In this document: positions 1 to 48,881 of the stretch, in pieces | Layout of the letters: each line of letters starts with the position of its first letter | How positions within the stretch are numbered: position 1 is the stretch's first letter | Origin: Thermodesulfobacteriota bacterium | GTDB taxonomy: Bacteria > Desulfobacterota > Deferrisomatia > Deferrisomatales > JACRMM01 | Assembly: GCA_040756475.1 (NCBI GenBank) | Contig: JBFLZB010000011.1 | Span: forward strand, 1 to 48,881 | Length of the DNA: 48,881 bases | Direction of reading: 5' to 3' | Translations under genes and position numbers: made by a program | The notes under the pieces: model-generated | Database searches by the model: none | What the model saw: the letters and a program-made list of their open reading frames with translations, nothing else | Told to the model about the DNA's origin: nothing

Positions 1-785
1 AGTCGGCCCTGCCCCTGGGGGAGCGGGTCGGGGTGGTGGAGCTCAAGGGGTTCATCTCCGACGCCCGCCCCACGGTGGACGCCCTGAGGGCCCTGGCCGC
101 AGAGGCCGAGGTCAAGGCGGTGGTGCTGCGGGTCGAGAGCCCCGGGGGAGTGATCGCTCCTTCCCAGGAGATCCGCGACCAGGTGCGGCGCACCGCCGAG
201 GTGAAGCCCGTGGTGGTCTCCATGGGGGCCCTGGCGACGTCCGGGGGGTACTACGTCTCGGCGCCCGCCACCCGCATCGTGGCGAATCCGGGCACGGCCA
301 CGGGGTCGATCGGCGTGCTCATCCAGTTCCAGGAGGTCCACGCCCTCTTCGACAAGCTTGGGCTGCGCACCCGGGTGGTGAAGAGCGGGCCGATGAAGGA
401 CGCAGGCTCCCCCTTCCGGGAGCTCACCGGGGAGGAGGCGGTGGTCTTCCAGGGCCTCATCGACGACCTCTTCGGCCAGTTCGTGGAGGCCGTGGCCGAG
501 GGCCGAGGGCTCTCCCCGGAGGCCGTGCGCGACCTGGCGGATGGGCGGATCTACTCCGGCCGGCAGGCGCTGGAGCTCGGGCTGGTGGACCAGTTGGGCG
601 GGTTCTGGGACGCGGTGGCCGTGGCGGCGGAGCTCGGCGGCGTCAAGGGCGAGCCCAAGCTCGATTACCGCCGCAAGCGCTCGCGGGGCATCCTGCGCTG
701 GATGCTGGGGGACGACCAGCGCGCCCTGGCCCCCCTGGAAGAAGCCGCCGCCCCCCCCCTGCGCTACGCCGTTCCGGGCTGGTAG
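1..785 (+). CDS. sppA: Signal peptide peptidase SppA, 36K type (5'-truncated by window edge)
   Basis: Membrane-bound serine/lysine peptidase that degrades cleaved signal peptides. The frame is open to the window edge, and the first residues visible (SALPLGERVGVVELKG) match the start of the SppA core, so the N-terminal membrane anchor lies upstream. Counting from the GTG at 33, the nucleophile is Ser70 in the ATSGGYY motif and the general base is Lys122 in SGPMKDAGSP. The spacing of 52 residues equals that between Ser147 and Lys199 of the Bacillus subtilis enzyme. About 250 residues are visible, ending in a short basic and then Pro-rich tail. The active site is intact, so it is expected to be functional. 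The next gene, rqcH, starts about 100 bases downstream behind a repeat element. Confidence 0.93.
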   Translation, partial: SALPLGERVGVVELKGFISDARPTVDALRALAAEAEVKAVVLRVESPGGVIAPSQEIRDQVRRTAEVKPVVVSMGALATSGGYYVSAPATRIVANPGTATGSIGVLIQFQEVHALFDKLGLRTRVVKSGPMKDAGSPFRELTGEEAVVFQGLIDDLFGQFVEAVAEGRGLSPEAVRDLADGRIYSGRQALELGLVDQLGGFWDAVAVAAELGGVKGEPKLDYRRKRSRGILRWMLGDDQRALAPLEEAAAPPLRYAVPGW

Positions 786-810
786 GGGACGGGGGAGGCG
801 CGAAGCGTGA

Positions 811-874
811 GACGTGACGGGTCGGCTCGGACCGATCGGTCCGAAACTCCAACGGACAACGGACAACGGACAAC
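811..874. repeat. Intergenic palindrome plus heptamer-repeat element, copy 1
   Basis: A perfect 14-base palindrome, GGACCGATCGGTCC (829-842), is followed by GAAACTCCAAC and three exact GGACAAC heptamers (854-874). A near-identical arrangement recurs at 9459-9607; the two copies agree without a mismatch from 827 to 857 and from 9560 to 9590. A degenerate stretch of GTGAGAC/GTGACGG units precedes the palindrome. The element ends 12 bases before the rqcH ATG and occupies the place where a ribosome binding site would be; no clear Shine-Dalgarno sequence remains. Confidence 0.85.
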
Positions 875-886
875 GTGCCACCTACC

Positions 887-2515
887 ATGGATGCCTTTCT
901 CCTTGCCCGCCTGGCGGCCGAGCTCGCGGAGCACTGGAGCGGCAGCTGGGTGCAGGGGGTGTGGCAGGACCGGGAGGACCGGCTGGTGCTGCGCCTGCGC
1001 TCGCCCGGCCGCACCGCCCATCTGGTCCTCTCCCCCCGTCCCGAGAGCCCCGGGCTGGGCCTTCTCGCCCGTCGGCCCCCCTGCCCCGAGAGTCCCCCGG
1101 CCCTGGCCGCCTACGTGCGGGCCCACGGGGAAGGGAAGCGCCTCGAGACCATAAGATGCCAGCCCTACGAGCGGGCGGTGGAGCTGTGGCTCGGCAGGAA
1201 AGGGCAGGGTGTGGGGGTGGTGCTGGAAGCCACGGGCCGGCGGGGCAACCTGCTGGCCCTCGATGCCGGCGGCGGCCTGCGCGCCGCCTGGCGGTGGGAA
1301 GGCCCCGAGCGAAGCCCGCTGCGGCCCCTGACCCCCGGAGCCACCTACCGGGCGCCGCCTGCGCCGGCCGGAGTGCGCCTCGGGGAAGTCGCGCAGGGGA
1401 CGTTCGACGCGTGGGTGGCGGCGGGCGAGCCCCTTTCGCGCCGCCTCCTGGGACTCGGTCCCGCCCTCGCAGCCGAGGTGCTCCACCGGCACCGGCAGGG
1501 CGGGCTGACGGCGTGGGACGCCTTCGAGACGCTGCGGGCGGACTACGGGCGGCCCGGCCCCGTGTGGGAGTATGGGGACTGCCTGTCCGCCGTGGAGCTC
1601 ACCCACCGGGGTGCGCCCCTGGCGGTGCATCCCTGGGGAGGGGCGCTCGGGCGCGCCGGCGCGTGGCTCGAGGAAGCCCGAGCCCGGGCGGAGGCCGAAG
1701 CCGCTCGGCGGCGCCAGACGCGGGAGGAGGGCGCCTTTCGGGACCGCCTCGAGCGGCGCCTGGAGCACATCCGCGCCGACCTGGCGGCCCTGCCCGACCC
1801 TCGCGCCCTGCGCGGCGAGGCCGAGGCGCTGGCGGCGCACCTGCACCGGCTCGCACCCGGGGCCCCCTGGGCCGACGTGCCCGACCTCCACGAGCCGGGC
1901 ACCGTCCGGCGCATCGCCCTGGACCCGTCCCTGGGGCCGGGGGCGAACCTGGACCGTCTGTACCGGAAGGCGCGCCAGGTGGAAGCCGCCGGGGCCGCCC
2001 TCCGAGTCCGGCTGGAGGAGACCCGGCAGGAGCTCGCGAGGGGCCCCGCGCAAGCCGTCGGCGGGCGCGGAAGTGCCCGTGGCCGGAGGGGGGAAGAGGA
2101 CGCCCGGGGCGAAGGCCCCTATCGGCGCTACGTCTCTTCCGACGGGTGGGCGATCTGGGTGGGCCGAAACGGGGCCGAGAACGACCGCCTCCTGCGGGAG
2201 GCGCGCCCCTGGGACCTCTGGCTCCACGCCCGGGAGGCGCCGGGGGCCCACGTGCTCCTGCGCAAGCCCGGCCGCGAGGCCCGCCCCCCCGACCGCACCC
2301 TGGCCGAGGCCGCCGGGCTCGCTGCCGCACACTCCCGCCTCCGGGAGGACGCCGGAGTGGAGGTCCTGGTGGCCGAGGCCGGCCGGGTGCGAAAGCCCAA
2401 GGGGGCCGGCCGGGGGCGGGTCGTGGTGAGCGGCGAGCGCACGCTGCGGGTCGCCCCCGGTGCGGGGAATCCGCGCCTCGCCCCTGAATCCGCGCTGGGT
2501 GCTCGACACAGGTAG
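887..2515 (+). CDS. rqcH: RqcH/NFACT family ribosome quality-control protein
   Basis: Bacterial homologue of Rqc2/NEMF. The family binds obstructed 50S subunits and recruits tRNA-Ala to add C-terminal alanine tails that mark stalled peptides for degradation. The N-terminal NFACT-N domain begins at MDAFLLARLAAEL, a helical Ala/Arg-rich middle region runs at about residues 255-400, and the NFACT-R (DUF814) domain follows (YVSSDGWAIWVGRNGAEND, WLHAREAPGAHV). The ATG at 887 was chosen over the GTG at 875 because family members start with MD(A/G)xxL. The conserved tRNA-contacting Asp-Arg pair (D97-R98 in B. subtilis) appears as Glu95-Arg96. At 542 residues it is of normal length. No Shine-Dalgarno sequence precedes it; a repeat element abuts the start. 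Confidence 0.9.
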   Translation: MDAFLLARLAAELAEHWSGSWVQGVWQDREDRLVLRLRSPGRTAHLVLSPRPESPGLGLLARRPPCPESPPALAAYVRAHGEGKRLETIRCQPYERAVELWLGRKGQGVGVVLEATGRRGNLLALDAGGGLRAAWRWEGPERSPLRPLTPGATYRAPPAPAGVRLGEVAQGTFDAWVAAGEPLSRRLLGLGPALAAEVLHRHRQGGLTAWDAFETLRADYGRPGPVWEYGDCLSAVELTHRGAPLAVHPWGGALGRAGAWLEEARARAEAEAARRRQTREEGAFRDRLERRLEHIRADLAALPDPRALRGEAEALAAHLHRLAPGAPWADVPDLHEPGTVRRIALDPSLGPGANLDRLYRKARQVEAAGAALRVRLEETRQELARGPAQAVGGRGSARGRRGEEDARGEGPYRRYVSSDGWAIWVGRNGAENDRLLREARPWDLWLHAREAPGAHVLLRKPGREARPPDRTLAEAAGLAAAHSRLREDAGVEVLVAEAGRVRKPKGAGRGRVVVSGERTLRVAPGAGNPRLAPESALGARHR

Positions 2516-2695
2516 CCGCCCGCGGTGACGCGCCCGGAGGCATCGGCCGGCTCCGGCCGGATGGGTGGGGCGGGCGCCTGTGTGTCATCAGATGTCGCGG
2601 TCCAGTGCTCCTCTGCCCGGGCCCGGTCGACAGCATTCGGCATCGCTGGTAACGTCTGGTCTGTCGCACCCCGAGGTCGCATGGAGAGACTTGCT

Positions 2696-3013
2696 ATGAG
2701 GGCGCGAGACAGGGCCATCGCCGAGGAGCTCAAGCGGCGGGTCGCACAGCAGACGGCGCTTGTCGAACTGCGCGTTTTCGGCTCTCGCGCAAGGGGTGAC
2801 GCCGACCCCGACTCCGACATGGACGTGTTCGTCGAGGTCGAGGTGCTCGACCGCGACGTCCGGGACCGCGTCCTCGACGCGGCCTGGGAGGTAGGGTTCT
2901 CGCACCACCTCGTCATCTCCCCCCTCGTCTATTCGCGCCAAGAGGTGGAGGAGTCACCCCTGCGTGCCTCCCCCATCCTAAAGGCAATCGCCGAGGAAGG
3001 GGTGCCGGTATGA
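2696..3013 (+). CDS. MNT-type nucleotidyltransferase, partner of a HEPN protein
   Basis: Minimal nucleotidyltransferase of about 105 residues. The active-site signature is visible as VFGSRARGDADPDSDMDVFVE, that is GS followed by a DxD metal-binding pair. MNT proteins of this type neutralise the adjacent HEPN protein, in known cases by adding AMP to it, making a type VII-like toxin-antitoxin pair. The ATG at 2696 is preferred because GGAGAG lies at 2683-2688; the ATG at 2681 is possible. The stop codon overlaps the HEPN start in an ATGA, so the two are translationally coupled. The pair sits alone between rqcH and a convergent gene unit, as mobile defence or stabilisation modules often do. Confidence 0.85.
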   Translation: MRARDRAIAEELKRRVAQQTALVELRVFGSRARGDADPDSDMDVFVEVEVLDRDVRDRVLDAAWEVGFSHHLVISPLVYSRQEVEESPLRASPILKAIAEEGVPV

Positions 3014-3414
3014 TGGACCTGGAGGTCCTCTTTCGCTACCGGATGGCGCAAGCTGAGGAAACCCTGTCCGACGCACGGGCGATGCTCGCTGCGGAACTCA
3101 CGCCACGGTCCGTGGTGAACCGGGCCTACTATGCGGTCTTCTACGCGGTCTTGGCGCTCCTGCTCCACGAAGACATCGATCACCGGACATCCAGGCACTC
3201 GGGCGTCATCGCCGCCTTCGATCGTGCCTTCGTGCACACCGGCAGGCTAGACCGGGAACATTCACGGACGCTGCACCGCCTGTTCGACGCCCGGCAGGAG
3301 GCAGACTACCGGGAGTTCTCCTCGTGCTCCCGAGAGGATGCCGCCGCGGCCGTGAGCGCCGCGGAGAAGCTTCTTTGCGGAGTCCGACAGATCATCGCAG
3401 AGTCGACGCCCTGA
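3010..3414 (+). CDS. HEPN domain protein (toxin partner of the MNT protein)
   Basis: Small all-helical HEPN protein of 134 residues in the UPF0332-like group, recognised by NRAYYAVFYAVLALL near residues 37-51 and HSGVIAAFDRAFV further on. HEPN proteins of such pairs are putative ribonucleases held inactive by the cognate nucleotidyltransferase. It overlaps the MNT gene by four bases (ATGA at 3010). A classical RxxxxH RNase motif is not obvious in the C-terminal helix, so catalytic activity cannot be judged from sequence; substrate binding or a non-nuclease role remains possible. The order MNT then HEPN and the coupling are typical of the family. Confidence 0.85.
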   Translation: MMDLEVLFRYRMAQAEETLSDARAMLAAELTPRSVVNRAYYAVFYAVLALLLHEDIDHRTSRHSGVIAAFDRAFVHTGRLDREHSRTLHRLFDARQEADYREFSSCSREDAAAAVSAAEKLLCGVRQIIAESTP

Positions 3415-3627
3415 CCCGGGGCCGAACGTCTCGTCTCACCTCCTTCGAACCGGTGGTCGAGGACGGCCCCCAGTTGCCGCCGACAGTTCCAAGGGAGCCC
3501 CATCGGCTCAACCCTCCCGGAATCCCACCGCTTTGTTGCCCGGCAACCCCGTTCTGTTGCCCCCTGCCCAACTGACAGGATCTACCTCGCCGCGGGAGCC
3601 GGGCGGGGGGCGGTGGGGCTCGACGGG

Positions 3628-4788
3628 TTACTGCGCCGACACCGGCAGGCACGCCCAGGCACGCACCAGCCCAGGCTGGCCCGTGAGGTTCGACTGGAGA
3701 TCGAAGCACACGCGCCCCAGGTGGTCCGGCACCGGCTGGGGGGCACGCGCCATCTCGAGCAGGTCGCCCACGAGGAAGGTCACCTCGATCCGGGGGCCGC
3801 CCACCCCCTGGTTGCCCGAGGCCGGGTCAGCCTCGGCGGCCTTCAGAAGCGCCGACTGGGGCCGCACGGGCGCAAGCAGCGTGCCCTGCGGCGCCGCCAC
3901 CCGAAAGCTCGCCCGGTCCACCTGGTCGAGGCGGTACTGATTGTCCTCGACGCCCCCCAGGTAGAACACCACGTGCCGATGCTCCTGCCCCTCGACGCTA
4001 CTGCCCGGCCCCTGCCCGGTGAGCCAACTCTGGCGCCAGGCCTTGGGCTTGACCTCGATGTCGGTGTACCGGGCCAAATAGGGATTCACCACACTCGGGT
4101 CGTCGATGTCGAAGGTACGCCGCGTCTCCACCGCCTCGAATTTTGTCCCGTCGAACCGCCACAACGTGGTCTGGCCGGCCCCCGGCCCGCGAGACATAGG
4201 CCGATCCGGTACGATCAGGTCCTCGTTGACCATGGCTTCGAGTCTTCCATCGTTGTCGAAGTCGGCGAAGACCACCGAGGAGCCGCCGAAGGCTCCATAG
4301 GGCCACTCGGGGTCCTCTCCTGCCAGTAGGCTCACCAACTCGTTCTTCTCTCGGTCCCACCGAAACAGGTAGTGAGCCTCGGCGCGGTGGGTGCTCGTCG
4401 AAAGGTGAATCTCAGGCCGGCCGTCGCCGTCGATATCCAAGGCGCTAATGCCCGTACCCACCCCCGTCCCGAGGCGCCGTTGAGGGCCGGTTTCCCAGAT
4501 CAGGCGGTAGTTGCCGACCTCGCGCCGAAACACCAACACGGCCCCGCTGGCCCCGCTGGTATAGAAGACGATCCGGTAGTCCTTCGCCCCGGTTTCGTCG
4601 AGGTCCAGATCTTCCCAGCCGTTAAGATTCCAGCGACTTTCGATCTCCTCCGGATGGACATCCACGTACTCCGGGTGGTGAGCAATGATGAAGTCCTTGA
4701 TGGAGTCGGAGCCCGGAGCCTCTTGGGCCAACACAGAGAAAGGACTAATTCCTAGAATCAGCGCTATGGCAAGACAAATGATCTGCAT
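3628..4788 (-). CDS. Secreted FG-GAP/VCBS-like repeat protein, function unknown
   Basis: Exported protein of 386 residues. It has a clear signal peptide (hydrophobic core IICLAIALILGI, likely cleavage after VLA). Two Asp-rich calcium-type loops, LDIDGDGRPEI and ADFDNDGRLEA, are characteristic of FG-GAP/VCBS beta-propeller repeats and lie in the middle third. The last 100 residues carry no motif I recognise. It starts 12 bases downstream of the cytochrome-transglycosylase gene on the same strand, so the two are almost certainly co-transcribed and probably act together in the envelope. There is no lipobox or C-terminal anchor, so periplasmic or extracellular location is inferred. No enzymatic signature is seen. 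Confidence 0.75.
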   Translation of the reverse strand: MQIICLAIALILGISPFSVLAQEAPGSDSIKDFIIAHHPEYVDVHPEEIESRWNLNGWEDLDLDETGAKDYRIVFYTSGASGAVLVFRREVGNYRLIWETGPQRRLGTGVGTGISALDIDGDGRPEIHLSTSTHRAEAHYLFRWDREKNELVSLLAGEDPEWPYGAFGGSSVVFADFDNDGRLEAMVNEDLIVPDRPMSRGPGAGQTTLWRFDGTKFEAVETRRTFDIDDPSVVNPYLARYTDIEVKPKAWRQSWLTGQGPGSSVEGQEHRHVVFYLGGVEDNQYRLDQVDRASFRVAAPQGTLLAPVRPQSALLKAAEADPASGNQGVGGPRIEVTFLVGDLLEMARAPQPVPDHLGRVCFDLQSNLTGQPGLVRAWACLPVSAQ

Positions 4789-4800
4789 GGTCCTCCTCCA

Positions 4801-7065
4801 TCACCTTGGGTAGTGGCCGAGACTCAATGCCCAGACCTTCTGAGAGTACTCCGACACAATCAATCTCTCTGGCTGACCGTTGTACCCGCTTAAGGCGGAC
4901 TCAAGCCAGTTCTGCCACTCGGAAAAACTGCGTACCCCGTTCGCTGCTTCCAATCCTGACAACCGGTCTCGCCTCCCGTCCCCGTCGGTGTCGTACCACT
5001 GGATAGGAGCCCGGTTCCTGTTTCTGTCCTCGAAGAAGTACATCAGATTCTCACACCCCAGCTCCACGTTGGGGCTGTAGCCTGCCGTGAGATAGCTCGG
5101 GTTCATGTGGCGCCACCCGTCAGCCACGTTCCAGCGAAGCGGCGCCGCCGCCGTGCCCCACAGCACTTGCATGTACCCGTAGCTCGAGGCCAGCGTCGTC
5201 TGCGCCGTGTGGTAGCGCATGCCGTTCAGGACGGCCGTATTGCTGGCAAGCTCCTGATAAAGTTTCGCGTAGTGCCTCACCCGGTTCGCCTCCAGGATCT
5301 CTCGCTGAGAGTAGAACCCGTCGGCGGGGCTGTCGTCGCGCAGGACGTACATCTGCCGGTACTGCACGTCGGGCGACCCCGGCCCCACCGGCGCCAGCAG
5401 CCGCGCTCCCCACCCGCGCACCCCGTCGTCGTGCGGCCTGGGGCCAATGAGCTCCGGGTCCACCTGGAAGGGATCGATCCCCGTGGCCACCCGGTAGTGG
5501 GCGTAGGGTACCTCGTCGCGGCGATCCCGGCACCCCTCGCCGGGCCGGCACCCGGGGCCGATGTAGTCGAAGTCGTACTTGGGCTCGTAGCGGTAGGCGG
5601 CGGGGTCGAAGACCGATTCCTGGTGAATCACCGCCTTGATGATCTGGGGCGGGATGCCGAACCGGTTGGCCGTGCCCTCGAGGTTCCAGTCGAACTCGTT
5701 TCGGCTGGTGCCGAGCCGAAGGCCCCGTGCGCTGGGGCGCACCACCTCAAAGACGAACTGGGCCGCCGGCGCCCCGTTCACCGCCACTCCCACCGTGGCC
5801 TCCCCCAGGTGCACCGGCCAGAAGAGCTTGCCCAGGGCCGGTTCGCCAGAGGCGTAGGCGTAGCCCTCGGTGAAGAAGAACCCCACCTCGCCTCCGTAGC
5901 GCTCGGGGTTCGACTGGCGCCAGACCAGGAAGTGGCGCCCTTCGTCGGAGGCGTCGGGCAGGGGGGCGCTGCGGTCGAGGTCCGACGCCAGGGCCCAGGA
6001 GGCCGCCACAGGGGCCTCGCCCCGAAGCACCCGAAAGACCACCGGCCGCCCCAGGGCCACCCGCAGGGGGGCGTCACCCGCGCCGGGCACCTCGCGCCAG
6101 GCGGGGTCGAGCTCCAGGCGGGTCGTGCCCCCCGCCTCCGCCGTCATCCCCGTCACCTCGCGGTACTGCACCCGATAGGCCGGGGCCTGCGCCGGCACGT
6201 CCACCCGAAACACGAACGGCACCCCGTCGCTCTCCTGGTAGAAGGGGATGAGCCGCACTTCGTAGCGGCCGGCGGCCAGGCTGGCGAGGTTCCACGAAAA
6301 CGCGGGATTGGGGTACTGGAGGCTCCACAGGTCCGGGCAGACCTGCTGGCCCTGGTTGGCGGGGTTGCCCACCTGGGACCAGGCGATGCGGATGCCGTTG
6401 CCGGGGGTGGGGCCCCGGTGGGACTTTTGCGCCGAGCACTTCTGGTCTCCGGCCGAGGGGAAGCGAACCACGGCGGCGCGAAAGCCGATCTTGCCCTGTG
6501 CCCGCTGGTCGGTGAGCTCGAAGACGTAGATGCGGGTGCGGCTGGTGCCGGGCCAGGTGGGGTCGAACCCCCGATCCGTAATCTCGAAAGGCCCCACGGT
6601 GGGGCTGCCCGCGTAGTAAGGGGTGACGTGGCAGGTGCGGCACATCTGGAACTGGTCCAGGCCCATGCCGAGCTTGATGTTCCTAGAGCCGGGAATCATC
6701 TTCGAAGCGCTCAGGGCGTGGCAGTCGTTGCAGTACAGCCCCGTCTCCGCCATTGCATTGAACTGAAACTGGTCGGAGCTCACCGCCTGCATGCCCAGGG
6801 CCATTGCCCCAAAGGAACCCAGGCCCCCTCCCCAGACCTCCCCATGACCCCCGTCATGACACGAGAGACAGGACGCGTTGACGTCGCCGCCCACGAAGGC
6901 GATCTCGCCGGCAGGGGTTCCCGGTGCCGGGGTGCCGAGATGGCAGCTACCGCACTCGTAGGCCCCGTGGGCACCGGTGAGATCGGGGCTGGCCAGGGCC
7001 GGCCCCGCAAGCAAGAGCGCCCCCAGGGCGCCGGCCAGCCCAAGCCCCCTTCTTCTTCCCCTCAT
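4801..7065 (-). CDS. Tetrahaem c-type cytochrome fused to a lytic transglycosylase (SLT) domain
   Basis: Exported protein of 754 residues. The start is fixed by a perfect GGAGGA Shine-Dalgarno sequence ahead of MRGRRRGLG; a longer open frame upstream is not convincing. Signal peptide 1-25. Four CxxCH haem motifs lie at residues 38-42, 66-70, 112-116 and 142-146. A long middle region of beta-sandwich character (about 170-440) includes NPAFSWNLASLAAGRYEVRL. The C-terminal SLT domain (about 465-700) has the catalytic Glu483 in HQESVFDPAAYRYEPKYDF and the second SLT motif SSYGYMQV. A DTDGDGRRD calcium-type loop follows. The expected activity is cleavage of peptidoglycan with 1,6-anhydro product, tethered to a redox domain. 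It leads a two-gene unit with the FG-GAP-like protein. Confidence 0.85.
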   Translation of the reverse strand: MRGRRRGLGLAGALGALLLAGPALASPDLTGAHGAYECGSCHLGTPAPGTPAGEIAFVGGDVNASCLSCHDGGHGEVWGGGLGSFGAMALGMQAVSSDQFQFNAMAETGLYCNDCHALSASKMIPGSRNIKLGMGLDQFQMCRTCHVTPYYAGSPTVGPFEITDRGFDPTWPGTSRTRIYVFELTDQRAQGKIGFRAAVVRFPSAGDQKCSAQKSHRGPTPGNGIRIAWSQVGNPANQGQQVCPDLWSLQYPNPAFSWNLASLAAGRYEVRLIPFYQESDGVPFVFRVDVPAQAPAYRVQYREVTGMTAEAGGTTRLELDPAWREVPGAGDAPLRVALGRPVVFRVLRGEAPVAASWALASDLDRSAPLPDASDEGRHFLVWRQSNPERYGGEVGFFFTEGYAYASGEPALGKLFWPVHLGEATVGVAVNGAPAAQFVFEVVRPSARGLRLGTSRNEFDWNLEGTANRFGIPPQIIKAVIHQESVFDPAAYRYEPKYDFDYIGPGCRPGEGCRDRRDEVPYAHYRVATGIDPFQVDPELIGPRPHDDGVRGWGARLLAPVGPGSPDVQYRQMYVLRDDSPADGFYSQREILEANRVRHYAKLYQELASNTAVLNGMRYHTAQTTLASSYGYMQVLWGTAAAPLRWNVADGWRHMNPSYLTAGYSPNVELGCENLMYFFEDRNRNRAPIQWYDTDGDGRRDRLSGLEAANGVRSFSEWQNWLESALSGYNGQPERLIVSEYSQKVWALSLGHYPR

Positions 7066-7665
7066 GGCTTCCTCCTTTGCAGCGACGCGCAAAACGCCCC
7101 CCCCGGCGCCGGGCACTCCCGTGCCTGGCTTCCCGGCAAAGCGGCGGTGGGCCTCCAGAAAAGACGCCCCAGACCGGTGCGGGATGACTTGTGTGTGTAG
7201 CGAGGTGCTGCGCGGGCGGGATGCCACACCGAAACGGCCGCAGCCTGGGCTGGGCAAGCGGCGCGGCCTCGGAGATCGGATAGCGGCGGCGGATCGGCTC
7301 TTCGTCATGGCCCCCTCGTAGCCGATGAGCGGCGAGACGATTGCCACGAGCCCCGGGGGCAGGGCAAGGACCTCTTCAGAGGACTTTGGAGCCCGCACGC
7401 CTGCCCGCGCTCCTGCGCCGAGCCCCTCACCGGTCCGCCCCGCGCCGCGGGAGCGAGCCTAGTCCGGCACCTTCCCATCGCTATCGGTATCGGTATCGGT
7501 ATCGCCATCGGTATCGACTCCGACTGCGATACCGATTGCGATAGCGATTGGGAAGAGCGGGGAGCGGCACACCCCGTCGGCGGCTCTCGGGGGGTTGATG
7601 CCCCTGCTCCGGTCGGCTACCATGCCCCCCTCTTTCCTGCGCGGGGGGCCGGACCGGGAGGCGAG
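7066..7665. other. 600-base divergent intergenic region
   Basis: This lies between the minus-strand cytochrome-transglycosylase gene and the plus-strand M23 peptidase gene. Open frames cross it but look non-coding: they have no domain signature and no ribosome binding site. It must hold the promoters of both flanking units; no confident -35/-10 pair could be picked by eye. It contains a long imperfect hairpin (7471-7555), described separately. Confidence 0.6.
7471..7555. repeat. ATCG-hexamer palindromic hairpin, copy 1
   Basis: Tandem (T)ATCGG hexamers on the left (7480-7515) and their near complement on the right (7520-7550), flanked by CTTCCC and GGGAAG, form an imperfect stem of roughly 35 pairs. 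Related hairpins precede mutS (11319-11382) and the gene at 22417 (22312-22347). It lies in a divergent region, so it is not a simple terminator. Confidence 0.8.
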
Positions 7666-8997
7666 ATGGGCCGAGGGCACCGGGTGCTCCACGCCGCTGC
7701 GCTGGCCGCGTGTTTTCTCGGCGTGGCGCGGCCGGACCGCCTGTGGTCGTCCCTTCCCCCCCGGTTGACGCCGGAGGCTGCCGATGCCCTGAGGGCCTCG
7801 CTGTCGGAGCCCTGGACGCCGAGCATCGACGAGCGGTTCGGGGTTCTCCTGGAGGAGCGCATCCGGGAGCTTAGGGGCTTTCGCCGGGCCGAGGGGGAGG
7901 TGGCCTCGGGGGAGACCCTGGGGGCCGTGCTCCAGAAGAGCGGCGTGGCGCCGGCAGACGCCCTCGCCCTGGCCCGCAGCCTGGCGCCGGTCTTCGACCC
8001 CCGCCGCGCCCGCCCCGGCGACGCCTACACCCTGCTCCTCGACCCCCAGGGCCGCCCTGCCGAGCTCACGTACCGGCGCAGCCCCGTGGAGGTGTACCGG
8101 GCCGAGGCCCGGGGCGAGGGGTGGCGGGCCGAGAAGGTGGAGATCCCCGTGGCTCGGGAGGAGGCCGTGCTCGCGGGGAGCGTTCGCGGCTCGCTCTATG
8201 CGTCGTTCCTGGCGGCCGGGGCCGATCCGGACCTGGTGATGGCGTTTGTGGACCTCTTCGCCTGGGACCTGGACTTCTCCCGGGACACCCGGGAGGGGGA
8301 TGCCTTCGAGGCCCTCTACGAGACCCTCTCCGCCGGCGGGGAGCCGGTGGGCAACGGGCGGCTCCTGGCAGCCCGGTACCGGGGGGCGCGGGGCACCTGG
8401 TCGGCCGTGTACTACCGGTCGGCGGCGGTGGAGGGGTACTTCGATCCCGAGGGCCGGAGCGTGCGCAAGAGCTTCCTTCGCTCCCCTCTCCAGTTCTCCC
8501 GGATCTCCAGCCGGTTCACCCACGCCCGGCGCCACCCGGTGCTCGACGTGGTGCGTCCCCACCAAGGGGTGGACTATGCCGCTCCGGCGGGCACCCCGGT
8601 GTGGGCCGTGGCCGACGGCACCGTGGAGCACGCGGGGTGGAAGGGCGAAGCGGGCAACACCGTGGCGCTGCGCCACGCCCGGGGCTACGAGACCCTGTAC
8701 AACCACCTCTCGGGCTTCGGCCGGGGCATCCGGGCGGGGGCGCGGGTCGCCCAGGGGCAGGTGATCGGATACGTGGGGCAGACGGGGCTGGCCACGGGTC
8801 CCCACCTGGACTTCCGGGTCAAGAAGGACGGCCGCTGGGTGGACCCCCTGCGGGAGAAGTACGTGCCCGGCGACCCGGTGCCCCGGGGCGAAGCCGATGC
8901 CTACCGGGCCTGGGCCCGGGGGTGGCTCGATCGCCTCGACGAGGTCGCCGCCCGGGAGCCCGAACGCCGGGTGGCACGCGCGTCCGGCGGGCAGTGA
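7666..8997 (+). CDS. M23 family metallopeptidase (peptidoglycan endopeptidase)
   Basis: Envelope peptidase of 443 residues of the MepM/OapA-like architecture. It has a short N-terminal signal or anchor (AAALAACFLGVA), a 200-residue region typical of proteins that precede LytM domains, and a C-terminal M23 domain. The zinc motif HQGVD places His299 and Asp303. The terminal motif reads HLDF (His380-Leu-Asp382) where many M23 enzymes have HLHF, so the usual final histidine ligand is Asp; I believe relatives in this subgroup share this variant, but did not check. The expected activity is cleavage of peptide crosslinks during cell-wall growth. The dtd gene follows after 7 bases, suggesting an operon. 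Confidence 0.88.
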   Translation: MGRGHRVLHAAALAACFLGVARPDRLWSSLPPRLTPEAADALRASLSEPWTPSIDERFGVLLEERIRELRGFRRAEGEVASGETLGAVLQKSGVAPADALALARSLAPVFDPRRARPGDAYTLLLDPQGRPAELTYRRSPVEVYRAEARGEGWRAEKVEIPVAREEAVLAGSVRGSLYASFLAAGADPDLVMAFVDLFAWDLDFSRDTREGDAFEALYETLSAGGEPVGNGRLLAARYRGARGTWSAVYYRSAAVEGYFDPEGRSVRKSFLRSPLQFSRISSRFTHARRHPVLDVVRPHQGVDYAAPAGTPVWAVADGTVEHAGWKGEAGNTVALRHARGYETLYNHLSGFGRGIRAGARVAQGQVIGYVGQTGLATGPHLDFRVKKDGRWVDPLREKYVPGDPVPRGEADAYRAWARGWLDRLDEVAAREPERRVARASGGQ

Positions 8998-9004
8998 GGG
9001 AACG

Positions 9005-9454
9005 GTGCGAGCGGTGGTGCAGCGGGTCAGCCGGGCCGAGGTGCGGGTGGAGGGCCGGGTCGTCGGCGCCGTGGGCACCGGGTTCCTCGTCTTCCTGGGG
9101 GTGGAGGGGGGCGACGGGGAGGACGACGCGGGGTACGTGGCCGAGAAGGTCGCAGGCCTGCGGGTCTTCGAGGACGACGGGGGGAAGATGAACCTCGGCC
9201 TCCAGGACGTGGGGGGCGGCGTCCTCCTGGTGAGCCAGTTCACCCTCGTGGGCGACTGCCGCAAGGGGCGCCGGCCGTCGTTTACGGCCAGCGCCCCGCC
9301 CGACACAGCCGAGGCCCTCTATCTGTCCGTGGCCCGCCGCCTTGCGGCGCAGGGTCTGCCCGTGGCTACCGGCCGCTTTCGGGCCGAGATGGAGGTGGCG
9401 CTGGTGAACCAGGGCCCCGTGACCCTGCTCCTGGACTCGCGGCGGAGGTTTTGA
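9005..9454 (+). CDS. dtd: D-aminoacyl-tRNA deacylase Dtd
   Basis: Cytosolic enzyme that hydrolyses D-aminoacyl-tRNA, preventing D-amino acids from entering translation. At 149 residues it matches the usual length of about 145. Both family motifs are present: SQFTL (77-81), with the catalytic Thr80, and NQGPVT (135-140), which carries the cross-subunit Gly-Pro motif that rejects L-amino acids. The GTG at 9005 is chosen because it gives the standard MRAVVQRVSRAEV start; the longer frame upstream overlaps the M23 gene in another frame. A GAGGGA sequence at the M23 stop codon serves as ribosome binding site. Confidence 0.95.
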   Translation: MRAVVQRVSRAEVRVEGRVVGAVGTGFLVFLGVEGGDGEDDAGYVAEKVAGLRVFEDDGGKMNLGLQDVGGGVLLVSQFTLVGDCRKGRRPSFTASAPPDTAEALYLSVARRLAAQGLPVATGRFRAEMEVALVNQGPVTLLLDSRRRF

Positions 9455-9458
9455 GAGG

Positions 9459-9607
9459 GTGACGGGTGACGGGTGAAGCGTGAGGCGTGAGGCGTGATGG
9501 GTGATGGGTGATGGGTGATGGGTGATGGGTGAAGCGGCCGATCGGTCGGATCGGTCGGATCGGACCGATCGGTCCGAAACTCCAACGGACCACGGACCAC
9601 GGACAAC
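9459..9607. repeat. Intergenic heptamer array plus palindrome element, copy 2
   Basis: Eleven tandem heptamers of the form GTGAYGG/GTGARGC occupy 9459-9535. GATCGGTCG-type nonamers follow, then the perfect palindrome GGACCGATCGGTCC (9562-9575), GAAACTCCAAC, and three GGACMAC heptamers (9587-9607). Copy 1 at 811-874 shares the palindrome and terminal heptamers but has only a degenerate first array. This copy ends four bases before the ATG at 9612 and has displaced any Shine-Dalgarno sequence. Confidence 0.9.
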
Positions 9608-9611
9608 TCCC

Positions 9612-10109
9612 ATGCTTCTCGGCCTTCTCTCCGACACGCACCTGCTCGCTCTGGACGCCCGGTTGCCGGCGCTGCTCTCGGGCGTCCTCGGGCCGGCCGA
9701 GGTGCTCCTGCACGCGGGGGATTATGCTGCGGAGGCGGTGGTGGACTACCTGGAGTTCGGCGACACCCGGCCCTTCTACGGGGTGGCCGGCAACGCGGAC
9801 CCTCTTTCCGTGGCCCGGCGCCTGCCCTCGTCGCGCCTCCTCGACCTGGGCGGCTGCCGGGTGGGGTTGGTGCACGGCGGGGGGCCGTCGGAGGGGTTGG
9901 AGGACCGGGTGCTCTCGGCGTTCGGCGAGGCGCCGGACCTTCTCGTGTACGGGCACAGCCACCGGCCCGCCCGCACGCAGCGGGGGAAGACCGTCCTGGT
10001 GAACCCGGGCTCGGCCTTCGAGCGCCGCCACGCCCCCCGGTGCACGGTAGCGCTGGTGGAGCTCTCGCCGGGAGGGATCGCGGTGCGGTTCGAGGAGGTG
10101 GCCCCTTGA
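9612..10109 (+). CDS. YfcE/MJ0936-type metallophosphoesterase
   Basis: Calcineurin-like phosphodiesterase of 165 residues, a two-metal hydrolase acting on phosphodiesters; the physiological substrate is unknown for most members. All metal-binding motifs are visible in order: SDTH (residues 7-10), HAGD, GNAD, VHGGG and GHSH. The ATG at 9612 gives the usual MLLGLLSDTH start; the longer frame upstream is translated repeat. The repeat element ends four bases before this ATG, leaving no recognisable ribosome binding site, which is odd for a conserved gene. The stop codon overlaps the HIT gene start, so the two are coupled. Confidence 0.9.
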   Translation: MLLGLLSDTHLLALDARLPALLSGVLGPAEVLLHAGDYAAEAVVDYLEFGDTRPFYGVAGNADPLSVARRLPSSRLLDLGGCRVGLVHGGGPSEGLEDRVLSAFGEAPDLLVYGHSHRPARTQRGKTVLVNPGSAFERRHAPRCTVALVELSPGGIAVRFEEVAP

Positions 10110-10657
10110 GAGGCGGCGTCGTCGAGGGCGGCAACGTGTGGGCGCCGTGGCGCATCGAGTACGTGCGAGGGCCCAAGACCCGGGGCTGCGTCTTCTGCGC
10201 CGCCCTGGAGGCCGGAGCCGATCGGGAGCACCTGGTGCTCCACCGGGGGGAGCGGGCCTTCGTGATCCTCAACCGCTACCCCTACACCGCGGGGCACCTG
10301 ATGGTGGTGCCCAACCGCCACGCCGCGGGCCTCGAGGACCTGGGCGACGCCGAGGCGGGCGAGGTCTGGCGGCTCGCGGTGCGGGCCCGGGGGGCCCTGG
10401 AGGCGGTGCTGCGCCCCGAGGGGTACAATCTGGGCCTAAACCTGGGTGCGGCGGCGGGGGCGGGGGTGCGGGATCACCTGCACCTGCACGTGGTGCCCCG
10501 CTGGGTGGGCGACACCAACTTCATGCCGGTGCTCGGGGCGGTCCGCGTGATCTCCCAGCACCTGACGGAGATCTACGACTCCCTGGCGCCCCGCTTCGCG
10601 GCGGGGTCCGGGGCCCCGAAACCTGCTGCGGGGAGAGACCCATGCTCGCCTTCGTGA
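10106..10657 (+). CDS. HIT family protein (Ap4A-phosphorylase/hydrolase-like)
   Basis: Histidine-triad nucleotide-binding protein of 183 residues. The triad HLHLHVVP puts the histidines at 124, 126 and 128, and the NVWAPWRIEYVRG start and CVFC zinc-type pair near residues 28-31 match the bacterial HIT subgroup related to Ap4A phosphorylase. Proteins of this group hydrolyse or phosphorolyse dinucleoside polyphosphates or nucleotide conjugates. I choose the unusual TTG start at 10106 because a strong GAGGAGG lies nine bases upstream and it overlaps the stop of the phosphoesterase gene; a GTG just before WAPWR would be too short. Its 3' end overlaps the next gene by 16 bases. Confidence 0.88.
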   Translation: MRGGVVEGGNVWAPWRIEYVRGPKTRGCVFCAALEAGADREHLVLHRGERAFVILNRYPYTAGHLMVVPNRHAAGLEDLGDAEAGEVWRLAVRARGALEAVLRPEGYNLGLNLGAAAGAGVRDHLHLHVVPRWVGDTNFMPVLGAVRVISQHLTEIYDSLAPRFAAGSGAPKPAAGRDPCSPS

Positions 10658-11115
10658 AGAAGCTCTTCTTCGCCCTGTGCCTGTTCGTGCTCCTGGTCTT
10701 CGTCTACCAGAACCTGGAGGCGCTGGGGACCAACGTGCCTTTCGTGTTCGACGCCTACTTCCAGGGGTACCGGTACCAGACGCCCCCGTTCCCCGTGTGG
10801 ATCCTCTTTGCGGTGTTCTTCCTCTTCGGCATGCTCGCGGCGGGGTTCCACGGGATCTACGAGCGGCTGGCCCGCAGGGTGGAGATCCGCAAGCGGGACA
10901 AGCGCATCCGGGAGCTGGAAAAAGAGCTCGGAGAGCTGCGGGCCCAGGCGGCGGAGCTCAAGCCTCCGGCGGCGGCCGAAGAGCCGGCCCCCGCGGGGTC
11001 CTCTCCGGCGGAGCCCGTGGGACCCGTGCGGGCGCTCCCCCCGGGGGGGGAGGCCTCCCCGCGGCGCCCCGCCAGCCCGAGCCCCCGGCCCCTGGAAGAA
11101 GAGCCCACCCTCTAG
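10642..11115 (+). CDS. LapA-domain (DUF1049) inner-membrane protein
   Basis: Small membrane protein of 157 residues with two hydrophobic segments (about residues 3-23 and 50-70). The intervening NLE motif and the charged helix after TM2 (ERLARRVEIRKRDKRIRELE) fit the LapA/YciS family, which in Escherichia coli scaffolds LapB and controls lipopolysaccharide synthesis. A predicted coiled coil runs at about 75-110, and the remaining tail is Pro/Ala/Glu-rich and low complexity. The ATG overlaps the HIT gene and is preceded by GGGGAGA. Whether it acts with a LapB homologue cannot be judged, although the TPR protein at 14141 is in the neighbourhood. Confidence 0.8.
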   Translation: MLAFVKKLFFALCLFVLLVFVYQNLEALGTNVPFVFDAYFQGYRYQTPPFPVWILFAVFFLFGMLAAGFHGIYERLARRVEIRKRDKRIRELEKELGELRAQAAELKPPAAAEEPAPAGSSPAEPVGPVRALPPGGEASPRRPASPSPRPLEEEPTL

Positions 11116-11151
11116 CGACGCTGCGCCGCACATCACCCATGCGTCGGCGGC

Positions 11152-11294
11152 CCGGGTGTCTCCCCTCCGGCGGCGCAGGATCCCGTGGGCTTCTGGATGG
11201 TCCGTGGCAGTCCAGGGGGGGAGGGGAGGGGCATCCTGTGCCCGCCAAGGCATATCGCCAAAGCCGCCTGCGCCGCCTGCGGGGAGACCCCCGG
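11152..11294. repeat. Long-armed inverted repeat
   Basis: Two 29-base arms (11152-11180 and 11266-11294) are near-perfect reverse complements with about five mismatches and enclose 85 bases. Both arms contain CGGCGGCGCAGG or its complement plus a (G)GTCTCCCC block. The shape resembles a small non-coding repeat or the remains of a miniature element; no target-site duplication was identified. Confidence 0.65.
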
Positions 11295-11318
11295 CCCGCC
11301 CCTTTCGCCCTCGGCCGA

Positions 11319-11382
11319 TCGAACTCGAAGTCGAGATCGGCATCGAGGTCGATTTCGATGCCGATCTCGATATCGATTTCGA
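11319..11382. repeat. ATCG-hexamer palindromic hairpin, copy 2
   Basis: The left arm 11319-11346 and right arm 11355-11382 pair over 28 bases with three mismatches around an 8-base loop. The units are TCGAT/TCGAG hexamers. It ends about 50 bases before the mutS start and resembles the hairpins at 7471 and 22312. Confidence 0.85.
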
Positions 11383-11435
11383 CGTAGACGGTGCGGCCAT
11401 GAGCTCCCCACGCCCCTCATTCTCGTGATTCCCAG

Positions 11436-14144
11436 GTGGCTTCCGTGACGACACCCGACGTTCCCGCTTCGTCTTCGTCCTCCGAAGCCGGCCCCGCGCC
11501 GCCGCCCCCCAAGCTTACCCCGATGATGCGACAGTACCTGGAGCTCAAGCAGGCGCATCCCGGGTGCATCCTTATGTTTCGCCTGGGGGACTTCTACGAG
11601 ATGTTCTTCGACGACGCCCAGGTGGCGTCCCGGGTGCTGGAGATCACCCTCACCAGCCGGGACAAGGGAGAGGGTGCGGTGCCCATGTGCGGCGTGCCCT
11701 GGCACGCGGCCCGCGCCCACATCGCGCGGCTCGTGGAGAGCGGGCACAAGGTGGCCGTCTGCGACCAGGTGGAGGATCCCCGGCAGGCCAAGGGGCTCGT
11801 GCGGCGCGAGGTCGTCCAGGTGGTGACGCCGGGGCTCGTGACCGACACGGAGATGATCGACGCCAAGCGGGCCCAGTATCTCCTGGCGCTCCACCCCGGC
11901 CGGCGGGGGGTGGGGTTTTCCTATGCCGACGTGACCACGGGGGAGTTCCGGGTGGGGGAGGCCCGGAACTGGGAGGCGGCGGCCGCCGAGGTGGCGCGGA
12001 TCGAGCCCCGGGAGGTGCTGGTGGCCGAGGGGCGCCGCAGCGAGATCCCGGCCGACGCTCTCCCGCCGGGCGTCCCGGTGGCGGAAGTGCCGGGGCGGGA
12101 TTTCGACGGCCGGCGCGCCCGGGCGGCCCTGAGGGCGCACTTCGGGGTGGCGGGCCTGGCGGGGTACGGGGTGGAGGACCTGGACGAGGGGGTCAAGGCC
12201 GCCGCCGCGGTGCTGCGCTACGTGGAGGCCCATTGCAAGGGAGGGCTCGCGACGCTGCGGCGCCTGTCCCGGCACCGGGGCGGGGACTCCCTGGTGCTGG
12301 ACGAGGCCACCAAACGAAACCTCGAGCTCTTCCGCACCCTCTCGGGAGAGCGCCGGGAGGGCTCGCTCCTCCACCTGGCCGACCGGACCTGCACGGCCAT
12401 GGGGGGGCGGCGGCTGCGGGAGTGGCTCGCCTTTCCCCTGCTGGACGTGGGCGCCATCGACGGGCGGCTCGACGCGGTGGACGAGCTCGTCCGCCGGGGC
12501 GAGACCCGCCGCAAGGTTCGCGACACCCTTCGCTCGGTGCACGACCTGGCCCGCCTGGGGGGCAAGGCGGCCCAGGGCACGGCCAACGCCCGAGACCTGG
12601 TGGCGCTGCGGCGCTCCCTGGAGGCGGTTCCGGGGCTCGCCGCGCTGCTGGGCGGCGCCGAGGCGGCCCTGCTGGGCGAGGTGGCCGGGGCGCTCGACCC
12701 TCTGCCCGAGGTGGCCGGGCTCCTTGCGCGGGCGCTGGCCGACGACCCCCCCGCGGTGCTCACCGAGGGGGGGCTCCTGCGCGACGGCTACCACCCCGAG
12801 GTGGACGAGCTGCGGGCCATCCAGCGCGACGGCAGAGGCTGGATCGCCCGCCTCCAGGCCCGGGAGCGGGAGCGAACCGGAATTGCCTCCCTCAAGGTGG
12901 GGTTCAACAAGGTCTTCGGGTACTTCCTCGAGGTGACCCGGGCCAACCTGGCCGCCGTCCCCCCCGACTACGAGCGCCGCCAGACGCTCGCCAACGCCGA
13001 GCGGTTCGTGACCCCGCAGCTCAAGGACATGGAGCAGAAGGTCCTGGGGGCCGAAGACCGGGCCCGGGCGCTGGAGTACGAGGGCTTCGTGGAGGTGCGC
13101 CGGGAGACGGCACGCCACCTGGACCGGCTCCAGGCCACCGCCCGGGCGGTGGAGATCCTCGACGTGCTGGCGAGCTTCGCCGACCTGGCCGTGGAGCGGG
13201 GCTACGTGCGGCCCCGGGTCCACGCCGGCGTCGGGATCGAGCTCCGGGGGGGGCGCCACCCGGTGGTCGAGGCCCTGGGCGAGGAGCGCTTCGTTCCCAA
13301 CGACGTGTGCGTCGCAGGGGAGGGGGCGCACCTGCTGATCCTCACGGGCCCGAACATGGCGGGAAAATCCACGATCCTTCGCCAGACGGCCCTCATCGTC
13401 CTCCTGGCCCAGGCGGGGTCCTTCGTTCCGGCGGAGAGCGCACGGGTGGGAGCGGTGGACCGCATCTTCACCCGGGTCGGGGCCTCGGACGACCTGGCCC
13501 GGGGGCGCTCGACTTTCATGGTGGAGATGACCGAGACCGCCAACATCCTGCACAATGCCACCGGGCGAAGCCTCATCGTGCTCGACGAGATCGGCCGGGG
13601 TACCTCCACCTTCGACGGCCTCTCCATCGCCTGGGCGGTGGCCGAGTACCTGCACGAGCTGGGGGCGCCGACGCTGTTTGCCACCCACTACCACGAGCTC
13701 ACGGACCTGGCGCGGACCCTGCCCGGCGTGGCCAACTGGAACGTGGCGGTCAAGGAGTGGGAGGGGCAGGTGATCTTCCTGCGGCGCCTGGTGGAGGGCG
13801 GCGCGAGCCGCTCCTACGGCATCCAGGTGGCCCGCCTGGCGGGGCTCCCGGACCGGGTGCTGGGCCGGGCCCGGGAGGTCCTGGGCAACCTGGAGGCCGG
13901 GGAGCTCGACGAGGTCGGCCAGCCCCGGTTCGCCCTCTCGGCGCGGGTGCGGCCCGGTGCGGCCCGGCGGGGACCCAGCCAACTGAGCCTGTTCGCCAGC
14001 GCGGCCGAGCGCCGGCGCGACGCCCTGGTGCGTGAGCTCGCGGGCCAGAGCGTCGACACCCTGACCCCGGTGGAGGCGCTGGTCCGGCTCCAGGACCTGT
14101 GCGACCGGGCCCGCACCCTCATCTCCGAAGGGGAGACCCCATGA
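11436..14144 (+). CDS. mutS: DNA mismatch repair protein MutS
   Basis: Recognises base mismatches and small loops and, with MutL, starts strand-directed repair. The 902 residues cover all MutS domains. The mismatch-inserting Phe-x-Glu motif is at Phe53-Tyr-Glu55 (GDFYEMF), connector and lever domains follow, and the ATPase domain has Walker A GPNMAGKST (638-646) and Walker B/signature DEIGRGTSTFDG from Asp717. The C-terminal end lacks any obvious truncation. The first 25 residues are a low-complexity Ser/Pro extension, so the true start could be one of the later in-frame GTG or ATG codons; GTG 11436 is used. The stop overlaps the TPR gene (ATGA), so both are in one operon. Confidence 0.97.
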   Translation: MASVTTPDVPASSSSSEAGPAPPPPKLTPMMRQYLELKQAHPGCILMFRLGDFYEMFFDDAQVASRVLEITLTSRDKGEGAVPMCGVPWHAARAHIARLVESGHKVAVCDQVEDPRQAKGLVRREVVQVVTPGLVTDTEMIDAKRAQYLLALHPGRRGVGFSYADVTTGEFRVGEARNWEAAAAEVARIEPREVLVAEGRRSEIPADALPPGVPVAEVPGRDFDGRRARAALRAHFGVAGLAGYGVEDLDEGVKAAAAVLRYVEAHCKGGLATLRRLSRHRGGDSLVLDEATKRNLELFRTLSGERREGSLLHLADRTCTAMGGRRLREWLAFPLLDVGAIDGRLDAVDELVRRGETRRKVRDTLRSVHDLARLGGKAAQGTANARDLVALRRSLEAVPGLAALLGGAEAALLGEVAGALDPLPEVAGLLARALADDPPAVLTEGGLLRDGYHPEVDELRAIQRDGRGWIARLQARERERTGIASLKVGFNKVFGYFLEVTRANLAAVPPDYERRQTLANAERFVTPQLKDMEQKVLGAEDRARALEYEGFVEVRRETARHLDRLQATARAVEILDVLASFADLAVERGYVRPRVHAGVGIELRGGRHPVVEALGEERFVPNDVCVAGEGAHLLILTGPNMAGKSTILRQTALIVLLAQAGSFVPAESARVGAVDRIFTRVGASDDLARGRSTFMVEMTETANILHNATGRSLIVLDEIGRGTSTFDGLSIAWAVAEYLHELGAPTLFATHYHELTDLARTLPGVANWNVAVKEWEGQVIFLRRLVEGGASRSYGIQVARLAGLPDRVLGRAREVLGNLEAGELDEVGQPRFALSARVRPGAARRGPSQLSLFASAAERRRDALVRELAGQSVDTLTPVEALVRLQDLCDRARTLISEGETP

Positions 14145-15787
14145 GGATTCTCGTAGCCTCCGTGCTGTTGCTCCTTCTGCCCCCTTTCCCCTCCTGGGCC
14201 TCCGATACCGCCCGCGCCACCAACGCCGTGCCCCACGCCCTGCGGGCCTACCTGGCGGAGCGCTCGGGGGAGCCGGACGAGGCCCTGGACGCCCTCCTCC
14301 AGGCCGTGGAGGCCGACCCGGAGTCGGCGGTGCTGCGCCTGGAGGCCGCGCGGCTCCTCCTGGGGCAGCGCCGCTTCGAGGAGGCCCTGGTGCTGGTAGA
14401 GCGGGGCGTGGAGCTGCGCCCCGGTGAGCCGGGGCTCCTGCTTCTCCGGGCCCGACTCCTGGAGGTGCAGGGCCGGGGAGAGGAGGCGGCGGCGACCGCT
14501 CGGGAGGCCGCGGCGGGCGGCAGCGCCGAGGCCCGCGGCCTGGCCGTTCGGCTGCTGGAGGGGCTGGGGCGCAAGGAGGAGGCCCTGCAGGAAGCCCGGG
14601 CATGGGCCGAGGCGGACCCCCGAAACGCCGACGCCCACTTCACCTTGGGCCGGCTCCACCTGGTCGAGGGGGATCGGGACCAGGCCCGCCAGTCTCTGGG
14701 CCGGGCCCTGTCCCTGGACCCCAATCATCGCGGAGGGTTGCGCGCCCTGGCGCGGCTCGAGGAGGACGGGGGCGGCTTCCCCGCCGCCGAGGCCCTGTAT
14801 CGCCGGCTGGTGGACGTCAACCCCCACGACGTGGAGGCGCGGTTCCGGTTGGGCCAGACCCTGTTGCGCCAGGGGAGCGTGGACGAGGCCCTGGAGGTCT
14901 TCGAGGCCGCGGAGCGGTGGAGCGGCGGGGACCCGGGCCTGCGCTTCCGCCTGGGGGTGCTGCTCCTCCAGGCCGAGCGCGCCCAGGACGCCGAGGCGGT
15001 GTTTCGCACCATGGCCGAGGCCCACGGGGCGGACTCCCAGGCCTGGTATCTCCTGGGGGTGAGCCTGCTGGCCCAGAAGAAGTACGCCGAAGCGGTGGAG
15101 AGCTTCGACCGGGTGCCGCCGGGGGCGCCGGAGTACTCCGACGCCCTGGTGCGCAAGGCCATCGCGCTGGACGGGCTCGGGCGCAAGGCCGAGGCCCGGG
15201 CGCTCTTGGAGACCCGTCTGGCGGAGGATCCGGGAGACGAGGAGGTCGTCCTGGCCCTGGCGGGGCTCTGGGAGGACGACGCCGAGTACCGCCGGGCGGC
15301 GGACCTCCTGGAGGGCTACCTCCAGGAACGGGAGACCGGGAACGCCCGGGTGTTCTTCACCCTGGGAGTTCTCCACGACAAGCTCAAGGACTGGCGGCGC
15401 AGTGCCGAATATATGAAGCGGTCCCTGGAGCACAACCCCGACGACCCCCACGCCCTCAACTACCTCGGCTACACCTATGCCGAGCAGGGGGTGCACCTGG
15501 AGGAAGCCGAGCGCCTGATCCTGCGGGCCCTGGAGCTCAAGCCCGGCGACGGCTTCATCACCGACAGCCTGGGCTGGGTCTATTACAAGCAGGGCCGGTA
15601 TCCCGAGGCGGTGGAGACCCTGCGCCGGGCCCTGGAGGCGAACCCCGAGGACCCCATCATCTGGGAGCACCTGGGGGACGCCCTGGTGGCGGCCGGAGAG
15701 CCCGCCGAGGCAGCCCAGGCCTACCGGCGCACCCTGGAGATCGCGCCGGATACCGAGTCGGCGCGACAGAAGCTGGAGGCCCTGTGA
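14141..15787 (+). CDS. Exported TPR-repeat protein
   Basis: Protein of 548 residues with a signal peptide (MRILVASVLLLLLPPFPSWA) followed almost entirely by tetratricopeptide repeats: the ALxxxxxxxPxxxxxxxxLGxxxLxxGxxxEAxxxxxxAL pattern recurs about a dozen times from residue 35 to the end. Such proteins are scaffolds in envelope complexes such as pilus or outer-membrane assembly. The start overlaps the mutS stop and its own stop overlaps the lipoprotein gene (GTGA), so the three are translationally coupled. The pairing with a LolB-like or DUF4292-like lipoprotein suggests a role in outer-membrane lipoprotein or envelope biogenesis; that is inference from position only. Confidence 0.85.
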   Translation: MRILVASVLLLLLPPFPSWASDTARATNAVPHALRAYLAERSGEPDEALDALLQAVEADPESAVLRLEAARLLLGQRRFEEALVLVERGVELRPGEPGLLLLRARLLEVQGRGEEAAATAREAAAGGSAEARGLAVRLLEGLGRKEEALQEARAWAEADPRNADAHFTLGRLHLVEGDRDQARQSLGRALSLDPNHRGGLRALARLEEDGGGFPAAEALYRRLVDVNPHDVEARFRLGQTLLRQGSVDEALEVFEAAERWSGGDPGLRFRLGVLLLQAERAQDAEAVFRTMAEAHGADSQAWYLLGVSLLAQKKYAEAVESFDRVPPGAPEYSDALVRKAIALDGLGRKAEARALLETRLAEDPGDEEVVLALAGLWEDDAEYRRAADLLEGYLQERETGNARVFFTLGVLHDKLKDWRRSAEYMKRSLEHNPDDPHALNYLGYTYAEQGVHLEEAERLILRALELKPGDGFITDSLGWVYYKQGRYPEAVETLRRALEANPEDPIIWEHLGDALVAAGEPAEAAQAYRRTLEIAPDTESARQKLEAL

Positions 15788-16602
15788 GGGGCCGGGCACT
15801 CGCCGGGGCGCTCGCGGCGCTCGGTGCGCTGCTCTGGCTCGCGGCCTGCGGGCCGCGGGCGGCGGTGCGGGAGCCCGTGGGGGCGACCACCGACCCGGCC
15901 GCCCTGGACCGGCTCCTCCGGCAGTACAACGCGGCCCCCGAGGCGGTGCGGCTCCAGGGGAGGCTCCGGGCCGATGGAAAGGGCAGCGCCGATTTCGGCG
16001 CCCGGGCGCGCCGGGGCGAGGGCCTGCGCCTCGACGCGGTGGCGGGTCCCTTCTCCACCCCGGTGCTCTCGCTCGCGTGCCGCGAAGGGGAGGGCGGCAC
16101 CTGCGAGGTGTACCTGCCCACCCGCCGCACCGCCTATCGGGAGGCGTGGGACGCCTGGGGGCCCTGGTTCGAGACGCTGCTCCTGGGGCGGGTACCCCGG
16201 GTCGGTAGCCCCACCGAGGCCTGGATCTACCCCGACGGGCGCCGGGTGCTGGTGCTGGAGGGGGCGGGGGGGTGGCGCCAGGAGGTGGCCTTTGCCGCGG
16301 GCACGGGGCTGCCCCAGCGGGTCTCCCTCTCCCAGGAGGGGGCGCCTCGGCTGGAGCTGGCCTATGGGCAGTACGCCGAGGTGGAGGGACATCCCTTTCC
16401 CGGTCGCGTGAGCGTGCGGGCGGGGGGCGCAGAGGGGGGCTACGAGCTGGAGTTTCGACGGATCGTGCCCGACGCCTCCCTGGCCGACGGCACCCTCACC
16501 CTGACCCTGCCGCCCGGCACAGCCGTGAGGGGGTCGGAAGGACTGTCCCAGTGGAACCAAGCGCCGTTTCCCGTGTGGCGGCTCCCGAGGCCGGACGGAT
16601 AG
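15784..16602 (+). CDS. Outer-membrane lipoprotein, LolB/DUF4292-like
   Basis: Lipoprotein of 272 residues with a lipobox LAAC (Cys22) after a hydrophobic signal. The mature part shows a series of amphipathic beta-strands (VRLQGRLRADGKGSADF, PFPGRVSVRAGG, GGYELEFRRIV) consistent with the half-barrel fold of LolA/LolB and DUF4292 proteins, which bind lipoprotein acyl chains. The GTG start at 15784 overlaps the TGA of the TPR gene. The assignment to LolB-like rather than DUF4292 is not certain from sequence alone. The gene ends 32 bases before the receiver-GGDEF gene. Confidence 0.75.
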   Translation: MRGRALAGALAALGALLWLAACGPRAAVREPVGATTDPAALDRLLRQYNAAPEAVRLQGRLRADGKGSADFGARARRGEGLRLDAVAGPFSTPVLSLACREGEGGTCEVYLPTRRTAYREAWDAWGPWFETLLLGRVPRVGSPTEAWIYPDGRRVLVLEGAGGWRQEVAFAAGTGLPQRVSLSQEGAPRLELAYGQYAEVEGHPFPGRVSVRAGGAEGGYELEFRRIVPDASLADGTLTLTLPPGTAVRGSEGLSQWNQAPFPVWRLPRPDG

Positions 16603-16634
16603 AGGGGGGCCACCTGGAGGACCCCCTGGGCCTC

Positions 16635-17564
16635 ATGGGGCGCCGGGACTTCTCGCTGCTCATCGTGGACGACTCCCCGGGCCTGCGTCAGGAGGTGCGC
16701 CGGCTCGTGGAGCGCCTGGGGCTCTTTTCCTCGTGCCGGGAGGCCGAGAACGGGATCGAAGGCTACAAGGAGGTGCTGGCCGGGGCCCCCGACCTGATCC
16801 TGTGCGATCTGGTCATGCCCTCGGTGGACGGCTTCAAGTTCCTGAACCTCGTGCGGGCCCGCCCCGACCTGCGCGACATCCCGGTCATCCTGCTCACGGG
16901 CCGCACCGAAGTGGGGGTCAAGATCCGGGGGCTCGAGCTCGGGGCTTCGGACTACGTCACCAAGCCCTTCGATCCCGGGGAGCTCCTGGCCCGCATCAAG
17001 GTCCAGCTCAAGATCAAGGCCCTCCAGGATGCCCTTCGCGCCTCCAACGAGCAGCTCCGGGAGCTCTCGTCGGTGGACCCCCTCACCAAGCTCTTCAACC
17101 GCCGCTACTTCATGCAGGCCCTCGAGGCGGAGTACGCGCGCAGCGCCCGTTACGGAACGCCGCTGGCCTTCCTGATGCTCGACATCGACCACTTCAAGCG
17201 GCTCAACGACACCTACGGCCACCAGGCCGGGGACGAGGTGCTCCGGGGCTTGGCGGATCTCCTGCGGGTGCGGGTGCGGGGCACCGACGTGGCGGGCCGC
17301 TACGGCGGGGAGGAGTTCTGCGTTCTCCTGCCCCACACCGGCCTGCCGGGGGCAGCGGAGCTCGCCGAGCGCATCCGCGCCGCGGTGGAGGGAACGCCCA
17401 TCGAAGCCCGGGGCGAGCGCCTGGGGATCACCGTGAGCGTGGGCGCGGCCGCGTGCCCGGGCCCCCGGGTCGCCACCGCCGACGACCTGATCCGCCTCGC
17501 CGACGAGGCCCTCTACGAAGCCAAGGCCGCCGGACGCAACCGGGTGGCCACGAGGGAGCCATGA
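16635..17564 (+). CDS. Receiver-GGDEF response regulator (PleD-like diguanylate cyclase)
   Basis: Phosphorylation-controlled cyclase making c-di-GMP, 309 residues. A CheY-like receiver domain (about 8-125) has acidic residues in VDDSPG and phospho-acceptor Asp58 in CDLVMP. A helical linker joins it to a GGDEF domain (140-305). The active site reads GGEEF (224-228), an active variant, and an RxxD inhibitory site (Arg215-Asp218) sits five residues upstream, so product feedback is expected. ATG 16635 is used; GGAGG lies rather far upstream (16615-16619), so an earlier alternative start cannot be excluded. The stop overlaps the zinc-ribbon gene by four bases. Confidence 0.9.
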   Translation: MGRRDFSLLIVDDSPGLRQEVRRLVERLGLFSSCREAENGIEGYKEVLAGAPDLILCDLVMPSVDGFKFLNLVRARPDLRDIPVILLTGRTEVGVKIRGLELGASDYVTKPFDPGELLARIKVQLKIKALQDALRASNEQLRELSSVDPLTKLFNRRYFMQALEAEYARSARYGTPLAFLMLDIDHFKRLNDTYGHQAGDEVLRGLADLLRVRVRGTDVAGRYGGEEFCVLLPHTGLPGAAELAERIRAAVEGTPIEARGERLGITVSVGAAACPGPRVATADDLIRLADEALYEAKAAGRNRVATREP

Positions 17565-17914
17565 ACTGTCTCGCCTGCAAGCAACCCAACGCCCCGGAGC
17601 GCAACTACTGCGGGGCCTGCGGAGCGCCCCTGGCCCGGTACTGTGCCGGGTGCGGCTTCCGCAACGGCGCCGCCGACCGGTTCTGCGGCGGGTGCGGCGC
17701 AGGTCTCGACGCCGCCCGCCGCGCCGAGGCTCTCGCCGTTGCGGCGGCGCCCGCGGCCACCCCCTCGCCCCCCCCTGGGGCGGCCTCGGCTCCGGGTGCC
17801 CCGCCCGGGCTCGCCGAGCTCCTGGAGGCGGCCCGGGAGAGCGTGGAGTCGGCGCCCGAGGAGGCCGACGTAAAGGTCTCCCAGGACGACATCGACAACC
17901 TGTTCGGGGTCTGA
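17561..17914 (+). CDS. Double zinc-ribbon protein with C-terminal FliM-like SQDDID peptide
   Basis: Small protein of 117 residues. Eight cysteines in four CxxC pairs (3/6, 17/20, 28/31, 42/45) form two zinc ribbons. A low-complexity Ala/Pro linker (about 50-85) is followed by an acidic helix and the exact C-terminus VSQDDIDNLFGV (106-117). That last segment closely resembles the conserved LSQxEIDALL peptide at the N-terminus of the flagellar switch protein FliM, the docking site of phosphorylated CheY. The gene is coupled to the receiver-GGDEF gene by ATGA and is one base from the PilB-type ATPase gene. A role as an adaptor between a CheY-like regulator and the ATPase machinery is inferred, not shown. 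Confidence 0.8.
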   Translation: MNCLACKQPNAPERNYCGACGAPLARYCAGCGFRNGAADRFCGGCGAGLDAARRAEALAVAAAPAATPSPPPGAASAPGAPPGLAELLEAARESVESAPEEADVKVSQDDIDNLFGV

Positions 17915-17915
17915 C

Positions 17916-19634
17916 GTGGCACTCCAGCGCCGCGTGGAGGCCCGCTTGGGCCAGCTCCTGGTGGAGGACGGGTTCCTCACCGAGGAAGAGCTCGAGCAGG
18001 CCCTCTCCGACCGGAAGAGCCGCGGCCTCTCGGCCAAGCCCATCGGGAAGTTCCTGGTGGAGTCGGGCTATTTGAAGGAGAAGGACCTGCTCCACTCCCT
18101 GGCCCGCCAGTTCAACCTGGCGGTCATGGACCTGGAGGAGGTGCAGGTGCAGACCGACCTCCTGGCCCAGCTCCCCGAGGAGGTGTGCCGGCGCTACCGG
18201 GTCGTGCCGCTCTTCGCCATCGGCGACGAGGTGACCCTGGCCGTCTCCGACCCCACCCTTATCGAGGCGGTGGACCTGGTGGGGGGGCTCCTCAAGCGGC
18301 CGGTCCAGCCGGTGCTGGCAGGGGAGGTGCAGATCCTCCAGGCCCTCAACGCCCACTACGGCAAGGACGGGGGAGAAGGGGAGAAGGACGACTTCCTCAC
18401 CCTGGAGAAGCTCGACCTGGGCTCCGGCGGCCGGGAGACCGACCTGGAGAGCCTGCGCCGGGCGGGCGAAGAGGCCCCCATCGTCAAGATGGTGGACAAG
18501 ATCCTCAAGCTCGCCGTGCGGGAGGGGGCGAGCGACATCCACATCGAGCCCGGGGAAGACAACCTCATGGTGCGCTTCCGGGTGGACGGGGTGCTCCAGA
18601 AGCGCTTCTCCTTTTCCATGCGCCTGGCCGCAGCCGTGGTGAGCCGGGTGAAGATCCTTGCCGAGCTCGACATCTCCGAGCGCCAGCGGCCCCAGGACGG
18701 CCGCATCCAGCTCAAGATGGGCGACAAGGAGCTGGAGTTCCGGGTGAGCGTGCTCCCCGTGTACTACGGCGAGAAGGTGGTGATGCGCATCCTCGACCGG
18801 GGGAGCGTGCGGGTGACCCTGGACAAACTGGGGTTCTCCCAGCACAACCTCAAGCTCTTCGAGGCGGCCCTCCGCCAGCCCAACGGCATCGTGCTGGTGA
18901 CGGGCCCCACGGGGAGCGGCAAGTCCACCACCCTCTACGCCGCCCTCAACGCCATCAACTCCATCGAGACCAACATCGTCACGGTGGAAGACCCGGTGGA
19001 GTACCAGATCCCCCTCATCAACCAGGTGGCGGTCAACCCCAAGCGGGGCCTCACCTTTGCCGGGGCGCTGCGGGCCTTCCTGCGCCAGGACCCTGACATC
19101 ATCATGGTGGGGGAGATCCGCGACCCCGAGACCGGCTCCATCGCAGCCGAGGCGGCGCTCACGGGGCACCTGGTGCTCTCCACGCTGCACACCAACGACG
19201 CCCCGAGCTCCATCACCCGGCTCATGGAGATGGGCGTTCAGCCCTTCCTGCTCGCTCCCACCCTCCTGTGCATCCTCGCCCAGCGCCTGGTACGGCGCGT
19301 CTGCCCCCAGTGCAAGGCGGGGTACCAGCCCAAGGACGCCGAGCTCGGGGAGGCAGGCCTTCAGGAGCTGGCGGGGCAGGTGACGCTGTACCGGGGCAAG
19401 GGGTGCGGGTACTGCGGGGGCAACGGGTACAAGGGGCGCACGGGCATCCACGAGGTCTTGCGGGTGGACGAGGAGATCCGGGAGCTCATCACCGACCGGG
19501 CGAGTACCACCCAGATCCGGCGCGCCGCGGCGGCCAAGGGCTTCCGGGACCTGCGCTTCGACGGCCTGCGCAAGGTCCTGGCCGGCATCACGAGCCTGGA
19601 AGAGGTGATCCGGGCCACCAAGGCCGTGGACTAG
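17916..19634 (+). CDS. GspE/PilB-type secretion or pilus assembly ATPase
   Basis: Cytoplasmic hexameric motor ATPase of 572 residues powering type IV pilus extension or type II secretion. The N-terminal MshEN-type domain (about 1-150: LGQLLVEDGFLTEEEL) is repeated-helical and in relatives can bind c-di-GMP. The ATPase core has Walker A GPTGSGKS (330-337), an Asp box (VTVEDPVEYQ), Walker B GEIRDPET (399-406), a His box (STLHTNDAPSS), and the tetra-cysteine zinc element with Cys463/466 and Cys497/500. The GTG start follows the zinc-ribbon gene by one base. Nearby receiver-GGDEF, CheX and CheY genes suggest control by phospho-signalling and c-di-GMP. PilB versus GspE cannot be decided here, as no pilin or secretin genes are in view. 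Confidence 0.9.
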   Translation: MALQRRVEARLGQLLVEDGFLTEEELEQALSDRKSRGLSAKPIGKFLVESGYLKEKDLLHSLARQFNLAVMDLEEVQVQTDLLAQLPEEVCRRYRVVPLFAIGDEVTLAVSDPTLIEAVDLVGGLLKRPVQPVLAGEVQILQALNAHYGKDGGEGEKDDFLTLEKLDLGSGGRETDLESLRRAGEEAPIVKMVDKILKLAVREGASDIHIEPGEDNLMVRFRVDGVLQKRFSFSMRLAAAVVSRVKILAELDISERQRPQDGRIQLKMGDKELEFRVSVLPVYYGEKVVMRILDRGSVRVTLDKLGFSQHNLKLFEAALRQPNGIVLVTGPTGSGKSTTLYAALNAINSIETNIVTVEDPVEYQIPLINQVAVNPKRGLTFAGALRAFLRQDPDIIMVGEIRDPETGSIAAEAALTGHLVLSTLHTNDAPSSITRLMEMGVQPFLLAPTLLCILAQRLVRRVCPQCKAGYQPKDAELGEAGLQELAGQVTLYRGKGCGYCGGNGYKGRTGIHEVLRVDEEIRELITDRASTTQIRRAAAAKGFRDLRFDGLRKVLAGITSLEEVIRATKAVD

Positions 19635-19639
19635 GCGCC

Positions 19640-20113
19640 ATGCGAGCCGAGTACGTCAACGCCTTCCTGGTGCCTTCGGTGCGGGTGCTCCGGAAGATGG
19701 CCCGGCTCGAGGTCACGCTGGGCCGGGTGACCCGCCTGGACGCGGGCCGCCTCGGAGACAACCTGAGCATCATCATCGGCCTCCAGGGGAGGCTGTCGGG
19801 CTCGGTGGTGCTCACCGCGGCCCGCGAGGTGGTCTGGAGCCTGGCCGAGCGCATCCTGGACGAAAAGATGGGCGAAGACCGGTGGCAGGAGGTCCAGGCC
19901 ATCCTGGCCGAGGTGGCCAACACCATCGTGGGCAACGCCACGGGACACCTCTACGAGCTCGGCCTGCGGGAGGGGATCACCCCCCCCACCGTGGTGGCGG
20001 GCGTCGGAGTAAACCTGGACTTCGGGTCGGGGGTCGAGAGCGTGGCGGTGCCCCTGGAGACGGAGCTGGGGCGCCTGGAGATGATCGTATCCCTGACCCG
20101 GGAGCGCCCCTGA
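19640..20113 (+). CDS. cheX: CheX-like CheY-phosphate phosphatase
   Basis: Chemotaxis phosphatase of the CheC/CheX/FliY family, 157 residues. The catalytic ExxN motif is present as Glu91-Val-Ala-Asn94 in LAEVANTIVGNA, with the following Gly-Asn typical of CheX. The expected role is to dephosphorylate the CheY-like regulator encoded 37 bases downstream. It begins six bases after the ATPase stop codon, so it is part of the same transcription unit. No second ExxN motif is seen, consistent with single-site CheX rather than CheC. Confidence 0.85.
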   Translation: MRAEYVNAFLVPSVRVLRKMARLEVTLGRVTRLDAGRLGDNLSIIIGLQGRLSGSVVLTAAREVVWSLAERILDEKMGEDRWQEVQAILAEVANTIVGNATGHLYELGLREGITPPTVVAGVGVNLDFGSGVESVAVPLETELGRLEMIVSLTRERP

Positions 20114-20150
20114 ACCAGACCGGGCGCCGGGCAGTGGGAGGAGAGCGCAG

Positions 20151-20522
20151 ATGAGCAAGCGGGCCCTCGTGGTGGACGATTCGCCGTACATCCAAAAGGA
20201 GCTGGGGAAGATCCTGGAGAAGCACGGGTGTGAAGTGGTGGCCACCGCCTCCAACGGCCTGGAGGCCGTGAAGAAGTACAAGGAGGTCAAGCCCGACTTC
20301 GTAACCCTGGACCTCGTCATGCCCCAGATGGGCGGGCTCCAGACCCTGGTGCTCCTGAAGAAGATCGACCCCCAGGCCGTGGTCATCATGGTCAGCTCCA
20401 TGTCGGGCAAGGACAAGATCCTCGAATGCGCAAAGGCCGGCGCAAGCCACTACATCCTCAAGCCCTTCGAGGAGGACAAGGTGGTCGAGGTGCTGAACAA
20501 GGTGGTGTTCCAGGCGGGTTGA
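20151..20522 (+). CDS. CheY-like single-domain response regulator
   Basis: Stand-alone receiver domain of 123 residues. The acidic pair is in VVDDSPY, the phospho-acceptor is Asp54 in TLDLVMPQMGG, the switch residues are in VSSMSGKD, and the conserved lysine is in LKPFEEDKV. A GGGAGGAG ribosome binding site precedes the ATG. Together with CheX, the receiver-GGDEF protein and the zinc-ribbon with a FliM-like tail, it forms a compact signalling set beside a PilB/GspE ATPase; its likely output is protein-protein contact rather than DNA binding. Confidence 0.93.
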   Translation: MSKRALVVDDSPYIQKELGKILEKHGCEVVATASNGLEAVKKYKEVKPDFVTLDLVMPQMGGLQTLVLLKKIDPQAVVIMVSSMSGKDKILECAKAGASHYILKPFEEDKVVEVLNKVVFQAG

Positions 20523-20534
20523 GGAGGGGAGGGG

Positions 20535-21047
20535 CTACTCTCCGTCCAGGGTGAACTCCTGCACGCCGAAGAAGACGCCGGTGTGGGTCTCGTGGTCGAT
20601 CTCGGCCTGCACCAGCGCGGTGTGGCCGTCCTCGATCTCCAGGAAGCGCCGGAACAGGGCGGCCGCCTCGGGCTCCTCCACGGCGTCCACGAGCTTCCGG
20701 TAGAAGGCGCTCACCTGGTGCTCCAGCTCCAGGGCCCGGTAGAGGTGCTCCCGGGGTGAGGGGCCGCCCGTCGCGGGGCGCCGGGCGCCGAGAGATTCCT
20801 TGCCTCGCGCGAGCCAACCCCGCCGGGGCACCGCCGTCGCGAGCTCGGTTTTCCCCACTCGCCCGGTCTCCCGCCACCGGGAGAGCTTGGCCTCCAGGTA
20901 GTCCACGTGCCCCTGCTCCTCCCGGGCCATGAGCTCGAAGAACCCCCGGGCTTCGGGGCTGGCGGCCTGCCCCGCACACGTGCGAAAGTGGTCCCTCACC
21001 CGGTGCTCGTACTCCAGCGAGGTGACGAGGGCTTCTTCGATGGTCAT
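20535..21047 (-). CDS. Ferritin-like (rubrerythrin-family) di-iron protein
   Basis: Four-helix-bundle protein of 170 residues. The pattern of two Glu-x-x-His motifs (REEQGHVD near residue 41 and EIEDGHTAL near 138) together with glutamates in LEYEHRVRDHF and ALELEHQVSAFYR fits a rubrerythrin-type di-iron site. The bundle is interrupted by a variable Arg/Gly-rich linker (about 55-95). There is no rubredoxin domain. Members reduce peroxide or handle iron in anaerobes. It converges on the CheY gene with only 12 bases between the stops, and lies alone as a transcription unit with the ribosome binding site GGAGGTT. Confidence 0.85.
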   Translation of the reverse strand: MTIEEALVTSLEYEHRVRDHFRTCAGQAASPEARGFFELMAREEQGHVDYLEAKLSRWRETGRVGKTELATAVPRRGWLARGKESLGARRPATGGPSPREHLYRALELEHQVSAFYRKLVDAVEEPEAAALFRRFLEIEDGHTALVQAEIDHETHTGVFFGVQEFTLDGE

Positions 21048-21236
21048 GGGGAACCTCCGAGGCAGAGGTTGGGGGGCAGGAAACAGGCGTGGGTGCCCCG
21101 CCCCCGGAGCTTCCGGGTCCAGCGGGGGGCCGCAGCCGGAGGCCCAGTGTAGCAGACCGGGGAGCTGCCGGAAGAGCGCTCCCCGGGCTCTTCACCGGCG
21201 GCGCGGCGGCTTGGTCCGCCAGCGGGGGGTTCCCGC

Positions 21237-22268
21237 GTGAGCGGCCCCCCTGCCGGCGATCTGGACCTGGAGCGCTTTCGCTTCCGGGGTCTCCACCCCC
21301 AGATCCACCTCGGCACGGCCAGCGACCGATACGCGGGCTGGCTCGGCCAGATCTACGACCCCGAGCGCTTTGCCCACCGGGTGACCCGTCGGACCAAGAG
21401 CCTGGGCGGGAGGAAATTCGTCGAAGAGGTGCTGCCGGTGGAGTGCGTGGGGGAGTACTTCGAGCACTTTCCCGTGCTGGAGCTCGACTACACGTTCTAC
21501 GGGCCCCTCCTGGACCCTGCCGGCAAGCCCACGGGCATCTACCGCACCCTGCTGGCCTACCGCGGGCAGCTCCCGGAGGGAGCCCGGCTGCTGCTCAAGG
21601 CGCCCCAGGCGGTCACGGCACACGTGCTCCGGCGGGGCGGCGCCGTCGTCCCCAACCCCGAGTACTTGAACCCGGAGCTCTTCGCCCACCGCTTCCTCCG
21701 GCCGGCGGCCGAGCTCCTGGGGCCCGCTCTGGCCGGGGTGATCCTGGAGCAGGAGTACCGGCGCAAGGACGAGCGGGAAGCGCCCGAGCGGGCGGCCGAG
21801 GAGTGGGGCCGTTTCTTCGCGGCCGTGCCTGCCTGCGGCCTCTACCACCTGGAGCTGCGCACCGAGGCGTACCTGGCCCCGCCGCTCTTCCAGGTGCTGG
21901 AGCACCATGGTGTAGGGCAGGTGCTCTCCCACTGGACCTGGCTCCCGCCGCTCCTGCGACAGTTCGAGCTGGGGGAGGGGAAGTTCCGCAACGGGTCCGG
22001 GGAAGCCGTGGTGCGGCTCATGACCCCTCGGAACGTGCGCTACGAAGATGCCTACGCGGCGGCCCATCCCTTCGACCGCCTGGTGCCGGGGATGCTCGAC
22101 CCGGGCATGGTGGGGGACGCGGCCACCCTGATGCACGAGGCGGCGGGGCGGGGGCAGCGCCTCCATGTGATCGTCAACAACCGGGCAGGCGGCAACGCCC
22201 CCCTCATCGCCCGGGCCCTGGCCCGGGAGTTCCTGGCGCGCAGCGGGGCGCAGGGCGCGCAGAGCTGA
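21237..22268 (+). CDS. DUF72 (YecE-like) family protein
   Basis: Protein of 343 residues resembling DUF72 TIM-barrel proteins. Recognisable pieces are the N-terminal HLGTASDRYAGWLGQIYDP (a variant of the G(x)SGWxYxxWxGxFYP opening), LELDYTFYGP, LLLKAPQAVTA and the C-terminal VNNRAGGNAPLIA. The family fold is known, but its reaction is not. The GTG start at 21237 overlaps no other gene; a poor ribosome binding site precedes it. It stands between two intergenic regions, and a short palindrome lies downstream, so it is probably monocistronic. Confidence 0.75.
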   Translation: MSGPPAGDLDLERFRFRGLHPQIHLGTASDRYAGWLGQIYDPERFAHRVTRRTKSLGGRKFVEEVLPVECVGEYFEHFPVLELDYTFYGPLLDPAGKPTGIYRTLLAYRGQLPEGARLLLKAPQAVTAHVLRRGGAVVPNPEYLNPELFAHRFLRPAAELLGPALAGVILEQEYRRKDEREAPERAAEEWGRFFAAVPACGLYHLELRTEAYLAPPLFQVLEHHGVGQVLSHWTWLPPLLRQFELGEGKFRNGSGEAVVRLMTPRNVRYEDAYAAAHPFDRLVPGMLDPGMVGDAATLMHEAAGRGQRLHVIVNNRAGGNAPLIARALAREFLARSGAQGAQS

Positions 22269-22311
22269 CGAGGCTCCACCTCGGCCCGCCGGCCGCGGGA
22301 CCGCTCCTTTC

Positions 22312-22347
22312 GCTCCGGATCCATCGAAATCGAGATCGATCGGGAGC
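22312..22347. repeat. ATCG-hexamer palindromic hairpin, copy 3 (short)
   Basis: The arms GCTCCGGATC (22312-22321) and GATCGGGAGC (22338-22347) pair with one mismatch. The loop contains ATCGAAATCGAGATCG hexamer units like those at 7471 and 11319. It lies between the DUF72 gene and the gene at 22417. Confidence 0.65.
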
Positions 22348-22416
22348 CCCCGAGCTCAAGCGGCTTCCCCTCCCGGCCGATACGCACCCCAACACTCCAT
22401 GGAGGGAGGAACACCC

Positions 22417-23163
22417 ATGCTCGCCCACGCCGCCGGCTCCTGCTGCCGACCCGTCCACCCCCTCTCCCGGGAGACCGTATCCCTTCGGGAGACGAGTCTT
22501 TCCAGCGCCGAGAGCCTCAAGCTCTCCTTTACCGACGAGGCGGGCCGTTCCTTCGACCTCTCGCTGGAGCGCCGCACGAGCGCCTACTCCCTCACCTACG
22601 ACCGGCGGGGCGGGCTCCAGCCGGAGGCGGGCCAGGGCAGGGGCCTTGCCCTGGGCCACCGCAAGGAGGCCCGCAGCGAGGCCCTGGAGCTGCGCCGGGC
22701 GTTTCGGGAAATGGACTTGGCCGTGGCGGGCTTCCAGAAGCTCCTCCACCGCTTCCTCCAGGCCGTGGACCCGGGCTATGCCCGCCACTACCGCTCCTTC
22801 GACCCGGTGGCGGCCCGGTTGGGAGTCGTGGAGCACGAGTACGCGGAGTTCCTCTCGGTGCATCAGTCGGTGACGGTGACCCTCTCCATGCCGGCGGACA
22901 CCCCGGCGGACTACTGGTCGGTGGAGGCCACCGCGGGACGGCTCCGGGACTTCGCGGTGAGCCTGTTTGGCGGGGGAGACCGCGCCTTCCACGCGGCGGA
23001 GATGGCCCGGGGGATGGAGACCGGGCTGCGCCAGGCTCAGCAGGCCTTCGGCGGAGCTCTCCCCGAGATCTCGCGCCAGACCGTGGACCTGGCCAAGGAG
23101 TGGGTGGCCCAGTGGGCTGCCGAGGCCGTTGCGGAGGCGCCGGAGTTGGACCTGGTCGCATAG
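22417..23163 (+). CDS. Hypothetical protein with helical C-terminal domain
   Basis: Protein of 248 residues, not confidently recognised. An N-terminal segment with alternating hydrophobic and Ser/Thr residues (SLKLSFTDEAGRSFDLSLERR) looks like beta hairpins. From about residue 85 a helical region runs through the AFREMDLAVAGFQKLLHRFL and DPVAARLGVVEHEYAEF segments to the end. The layout vaguely recalls DUF5610 proteins. There is no signal peptide, TM segment or catalytic motif, so it is probably cytoplasmic. ATG 22417 is selected over ATG 22399 because GGAGGGAGGA precedes it at a good distance. Confidence 0.65.
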   Translation: MLAHAAGSCCRPVHPLSRETVSLRETSLSSAESLKLSFTDEAGRSFDLSLERRTSAYSLTYDRRGGLQPEAGQGRGLALGHRKEARSEALELRRAFREMDLAVAGFQKLLHRFLQAVDPGYARHYRSFDPVAARLGVVEHEYAEFLSVHQSVTVTLSMPADTPADYWSVEATAGRLRDFAVSLFGGGDRAFHAAEMARGMETGLRQAQQAFGGALPEISRQTVDLAKEWVAQWAAEAVAEAPELDLVA

Positions 23164-23306
23164 CTTCACCGTAGCACGAGCCCGTCGGCCTGGCGCACGC
23201 TCCCCAACCGCCTGCCCATCCCCCGCCCGCCGTTTCACAAGCCCCAAAGATTTGTTTTTCTTGAGCTTATCGCGCACTTCGGGCACAACTCCCGTGTCGA
23301 GTCCGC

Positions 23307-23335
23307 TTGTCATCCCCGGAGGCGGATGGTATGTT
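23307..23335 (+). promoter_or_regulatory. Sigma-70-like promoter
   Basis: TTGTCA at 23307-23312 and TATGTT at 23330-23335 are separated by exactly 17 bases. Transcription would begin near 23342, giving a leader of about 40 bases before the small acidic gene at 23383 with its GAGGAGGAA ribosome binding site. It is the clearest promoter in the window; it probably also serves the transketolase-HD unit. Confidence 0.55.
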
Positions 23336-23382
23336 CGGGCGCTTTTCGAGCCCAGGGAGTCTGTCTCGAACGAGGAGGAATC

Positions 23383-23718
23383 ATGCCCAGGAAGCGGATA
23401 CTTCCCACGATCGACGCCGTCTACGACGAGAACGGAGTGGCTTTTCTCTGCGACGGCGAGCCCATCGAGGACATGGAGTTCAGCTGGGAAGACCTCTCCG
23501 ACCCGGAGCTCGTGACCGAGGTGGCCGAGGAGCTCGCCGAGTACATCGACAGCGATGAGCTCGAAGACGTCGACAACCCGGTGCGCGCGGTGATGCGGGG
23601 CATCCGGCAGTTGCGCACGTCGAAGGTTGCGCGCAAGGCCGAAGAGGAAGAGCGCGAAGAGGCAGACGACGAGGGCGACCTGCACGAGGATTACGAAGAG
23701 GACGACGACGACGAGTAG
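23383..23718 (+). CDS. Small acidic-tailed protein, function unknown
   Basis: Protein of 111 residues, very acidic, ending in runs of Glu and Asp (EEEEREEADDEG and EDYEEDDDDE). The first 70 residues look ordered (PRKRILPTIDAVYDENGVAFLCDGEP, FSWEDLSDPELVTEVAEELAEYI). ATG 23383 is preceded by an excellent GAGGAGGAA. There is no signal peptide, cysteine pair or DNA-binding motif. It has its own promoter and is 56 bases upstream of the transketolase-like gene. I do not recognise the family. Confidence 0.7.
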   Translation: MPRKRILPTIDAVYDENGVAFLCDGEPIEDMEFSWEDLSDPELVTEVAEELAEYIDSDELEDVDNPVRAVMRGIRQLRTSKVARKAEEEEREEADDEGDLHEDYEEDDDDE

Positions 23719-23774
23719 CGGCAGGGGCGCGCCCGGCGCCCGCCGTTTCCTGCCCTCCAACGGAGGTGGGGTTG

Positions 23775-25718
23775 ATGCAGATTCCCAAGGGTTTTCGGGA
23801 CGAAGAGCTCACGACGGAGCAGATCCGCTATCTGCGCACCCTCTCGCGCACCGTCCGGGGCGATGTGCTCCGCATGATCCGGATTGCGGAGAGCGGGCAC
23901 CCGGCCGGCAGCCTCTCTTCCGTCGACCTGTTCGTGACGCTGCTCGCCTCGGCCAGCCTGCGGCCCGGTCAGCCCGACGATCCCAAGCGGGACCGGATCG
24001 TCGTGGGTCACGGGCACTCGGCCCCGGCGTACTACGCAGCCCTGGGCCGCCTGGATTTTTTCGACCTCGACGACGCCGTGGCGCTCTTTCGCAAGGCGGG
24101 GAGCATCTTCGAGGGCAACCTCGAGCGCACCGTGCCGGGGGTCGAGTGGACCGGCGGGCACCTGGGCCTGGGCCTCTCGGCGGCGTGCGGTTTCGCCCTC
24201 GCGGCCCGGTTCCACAACCTCAAGTACAACGTCTTCGTGGCCATGAGCGACGGCGAGCAGCTCAAGGGGCAGGTCGCCGAGGCGCGGCGGCTGGCCAAGC
24301 GCTACCGCCTGAACAACATCACCGCGATCGTCGACTTCAACGGCGGCCAGGGGGGCGTGCGCGGTCACGAGCTCACCCCCCAGCACGTGAAGTTCGAGTA
24401 CATCGCCGATGGCTGGGACGTCATCGAGATCAGCGGGCACGACCACGGCGAGATCTACAAGGCCCTGCGGCGGGGCATCCAGATCCAGAGCGCTCCCGTC
24501 CTGGTGTTGGCCCACACCACGGCGGGCAGCGGGGTGTCCTTCATGGAGAACAATCCCGAGTACCACGAGCGGGCGTTGACCGACGAGGAGTATCGGGAGG
24601 CCATTCGGGAGCTGCGCCTCGAGGACGACCTGGCCGAGGCCCACGACTACCGGCAGGCCTTCGGGGAGTTCGATCTCGAGATCTCCCACGACGTGGAAGA
24701 GGTGCCCGTGCCCGAGATCGGGGAACCCCTGACCTACCCGGTGGGCACCGTGCTCGAGGCCTGGAAGGCCTGGGGAGAGACGCTTCGCGAAGTGGCGCAG
24801 GCAAACCGGGGCAGCGGGGCGTGTCCCATCGCCGTGATCGACACCGCCCCGGCCGCGGCGGTGGGAACCGCGGCCCATGCCAGGGAAAACCGCGAGACCC
24901 ACTTCTCCTTCGGCGTCCAGGACCAGGCAGCCGCCACCGTGGCGGGGGCGTTGAGCCTCGAGGGGGTCGTGACGGTGTGCGTGGGGAAGGGCGCCTTCGG
25001 CCTCGACGGGGCATACAACCAGCTTCGCCTCAACGACCTCAATCGTACCCACCTCAAGGTGGTCCTGACGCACCTGGGGCTCGACGCGGGAGAGGGGGGC
25101 AAGGCGCTCCAGTGCACGGACTACCTGAGCCTGCTGGACAACCTCTTCGGTTTCCACACGGTCTTCCCCGCCGACGCAAACCACGCCGACCGGGTCTTCC
25201 GGTACCTCCTGACCCAGCCCGGCAACTGGGTGCTGGGTCTCGGGGGCGAGGCCGTGCCGGTGGTCGTCGGTGAGGACGGAGAGCCCTTCTTCGCCGGTGA
25301 CTACCAGTTCCGGTACGGGGCCGTAGACCTGGTGCGCCCCGGCGACCACGGCGTGATCCTGGTCACGGGGCAGATGCTCGCGCACGCGGTGCAGGCGTGG
25401 GAGGCCTTGCGCGAGCGGTCCCTGGAGCCTTCCGTCCTCCATGTGTCCTGCCCCAAGACCCTCGACGGCACCGACGACCCGGTGCTCCTCCAGTGCCTGC
25501 GCAAGGGGCGGGTCATCACCTACGAGGATCACAACGTCCACACCGGGCTCGGCTCGCGCGTGGCCAACTACATCGCCGCCCGGGGCATCTCGTGCCGGCT
25601 CCTCAAGCTGGGCATCGAGAACTACGGCGTCTCGGGTTCCCCGGCGGAGGTCCGCCGCCGGCTCGGGCTCGACCCCGAGGCCCTGGTGGCGAAGGCCGTC
25701 AAGTTTCTCAAGCGGTGA
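23775..25718 (+). CDS. Transketolase-like thiamine-diphosphate enzyme, single chain
   Basis: Protein of 647 residues with the order of a complete transketolase: a ThDP-binding domain (about 20-290: GHPAGSLSSVD, VVGHGHSAPAYYA, TGGHLGLGLSAACGFALA), a pyrimidine-binding domain (about 345-500) and a C-terminal domain to 647. Two active-site positions deviate. The cofactor motif normally starting GDG reads SDGE (158-161) with Asp187/Asn189 of DFNG following. The catalytic Glu of the pyrimidine domain (GVRE or GIAEQ in relatives) is Asp383 in FGVQDQAA. ATG 23775 has GGAGG 8 bases upstream. The stop overlaps the HD gene (GTGA). The substrate could differ from pentose phosphates. Confidence 0.85.
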   Translation: MQIPKGFRDEELTTEQIRYLRTLSRTVRGDVLRMIRIAESGHPAGSLSSVDLFVTLLASASLRPGQPDDPKRDRIVVGHGHSAPAYYAALGRLDFFDLDDAVALFRKAGSIFEGNLERTVPGVEWTGGHLGLGLSAACGFALAARFHNLKYNVFVAMSDGEQLKGQVAEARRLAKRYRLNNITAIVDFNGGQGGVRGHELTPQHVKFEYIADGWDVIEISGHDHGEIYKALRRGIQIQSAPVLVLAHTTAGSGVSFMENNPEYHERALTDEEYREAIRELRLEDDLAEAHDYRQAFGEFDLEISHDVEEVPVPEIGEPLTYPVGTVLEAWKAWGETLREVAQANRGSGACPIAVIDTAPAAAVGTAAHARENRETHFSFGVQDQAAATVAGALSLEGVVTVCVGKGAFGLDGAYNQLRLNDLNRTHLKVVLTHLGLDAGEGGKALQCTDYLSLLDNLFGFHTVFPADANHADRVFRYLLTQPGNWVLGLGGEAVPVVVGEDGEPFFAGDYQFRYGAVDLVRPGDHGVILVTGQMLAHAVQAWEALRERSLEPSVLHVSCPKTLDGTDDPVLLQCLRKGRVITYEDHNVHTGLGSRVANYIAARGISCRLLKLGIENYGVSGSPAEVRRRLGLDPEALVAKAVKFLKR

Positions 25719-26278
25719 GCGCGGTGGGGCAGCTACCGGGCCACACCGGGGGGGTGCCCGGGCGGGAGGAGTGCCGCAGGCTCCTGGAGAGCCACGGGGT
25801 TCCGCCCCACATCCGCCGCCACAGCGAGCAGGTGGCACGGGTGACCCTCCGGCTTGGCGAGGCGCTCGGCGCTGCGGGGTTCCCGCTGGACCTGGACCGC
25901 CTCGAGGCAGCCGCGCTCCTTCACGACATCGCCAAGGCGGACTGCCTCGGCGGCCGCCAGGATCACGCGCGGGAGGGCGGCGCGCGGCTTCGGGCCCTGG
26001 GGTATCCGGAGGTGGCCGCCCTGGTGGAGCGCCACGTGGACTTGGGGGCGTGGGAGCCGGCGGGAGAGGTGACCGAGGCCGAGGTCCTGAACTACGCCGA
26101 CAAGCGGGTACGCCACGAAGAGGTGGTGACCCTGGGGGAGCGGTTCCAGGACCTCCTCGAACGCTACGGGAAGGACCGGCCCGCCGCCCAGGCGCGCATC
26201 CGCGACAACTGGAGGATCATGGAAGAGCTGGAGGCGAAGCTCTTTGCGCGGCTGCCCTTCGGGCCCGACGCGCTCTAG
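25715..26278 (+). CDS. HD-domain phosphohydrolase
   Basis: Protein of 187 residues with an HD superfamily metal-binding domain: His in HIRRHSEQVARV, the doublet HD in ALLHDIAKAD, and the distal Asp in NYADKRVRHEE. The motif order is that of HDIG/YqeK-like hydrolases acting on nucleotides or phosphate esters; the substrate is not defined. GTG 25715 overlaps the transketolase-like stop codon, so the genes are translationally coupled and may share a metabolic role. It converges with the TlpA gene, sharing a four-base CTAG at the stops. Confidence 0.85.
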   Translation: MSAVGQLPGHTGGVPGREECRRLLESHGVPPHIRRHSEQVARVTLRLGEALGAAGFPLDLDRLEAAALLHDIAKADCLGGRQDHAREGGARLRALGYPEVAALVERHVDLGAWEPAGEVTEAEVLNYADKRVRHEEVVTLGERFQDLLERYGKDRPAAQARIRDNWRIMEELEAKLFARLPFGPDAL

Positions 26279-26850
26279 CGGGCCAGGGCCTTGCGGATGG
26301 CCTCCTCGATGGCCGGCCCCTCCTCGCGCCCCACGTGCGTCCAGCTCACCTTGCCGTCCACGCCGATCAGCACGCTGCTGGGCGTGCCCAGAACCCCGTA
26401 GGCGTCGGCCGTCTTGTACTGGGTGCCCTCCATCTCCTCCCACAGGACCCGAAACCCGAAGTTCCCCGCCGCCACGTACTGCTTGACCGCCTTCTCCAGC
26501 TTGGGCCCGTCCAGGTTGATGGCCAGCATCTCGAACCCCTGATCGGCGTATTTCTTGGTGATCTCGTCCAGGAGGGGAATTTCTTCCCGGCAGGGGCCGC
26601 AGAAGAACGACCAGAAGGCCAGCAGCACGGCCTTCTGGCCCTGGTAGTCGGACAGCGAGACCGTGTTGCCCTCCAGGTCCAGCAGGGCGAAGGGGATCGG
26701 ATCGGACCCGGGGGCGAGCATCCCGTTCGGGTCGGTCTTTCTGCCCTTGACCGCCGTCGCTTCGCCCGCGGCCCGCGCGTCGGCTCCCCACAGGAGAAAC
26801 GCCGCGAGAGACAGGCACAAGAGGAATCCGGAAGGCCTTGCCGCGATCAT
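26275..26850 (-). CDS. TlpA/ResA-like thioredoxin-fold protein (CGPC)
   Basis: Exported or membrane-anchored thioredoxin-fold protein of 191 residues. It has a signal (IAARPSGFLLCLSLAAFLLWGADA), then an AhpC/TSA-type fold with the active-site pair CGPC at residues 84-87 (AFWSFFCGPCREEIPLL) and a cis-Pro region GTPSSVLIG. Proteins of this type reduce the cysteines of apocytochromes before haem attachment or act as periplasmic reductants. ATG 26850 has AAAGGAG upstream. A second such gene lies 124 bases upstream on the same strand, and both sit beside the cytochrome cluster, which supports a role in cytochrome c maturation (inference). Confidence 0.87.
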   Translation of the reverse strand: MIAARPSGFLLCLSLAAFLLWGADARAAGEATAVKGRKTDPNGMLAPGSDPIPFALLDLEGNTVSLSDYQGQKAVLLAFWSFFCGPCREEIPLLDEITKKYADQGFEMLAINLDGPKLEKAVKQYVAAGNFGFRVLWEEMEGTQYKTADAYGVLGTPSSVLIGVDGKVSWTHVGREEGPAIEEAIRKALAR

Positions 26851-26974
26851 GTGCGGATGCTCCTTTCGCTTTGCGCGCAACGGCGGAGCCCCAGATGGCC
26901 CCGCGTTCTGCCAGGGCACGGCCCTCCCCCCGTGGTGGGGATTCGAGCGGTGCGGCCGGCGGTTCGGGCACGGA

Positions 26975-27514
26975 TCAGGGGGCGAGCCCCAGCAACTCCC
27001 GGATCGTCGCCTCGGTCTCGTTCTCGTCACCCGGGGCGTACCCCACGTGGTAGTAGGCCACCTTTCCCTCACGGTCGATGAGGATGACCGTGGGCAGCAC
27101 GCTCACCCCGTACTTGGCCGCCACTTGTCTCTGCTTGTCGATGACCACGGGGTAGGGGATGCGGAAGGGCAGCCCCTCTATGAACTTTGCCACCCGCTTG
27201 GTCCCGAAGCTGTCGAGATCGATTCCCACCGTGAGGAATCCCTGGTCCTTGTATCGTTCGTGCAGGGTCACCAGGTGCGGCATGGCCTGAACGCAGGCCA
27301 CGCAGTAGATCGACCAGAAATCCAGAAGGATGGCGCTCTTGCCCAGGTGCGGCCCCAGGTCGAACTCCACGCCGTCGAGCTGGGGGGCCGAGAAGCGCGG
27401 CGCCGCCTCCCCAACCTGGGGCTTTTCCGAACCCGAGCCGAAGAAGGCCCCTGCCGGAGAGGAACCCAGAAGGGCCCACAGGGCGGCGAACAGGACCAAG
27501 GGGGCGCGGGCCAC
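26975..27514 (-). CDS. TlpA/ResA-like thioredoxin-fold protein (CVAC)
   Basis: Second exported thioredoxin-fold protein, 179 residues. A GTG start at 27514 behind GGAGGAG gives a signal peptide (ARAPLVLFAALWALLGSSPAGA). The redox motif is CVAC at residues 71-74 (DFWSIYCVACVQAMPHL), with a cis-Pro in SVLPTVILID. CVAC instead of CGPC should change the redox potential. It probably forms a unit with the CGPC protein downstream and is divergent from the sigma-factor operon, sharing the 444-base upstream region. Confidence 0.87.
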   Translation of the reverse strand: MARAPLVLFAALWALLGSSPAGAFFGSGSEKPQVGEAAPRFSAPQLDGVEFDLGPHLGKSAILLDFWSIYCVACVQAMPHLVTLHERYKDQGFLTVGIDLDSFGTKRVAKFIEGLPFRIPYPVVIDKQRQVAAKYGVSVLPTVILIDREGKVAYYHVGYAPGDENETEATIRELLGLAP

Positions 27515-27958
27515 GGTCTCCTCCGGGCGGTCGGCCGGCACATCCGGCTCTCGGGTCCGCAACACGGGAGCAAGCTCTGTGCCGCACGACACCCGGCCGA
27601 TAGCTTGCGCGATGGGAGAACCGGGTGTCAAACCCTATCGACCGGCAGACGCCGGACTTTACCGGCCCGGGAGTGCGCGCTCCGCGCCTCCCGAAGCGGC
27701 GGACCGGCTGGCCGATTCCCGGGGACCCCCCGGGCCCTGCGCGCGGCAGCGGGTTGCTCCGGCTCTCTCGTCTCCGGTGAGCCCGGGGGCCGCGGTATGC
27801 CTCTTGCTAACTTGCCGATTCTTATGCCCCAATGGCGTGGCACCCCTTCTGCGGGCACGGGCGGGTCTCGTGGGGGCGGGTGGACGACGGCCTGGAGCTG
27901 CGGATTTTCACTCACCCGGTCCGCCATTGTGCTCACCGTTTCCCCGAGGACTCCCGTG
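27515..27958. other. 444-base divergent intergenic region
   Basis: This lies between the CVAC thioredoxin gene and the ECF sigma factor gene. It holds several G+C-rich palindromes (for example GGGAG...CTCCC near 27671-27694 and CCGGGG/CCCCGG near 27717-27732) but no gene with a plausible start. It must carry the promoters of both units. No sigma-70 pair and no GEMM-type riboswitch signature could be identified. Confidence 0.6.
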
Positions 27959-28534
27959 GTGCACCCTCCCTTCTTCGACGACGACGCTCAACTCGCCGAT
28001 CGCGCCCGCCAGGGCGATCGGGAGGCGTTCGGCGCCCTCGTGGAGAAGTTTCAGCGAGCCATCTACAGCTACGCCCTGCACTTCTTCCGCAACCCCACCC
28101 GGGCCGAAGACCTCACCCAGGAGACCTTTCTTCGCGCCTTCCGGTTCCTGCACACCTACGACCCGAGCCGCCGGTTTTCCACCTGGCTCTATGCGGTGGC
28201 GAGAAATCTTTGTATCGACGGCCACCGGGAGGGAGTACGTGAGAACCACGCGGACCTGGATACGCTCCACCCGCGGCACCTGGTGGCGTCCCCGGGTGCT
28301 CCCAACCCCTTGCAGCAGCTCGAGGACCGGGAGGACCGGGAGCGCCTCCTGCGGGCGGTCCACCAACTGCCCGAGAAGTATCGAACCCCGGTCATCCTGT
28401 GTTACATGCAGGGGCTGCCGTATCAGGAGATCAGCGACATCTTGGGAATCTCGCTCAACAACACGAAGATTCGCATCTTCCGGGCCAAGAAGGTGATCGT
28501 CAAGCTCCTGGGCGTCGAGGAGGGCGGCGAATGA
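27959..28534 (+). CDS. ECF-type RNA polymerase sigma factor (RpoE/SigW-like)
   Basis: Sigma-70 group 4 factor of 191 residues. Region 2 lies at about 15-90 (AFGALVEKFQRAIYSYALHFF, AEDLTQETFLRAFRFL, FSTWLYAVARNLCIDG) and region 4 at about 125-185 (LPEKYRTPVILCYMQGLPYQEISDILGIS, a helix-turn-helix). It directs transcription of envelope-stress or condition-specific genes. GTG 27959 has GAGGA at suitable distance; GTG 27956 is equally in frame. The stop overlaps the next gene by ATGA, and a zinc-finger membrane protein two genes on is a likely anti-sigma factor. Being first in the cluster, it is the probable switch for the cytochrome genes. Confidence 0.92.
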   Translation: MHPPFFDDDAQLADRARQGDREAFGALVEKFQRAIYSYALHFFRNPTRAEDLTQETFLRAFRFLHTYDPSRRFSTWLYAVARNLCIDGHREGVRENHADLDTLHPRHLVASPGAPNPLQQLEDREDRERLLRAVHQLPEKYRTPVILCYMQGLPYQEISDILGISLNNTKIRIFRAKKVIVKLLGVEEGGE

Positions 28535-29190
28535 GCCACGCATGGCCTGCCGGGGCAGGGCGGATCGCCTCCTCCGGGGGCCGGGGAGCCGCGGCGCGGG
28601 GATGGGTGGTGCTCGCCCTGTGCCTGTTCGTGCTGCCGGCCCTCGTCTCCGTGCCTGCCCGGGCACAGACCCAGGTCCAGCGGCCCCAGGCCCAGCCGGG
28701 AGAGCCCGGGGGGGGGCAGGGGGACGCGGAAGAGGTGCGGCGCCTGTTTCGGCAGGCCGTCTCCCTCGGGGTCACGGAGCGGGAGCTGGGCCGCCTGGTG
28801 GAGTCCGCCCGCCGGGCGGGCTTTACCGAAGGAGAGCTCCAGCGGGTGCTGCGGCTGGTGGCGGGGGCCAGGCTGGGGGGGCTTCCCCACTTCGACCTCC
28901 TGAACAAGCTGCGCGAGGGGCTGGCGAAGGGCGCCAACCCCGATGCGATCCAGGCGGCCCTGGAGCACAAGGCCCAGTCCCTGCGCCGGGCCAAGGGGCT
29001 CGCCGACTCCCTCATCCTCGAGGGGTGGTCCACCCGCGACTACTCCCTCACCGTCCAGATGCTCTCCGACGCCCTCGACGCCGGGGCCGGCGCGGCGGAC
29101 ATCCTGCGCTCGGTGCGCGAGGGCACGCCCTGTGGCGAAGGCATGCCCGACCTGCGGTCTGCCTTTCGCAGCGGGGGCCCGGGGAAGTAA
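28531..29190 (+). CDS. Exported helical protein of unknown function
   Basis: Protein of 219 residues with an N-terminal hydrophobic segment (VVLALCLFVLPALVSVPARA, signal or anchor). A Gln/Pro/Gly-rich linker follows, then a helical domain (about 65-210: VRRLFRQAVSLGVTERELGRLV, SLILEGWSTRDYSLTVQML). The repeated 'G(x)TExEL' helix pairs resemble small regulatory folds, but I do not recognise a family. It is coupled to the sigma-factor gene (ATGA) and precedes the zinc-finger/CBM protein, so it may be a periplasmic part of the signal path. No catalytic motif or cysteine pair is evident. Confidence 0.7.
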   Translation: MSHAWPAGAGRIASSGGRGAAARGWVVLALCLFVLPALVSVPARAQTQVQRPQAQPGEPGGGQGDAEEVRRLFRQAVSLGVTERELGRLVESARRAGFTEGELQRVLRLVAGARLGGLPHFDLLNKLREGLAKGANPDAIQAALEHKAQSLRRAKGLADSLILEGWSTRDYSLTVQMLSDALDAGAGAADILRSVREGTPCGEGMPDLRSAFRSGGPGK

Positions 29191-29262
29191 CCAGCCCGTC
29201 TCCCGACCGTACACGGGAGCGCTACGGCTTCATTAGACTTGAGGAAGAGGGGAGGCGATCCG

Positions 29263-29931
29263 ATGAATTGCAGGGAGTTCGAGGCCCTGTGGATCGGCCG
29301 GCTCGAAGGCCGGCTGTCCGGCGCCGAGGCCGCGCGGCTCGATGGTCATGCGGCGGGGTGTGCCCCGTGCCGCCGGCTGGTGACGGAGCTGGAGAAGCTG
29401 GAAATGCGGCTGGAGGCCCTCTCCGAAGAGCCGGCGGAACCCCCGCCCTACCTCGCCGCCCGAATTCGGGCGCGGCTCGGCGAGGTGCCCCGGCGCCGGG
29501 GCTGGCTGGGGGGCTGGGCGGTTCGGCCGCTCTTCTCGGCGCGGTGGCTCCTGGTGTGCACGACGGCTTCGCTCGCGTTCTTTGCCGGGCTCCTGGCACG
29601 AGAGGTGCACCGGCTCAACGAGTGGTTCCGCTCGTCGGGCAACGTGCAGCAGGTCGTTCTGGAGTACCCGGGTACGGAGGGAGAAGACGTGCGCCTGGTG
29701 GGCGACTTCAACGGCTGGGGCCGCTCCCCCGGGCCGGTGCGGGCCGAGCGCCGGGAGGACCGCTGGATCTTCCGGGTGGAACTGGCGCCCGGCCGCTACC
29801 AGTACGCCTTCCTCGTGGACGGCAAAACGTGGTTGCCCGACCCGGAGGCCCCGAGTATGATCCCCGACGGTTTTGGGGGTTCAAACTCGCTCTTGTACGT
29901 GCACGGACGAGGGGAGAGTCAGTCCCTGTGA
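29263..29931 (+). CDS. Zinc-finger (anti-sigma type) membrane protein with CBM48/AMPK-type domain
   Basis: Protein of 222 residues in three parts. An N-terminal anti-sigma zinc-binding domain has HAAGCAPC (His29, Cys33, Cys36). A single TM segment at about 93-112 is followed by a C-terminal beta-sandwich (about 130-215) with VRLVGDFNGWG and GRYQYAFLVDGKTW. The latter are hallmarks of the CBM48/AMPK glycogen-binding domain, here on the far side of the membrane. The cytoplasmic part would bind the ECF sigma factor, and the CBM-like domain could sense a polysaccharide or act as an assembly module. ATG 29263 follows GGGGAGG. It ends 46 bases before the first cytochrome gene. Confidence 0.87.
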   Translation: MNCREFEALWIGRLEGRLSGAEAARLDGHAAGCAPCRRLVTELEKLEMRLEALSEEPAEPPPYLAARIRARLGEVPRRRGWLGGWAVRPLFSARWLLVCTTASLAFFAGLLAREVHRLNEWFRSSGNVQQVVLEYPGTEGEDVRLVGDFNGWGRSPGPVRAERREDRWIFRVELAPGRYQYAFLVDGKTWLPDPEAPSMIPDGFGGSNSLLYVHGRGESQSL

Positions 29932-29977
29932 GGGGAGGACAAGGCCTGCCGGAAATGTGGTCTTCCGAGGTCGCCCC

Positions 29978-31672
29978 GTGAGAAATAGGGCACAGCCGGT
30001 CGCAGGGAGAACCGCTTCGGGCGGTTTCTCCCTGTTCGTCGTTCTGTGGTGTGTGTTTCTCGCCGCCGCTGCGCCGGCCCAGATGGTGGGGAGCCGGCAT
30101 GACTTCGTGCAGTACGGGTTTAGCGGCGGCGGGGCCTGCGCTGCGTGCCACGTGCCCCACAACGCCGCCACGATCCGCCTGTACCCGCGCCCCGTCGGGG
30201 CTACGGTGCTCCTTCTGTGCAAAGACTGCCACAAGGACGCGAGCCCGGCGCTTCCCACCGGACCGGGTTGGACCACGGTGACGGGCGCGCCCACCCCGCC
30301 CCGGTACCCCCACCCCGCGGAGACCCGCTTCGACGACTGCACCCGGTGCCACGCCCACATCGGACCCGATCCCTTCGGCCCGCCTCCCAACGACGACTGC
30401 CTCACCTGCCACAAGGCCGGCGGGGTCTCCAGCATCGACATCGACGGGCTCTTCGCACAGATCGGGGAGAATCTGGAGCCTAACCCGCCGATCCTGAGCC
30501 AGCACAACGCCTATTACATCACCGACGGCAACACGGGCACCTACGAGCCCTTCTGGCCCGCGGCGGCGGGGGGCAACGCCAACGAGTGCAAGAAGTGCCA
30601 CGGCGACAAGGCCGAAGACGGCGTGGCGCTTCGGCACCCGAGCAGCACCGTGCGCCTGGTGGAGACCGGGCCGCGCACGGGGATGCTGCGCTCGGCGTTC
30701 CTCGTGTACAGCGATGCCTCCGGAAACGCCATGACCCCGACCGCCACCTACGCCTACCCGCGGCAGCCCGACGACAAGCGGCTCTACGAGCTGTTTTGCG
30801 CGAACTGCCACAAGGGCAAGCCGGAGGGGTCCACTCCGGTCTCCGAGAAGCTCGGCGGGCCCCTCGGCGGCTCCCAGGTGGGACCCACGCTTCGTACGAA
30901 CCCGGCCAACCAGCAGCCTCCTCCATCGCCGCCCGCCAGCGGGTGGATCGTCGCCGCGGTACCCCCCAAGGATGCCCAACTCCCGGCTCCCTATCTCAAC
31001 GACCGGGCGACGGGGAGGCCCGAGTACTTTGCGTACTTCGGCACCAACGGCCACGGCAACCTGGCGGCGCCCATCAGCGGGGGGACGATGGACCGCACCT
31101 GCCTCTCCGGAGGCACCAACGGCTTCGACGGCTGCCACGTGCCCCACGGGAGCCGGAGCCGGTTTCTCCTGGACGACGCCCTCATGTTCCCGCCGGCGGG
31201 GATCAAGACGGCGAGCGGCGTGGGCACGGCCGTGTGCATGGCGGCGGACTGTCACGTGCCGGGGGTGAACTTCGCCCTGGACCAGTCTGCGGGCCAGATC
31301 TCGACCTTCCACGGCTGGTGGGCCAACGGCACCGTGCTCCACGACAACAGCCCGCTCAACGGCGGCGTCCCTCCGTTTCCTGCGCTCGACGGCATGAGCC
31401 AGTGGCGCGTCTACGGCAAGGCCAACATGAACATCTCCGGTGCCGCCGCCCCGGTCGGAATCCTGCCGTTCTACGGTGATCCGGCCGGCGCGACGGAGCT
31501 CCACCAGCGCGCCTACCCCACGGCCCTGAGCGGCACGGCCTCCTGGGTGAGCTGCCTCACGTGCCACGACCCCCACGGCACGGGGCCGGATACCGAGCCT
31601 GGGATGGGTCGGCGCTTTGACGATACCATGTCGTATACGAGCCCCCTCTGCGGCGAGTGCCACGTGGAGTAG
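29978..31672 (+). CDS. Ten-motif multihaem c-type cytochrome
   Basis: Exported cytochrome of 564 residues. The signal peptide ends near PAQ (residue 35). Eight CxxCH motifs (CAACH, CKDCH, CTRCH, CLTCH, CKKCH, CANCH, CLTCH, CGECH), one CxxxxCH (CMAADCH) and one probable extended CX10CH (31100-31138, followed by VPHG as in the first haem site CAACHVPHN) make ten sites. 'CHDPHG'-type ends are typical of Geobacter-like periplasmic or extracellular cytochromes. GTG 29978 has GAGG upstream. There is no obvious lipobox or C-terminal anchor. As first in the series, it may be the electron entry or a cap (inference). Confidence 0.9.
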   Translation: MRNRAQPVAGRTASGGFSLFVVLWCVFLAAAAPAQMVGSRHDFVQYGFSGGGACAACHVPHNAATIRLYPRPVGATVLLLCKDCHKDASPALPTGPGWTTVTGAPTPPRYPHPAETRFDDCTRCHAHIGPDPFGPPPNDDCLTCHKAGGVSSIDIDGLFAQIGENLEPNPPILSQHNAYYITDGNTGTYEPFWPAAAGGNANECKKCHGDKAEDGVALRHPSSTVRLVETGPRTGMLRSAFLVYSDASGNAMTPTATYAYPRQPDDKRLYELFCANCHKGKPEGSTPVSEKLGGPLGGSQVGPTLRTNPANQQPPPSPPASGWIVAAVPPKDAQLPAPYLNDRATGRPEYFAYFGTNGHGNLAAPISGGTMDRTCLSGGTNGFDGCHVPHGSRSRFLLDDALMFPPAGIKTASGVGTAVCMAADCHVPGVNFALDQSAGQISTFHGWWANGTVLHDNSPLNGGVPPFPALDGMSQWRVYGKANMNISGAAAPVGILPFYGDPAGATELHQRAYPTALSGTASWVSCLTCHDPHGTGPDTEPGMGRRFDDTMSYTSPLCGECHVE

Positions 31673-31700
31673 GGGCTCCACCCGGGAGAGCAGACGACCG

Positions 31701-32228
31701 ATGACCACTATGCGCGACTCCGGATTTGGGATCTCCTTGCTTCTCTCGGCCTTTGCCGCCGCTTTGCTCCTGGGCCCGGCCCCGGTTCAGGCCGCGGCCG
31801 AGGGGGAACCCCTTCCCGCCATCACCCTGCCCGACGCCGCCACCGAGAAGCCGGTGGACCTCGGTGCCCACTTCCAGGGCAGCGTCGGCGCCATCTCCTA
31901 CATGCAGACCTCCTGCGCGGCGTGCCGCCAGGAGCTCTTGGCCCTCAAGGACCTCCGGGGCAAGTACCCGGAGCTCAAGGTGGTGGCCATCAGCGTCGAC
32001 TCCGGAAACCCCGCCCGCGTCGCCCGCTACCGGGAGCACTTCGGGTTCGACTTCCCCTTCGTCCACGACCCGGACTTCAAGACCCCCGAGCTCTTCGGGT
32101 TCTCCTTCACCCCGGCCCTGGTGCTCGTGGCGAAGGACGGAACCATCGGCCTCCTCAAGGGCGGCTACCGGCCCGGAGACGAAGTGGAGCTGGAAAAGAA
32201 GATTCTCGAGCTTACGGGAAAGCAGTAA
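31701..32228 (+). CDS. Exported redoxin (peroxiredoxin/TlpA-like, CAAC)
   Basis: Thioredoxin-fold protein of 175 residues. A signal peptide (ISLLLSAFAAALLLGPAPVQA) is followed by an AhpC/TSA-type domain. The active-site pair is CAAC at 72-75 (QTSCAACRQELLAL), and cis-Pro is in FTPALVLV. It sits 28 bases after the ten-haem cytochrome gene and before a triheme one, so a role in keeping cytochrome cysteines reduced is likely. It is the third exported thioredoxin-fold protein in 6 kb, with a different CxxC (CAAC, CVAC, CGPC). Confidence 0.87.
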   Translation: MTTMRDSGFGISLLLSAFAAALLLGPAPVQAAAEGEPLPAITLPDAATEKPVDLGAHFQGSVGAISYMQTSCAACRQELLALKDLRGKYPELKVVAISVDSGNPARVARYREHFGFDFPFVHDPDFKTPELFGFSFTPALVLVAKDGTIGLLKGGYRPGDEVELEKKILELTGKQ

Positions 32229-32234
32229 GGCTCG

Positions 32235-32313
32235 TCTCACGCAACGGCGCAACGACGCAGCGTGAAGAGAGCACAAGGGTTTTCGTTGCGTCGTTGCGCC
32301 GTTGCGTGAGACA
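32235..32313. repeat. Perfect 26-base inverted repeat (hairpin)
   Basis: The arms 32235-32260 and 32288-32313 are exact reverse complements, 26 bases each, around a 27-base spacer. The units are CGCAACG/CGTTGCG. It starts six bases after the redoxin stop codon. It could act as a terminator-like or mRNA-stabilising stem, or be a mobile repeat; no T-tract follows the right arm (CATGTTTTCC lies next to it). Confidence 0.9.
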
Positions 32314-32354
32314 TGTTTTCCGTTTCGTTTCCTCGGTCCCCACGAGTTGGAGCC

Positions 32355-33197
32355 ATGCGAGGAATGACATTGCCCCTGGTTCGGCGTTGCACGCTCCTGG
32401 TGGGGATGCTCCTGCCCCTGGCGGCGGGCGCCCAGCAGCCCCCCATCCCCCTCGAGAGGGTCACCTACCGGGACGTGGCGGGGCAGGTCGTGGACGGCGA
32501 CAGCGGGGCGCCGGTGGAGGGGATCGCGGTCAGCCTCCTCTACGAGGTCACCGTCACCGACGACGCGGGCCGGTTCCGGTTCGAGAAGGTACCGCTCACC
32601 CACACCGCCGAGGTGAGCATCCGGGTGCAGAGCAAGACCGGGCTCATCATCGGATGCACCACCATCGACGTGCCCGTGCGCTTCTATCCCCTGGCCGCGG
32701 AGGCCGACGGCAGGTTCGCCATCGCCATCGTCGACCCGAGCACGGAGGAGCCCGTCACCCTGCGCCTCGAAGCGCTGCCCTCCCAGAGCGTCGACCAGGC
32801 CTGTCGGCAGTGCCACGAGTCCAACCCGTGCATGGAGCAGGCCACCTTCGAGCAGGTCGTCCAGAGCGGCAAAGATCTGCGCGGCATCATCGTCCGCGAG
32901 GACAAGATGGAGGAAACGCGCCGCCAGCTCCTGCAGCAGGGGCTCCAGCGCGACACCTACGTCAAGATGCGCTACCAGGACACCCATCCCGACGGGATGA
33001 ACATGGAGCTGATCCCCATCCTGGAGCTCGAGGAGTACCGGGGCCGTTTCCGCAAGCCTACGAACCTCAAGCTGGTGGACGACAAGTTCGTCAACTGCGA
33101 CACGTGCCACACGCGGCACGTGCCCACCGCGCAGAAGCACTACGTGGTGATGCCCTACGAGCAGGAAAGCCAACTGTGCTACGAGTGCCACCGCTGA
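32355..33197 (+). CDS. Trihaem cytochrome with N-terminal carboxypeptidase-regulatory-like domain
   Basis: Exported protein of 280 residues. After the signal peptide (LVGMLLPLAAGA), a beta-sandwich of the CarboxypepD_reg type (about 38-130: VAGQVVDGDSGAPVEGIAVSLLYEVTVTDDAGRFRFEKVP) is followed by three CxxCH motifs (CRQCH, CDTCH, CYECH) with a helical stretch between them. The beta domain may mediate contact with surface sugars or other cytochromes. ATG 32355 is used; ATG 32364 is an alternative. It ends 38 bases before the Reg_prop protein. Confidence 0.85.
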   Translation: MRGMTLPLVRRCTLLVGMLLPLAAGAQQPPIPLERVTYRDVAGQVVDGDSGAPVEGIAVSLLYEVTVTDDAGRFRFEKVPLTHTAEVSIRVQSKTGLIIGCTTIDVPVRFYPLAAEADGRFAIAIVDPSTEEPVTLRLEALPSQSVDQACRQCHESNPCMEQATFEQVVQSGKDLRGIIVREDKMEETRRQLLQQGLQRDTYVKMRYQDTHPDGMNMELIPILELEEYRGRFRKPTNLKLVDDKFVNCDTCHTRHVPTAQKHYVVMPYEQESQLCYECHR

Positions 33198-33235
33198 GCA
33201 CCGGGCCGAAGCGGCCGGCGCAAGAAGAGGATGGG

Positions 33236-34606
33236 GTGCGCCCTGGGAGGGGCTTGCCCGCATCCCAATCCTCGGCAGAAGACCCACAGCGTTGGGGCGC
33301 CGGAAGGCTCCTGTGGCGAGGGCTCGCTGCCTTCGCCGCCGCCGTGGTGCTCGCCTCGGCGCTCGGCTGCGCTGCCGGCGCAGTGCGCTCCGAGCCGGAG
33401 CCGGGTGACGCTCTCGCCCCGGGCGCGCCCGCGGCACAAGATCGGCTCCGCTTCGAGCTGCCCCCCCCGCCCGAGCGCACGGAGGCCCAGGCGTGGGAGA
33501 GCGCGAACGCGCGCGCCCGGGCCATGGCCGCCGACATGGGGCGCGAGATCGCCGCGGTGGTCCCTCCCCCGATTCCTGCCGAGGTGGCGTCTCCTCCCCC
33601 TGCCGTTGCACCGTCGCCGCCGCGGGTTGCTCCTCCGGCGCCCCTCCCCTCCGTGCCGCCTTCGCCCGATCGCACCCCTGCCGGGCCTGCCGTCGCTGCG
33701 GGTACGGCGCCGGTACGGGCCGCGGTTCCCTCAGTGCGGGTTGCGCGCAAGTACACCACGGAGAACGGCCTGCCCTCGAACCGCATCACCGCCCTGTATG
33801 TGGACGCCGAGGACGCCTGGGTGGGCACGGCGGATGCCGGGGTGGCGCGGCTCAACTTCGCGGAGGGCAACTGGATCGTCACGCGGGTGGAAGACGGGCT
33901 GACCTCGAACCGGATTACCGACATCGCCCAGGTCAAGGACCTGGTCTTCGTGGGAACCCAGGAGGGGGTCAGCGTCTGGGACGGGGTTTCCTGGAAGACC
34001 GAGACGGAGGCCGCCGGCGTGCCCCTGGTGAATCCGGTCTTCGCGGTCCACGAGGGCACGCTTTGGCTCTCGAGCCGGACCATGCGGGGCGGTTTGGTGA
34101 CCTTCGACGGCATTTCCTGGCGCAACCGGTCCACCATGATGCCCGGAGGGGTCCTCAACAACGTCTCCAGCCTGGGATTTTCGGGCAAGGACGTGTGGCT
34201 CGGCACCTCCAACCGCGGCGTATACCGGTTCGACGGGAAGGAGTGGACCACCTACACCGTCAGCGATGGGATCACGAGCAACTTTATCTACACGCTGGCG
34301 GTAAGGGGGGGCACCTGTTTCCTGGGAGGCTGCTGCGGCGTCAGCGCTTTCGAAGGGGGCACGTGGCGCGTCTACGACATTGCCGAGGGCCTGCCGCACT
34401 CGACGGTGAACGCGATCGCAGTGGCCGGCGAGCTGGTCTGGTTCGGCTCGAAGAAGGGCCTGGGACTCTTCGACGGCTTCGACTTCACGAACTTCTACAT
34501 GGCGGACGGCCTGACCGACGATCGCATCACCAGCCTCTTCGTCAAGGGTGCAGAGGTGTGGGTGGGCACGGCCAACGGTCTGACCGTCCTCGAAACCAGT
34601 TACTGA
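33236..34606 (+). CDS. Reg_prop beta-propeller protein, probable lipoprotein
   Basis: Protein of 456 residues. The start is GTG 33236 with GAGG five bases upstream. A hydrophobic signal ending SALGC (about residue 44) may be a lipobox. A Pro/Ala-rich linker (about 60-160) precedes a propeller of 'two-component regulator propeller' repeats. Each repeat shows xDGLxSNRITxLxV followed by VWVGTxxGVxxxDG: at least five copies (ENGLPSNRITALYV, EDGLTSNRITDIAQ, SDGITSNFIYTLAV, AEGLPHSTVNAIAV, ADGLTDDRITSLFV). In other proteins such repeats are the sensor part of hybrid kinases, but no kinase domain is present. A structural or ligand-binding role beside the cytochromes is inferred. Confidence 0.85.
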   Translation: MRPGRGLPASQSSAEDPQRWGAGRLLWRGLAAFAAAVVLASALGCAAGAVRSEPEPGDALAPGAPAAQDRLRFELPPPPERTEAQAWESANARARAMAADMGREIAAVVPPPIPAEVASPPPAVAPSPPRVAPPAPLPSVPPSPDRTPAGPAVAAGTAPVRAAVPSVRVARKYTTENGLPSNRITALYVDAEDAWVGTADAGVARLNFAEGNWIVTRVEDGLTSNRITDIAQVKDLVFVGTQEGVSVWDGVSWKTETEAAGVPLVNPVFAVHEGTLWLSSRTMRGGLVTFDGISWRNRSTMMPGGVLNNVSSLGFSGKDVWLGTSNRGVYRFDGKEWTTYTVSDGITSNFIYTLAVRGGTCFLGGCCGVSAFEGGTWRVYDIAEGLPHSTVNAIAVAGELVWFGSKKGLGLFDGFDFTNFYMADGLTDDRITSLFVKGAEVWVGTANGLTVLETSY

Positions 34607-34624
34607 CCGGGAGAGCGCACAGCG

Positions 34625-37210
34625 ATGTCTACAGCGCAGCCCCGTCTGCCCGTCCGCGCCCCAGGGGTGGCCGTGAGGCTCTTCCTGGCCGGGGCAGCTC
34701 TTGCCGTCGTGCTCCTGGGGGTGCGGGCAAGCTGGGCAGACCACTCCCTCGGCTATCCCTGCCTGCAGTGCCACGCCCTCCGCTCGACGAAGGTGAAGGT
34801 GGGCACCCGGAACATCTTTACCGACCGGATCGATCCCTACGCCCTGTACACACAGTACTGGTATTGCGGCAACTCCTTCAGCGGGGGTCAGCCCCTCGAC
34901 TGTTCCTACTGCCACTCCGAGGGTTCGGACATCGGGCTGGAGATTGGTTGGGATCGGGGGGGGGCCGCGGGCTCGGCCTCTTCGGCCCACCCGGTGGACG
35001 TGATCGGCCCCGCAACGAGCTATGGAGCGGGGCGCATCAAGTGCAGCGACTGCCACAACGCCGACGTGTCCCCCTCGGACCCTTTTTGCGGCAAGACGGC
35101 GGATGACGGCTACCCCAACCACAAAAACCTCTCGGCCGTGACCGTCGACACGGGCACGAACCAGCGTACGGGAGCCGCCGCTCACCTGGACCCCAGCTAC
35201 AAGTACGGCGACACGGACACCGACGCAGCCTACGGCGTGGACTGGACGGCGGCGACGTTCACCGGGTCTAACGTCCCCCTCTGCTTCAAGTGCCACACCG
35301 ACATCAAGGCCAAGTACGACGCCCCTAACGGAGGGCACAACATCCGCAGCCGCTCGGACGACAGCGCCAACCAGAACGGCACGCTCACGAAAAAGCTCGG
35401 CTGCTACAACTGCCACGACCCCCACGCCTCGACCGACAACCCGAGCACGACCGACGTCACCGAAGGCAACGCCGCCCTCATCGTGACCCGGGCCGTCGGA
35501 TACTCCCACACCCCCTACGGCACGAGCTATACGGGGGCCAACCTGCCTCCCGTGGGCTACACGGGGGCCAACGACCGCTTGGTGTGCTACGGCTGCCACA
35601 GTGGGTACCTGGTCGAGGGCCAGACCCTCGGCGACGTCCTCGATCCCGATGTCTTCAGCCCCCGGTTCCCCTTTCACCAGAACGCCCACGCCGACCTCGG
35701 CTCGTCGGGCAACTGCCTCCAGAAGAACAACGGGTGCCACCAGGACGTCCACAACACCGACATCTACCGCTGCCTCGACTGCCACAGCACGGCGGTGACC
35801 TCCGCCATGGGCTCGCCGCCCGCGCGCCTCGTGGCCGTGGCCCACGTGGACGACGACTTCGGCCGGACGGCCGAGGGGGTCGGCAAGGTGTTCCACGGCG
35901 ACCGGTGGAGCCAGCACTCGGTGCGCTACGACGACGACCCCACCCTCTCGACCGACAACCTGACGCTGGACCTGAGCGACCCGGCCGTCAACGAGTGCCT
36001 CAAGTGCCACCGGGTGCGGGCCCAAACCGCGATCTCCGGCAGAATGCCCATGGTGTGGGTGGGTACCCTCCTGAGCGGTACTGCCTACGGTCGGCCTTCG
36101 GCCGGGCCCACTGGATGGAGCAACCGCGAGGCGCTCAACCATTACGACCCCTTCTGCCTCTCGTGTCACAACGGCGGCTACCCGGCATTTCGCGGCAACC
36201 TGCCCGCCCCCAACGTCGGAAGGTACTTCGCCTCGGCCGGCCATGGGAGGACGACGAGCTTCTCCCTACCCTCGTCGAACGGAGCACCGAAGATTCCCTG
36301 CCTCGAGTGCCACCTGTACCACGGGTCTTCCGCCTACAAGCTCCTGCCTGGCGACTCCCTCGTGGGGCAGGCCAGGGTGGTGAAGGGGTTTGCCTATGCG
36401 CGGCAGACCACGGGTACCGTCTTCCCCCTCGGGGACAACACCGACAGCCGCAAGATCGACTACACCGACTACACCGACAAGGGGGGTACACCCGACAGCC
36501 CCACCCTCTACAACAGCCGACTGAGCGGCAGAGCGAGCAACGACCTGCGGTCCGGGTACCTGTCGAACTACACGGTGGACTGGTCCACCAATCGGGGCGA
36601 CACGCCTCGAAACCCCGCCGGCATCTGGACGCCCTTCGGCACCTCGGGCGACGTGCGGCCGAACACCCAGAACAGCAACCGGTCCCTCGATTGCAACCAG
36701 GACGCCACCGACGCCAGGAATACCACGACGCCGAAGATCGGCTTCTGCAACGCGTGCCACTTCTACTCCAACAGCACCGACGGGACGGCCAGCGCCTACG
36801 GGCGCATCTACACCCACGAGGGCGACCCAGGCGGAACCAACTGCGCCGGGCAGCCCACCGGAGACAAGATCGCCTTCTTCAAGGACTGCGCCGAGTGCCA
36901 CGATCCCCACGGCTCGGGGAGCAGCACTAACGCCAACTTCTTCATGATCCGAGGCAAGATCAAGCACGGCAAGACCGAGAACCTCACCGACGCACAGAAC
37001 TCCTCCAACTGGACGGAGGTCAACTTCTACGTCTCGGGGGCAGACCCGGTGCCGCCCTACGATCCGAACAAGACGAGCAACAGCGAGCACCTGTGCAACG
37101 TCTGCCACTCGGGCCTTCTCTGGAGCAACCTGGATCCGGCCCAGGACACGGCGGACCACGCCCTGGGCCAACGGTGTACCCAATGCCACCCGCACAGCGA
37201 GAGCCCGTGA
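34625..37210 (+). CDS. Fifteen-motif multihaem c-type cytochrome
   Basis: Exported cytochrome of 861 residues with a signal peptide (LFLAGAALAVVLLGVRASWA). Fourteen CxxCH motifs (first CLQCH, last CTQCH) and one probable CX6CH (35714-35740, NCLQKNNGCHQ) are spread along the chain, with a haem-poor middle stretch between CLECH and CNACH. CHDPHG ends recur. There is no CxxxxCH motif, which separates it from the two following genes. ATG 34625 follows GGGAGAG. The stop is 10 bases before the 24-haem gene. Confidence 0.9.
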   Translation: MSTAQPRLPVRAPGVAVRLFLAGAALAVVLLGVRASWADHSLGYPCLQCHALRSTKVKVGTRNIFTDRIDPYALYTQYWYCGNSFSGGQPLDCSYCHSEGSDIGLEIGWDRGGAAGSASSAHPVDVIGPATSYGAGRIKCSDCHNADVSPSDPFCGKTADDGYPNHKNLSAVTVDTGTNQRTGAAAHLDPSYKYGDTDTDAAYGVDWTAATFTGSNVPLCFKCHTDIKAKYDAPNGGHNIRSRSDDSANQNGTLTKKLGCYNCHDPHASTDNPSTTDVTEGNAALIVTRAVGYSHTPYGTSYTGANLPPVGYTGANDRLVCYGCHSGYLVEGQTLGDVLDPDVFSPRFPFHQNAHADLGSSGNCLQKNNGCHQDVHNTDIYRCLDCHSTAVTSAMGSPPARLVAVAHVDDDFGRTAEGVGKVFHGDRWSQHSVRYDDDPTLSTDNLTLDLSDPAVNECLKCHRVRAQTAISGRMPMVWVGTLLSGTAYGRPSAGPTGWSNREALNHYDPFCLSCHNGGYPAFRGNLPAPNVGRYFASAGHGRTTSFSLPSSNGAPKIPCLECHLYHGSSAYKLLPGDSLVGQARVVKGFAYARQTTGTVFPLGDNTDSRKIDYTDYTDKGGTPDSPTLYNSRLSGRASNDLRSGYLSNYTVDWSTNRGDTPRNPAGIWTPFGTSGDVRPNTQNSNRSLDCNQDATDARNTTTPKIGFCNACHFYSNSTDGTASAYGRIYTHEGDPGGTNCAGQPTGDKIAFFKDCAECHDPHGSGSSTNANFFMIRGKIKHGKTENLTDAQNSSNWTEVNFYVSGADPVPPYDPNKTSNSEHLCNVCHSGLLWSNLDPAQDTADHALGQRCTQCHPHSESP

Positions 37211-37220
37211 GGAGGAGGGG

Positions 37221-40200
37221 ATGAAACGCGCGCACGTCCTCCTGGGGCTGCTGGCAGTCGGGGCCGCCCTCTTCCTCGTGCCGCAGGCCGCGCGGGCCCA
37301 CAACACCCGGATGGTCGGGTTCGGGCTCGCCAGTGCCTACCAGCCCGGCTCGTGCAGCTTCTGCCACGGCCAGGCTGTCGATGGCAGCCCTGTGGGCCAA
37401 TATTGGCCCGCGGCAGCCCCCGGATCGTACCCGAACCGAGCGGCCGACCACCCCCAGCACATCGCCGCCCTGAGCCAGGCGCGGTACCAGGAGACGACCG
37501 CCGTCCTCGTCACCGACACGGCAAAAGGTGCGGCCCACGACAAGCAGGTTGCCCTGTGCCTTGCCTGCCACCCCGATCCCGGCCAGCCCCGGGCCGGCAC
37601 CGGGGAGTCCTCCCACGCCGTGAACGCCGACCCCGCCGGCATCGCCGACGTGCACGGGGACGGCCGCACCCCGAGCACCGCCTCCACCTTCCAGACGATT
37701 CGAAAGCAGGACGACCCCTCCCTCGCGGGTGTCGCGCAGGTGGTCTCGGGAACCTACAGCAACTCCACCGCCGCCAGCGGCAAGCGCTGCTCCACCGTCG
37801 ACTGCCACTACCGGGTCCCGACCCCCGTGACCGGCGCGAGCCCGGACGGCTGGTACAACCCGGCTGCTGTTGCTACGTGCTCCAACTGCCACGGGTCGGG
37901 CACGGCGGGGGCGCTTCTGCCCAACGTCCACCTGGCCCACGTGGCCGCCTTTCCCCCGGCCAACAACCGGCCGCCGGGGAAGGGGTACGCCTGCACCCAG
38001 TGCCACCCGGCCCACGGCACCAACATGAGCCACCAGAACGGTTCGATCGACCTGAGCTTTGCTTCTGCGCTTGGCGAGCCGGGGCCGGTCCAGGGTTTCC
38101 AGACGGGCAGCGACCTGCTGGTGAAGTTCGGAGGGGCAGGCGCGTACGCCACTTGTGAGAGCTTCTACTGTCACGGCTCCGATCTGAACAACGGCGGCAC
38201 CGACCAGACCCCCCTCTGGAGCGACTTCACGACCGGCAACTGCGGCACCTGCCACGGCGTGAATGGGGATCCTGTCGCGCTGGGCCGAGCTCCCGGCAAG
38301 GCGGTGACCTCGGGGAGCCACCCCGTCCACTTCACCGTGCCGCGCGGTCCCGTTCTGCTGGACGACCACGCGTCCGCGGGCTGCTACCAGTGCCACAACA
38401 GCGTGGTGGCGGCCGACCACGCGGCCGGATGCGGCGACTGCCATCCGAGTTACTTCGACGGTGCCGCCACTATCATGGGAGGCGCGATCGGCCCGGGTGC
38501 CTCCAATCCCACCCCCACCCACGTGGATCTCAAGGTTGACTTCGGCAACACCGTGCAGACCACCGCCACCCAGTCGGTGCTGGGCACGACCGCACCGGCG
38601 GGGGCCCCGGACGCCACGAGCACCGACCGCTGTAACAACTGCCACTCCACGGCCTCGATCCCCGCGGTGGGCGTCGGGACCGTGCTCGCCAAGGCGAACT
38701 GGGCGAGCGCCGCGTACGAGCTTCCGTGCCTCACGTGCCACAACGCGGCGGACCCGGCGACGCGCAACGCGGACGGCTCCGGCGTCCTCGCTCCCCCCAA
38801 GGACACCCACTACGCCACCCGCGGCCACGGGCTCGCGACGGGTTCACGCTACCCATGGTCCTCCAACCGCTCCGGGGCCGGGGCCGCGTGCAGCGACTGC
38901 CACGCCACGGCAGCCGCCCACATCTCGGGAACCCTGGGCGACACCGACCGCCTCGGTACCGCGGGCAACGCGCTGTGCAACGGGTGCCACGACGGAAGCG
39001 GCTCGGGATCGGCAGTGAGCCAGGTCTCCACCCACGCCAACACTTCCACCACGATGACCAGCACCTATCAGCCGCAGCGGGCGTCGTTCCAGCTCAACTG
39101 CGCCGAGTGCCACGACGTGCACGGATCCGAGAACATCTTCATGATCGCGGCTCCGTCCCTGGACGGGCCCCTGGTCGCGCCGCGCCTCTACAGCGGCTCC
39201 GAGAACCTGAGCACCCTTCTGTACCGGGGGACCGTCTCCTTCCTGGACGACTCCGTCGGCACGAGCACGACGGTGGGCGCCGGGTACGCCAACCCCACCG
39301 TGGGAAACGGTAGCTTCGCGAGCTGGATCTGCCAGGCGTGTCACACGCAGACGGTGCACTTCCAGTACGACTCGAACGACGGGCACGTGAACACCGACTG
39401 CATCCTGTGCCACAAGCACGACTTCGACGGGACCTTCGGGACGACCAGCCAGGACGGCTTCATGCCCTCGGGCTGCAACGGCTGCCACGGGTACCCGCCG
39501 GTGCGGCCGGGCGAGGAGGGCGGCAACCCCGACTATCTGGCCGAGAACTACCCCGGCGGCGGCGGGTTCCACAAGGCCCATGTGGAGGCCTTGAAGGGCA
39601 AACTCGCCAGCTCCACCGACGCCCGGGAGATCTGCGGGCCCTGCCACGGGCAGGGGGCGGGGAGCACGAACCACGCGGAGTCCGGGCAGTCCACGGGAGC
39701 CTGGCCCACCTCGGCCCGAGACGTGGTCAACATCCGGGCCAAGGCGGCAGGGCAGAGCTCCTGGGGCTCCGGCACCTACGGCGGAGCGCTCGTGGACGCC
39801 ACGGGCACGACGCCCGGCAACGTCGCCATGGACGCCGCCAACAGCCGGTGCGTGGCGCTCGACTGCCACGGCCAGCCCGCGGCGGGAGAGAACCTGAACT
39901 GGTTTTCGCCCATCACCGATGGTGCCGGGGCTTCGGACGGCCTTGCGAAGAGCCAGGCCTGCAAGGGGTGCCATGACCAGACCCCCTCCCAGTGGCGCGT
40001 GTACGACGCGGGAGGGACGCTCGCATACACGGGCAACGCCTCCAACGCTGCCGCCAACTACTACCGCACCTTGAGCGGCTACTCCCGCGGCGGCCACGGG
40101 GATGCCGGCATCCAGAACGAGGATCCCTTCGTCAACTCGGCTCCGGGGTCGACCACCCCGATCGACTGCACGGCGTGCCACGCCGATGGCGCCGACCACT

Positions 40201-40742
40201 TCCCGTCGGCTTCGGGCAATCGGAACCGCCTGTCCGTCGTCACGATCGAGAACACGGGGGGCACGGGCCTGTGCAACGGGTGCCATCCCCGCACCACCTA
40301 CCCGGACAACCACCACCCGAGCCTTCAGGGCACGACGCAGAACCCGAATCGCGATATCGTGGTGAACGCGGCGTCCCAGCCCGTTCGCCAAGCGCCCACC
40401 ACGTGGTTCGAGAACCCCCCGGGCAGCGATCACTGGGAGCAGGACGGCTACAGCGCCTCGGGCGTGTCCGGCAACCCGGACTTCTTCGTGGACTGGTGGA
40501 ACGGCTCCGGCACCCCACCCAGGCCCCAACCCCTGGCCGTGCTGCCGCTCATCCAGTTCGTGGGCGACCAGAGCGGGACGACCAACACCGTGATCTGCGT
40601 CACGTGCCACAATCCCCACGGGACGGACCTCTATGTCTTCGATCCGGGAGGCATCGGCGGCGCGATCCCCGACAACAACATGCTGCGGCTGCGCGACGAG
40701 GACAACACGTTGTGCAACGCCTGTCACAAGAACCTGCCATAG
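37221..40742 (+). CDS. 24-haem c-type cytochrome with CxxxxCH...CxxCH modules
   Basis: Exported cytochrome of 1173 residues (signal peptide ending QAARA). Twenty-one CxxCH and three CxxxxCH motifs (CSTVDCH, CESFYCH, CVALDCH) are present. The CESFYCH...CGTCHG unit (residues ~310-360) matches the Geobacter GSu_C4xC__C2xCH domain (PF09698/TIGR01904). The segment CSTVDCHYRV - CSNCHGSGTAG - CTQCHPAHGTNMSHQ - CESFYCH - CGTCHG - CYQCH is nearly the same, in order and wording, as the repeating module of the giant downstream protein. A ribosome binding site GAGGAGG precedes the ATG. There is no membrane anchor at the C-terminus. It probably forms the same class of structure as its neighbour. Confidence 0.92.
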   Translation: MKRAHVLLGLLAVGAALFLVPQAARAHNTRMVGFGLASAYQPGSCSFCHGQAVDGSPVGQYWPAAAPGSYPNRAADHPQHIAALSQARYQETTAVLVTDTAKGAAHDKQVALCLACHPDPGQPRAGTGESSHAVNADPAGIADVHGDGRTPSTASTFQTIRKQDDPSLAGVAQVVSGTYSNSTAASGKRCSTVDCHYRVPTPVTGASPDGWYNPAAVATCSNCHGSGTAGALLPNVHLAHVAAFPPANNRPPGKGYACTQCHPAHGTNMSHQNGSIDLSFASALGEPGPVQGFQTGSDLLVKFGGAGAYATCESFYCHGSDLNNGGTDQTPLWSDFTTGNCGTCHGVNGDPVALGRAPGKAVTSGSHPVHFTVPRGPVLLDDHASAGCYQCHNSVVAADHAAGCGDCHPSYFDGAATIMGGAIGPGASNPTPTHVDLKVDFGNTVQTTATQSVLGTTAPAGAPDATSTDRCNNCHSTASIPAVGVGTVLAKANWASAAYELPCLTCHNAADPATRNADGSGVLAPPKDTHYATRGHGLATGSRYPWSSNRSGAGAACSDCHATAAAHISGTLGDTDRLGTAGNALCNGCHDGSGSGSAVSQVSTHANTSTTMTSTYQPQRASFQLNCAECHDVHGSENIFMIAAPSLDGPLVAPRLYSGSENLSTLLYRGTVSFLDDSVGTSTTVGAGYANPTVGNGSFASWICQACHTQTVHFQYDSNDGHVNTDCILCHKHDFDGTFGTTSQDGFMPSGCNGCHGYPPVRPGEEGGNPDYLAENYPGGGGFHKAHVEALKGKLASSTDAREICGPCHGQGAGSTNHAESGQSTGAWPTSARDVVNIRAKAAGQSSWGSGTYGGALVDATGTTPGNVAMDAANSRCVALDCHGQPAAGENLNWFSPITDGAGASDGLAKSQACKGCHDQTPSQWRVYDAGGTLAYTGNASNAAANYYRTLSGYSRGGHGDAGIQNEDPFVNSAPGSTTPIDCTACHADGADHFPSASGNRNRLSVVTIENTGGTGLCNGCHPRTTYPDNHHPSLQGTTQNPNRDIVVNAASQPVRQAPTTWFENPPGSDHWEQDGYSASGVSGNPDFFVDWWNGSGTPPRPQPLAVLPLIQFVGDQSGTTNTVICVTCHNPHGTDLYVFDPGGIGGAIPDNNMLRLRDEDNTLCNACHKNLP

Positions 40743-40839
40743 GGACAGGGGCGTGAAACCAACGTCGTTTCATCCCGGTACCCCGGTCCACCGTTAGGGA
40801 CAGGGCCCGCACTGGTCCGTTAGAGGCACAGGGATCGCC

Positions 40840-43800
40840 ATGCCGAGCTCGACCAGCCCCACCATTGCACGCCTTGCGGGAGCCTTCTGGCTAGGCGCTC
40901 TCGCCGCGGCGGTGTGCCTCTTCGCCGCGGGCTCGCCCGCGCGGGCCGCTACACACTACCCGCCCGGCTCCTTCTGCGTCGACTGCCACGCCGTGAGCCA
41001 GTCGAAGATGGTGGTGGGAACCCGGCTCATCAAGAAGTCCCAGAAGACCGTCGATCTCGGCATCACCGAGTCGTCCACGGCCATCCGGTGTCTCTTCTGC
41101 CACGAGAAGAACGCGGTCTCCGTCACGAACCGAACGAAGATGATGGGGGTGTGGGACCACTTCAACGCCACGTCGCTCTCGAAGCATTCCGCCAACGAGA
41201 GGTCTGGATTCGGAGGGGACGCCACGTCGTTCGACTGCCTGGACTGCCACACGGGGCTTAGCGCAGGGGTGGTCACCGATACTCAGGGAAACGCCACGGT
41301 CCACGGCGTGGACGCGAGCCAGACCAACAACCTCAAGTACTCCGGCCTGATCGGCACCCCGGCGAACGAGGCCGCGGTGGAGGCGGCCACGTGCCGGAAT
41401 GCCGCCTGCCACGGAAGCGCCACCCCCGTGCCCTACGGAACCATCTACGCCGCCAGCCCGGCCCATTCCTATGCGGCCACGACGATCTACGGCCAGCCCA
41501 CCGCCGGCTGCTTCTCGTGCCACGGCAAGCACAACAGCTACCAGAACACCTCCCTCATCGTCTTGCGGACCGACGGCACCACCTCCAACCAGCCCACCGA
41601 CAACCCCACCACCCGGGTGAGCCCCGACCGGTGCGGCGCGTGCCACACCCAGGACGACGGAGGGGCCGCAAGCGACTGGATGCTGCGGGGCCACGGGATG
41701 GCCACCGGCTACGGGGGCGACAGCATCGCGCTCAACTGCCTCTCGTGCCACGAGAGTACGAAGGCCCATGACTGGACAGGCGCGGACAAGCGCTTCAGCC
41801 TCCCGGTGCCCTCCGGGCTCTCGGGCATGGGCACGGGAAAGTCCATGCTCAGCGTCTGCACCACGTGCCACGCCGGGTTCACCTCCCACATGGCCACGGC
41901 GGGCTGCCTCGACTGCCACGAGCCCCACGGCCAGGGAATGGGGTCGGGGGTGGACCACAACATCATGATGGTGCGCCGGCAGGTGCCGGTCGCCGCGCCC
42001 CAGGACACGACCATCTTCCAGGTCTCGGGCATCCACGACACGGTGCCCAACTACGACTTCTGGCGGGCGGCGGATACCTCTGGGGCCGGGGGCTCGACCC
42101 GGGGGGTGTGCGACAACCGCGACTGCCACTTCGGGGTGCAAAATGTGAGCGGCCACGAGGTGTGGCCCCTCACGACCTACTTCGGCACCTGGGGCGCCGA
42201 GCACGGCCAGAGTCTTGTGGGCAACCAGGCGGTCGGCAGCAACTGCCAGGGCTGCCACAAGCACAGTATCATCGACCCTGGGGCTGGGTTCGGGGGAGCG
42301 GGGGCTTGCGCCGACTGCCACGGATACCCCCCTACCGGGAGCGACCCCTTCGTGGACAACCCGGACGCGGTGGGCGTACACGAACTGCACGTGGCCATCT
42401 ACGGCACCAGCAATTGCAACCTCTGCCACTTCGGAAACACCCACAACGAGTCAAACTGGCTCGGAAACACGGGTATTCCGATTCCCGCCGGCACGGTGGA
42501 CGTAGCCTTCAATCCCTCCCTCAATCCCGGAGTCGGGGCCCTCGTTCCGACCTACGACTCCGGTACCAACACCTGCTCGAACCTGCGCTGCCACAACCCC
42601 GACAGCGGCCCGGTGGGGACGGGGGTGGGCATCACCGGCAAGAGCGACACCGCCACGAACAACGCCCCCGTCTGGGTCAACGCCTACGCCCCCATCGTGG
42701 ACTGCCTGGGCTGCCACGCGGCCTCGCCCGCGGCCAATCCCGACGGGGGAAGCCATTACAAGCATGACAACGCCGCAGCCAAGGGGTATTCCTGCCGCGT
42801 CTGCCACGCCGACGAGAACGCGGCGGCCAACACCTACAGCGGCACCCACGCCAGGGGGACGCTGAATACAACGGACATCGTGGCCTTCGACTTCTCCCTG
42901 GTGCCGGGCATCCCGGCGGGCGGCGTCTACACCGACGGCGCGTCGGGGGTGACGGGCGGCACGTGCGCCACCCTCTACTGCCACGGCGCCACACTCAACG
43001 CCGGAGGAACCCGGACGGTCGCCCCCAACTGGCCCGTGTGGGGAACGGCCGCCACCGGCGCCTGCGGCACCTGCCACGATGCGACCACGGTGGACGCGAC
43101 CCCGGCTACCTCGATCTCCACCGGGAACCACCCGGCCCACCTCACGGCGGCCTATGGCCCCGTGTGGACGCCCAACGCGGCCACGGCCTGCGACAACTGC
43201 CACACAGGGAGCGCGCTCGCCACCGCCACCCACGTGGACGGCGGGAAGACCTTTGCCAACGTCGACACCTCCGTCGTGACCGCGAGCCTCCTGGGGCTCA
43301 CGGCGCCGGTCGCGCCCCTAGACGGCTCGAGCACCGACCGGTGCAACTACTGCCACGCCACTGCCGTGGCCGTCGGCCAGACCTTGAGCGGCACCGTGCT
43401 GGCCAAGCAGAACTGGGCCACGGGCACCTACAAGCTCTCTTGCGAGACGTGCCACGCGGCGGCCGGGCCGGCGTGGTCCAAGGCCGCGGGGCCGCTCGCG
43501 GCAGATCCCAAGGTCCAGGCCCCGGGCGTCGACACCTACTACTCCCTGGTGGGTCACGGAAAGCCCAGCGGCACCTACAACGCCACCGGTGCCCCGGCGG
43601 CGAATCTCGGCTGCGCGGTCTGCCACGATACGGCCCTGGCGCACCTGAACCATGCCCTGGGCGACAACCGCTTCCTGGCGGTTTCCTCCGACGGGCTGGC
43701 CTATACCACGGCGGTGAGCGAGGTGTGCCTCGATTGCCACCGGCCGGGGCAGACCCTGGCCGGCGTCCTGGGTCGCGACGCCACCCGGGAGGCCACCGTG

Positions 43801-46800
43801 CACTCGGGGGGCGTCACGGGCCGATACAACACCAGCGCCCTGGCGCCCACGGCCTATCCCGCCTACGGCAACAGCGCCAACTACGCCACGAGCCCCGGCT
43901 ACCAGTGCGCCGACTGCCACAACCCCCACGGCACGCCCAAGCTCGCCATGGTGAAGCCTTCCCTCGACGGGCAGCTCGGGGGGACGAGCAATCCGGTGGC
44001 GGTAGGCGCGGCCTTCGACTCCTCGGCGACCGATCTTCGCGGCCTCGATCCGACCACGGCCGCCAACGACGGCGCGTGCGACGCCTGCCACCGGTCTTCG
44101 GGGGAGGTGCGGCCCCATCCCGACACGAGCCACCCGGACAACCACAACCAGGGTGCGACGGGACTCTCGTGCGTGGGCTGCCACGACCACAAGCAGAGCT
44201 TCGTGGGCACCTGCACCGGCTGCCACGGCAACCCCGTTGCGGGCACCTGGTGGCCCGACGGCACCGCCCAGAACGGGAGCGACTACCCCAACCGCCCGGG
44301 CGACCACCAGCAGCACATCGACGCCATTTACGCGGTCAACGCGGCAACGCTCTCGGGCGCCACCGAGACGCAGAAGAAGAACCAGACCTGCGCCTGGTGC
44401 CACCCCAACCCGGGCGCCTCCCGGTCGGGCACGGGCGAGGCCGCCCACTTCGAGGCCACCTGGAACGCCCCCGCCGACCTCCACGGCGACGGGCGCGCGG
44501 GCGCCGCGGCGTCCACGTACCGGACCATCACGGGGGCGACCCAGGCCGCACAGGGAGCGTACAACAGTTCGATTGCCGCGGGCGGCAAGACCTGCTCCAC
44601 GGTGGACTGCCACTACCGGGTCACCACCCCGACCACGGGCACCCCAACGGCGAACGGCGACGGCTGGTACCAGCCCCTGGCCATGGCCACCTGCTCCAAC
44701 TGCCATGGCTCGGGCACCGCGGGAGCGGCGCTTCCCAACTCCCACCCCGCCCACGTGAACGCCCCCGCCGGGACCCCTGCCGGCATGGCCTACGGCTGCT
44801 GGTACTGCCACCCGAGCGGGGTGAACAACGCCGCGTACTCCACGAGCCACCAGGACGGCGCCGTCAACTGGAGCTTCGCCACCACGCTGGATCCGGCCGC
44901 GGGCGGCCCCCGCGCCGAGACCTACAACGCCCTGCCCACGGGGACCACCGCGGTGAAGTTCGGCACCGGGACGTTCGCCACCTGCCAGAGCTTGTACTGC
45001 CACGGCAACTTCCCCAACGGCGCCGTTGCCAATGCCCCCAACTGGGGCACGGCCGCCCACGGCGCGTGCGGCACCTGCCACGGCGTGTACGGGAGCCCCT
45101 TCAACTCGGGCGGGACTGCCCGGCCGCCGGTCACGTCGGGAAATCACCCCGTGCACTTCCAGCAGTACGACGCGAGCGGCGTCGCCGCGGTCTCGGTGGG
45201 GCCCCGGCTCGACCCCCATCCCGGCAACGCCCAGGGCGGCTGCAACGCCTGCCACAACATCCTGGAAAACTGCACGACCTCCTGCCACATGTCGGGCGTC
45301 GGGGCCAACCAGCCCACGGGGAGCCACGCGGACGGCACCGTCGACTTCCGAAACGGGGTGCTCACCTACCCAGCCCCCAACCCGGCCTTCGACCCCTACG
45401 TGCCGAACACCCTGGCCGCATCGCCCGCCTGCGACAACTGCCACTCCACGGCCGTGGCGGTGGGGCAGACCTTGAGCGGCGTGGCGCTCGCCAAGACGCC
45501 CGCCAACTGGAGCAACGCCTCCTACAAGCTCGCCTGCGTCACCTGCCACAACGCGGCGAACCCCTCGTGGTCCAAGGCGGGCGGAGCGGGTACGCCCAGT
45601 TCCAACGTCCGGGCCCCGGGCAAGGACGCGTACTACGCCGCCGACAACGGCGGCCACGGGCGTAGCGGAACGTTCTCGGCCACCGGGAACCCGGCCCCCA
45701 ACTACGGGTGCGCCGTCTGCCACGACGAGGCCAAGACCCACGTGAGCCACGCCCTCGACGACCAGGACCGCCTGGTGGGAGCATTGACGGCCCAGACCGC
45801 CTGCGCGGACTGCCATGCGCCGGGGCAGTCGGCACCCGGTCCGGTGCTCGGGCGCGACGCCACGGTGGAGGCCAGCGCCCACGCTTCTTCGGTCACCGGC
45901 CGCTACGCCGGGAATCCGGCCTACAACTACTCCTGCGTCGTGTGCCACGAGCCCCACGGGACGTCGAACGTCGCGATGATCAAGACGACCATCGTCGACG
46001 GCATGGGAGCCTCGGCCACGAACGTGACGCTCCTCGCGGAGACCGGGCTCGACCCCACGAGCGCCGCCGACGACGGCGTGTGCGACCGCTGCCACGCCGA
46101 CGCGGCGCAGGCCCACGCGAACACCACGCTCCCCAACAACCACAACTGGGGCGCGGCGTGCCTGTCGTGCCACGACCACAAGGAGAGCTTCCGGGGGAGC
46201 TGCACCGGGTGCCACGGCGGCGGTCTGGCCTCCGAGGGCAACGGCAACTGGTGGCCCGACAGCGTGCCCGCCGGCAGCGGCGGCCACGGAACCGCCTATC
46301 CCAACCGGCTCGCGGACCACCAGCAGCACATCGACGCGGTCGCAGTGGCCCGGTTCGGGGCGTCGCCCACCACGGCGCAGAAGAACACCACCTGCGCCAC
46401 GTGCCACCCGAACCCCGGCGGCGCCAACCACGAGGTCAACACGGCAGGGTCTCTGGCGAGCACTGCCGACGTGCACGGCGACCCCCAGAACACCGGGACG
46501 TCGTTCCTGACCATTACCGGCGCCGCGAACGGGTTGACGACCGATACATACAACAACGCCGTCACGGCAGGAGGAAAGAGCTGCTCCACGGTGGACTGCC
46601 ACTACCGGGTGACGACCCCCACGACGGGTACCCCCACGGCGGACGGCGACGGCTGGTTCCAGCCCCTGGCGGTGGCGACCTGCTCCAACTGCCATGGGTC
46701 GGGAACGGCGGGGGCGGCCCTTCCCAACGTGCACCCTGCTCACGTGAGCTCGAGCGCCGCTCTTCCGCCGGGGCGTGGATACGCCTGCACCCTGTGTCAT

Positions 46801-48881
46801 CCCAACCACGGGACGAACATGGCGCACCAATCCGGGGCGGTGAACCTCGACTTTAGCGGGACCCTCGATCCCGGGGGTACCCGCACCGAGTCCTACTCGC
46901 TCGGCTCGTCCCCGCCGGTCAAGTTTGGCACCGGCACCTTCGGCACCTGCTCGAGCTTCTATTGCCACGGCGACGGCCTCGGGAACGGCGGAACAAACCA
47001 AACACCCAACTGGAACGATTACACTACGGGCAGTTGCGGCACGTGCCACGGAAGCTTCGGGAGCAATGCTACCGCGCTGAAGGAAGTATCGGGTGGGAAT
47101 CATCCGGTGCACTACAAGCCGGACAGGGGGCCAAGGCTCTCGAACACGCACGCGGGGGACGGCTGCAATGCCTGTCACAATGCGGCGTCCGTGACATCGG
47201 AGTGCACGTCCTGCCACATCGGCACGGAAATGTATGGGGCCACGAATCCGGGAGCCAGCTCGCCCACGTCCACCCACGTGGACGGGAAGGTGGACTTCGT
47301 CAACAACAATCAGACGGTCTCCCCGTACGCCGTACTGGGCGCGTCGGCCCCTTCCGGCGCTCCCGACGCCACCAGCACCGACCGCTGCAACTACTGCCAC
47401 TCCACCGCCACTGTCACCACCGCCTCGCTCCCCGGTGGGGGAGTGGGGACCGTGCTGGCCAAGGCCAACTGGTCCAACGGGGCCTACCAGCTCGACTGCC
47501 TCACCTGCCACAACGCTGCCGACGCCGCCTGGTCCAAGGCGGGTGGCGCTTCGGCCGCAGACCCCAAGGTTCGGGCGCCCGCGGTGTACGGCGACGGCAC
47601 CAACTTTGGCGCCGAGGTGCGCGGCCACAGCCGGCCGGCTGCCCTGGGGGCCTATCCGGTCTCGAACAACACCCCGGGCAACCGGCCCTGCGGCGACTGC
47701 CACGACCTGGGGTCGACCCACGTGAACCATGCCAATGACACCACCTACGCCGGCAACCGCATGCGCAGCACCATCAACGGGGCCGCGGCGTCCAACGTGA
47801 CCCAGGCGTGCCAGGCCTGCCACTCCACAACCGGAGCCTCGCCGGCGACGAAGAAGGACGTCAACACCCACTCGAACCAGGGCTACGCGGCCCGCCTCGA
47901 GGCCCAATTCACCACGGCCTGCGATCAATGCCACGAGCCTCACGGAATGGTGGCCAACGGCACCGGCTACAACATTTTCATGATGAACCCGACGGTGCGG
48001 ATCACCGGGGCGGTGTCGGTCTCGGGAGTCCGCTTCGAGGGGCGCACCGGCAACTTCTCGTACAACGACACCCAGGGCACCAACAGCGACGACATCTGTG
48101 CCGTGTGCCACACGAACACCGCGAATCCGGGCTACCCGATGACCCACAACGCGGACGGCAACCACGCCGCGCCAGCCTACAACCGCGACGAGCGGGGCAA
48201 CAACTGCGCCTCGTGCCACATCCACAACCAGGACTCGAACCTGGCCACCGCCGACGGCCTCATGGCGCTCCAGTGCAACGGCTGCCACAGCTACCCGGGC
48301 CTGCCCTTCATCGCGGGGACTCACCGGATGAGCTCCCCCCACGACGTGCACGTGGGCCGGCCGAGCAGCGAGGCCGCGGTGCCCAACAAGGGCTTCGAGT
48401 GCGCCAAGTGCCACAACGGCTCTGCCCACAACAGCGGCACCGGCGGGGCGATCACCTCGGCCGACCAGTGGGACAGCCTGGTTGCGCCCAACATCGACAA
48501 CCGGGTGCAAGTGCGGTTCGATAGCTGGAACCCGGTGGCCGAGGCGGGCAATCCTGTGGACACGAGCCTCGACTCGACCTCGTTCAACGACATCAACAAC
48601 ACCTGCTCGAACCTTTACTGCCACGGCGCCACCTTTGCCGTGGTGAGCGGAAGCAAGACCGCCCCCGTCTGGCAGCCGGGGGACGGCGCGTGCGGCATGT
48701 GCCACGACACCGACACCACCGACACGACCGTGGGCACGTACCTCTCCACCGGCAACCACCGGGCCCACCTGGCCGACGCCTGGGGGCCGCAGTTCGGCAC
48801 GGCGAGCGAGACGGCCTGCGCCAACTGCCACCCGGCCTACGGCACGGGCGCCGCGACCCACGTGAGCCTCATCGTGGACTT
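40840..48881 (+). CDS. Giant multihaem c-type cytochrome, at least 63 haem motifs (3'-truncated by window edge)
   Basis: The open frame from ATG 40840 contains no stop to the window end, giving at least 2680 residues. A signal peptide (residues 8-36, cleavage after ARA) is followed by 63 haem motifs: 53 CxxCH, nine CxxxxCH (CRNAACH, CDNRDCH, CSNLRCH, CATLYCH, CSTVDCH twice, CQSLYCH, CSSFYCH, CSNLYCH) and one CxxxCH (CTTSCH, residue 1478). Residues 1-708 carry haems 1-16. From 709 onward tandem modules begin at residues 709, 1382, 2037 and 2589, each opening with CxxxYCH...CGxCH (PF09698-type) and holding 13-16 haems. The last visible module is only begun. It is predicted to be exported and to conduct electrons over long distance; the end and any anchor are not visible. 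Confidence 0.93.
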   Translation, partial: MPSSTSPTIARLAGAFWLGALAAAVCLFAAGSPARAATHYPPGSFCVDCHAVSQSKMVVGTRLIKKSQKTVDLGITESSTAIRCLFCHEKNAVSVTNRTKMMGVWDHFNATSLSKHSANERSGFGGDATSFDCLDCHTGLSAGVVTDTQGNATVHGVDASQTNNLKYSGLIGTPANEAAVEAATCRNAACHGSATPVPYGTIYAASPAHSYAATTIYGQPTAGCFSCHGKHNSYQNTSLIVLRTDGTTSNQPTDNPTTRVSPDRCGACHTQDDGGAASDWMLRGHGMATGYGGDSIALNCLSCHESTKAHDWTGADKRFSLPVPSGLSGMGTGKSMLSVCTTCHAGFTSHMATAGCLDCHEPHGQGMGSGVDHNIMMVRRQVPVAAPQDTTIFQVSGIHDTVPNYDFWRAADTSGAGGSTRGVCDNRDCHFGVQNVSGHEVWPLTTYFGTWGAEHGQSLVGNQAVGSNCQGCHKHSIIDPGAGFGGAGACADCHGYPPTGSDPFVDNPDAVGVHELHVAIYGTSNCNLCHFGNTHNESNWLGNTGIPIPAGTVDVAFNPSLNPGVGALVPTYDSGTNTCSNLRCHNPDSGPVGTGVGITGKSDTATNNAPVWVNAYAPIVDCLGCHAASPAANPDGGSHYKHDNAAAKGYSCRVCHADENAAANTYSGTHARGTLNTTDIVAFDFSLVPGIPAGGVYTDGASGVTGGTCATLYCHGATLNAGGTRTVAPNWPVWGTAATGACGTCHDATTVDATPATSISTGNHPAHLTAAYGPVWTPNAATACDNCHTGSALATATHVDGGKTFANVDTSVVTASLLGLTAPVAPLDGSSTDRCNYCHATAVAVGQTLSGTVLAKQNWATGTYKLSCETCHAAAGPAWSKAAGPLAADPKVQAPGVDTYYSLVGHGKPSGTYNATGAPAANLGCAVCHDTALAHLNHALGDNRFLAVSSDGLAYTTAVSEVCLDCHRPGQTLAGVLGRDATREATVHSGGVTGRYNTSALAPTAYPAYGNSANYATSPGYQCADCHNPHGTPKLAMVKPSLDGQLGGTSNPVAVGAAFDSSATDLRGLDPTTAANDGACDACHRSSGEVRPHPDTSHPDNHNQGATGLSCVGCHDHKQSFVGTCTGCHGNPVAGTWWPDGTAQNGSDYPNRPGDHQQHIDAIYAVNAATLSGATETQKKNQTCAWCHPNPGASRSGTGEAAHFEATWNAPADLHGDGRAGAAASTYRTITGATQAAQGAYNSSIAAGGKTCSTVDCHYRVTTPTTGTPTANGDGWYQPLAMATCSNCHGSGTAGAALPNSHPAHVNAPAGTPAGMAYGCWYCHPSGVNNAAYSTSHQDGAVNWSFATTLDPAAGGPRAETYNALPTGTTAVKFGTGTFATCQSLYCHGNFPNGAVANAPNWGTAAHGACGTCHGVYGSPFNSGGTARPPVTSGNHPVHFQQYDASGVAAVSVGPRLDPHPGNAQGGCNACHNILENCTTSCHMSGVGANQPTGSHADGTVDFRNGVLTYPAPNPAFDPYVPNTLAASPACDNCHSTAVAVGQTLSGVALAKTPANWSNASYKLACVTCHNAANPSWSKAGGAGTPSSNVRAPGKDAYYAADNGGHGRSGTFSATGNPAPNYGCAVCHDEAKTHVSHALDDQDRLVGALTAQTACADCHAPGQSAPGPVLGRDATVEASAHASSVTGRYAGNPAYNYSCVVCHEPHGTSNVAMIKTTIVDGMGASATNVTLLAETGLDPTSAADDGVCDRCHADAAQAHANTTLPNNHNWGAACLSCHDHKESFRGSCTGCHGGGLASEGNGNWWPDSVPAGSGGHGTAYPNRLADHQQHIDAVAVARFGASPTTAQKNTTCATCHPNPGGANHEVNTAGSLASTADVHGDPQNTGTSFLTITGAANGLTTDTYNNAVTAGGKSCSTVDCHYRVTTPTTGTPTADGDGWFQPLAVATCSNCHGSGTAGAALPNVHPAHVSSSAALPPGRGYACTLCHPNHGTNMAHQSGAVNLDFSGTLDPGGTRTESYSLGSSPPVKFGTGTFGTCSSFYCHGDGLGNGGTNQTPNWNDYTTGSCGTCHGSFGSNATALKEVSGGNHPVHYKPDRGPRLSNTHAGDGCNACHNAASVTSECTSCHIGTEMYGATNPGASSPTSTHVDGKVDFVNNNQTVSPYAVLGASAPSGAPDATSTDRCNYCHSTATVTTASLPGGGVGTVLAKANWSNGAYQLDCLTCHNAADAAWSKAGGASAADPKVRAPAVYGDGTNFGAEVRGHSRPAALGAYPVSNNTPGNRPCGDCHDLGSTHVNHANDTTYAGNRMRSTINGAAASNVTQACQACHSTTGASPATKKDVNTHSNQGYAARLEAQFTTACDQCHEPHGMVANGTGYNIFMMNPTVRITGAVSVSGVRFEGRTGNFSYNDTQGTNSDDICAVCHTNTANPGYPMTHNADGNHAAPAYNRDERGNNCASCHIHNQDSNLATADGLMALQCNGCHSYPGLPFIAGTHRMSSPHDVHVGRPSSEAAVPNKGFECAKCHNGSAHNSGTGGAITSADQWDSLVAPNIDNRVQVRFDSWNPVAEAGNPVDTSLDSTSFNDINNTCSNLYCHGATFAVVSGSKTAPVWQPGDGACGMCHDTDTTDTTVGTYLSTGNHRAHLADAWGPQFGTASETACANCHPAYGTGAATHVSLIVD
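42964..48881 (+). repeat. Tandem cytochrome modules within the giant gene
   Basis: Modules start at 42964, 44983, 46948 and 48604, with lengths of 2019, 1965 and 1656 bases; the fourth is cut by the window edge. The shared order is CxxxYCH, CGxCH, CNACH/CDNCH, CNYCH/CDNCH (STA), CxTCH, CAVCH, CxDCH, CxxCH(E/N)PHG, CDxCH, CxxCHDHK, CTGCHG, CAxCHPNPG, CSTVDCHYRV, CSNCHGSG, CxxCHP. The third module diverges after CDQCHEPHG and lacks the CSTVDCH...CSNCH part. DNA around CSTVDCH-CSNCHGSG is almost identical between modules 1 and 2 (near 44600 and 46590), indicating recent duplication or gene conversion. Confidence 0.88.

What the first reader, a model, noticed from the sequence alone, without database searches (positions are those of the whole stretch)
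4801..7065. Tetrahaem cytochrome fused to a lytic transglycosylase
Four CxxCH motifs in the first 150 residues and a complete SLT catalytic domain (Glu483, SSYGYMQV) in one exported chain. A peptidoglycan-cutting enzyme tethered to a redox domain could open the wall for cytochrome wires or be controlled by redox state. I know of no described family with this pairing.
Basis: partly seen in the sequence, partly recalled or inferred. Interest (0 to 1): 0.78.

Follow-up and report, generated by a model that had tools for sequence, protein, structure and literature searches.

The report
Haem-bearing wall-cutting enzyme with partner
A bacterium rich in haem "wire" proteins carries an exported cell-wall-cutting enzyme that begins with a four-haem module; its cutting half belongs to an apparently undescribed enzyme family, otherwise seen here only in Acidobacteriota and without haems, whose gene is followed by a gene for a second exported protein.

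Summary
Window 7065-4801 (minus strand) is one intact 754-aa exported protein. It has four CXXCH motifs at residues 38, 66, 112 and 142, and a C-terminal lysozyme-like SLT (GH23) domain with Glu483, SSYGYMQV and YNG. The SLT domain is split by an insert of about 110 aa, so Pfam SLT misses its cut-off on the whole protein. Removing the insert, family profiles and an AlphaFold model (Z 15.4 to Pseudomonas Slt) all support a folded SLT core.

I found no second cytochrome-SLT fusion in about 780 sampled genomes or in the collection scans. But residues ~300-754 are homologous to proteins in 8 of 386 sampled Acidobacteriota genomes, all without CXXCH and with varied N-termini. In every locus with an intact SLT gene and a 3' flank, the SLT gene is followed within -14 to +16 bp by a second exported-looking gene, FG-GAP-like in nearly all. 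The window has the same pair (partner at 4788-3628).

So the conserved unit is an Ig-like/long-insert SLT enzyme plus its partner. The haem module is one swapped N-terminal module, probably a tether to this organism's cytochromes. The "opens the wall for wires" and "redox-controlled" ideas are untested and get no support from relatives. One genome only: a chimera cannot be fully excluded.

The parts
4801..7065 (-). Whole gene: exported tetrahaem / Ig-like / long-insert SLT protein, 754 aa
   Evidence: Open frame; SD and ATG at 7065; GC3 continuous
6988..7065 (-). Signal peptide, residues 1-26 (MRGRRRGLGLAGALGALLLAGPALA/S), by inspection
   Evidence: Sequence; no signal-peptide program was run
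6616..6987 (-). Tetrahaem module, residues 27-150, CXXCH at 38, 66, 112, 142
   Evidence: Pfam Cytochrome_C7 29.4 bits, over cut-off; haem-3 motif CxxCHALSxSKMxxGSRxIK shared with the first haem of giant cytochromes of the same genome
6169..6615 (-). Residues 151-299, no recognised family
   Evidence: No significant Pfam match; GC3 0.88-0.96, so coding
5725..6168 (-). Ig-like beta domain, residues 300-447, shared with the Acidobacteriota relatives
   Evidence: Alignments; model pLDDT mostly 67-93 with a low loop; weak VIA matches to Ig-like domains, Z about 4.5-5.9
5566..5712 (-). SLT core part 1, residues 452-500, with catalytic Glu483 (codon 5619-5617) and RYEP motif
   Evidence: model pLDDT about 90 over the helices
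5236..5565 (-). Family-specific insert, residues about 501-610
   Evidence: A long insert is also present in the Acidobacteriota relatives but not in short RYEP SLTs; pLDDT under 50
4804..5235 (-). SLT core part 2, residues 611-754: SSYGYMQV (5187-5164), YNG (4884-4876)
   Evidence: Slt70/MltC hits with the family profile; Z 15.4 to 5ohu
3628..4788 (-). Downstream partner gene, 386 aa, exported-looking, FG-GAP repeats, 12 bp after the SLT gene
   Evidence: FG-GAP_3 43 bits; homologous to the partner in G403 (E 7e-13) and in G456 (5e-5); SD GGAGGAGGACCATG

Best explanation
The gene encodes an exported lytic transglycosylase. Its functional core is an Ig-like domain plus a GH23/SLT domain with a long insert between the catalytic glutamate and the YG-MQ motif. 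This core belongs to a family that I did not find named anywhere, and the family's gene is followed by a gene for an exported FG-GAP (integrin-like propeller) protein. Shown: intact ORF, four haem motifs, conserved catalytic residues and a modelled SLT fold, homology of residues ~300-754 to Acidobacteriota proteins, and the conserved gene pair. Inferred: the enzyme cleaves peptidoglycan; the FG-GAP partner binds it and restrains or positions it. Also inferred: the N-terminal position takes exchangeable modules, and here it took a four-haem module built from this genome's own cytochrome vocabulary. That module most likely works as a tether or address that places the enzyme among the organism's multihaem cytochromes, rather than as a catalytic redox part.
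For: Intact exported ORF. Cytochrome_C7 over cut-off. Haem-3 motif shared with the giant cytochromes of the same genome. SLT identity by RYEP profile, spliced Pfam, the A3 profile hitting Slt70, MltC and goose lysozyme, and the structural match to Slt (Z 15.4, 127 residues, 2.3 A). Relatives in 8 of 386 sampled Acidobacteriota genomes, none with CXXCH in the SLT frame. Module swap inside one genome: G403 contigs C119 and C266 are 94.6% identical over the 275 bp of SLT-side DNA up to their ends but mostly differ upstream. Partner gene adjacent in every locus with an intact SLT gene and a 3' flank. In G000 FG-GAP matches fall in only three open frames, one of them this partner. GC3 of the pair is lower (0.87, 0.82) than that of the window's housekeeping genes (0.93), which fits acquisition as a pair.
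Against: Only one genome has the haem version, so the role of the haem module rests on a single sequence. Partner homology to the window protein is detectable only through the FG-GAP region; the C-terminal part of the Acidobacteriota partners gives no match to it, and the partners of L158 and L160 are not significantly matched by that profile. L159 is a fragmentary SLT gene without a partner. No enzymatic or binding data exist. The insert is unmodelled (pLDDT under 50).
Confidence: 0.5

Rival explanations
1. Antagonism pair: the SLT protein is an exported peptidoglycan-cutting effector with a swappable N-terminal delivery or adhesion module, and the FG-GAP protein is its exported immunity protein, as Tsi3 is for Tse3.
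For: Tight spacing of two exported-looking genes in every intact locus; two SLT+partner pairs in tandem in G489 and several copies in G403; N-terminal module exchange; Tse3 structures among the VIA matches at Z 10.3-10.7; low GC3, with a nucleotidyltransferase-HEPN pair next door.
Against: The partner is large (240-530 aa) and propeller-like; no secretion cluster was looked for or seen next to the window gene; general lytic transglycosylases (Slt, MltF) score higher than Tse3 (89).
Confidence: 0.22
2. Redox-controlled or wire-associated wall opener: the haems sense or pass electrons, and the SLT domain cuts openings for extracellular cytochromes.
For: The genome gives 66 Cytochrome_C7 matches, and ORFs of 8, 14, 21 and at least 53 CXXCH lie in the same window; the haem module is related in motif to these (78).
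Against: Relatives with the same core and partner lack haems; not co-operonic with the cytochromes; no second fusion in 395 genomes of the phylum sample, cytochrome-rich relatives included.
Confidence: 0.15
3. The open frame is a chimera made by assembly or by a recent accidental gene fusion without function.
For: Single occurrence; a draft assembly of 369 contigs with 4% contamination.
Against: Frame and GC3 continuous across the junction region 151-299; good SD at both genes; window composition correlates 0.97 with 23 other contigs of the genome; catalytic residues conserved.
Confidence: 0.08
4. The SLT domain has lost catalysis and serves as a glycan-binding module.
For: Divergent sequence, below the Pfam cut-off unless spliced (7, 27).
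Against: Glu483 is at a column invariant in all 11 family rows and 16 mixed rows (66, 68); the MQ and YN motifs are kept.
Confidence: 0.05

Closest known systems
GH23 soluble lytic transglycosylases (Slt/Slt70, MltC, MltF)
   Same: Catalytic Glu, G-MQ motif, YN motif, same modelled fold (Z 15.4 to 5ohu, 12.5 to 1qte)
   Different: Insert of about 110 aa between the Glu and the MQ motif, Ig-like domain in front, four-haem N-terminus, FG-GAP partner gene
RYEP-type short SLT proteins of phages and Acidobacteriota (...ESxxxPxAxRYEPxF...TSWGLMQVMG...), named here only for convenience
   Same: Diagnostic RYEP motif after the catalytic Glu; profile 37.6 bits
   Different: Those found are mostly about 150-330 aa, without the long insert and without haems
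Cytochrome c7 / multihaem c-type cytochromes (Pfam Cytochrome_C7)
   Same: CXXCH spacing, model above cut-off, shared haem-3 motif with giant cytochromes of the same genome
   Different: Only two histidines besides the CXXCH ones in the module (H33, H74), so four bis-His haems are not possible within it; fused to an enzyme
Giant multihaem cytochromes with wall or carbohydrate domains (ANME MHC-A/B/C, PMC9012536)
   Same: Precedent for haem chains fused to envelope-related domains (S-layer, peptidase M6-like, pectin-lyase-like)
   Different: No lytic transglycosylase is among the domains in the passages read; archaeal; tens of haems
Tse3-Tsi3 (type VI muramidase effector and immunity protein)
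   Same: Muramidase fold related to goose lysozyme, with a partner protein
   Different: No type VI context shown here; the partner here is FG-GAP; the Tse3 match is weaker than the Slt match

Membership tests
GH23 / SLT lytic transglycosylase | Catalytic Glu in the first core helix (ES motif) | tested here: met
   E483; invariant in the family and in RYEP SLTs
GH23 / SLT lytic transglycosylase | G-x-MQ motif and YN motif downstream | tested here: met
   SSYGYMQV 627, GYNG 727
GH23 / SLT lytic transglycosylase | Lysozyme-like SLT fold | tested here: met
   Model mcaceca8308e9, Z 15.4 / 127 aa / 2.3 A to 5ohu; Foldseek alone gave nothing at E<=0.001
GH23 / SLT lytic transglycosylase | Pfam SLT score over the curated cut-off | tested here: inconclusive
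   16.2 vs 21.3 intact; 26.8-30.7 with the insert taken out
GH23 / SLT lytic transglycosylase | Non-hydrolytic cleavage giving 1,6-anhydro-MurNAc | not testable with these tools
   Needs biochemistry
Cytochrome c7 / c3-type multihaem | Several CXXCH motifs in an exported chain, model over cut-off | tested here: met
   Four CXXCH, 29.4 vs 24.8 bits
Cytochrome c7 / c3-type multihaem | Bis-His ligation of each haem | tested here: not met
   Only H33 and H74 are available besides the motif histidines in residues 1-175; other ligands (Met, open site, His from elsewhere) would be needed
RYEP-type SLT | RYEP motif after the catalytic Glu and collinear profile match | tested here: met
   37.6 bits against 2.1 for the best shuffle
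Long-insert SLT + FG-GAP gene pair | Ig-like domain + split SLT, and an FG-GAP-like gene within about 20 bp downstream | tested here: met
Tse3-type effector with immunity protein | Delivery by a type VI system and a neutralising partner | not tested
   Only a fold resemblance and a co-transcribed-looking partner

The most novel reading that the evidence does not exclude
A peptidoglycan-cutting enzyme whose position or activity is set by a four-haem module plugged into the organism's cytochrome network: electron flow would direct where the wall is opened, with an FG-GAP partner restraining the enzyme until then.
Probability: 0.12. Interest if true: 0.85.

Novelty: new variant of a known kind. 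Interest (0 to 1): 0.52.

Why it matters
It defines an apparently undescribed family of exported lytic transglycosylases that comes with a co-encoded exported partner, and so offers a two-gene system for testing how bacteria restrain or aim wall-cutting enzymes. The haem-bearing member gives a concrete, testable case for a link between electron-transfer proteins and local wall opening, which matters because how large cytochromes cross the peptidoglycan is not settled (own knowledge).

Tried and rejected
Close relatives by exact peptide scan: none in genome contigs, viral contigs, plasmids (17) or phages. Weak relatives' hits at residues 33-165 are ordinary longer multihaem cytochromes. The SYGYMQV DNA pattern in 395 genomes of the phylum sample gave only the window gene and chance hits. 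A hand-diversified alignment for pattern design gave nothing. The first structure model, with RYEP rows only, was poor (pLDDT 52) and Foldseek was uninformative; adding long-insert relatives raised it to 65 / pTM 0.71. Alignment A4 held a mistyped row (L160) and was used only for the invariance count of E483, which A5 confirms; it was not used for modelling. Contamination of the window contig was considered: its tetranucleotide profile correlates 0.97 with 23 other contigs of the assembly, against 0.86-0.88 for one pair of Acidobacteriota loci compared with either. C-terminal homology between the window partner and the Acidobacteriota partners was not detected. Paper searches for this pairing gave nothing relevant.

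Full report
What is there. Window 7065-4801 on the minus strand is one open frame of 754 aa. The ATG at 7065 follows AAAGGAGG and the next gene starts with its own GGAGGAGG. The protein opens with a Sec-type signal peptide (by inspection), then CXXCH at 38, 66, 112 and 142. Far downstream come HQE483S, SSYGYMQV (627) and GYNG (727). Third-position GC stays at 0.78-0.96 for the first 600 codons and 0.84 for the next 100, so no non-coding seam separates the halves. Pfam Cytochrome_C7 is over its cut-off; Pfam SLT is not (16.2 vs 21.3 bits).

The SLT domain is real but split. Taking out the roughly 110-aa insert raises Pfam SLT to 26.8-30.7 bits. I collected SLT proteins that carry SWGLMQVM from viral contigs. 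They show a common 'RYEP' motif after the catalytic glutamate. A profile of 20 of them scores the intact window protein 37.6 bits; the best of 200 shuffles scored 2.1. Similar stand-alone proteins are common in Acidobacteriota chromosomes.

Relatives. Searching residues ~145-754 in a sample of Acidobacteriota found true relatives: the best, in G403, is 33% identical over 270 aa (E 4e-25). They share the Ig-like domain, the catalytic glutamate region, a long insert and the AQTxxASSYG(L/Y)MQV region. With a profile of nine rows, 8 of 386 sampled Acidobacteriota genomes have members. In the window's own phylum sample of 395 genomes only the window gene is a full match; two others are short generic SLT-like hits. 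None of the relatives has a CXXCH motif in the SLT frame. Their N-termini differ: an IPT/TIG domain in L141 (L140 has a TIG-like stretch by eye), unassigned in others. In G403, two contigs share 94.6% identical DNA over their 275 terminal bases, which encode the catalytic-Glu region, but mostly differ upstream apart from a 217-bp stretch near the start of the gene. I read this as exchange of N-terminal modules.

The partner gene. In the window the SLT gene is followed after 12 bp by a gene for a 386-aa exported-looking protein with FG-GAP repeats (43 bits). The same arrangement holds in L133, both copies in L136, L137, L138, L139, L140, L141 and L158, with spacings of -4 to +16 bp when the plausible start codons are taken. 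L160 has an overlapping gene with a single DVNGDG motif. L159 is a fragment without a partner. The window partner matches that of G403 at E 7e-13 and that of G456 at 5e-5; the Acidobacteriota partners, L133 and L137 apart, are 33-74% identical to one another. The homology to the window partner lies in the FG-GAP region. FG-GAP matches fall in only three open frames of the window's genome, so adjacency by chance is unlikely. The closest solved structure to the partner is cartilage acidic protein 1, an FG-GAP protein (E 8e-7).

Structure. With 16 aligned sequences AlphaFold2 gives pLDDT 65 and pTM 0.71 for residues 300-754. The SLT core helices around the catalytic Glu are at about 90, most of the Ig-like domain at 67-93, the insert under 50. 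VIA-align matches the SLT core to Pseudomonas Slt at Z 15.4 (127 residues, 2.3 A), to MltF, Slt70 and g-type lysozyme at Z 12.5-13.6, and to Tse3 at Z 10.3-10.7. Foldseek by itself gave no match at E<=0.001. The family profile finds Slt70, MltC and goose lysozyme by sequence.

The haem module. Residues 27-150 hold four CXXCH but only two further histidines (H33, H74), so not every haem can have two histidine ligands from this module. The stretch around haem 3 (CNDCHALSASKMIPGSRNIK) resembles the first haem of at least four giant cytochromes of the same genome (CxDCHAVSxSKMVVGTxLIKKS). The module therefore belongs to the local cytochrome vocabulary. This genome has 66 Cytochrome_C7 matches.

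Reading. The conserved unit is the Ig-like/long-insert SLT protein plus its FG-GAP partner. The haem module is a local addition. I commit to a peptidoglycan-cutting enzyme with a binding partner that restrains or positions it, tethered in this organism through a haem module (0.5). Antagonism with immunity is the main rival (0.22). The pair's lower GC3 (0.87 and 0.82 against 0.93) suggests acquisition from elsewhere.

Limits. One genome, draft assembly, no reads. The search covered about 395 genomes of the window's phylum sample and about 386 Acidobacteriota; other phyla were reached only by exact-peptide scans. The organism's name was not determined. Wet-lab function is untested throughout.

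Noticed in passing
window 29873-48881: Run of multihaem ORFs on the plus strand with 8, 3, 14, 21 and at least 53 CXXCH motifs; the last (2680+ aa) runs off the contig end.
   Followed up: partly
window 40840-48881; L164, L165, L166: Giant cytochromes of this genome share an N-terminal first-haem motif HYPxGxxCxDCHAVSxSKMVVGTxLIKKS right after the signal peptide.
   Followed up: partly
window 2525-3414: Nucleotidyltransferase (PF01909) and HEPN (PF05168) gene pair, convergent with the partner gene; PADLOC PDC-S09 match. Lies in a stretch of lower GC3 (2.5-7.1 kb).
   Followed up: partly
window 7666-8997: Divergent M23 peptidase with Csd3_N2 domain: a second peptidoglycan enzyme right beside the SLT gene.
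   Followed up: no
window 820-874 and 9553-9607: 55-bp intergenic direct repeat, 95% identical, 8.7 kb apart.
   Followed up: no
window 33081-33209: Cytochrome_C7 match reading through one TGA at the end of the 3-haem ORF 32313-33197; possible truncation.
   Followed up: no
L134 and L135 (G403 C119, C266): Two SLT genes with 94.6% identical DNA over the catalytic-Glu side and mostly different upstream parts; both contigs end at about the same place.
   Followed up: yes
L136: Two SLT+partner pairs in tandem on one 5.2-kb contig.
   Followed up: partly
L091-L113: Short stand-alone RYEP-type SLT proteins are frequent in Acidobacteriota chromosomes, resembling phage SLT proteins.
   Followed up: no

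Follow-up and report, generated by a model that had tools for sequence, protein, structure and literature searches.

The stretch of DNA analysed here (the window; 48,881 nt) is contig G000:C11 in full, and at 40840-48881 on the plus strand it carries the first 2680 of the 3416 codons of a giant cytochrome gene, with 63 of the 78 haem motifs. The frame opens with an ATG and runs for 2680 codons without a stop to the end of the window (40840-48879). Recounting gave 53 CxxCH, one CxxxCH and nine CxxxxCH motifs in the window part of the chain, exactly the numbers reported for a frame of more than 2680 residues in an earlier note on this DNA. GC3 is high over the whole frame (0.92) and around the contig join described below (0.94-0.97), which supports real coding. 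A long minus-strand frame at 43318-48879 was set aside, as codon-position base composition favours the plus frame, whose motifs are conserved. Residues 1-36 (40840-40947; ..AAAVCLFAAGSPARA / ATHYPPG) were read by eye as a Sec/SPI-like signal peptide, and the mature start, ATHYPPG, is common to the relatives. No lipobox or anchor was seen when the sequence was read by eye.

Several further cytochrome genes precede the giant on the same strand. The cluster comprises an ECF-type sigma factor (27980-28534, start approximate; Sigma70_r2 and r4 in a frame at 26663-28534), a zf-HC2 anti-sigma-like protein with an AMPK1_CBM domain (29263-29931), a cytochrome with nine haem motifs (29873-31672; eight CxxCH and one CxxxxCH, start uncertain), a Redoxin/AhpC-TSA-like secreted protein (31617-32228), a 3-haem cytochrome with a carboxypeptidase-regulatory-like domain (32313-33197), a Reg_prop beta-propeller protein with a lipobox-like ..ASALGC (33299-34606, true start uncertain), a 14-haem cytochrome of 861 aa (34625-37210) and a 24-haem paralogue of 1173 aa that aligns colinearly with the final part of the giant (37221-40742). 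The 14-haem gene is fused to the C-terminal unit in relatives, where one 21- or 27-haem protein corresponds to the whole stretch from 34625 to 40742 with its 14- and 24-haem genes. A stretch of 714 bp is 92% identical in nucleotide sequence between the paralogue (39390-40102) and the giant (49705-50417 of the joined sequence, on contig C15), and an identity so far above that of the remaining alignment suggests recent gene conversion. Between near-identical parts of the two genes dN/dS was 0.23, and this stretch is therefore under protein-level constraint. The giant is followed downstream, on C15, by genes for a 4-haem cytochrome and a BNR protein of 1504 aa. Most of the cluster genes are conserved across Deferrisomatales, including the 9-, 3-, 14/21- and 4-haem cytochromes, and so is the arrangement of the BNR protein beside the cytochromes. 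The BNR propeller protein (L009:11468-15979, minus strand) contains a biotin/lipoyl-like stretch, Ig-like and CHB_HEX_C repeats and a Gly-rich tail ending CFLSALGK. Elsewhere in the window, an FG-GAP repeat protein adjoins an 865-aa frame with a 4-haem Cytochrome_C7 region (3628-7398, minus strand), and a T2SSE/MshEN ATPase of the type II secretion or type IV pilus family is encoded at 17916-19634.

The terminal 127 bp of C11 (48755-48881) are the reverse complement of the terminal 127 bp of contig G000:C15, an exact overlap that places an assembly break within the giant gene. Its length suggests an assembler k-mer overlap, and a search of this genome with the 127-mer gave only two full matches, in C11 and C15. 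The remaining codons lie on the minus strand of C15 (L009:17626-19959). The earlier note had expected the frame to continue past the window and had proposed extending the contig downstream; after joining, an in-frame stop was reached on C15, completing a chain of 3416 aa that ends ...MLRLRDADNTLCNACH-stop and carries 78 haem motifs (67 CxxCH, one CxxxCH and ten CxxxxCH). Residue shuffles of the full chain gave chance expectations of 0.35 for CxxCH and 0.36 for CxxxxCH, against the observed 67 and 10, so that only ∼0.7 motifs would be due to chance where 78 are present. The mature chain has approximately 3,380 residues, corresponding to ∼346 kDa plus ∼48 kDa of haem.

The contig break inside the gene, the breaks within genes of the giant family in several MAGs, and the paralogous repeats inside the giant gene itself could all be taken to mean that a false fusion or a repeat collapse has made separate cytochrome genes look like one. 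Yet 2680 codons stand on a single contig, and four lines of evidence indicate that the C11/C15 join is right. Frame, GC3 and motif density are unbroken over the join. Residues 2588-2747, which span the join at residue 2680, align to residues 708-872 with 50% identity and without a large break, so that a paralogous alignment of 165 residues in the windowed self-comparison crosses the join. Joining also recreates exactly the order 24-haem gene, giant, 4-haem gene and BNR protein that is unbroken in contig G002:C401 of a relative. Finally, the longest exact repeat in the giant gene and its 24-haem paralogue measures 102 bp, less than the 127 bp of the overlap, whose sequence is confined to the two contigs. 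With intact giants in a single-contig genome, and with haem sites and additional histidines conserved, the artificial fusion against which the earlier note had cautioned is very improbable. Because a collapsed or missing module is possible, the count of 78 haems could be off by one module.

Windowed self-comparison of the chain detected repeats at an offset of ∼660-690 residues, smaller in the last module; direct self-blastp showed none, BLAST probably dropping matches that lie inside the self-hit. The layout is an N-terminal cap (N-cap) with 13 haems, followed by four tandem modules with up to 16 haems in ∼660 aa; the fourth module includes a C-terminal cap (C-cap). The N-cap covers residues 37-565 (40948-42534). 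Modules A (residues 566-1239, 15 motifs; 42535-44556), B (residues 1240-1909, 16 motifs; 44557-46566) and C (residues 1910-2560, 16 motifs; 46567-48519) follow on the plus strand with approximate boundaries, and module D starts within the window (48520-48881) and continues on C15 to residue 3416. Module D plus the C-cap, VPDNNMLRLRDADNTLCNACH, spans residues 2561-3416 with 18 motifs, and by motif positions the sections thus sum as 13 + 15 + 16 + 16 + 18 = 78. Successive motifs are spaced by a mean of 43.7 residues (median 40, largest 121), or about 44 residues per haem.

All 156 cysteines of the mature chain fall in haem motifs, the only other one among 157, Cys26, being within the signal peptide; among relatives this economy is nearly as strict, with between 0 and 8 cysteines outside motifs. 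Outside its motifs the chain has 102 histidines as candidate distal ligands for the 78 haems. Among 15 aligned modules, 15 of the 16 haem sites of module B are 100% conserved and the remaining one 71%, and 15 non-motif His columns, for these 16 haems, are conserved at 70% or more. Similarly, eight non-motif His are conserved among 41 copies of a 9-haem unit. This supply of conserved histidines is what bis-histidine ligation would need, and nearly all haems are probably bis-histidine ligated. The signal peptide, the 78 motifs, the conserved sites and the supply of distal ligands together identify the product, from sequence, as a c-type multihaem cytochrome that most likely binds up to 78 covalent c-type haems. 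The central claim of the earlier note, that one giant secreted multihaem chain is encoded here, is borne out by the join, by the intact giants of relatives and by the conservation of haem sites and histidines.

Profile searches placed parts of the chain among known cytochromes. The window part matched TIGR01904/PF09698 (GSu_C4xC__C2xCH) over eight stretches at 142 bits against a cut-off of 27, the CxxxxCH..CxxCH stretches being common to these cytochromes and the giant chain; this domain makes up part of a module only, and membership of the domain family defines neither architecture nor function. On the window part there was no match to the c7-type triheme repeat TIGR04257, and the OmcA/MtrC decahaem family TIGR03507 scored 37 bits, below its cut-off of 209. 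A phmmer search of the window chain against the PDB returned no match. A profile of the module matched solved multihaem proteins including 6qvm, Hmc, GSU1996 (3ov0) and OmcS, the match to OmcS (6ef8; E=9.3e-7) covering only one 80-residue stretch of the module. AF2 prediction gave a pLDDT of 34 for a full module (681 aa, 15 rows) and a moderate 65 for the 9-haem unit (41 rows), and Foldseek found no match in the PDB to the model of the 9-haem unit.

The source organism and its N-cap relatives belong to the Deferrisomatales. The first 200 residues of the N-cap (ATHYPPGxxCYDCHAVSxSKMVxGTHLIK...CLFCHE) form a signature specific to this order: of 395 genomes sampled from the phylum, the N-cap profile matched 11, every one in Deferrisomatales. 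The giant family spans four families within the order. The N-cap occurs at five places in this genome, namely in the giant gene, in frames of 3024 aa with 64 motifs (G000:C114, L011) and 2897 aa with 57 motifs (G000:C32, L094), and in two genes with a contig end inside them, one of at least 1660 aa and at least 37 motifs (G000:C64, L093) and the other on G000:C147 (L092). A relative's giant (G007:C1, L095:1-11276) has 83 motif matches and reaches at least 3758 aa, its contig ending near the apparent C-terminus, and a single-contig genome (G004) has two intact giants, one frame of 2674 aa carrying 54 motifs and another of 1717 aa carrying approximately 31. Both caps are kept across relatives that differ in module number. 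The Deferrisomatales giants thus form a conserved family that is multicopy within genomes. On G008:C321 (L049:9084-17119) a giant gene shows up as two overlapping frames of 2337 and 392 aa, which suggests a frameshift or an assembly error.

The 9-haem unit ranges more widely than the N-cap. Its profile matched 23 of 297 genomes, 11 of the 23 lying outside Deferrisomatales, and giants with different ends exist in other families, for example one with 71 motif matches in ∼2750 aa. A 2350-aa frame with 24 motifs in another family (G228:C11, L113:3091-10140) ends ..SQNCHR...GWNKVTPW, resembling the end of a second giant type of Deferrisomatales; that C-terminal cap is therefore more widespread than the N-cap.

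A candidate outer-membrane conduit is encoded elsewhere in the genome. On the minus strand of contig C14 (L105:6776-13332), an MtrA/DmsE-like cytochrome is followed by a weakly matching MtrB/PioB-like beta-barrel, and the pair faces a plus-strand frame of 922 aa with 13 haems. The cytochrome matched chain A of 6r2q, which we take to be Shewanella MtrA, at E=1.3e-36 and the DmsE family at 1.7e-65, while the barrel reached 25 bits for MtrB_PioB when scored with its neighbours (cut-off 23). An MtrA/DmsE-type cytochrome beside a barrel makes an outer-membrane electron conduit of the Mtr kind plausible.

The firmest description of the giant chain is a secreted array of bis-histidine haems arranged in modules. 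Beyond this, we infer that the haems pack as one path, and where the chain resides, what supplies its electrons and what accepts them. The reading favoured here, held at about even confidence, is that a single chain of bis-histidine haems, located at or outside the outer membrane, serves extracellular electron transfer as a wire or as a charge store. The closely packed haems would move electrons along the chain, while their sheer number could also store them, and the electrons would serve respiration of extracellular acceptors such as Fe(III). Supply might come via outer-membrane conduits such as the MtrAB-like pair, with the smaller cytochromes of the cluster also feeding the giant chain. A place at or outside the outer membrane is favoured because of the Mtr-like conduit and of the low-charge composition, rich in A/G/S/T/N (50%, with 1.9% Lys), in which the giant differs from its 3- and 4-haem neighbours; the argument from composition is a weak one. 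Beyond the signal peptide, no secretion signal, anchor or surface domain was found in the giant chain. Within the order, Deferrisoma camini is cited as a dissimilatory Fe(III) reducer (reference 53 of PMC10052568).

The earlier note had argued from length that such a chain could hold a haem wire tens of nanometres long. OmcS, OmcE and OmcZ have 6, 4 and 8 haems per subunit (PMC10138318), and the rises of their filaments (PMC12954529) give 7.3-8.5 angstrom per haem; arranged in the same way, 78 haems would span ∼56-66 nm. The wire idea is consistent with this figure, which is an extrapolation only.

The chain might instead stay in the periplasm, as a capacitor or a periplasm-filling wire that stores electrons, as proposed for GSU1996 and GSU2210. 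The signal peptide is plain and, with neither lipobox nor anchor seen, allows a periplasmic place equally well. A chain of 78 haems would make a large electron store, the module profile matches 3ov0, and the single chains in the literature that come nearest to this one are periplasmic and have been suggested to be capacitors (PMC10138318). GSU1996, however, consists of c7-type triheme domains, each with a single His-Met haem (PMC10138318), whereas here CxxCH motifs are mixed with CxxxxCH and conserved histidines match the haems nearly 1:1. The Lys-poor composition also speaks against a periplasmic place. Moreover, the usual width of the periplasm is less than the extrapolated ∼56-66 nm of a straight chain. 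Overall, a periplasmic role is held to be less likely than the favoured reading. That the chain is a precursor, either cut or self-assembling into filaments like those of OmcZ, OmcS or OmcE rather than acting as a monomer, would accord with the recurrence of module units in other, shorter proteins, the 24-haem neighbour among them, and with a weak match of the N-cap profile to the OmcE filament subunit 7tfs (E=5.5e-5). The alignment accuracy of that match is low (0.66), though, and it may reflect haem-motif spacing only; no protease domain was found in the scanned flanking cluster genes, and the N-cap and C-cap are both conserved across relatives with differing module numbers. We consider a precursor quite improbable.

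Taken together, these data place very large haem chains, of modular build and in a conserved gene neighbourhood, in an order with a cultivated iron reducer. Since module number varies among relatives while the caps remain recognisable, the giant family forms a natural series for asking whether one chain serves as a long electron wire or as an electron store. In a broader form of the favoured extracellular reading, which we regard as unlikely, the whole order would share a family of unpolymerised haem wires, each a single molecule extending tens of nanometres from the cell, with five such genes in one genome; wire length, from ∼30 haems to more than 80, would then depend on how many tandem modules lie between the fixed end caps. 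Extracellular, unpolymerised chains would provide another solution than the polymeric cytochrome filaments, the physiological role of which is disputed (PMC11077965).

Single giant multihaem chains are known from other organisms. Desulfuromonas acetexigens has an 86-haem cytochrome with reported expression under electrode- or iron-respiring conditions (PMC12133095); it is likewise described as a single giant bacterial chain. Among the sampled genomes the N-cap is confined to Deferrisomatales. The giants of ANME archaea and Methanoperedens, with 69, 86 and 113 haems, are also single chains with tens to more than 100 haem sites, and have been proposed for extracellular electron transfer (PMC9012536, PMC7082337). 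Many archaeal giants carry S-layer, pectin-lyase or transmembrane parts (PMC9012536), none of which a Pfam scan reported for the part of the giant that lies in the window. OmcS, OmcE and OmcZ hold multihaem arrays too, but as small polymerising subunits with no convincing homology to the giant chain. The periplasmic GSU1996 (12 haems) and GSU2210 (27 haems) of Geobacter have already been termed monomeric nanowires of haems (PMC10138318). GSU1996, whose tandem domains give a linear, wire-like haem array (PMC10138318), resembles the giant chain in having many haems per chain and tandem domains, here four tandem modules; both Geobacter proteins are far smaller, and the c7-type domains with His-Met haems are a feature of GSU1996. 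The "monomeric nanowire" suggested by the earlier note therefore fits the 78-haem chain by extrapolated length but is not new, given GSU1996 and GSU2210 and giants of 86 and 113 haems (PMC12133095, PMC9012536, PMC7082337). Searching the literature for papers on both Deferrisomatales and cytochrome gave none and, as far as the literature was searched, what is new is a Deferrisomatales family that combines an order-specific N-cap, a conserved gene cluster and tandem modules with as many as 16 haems.
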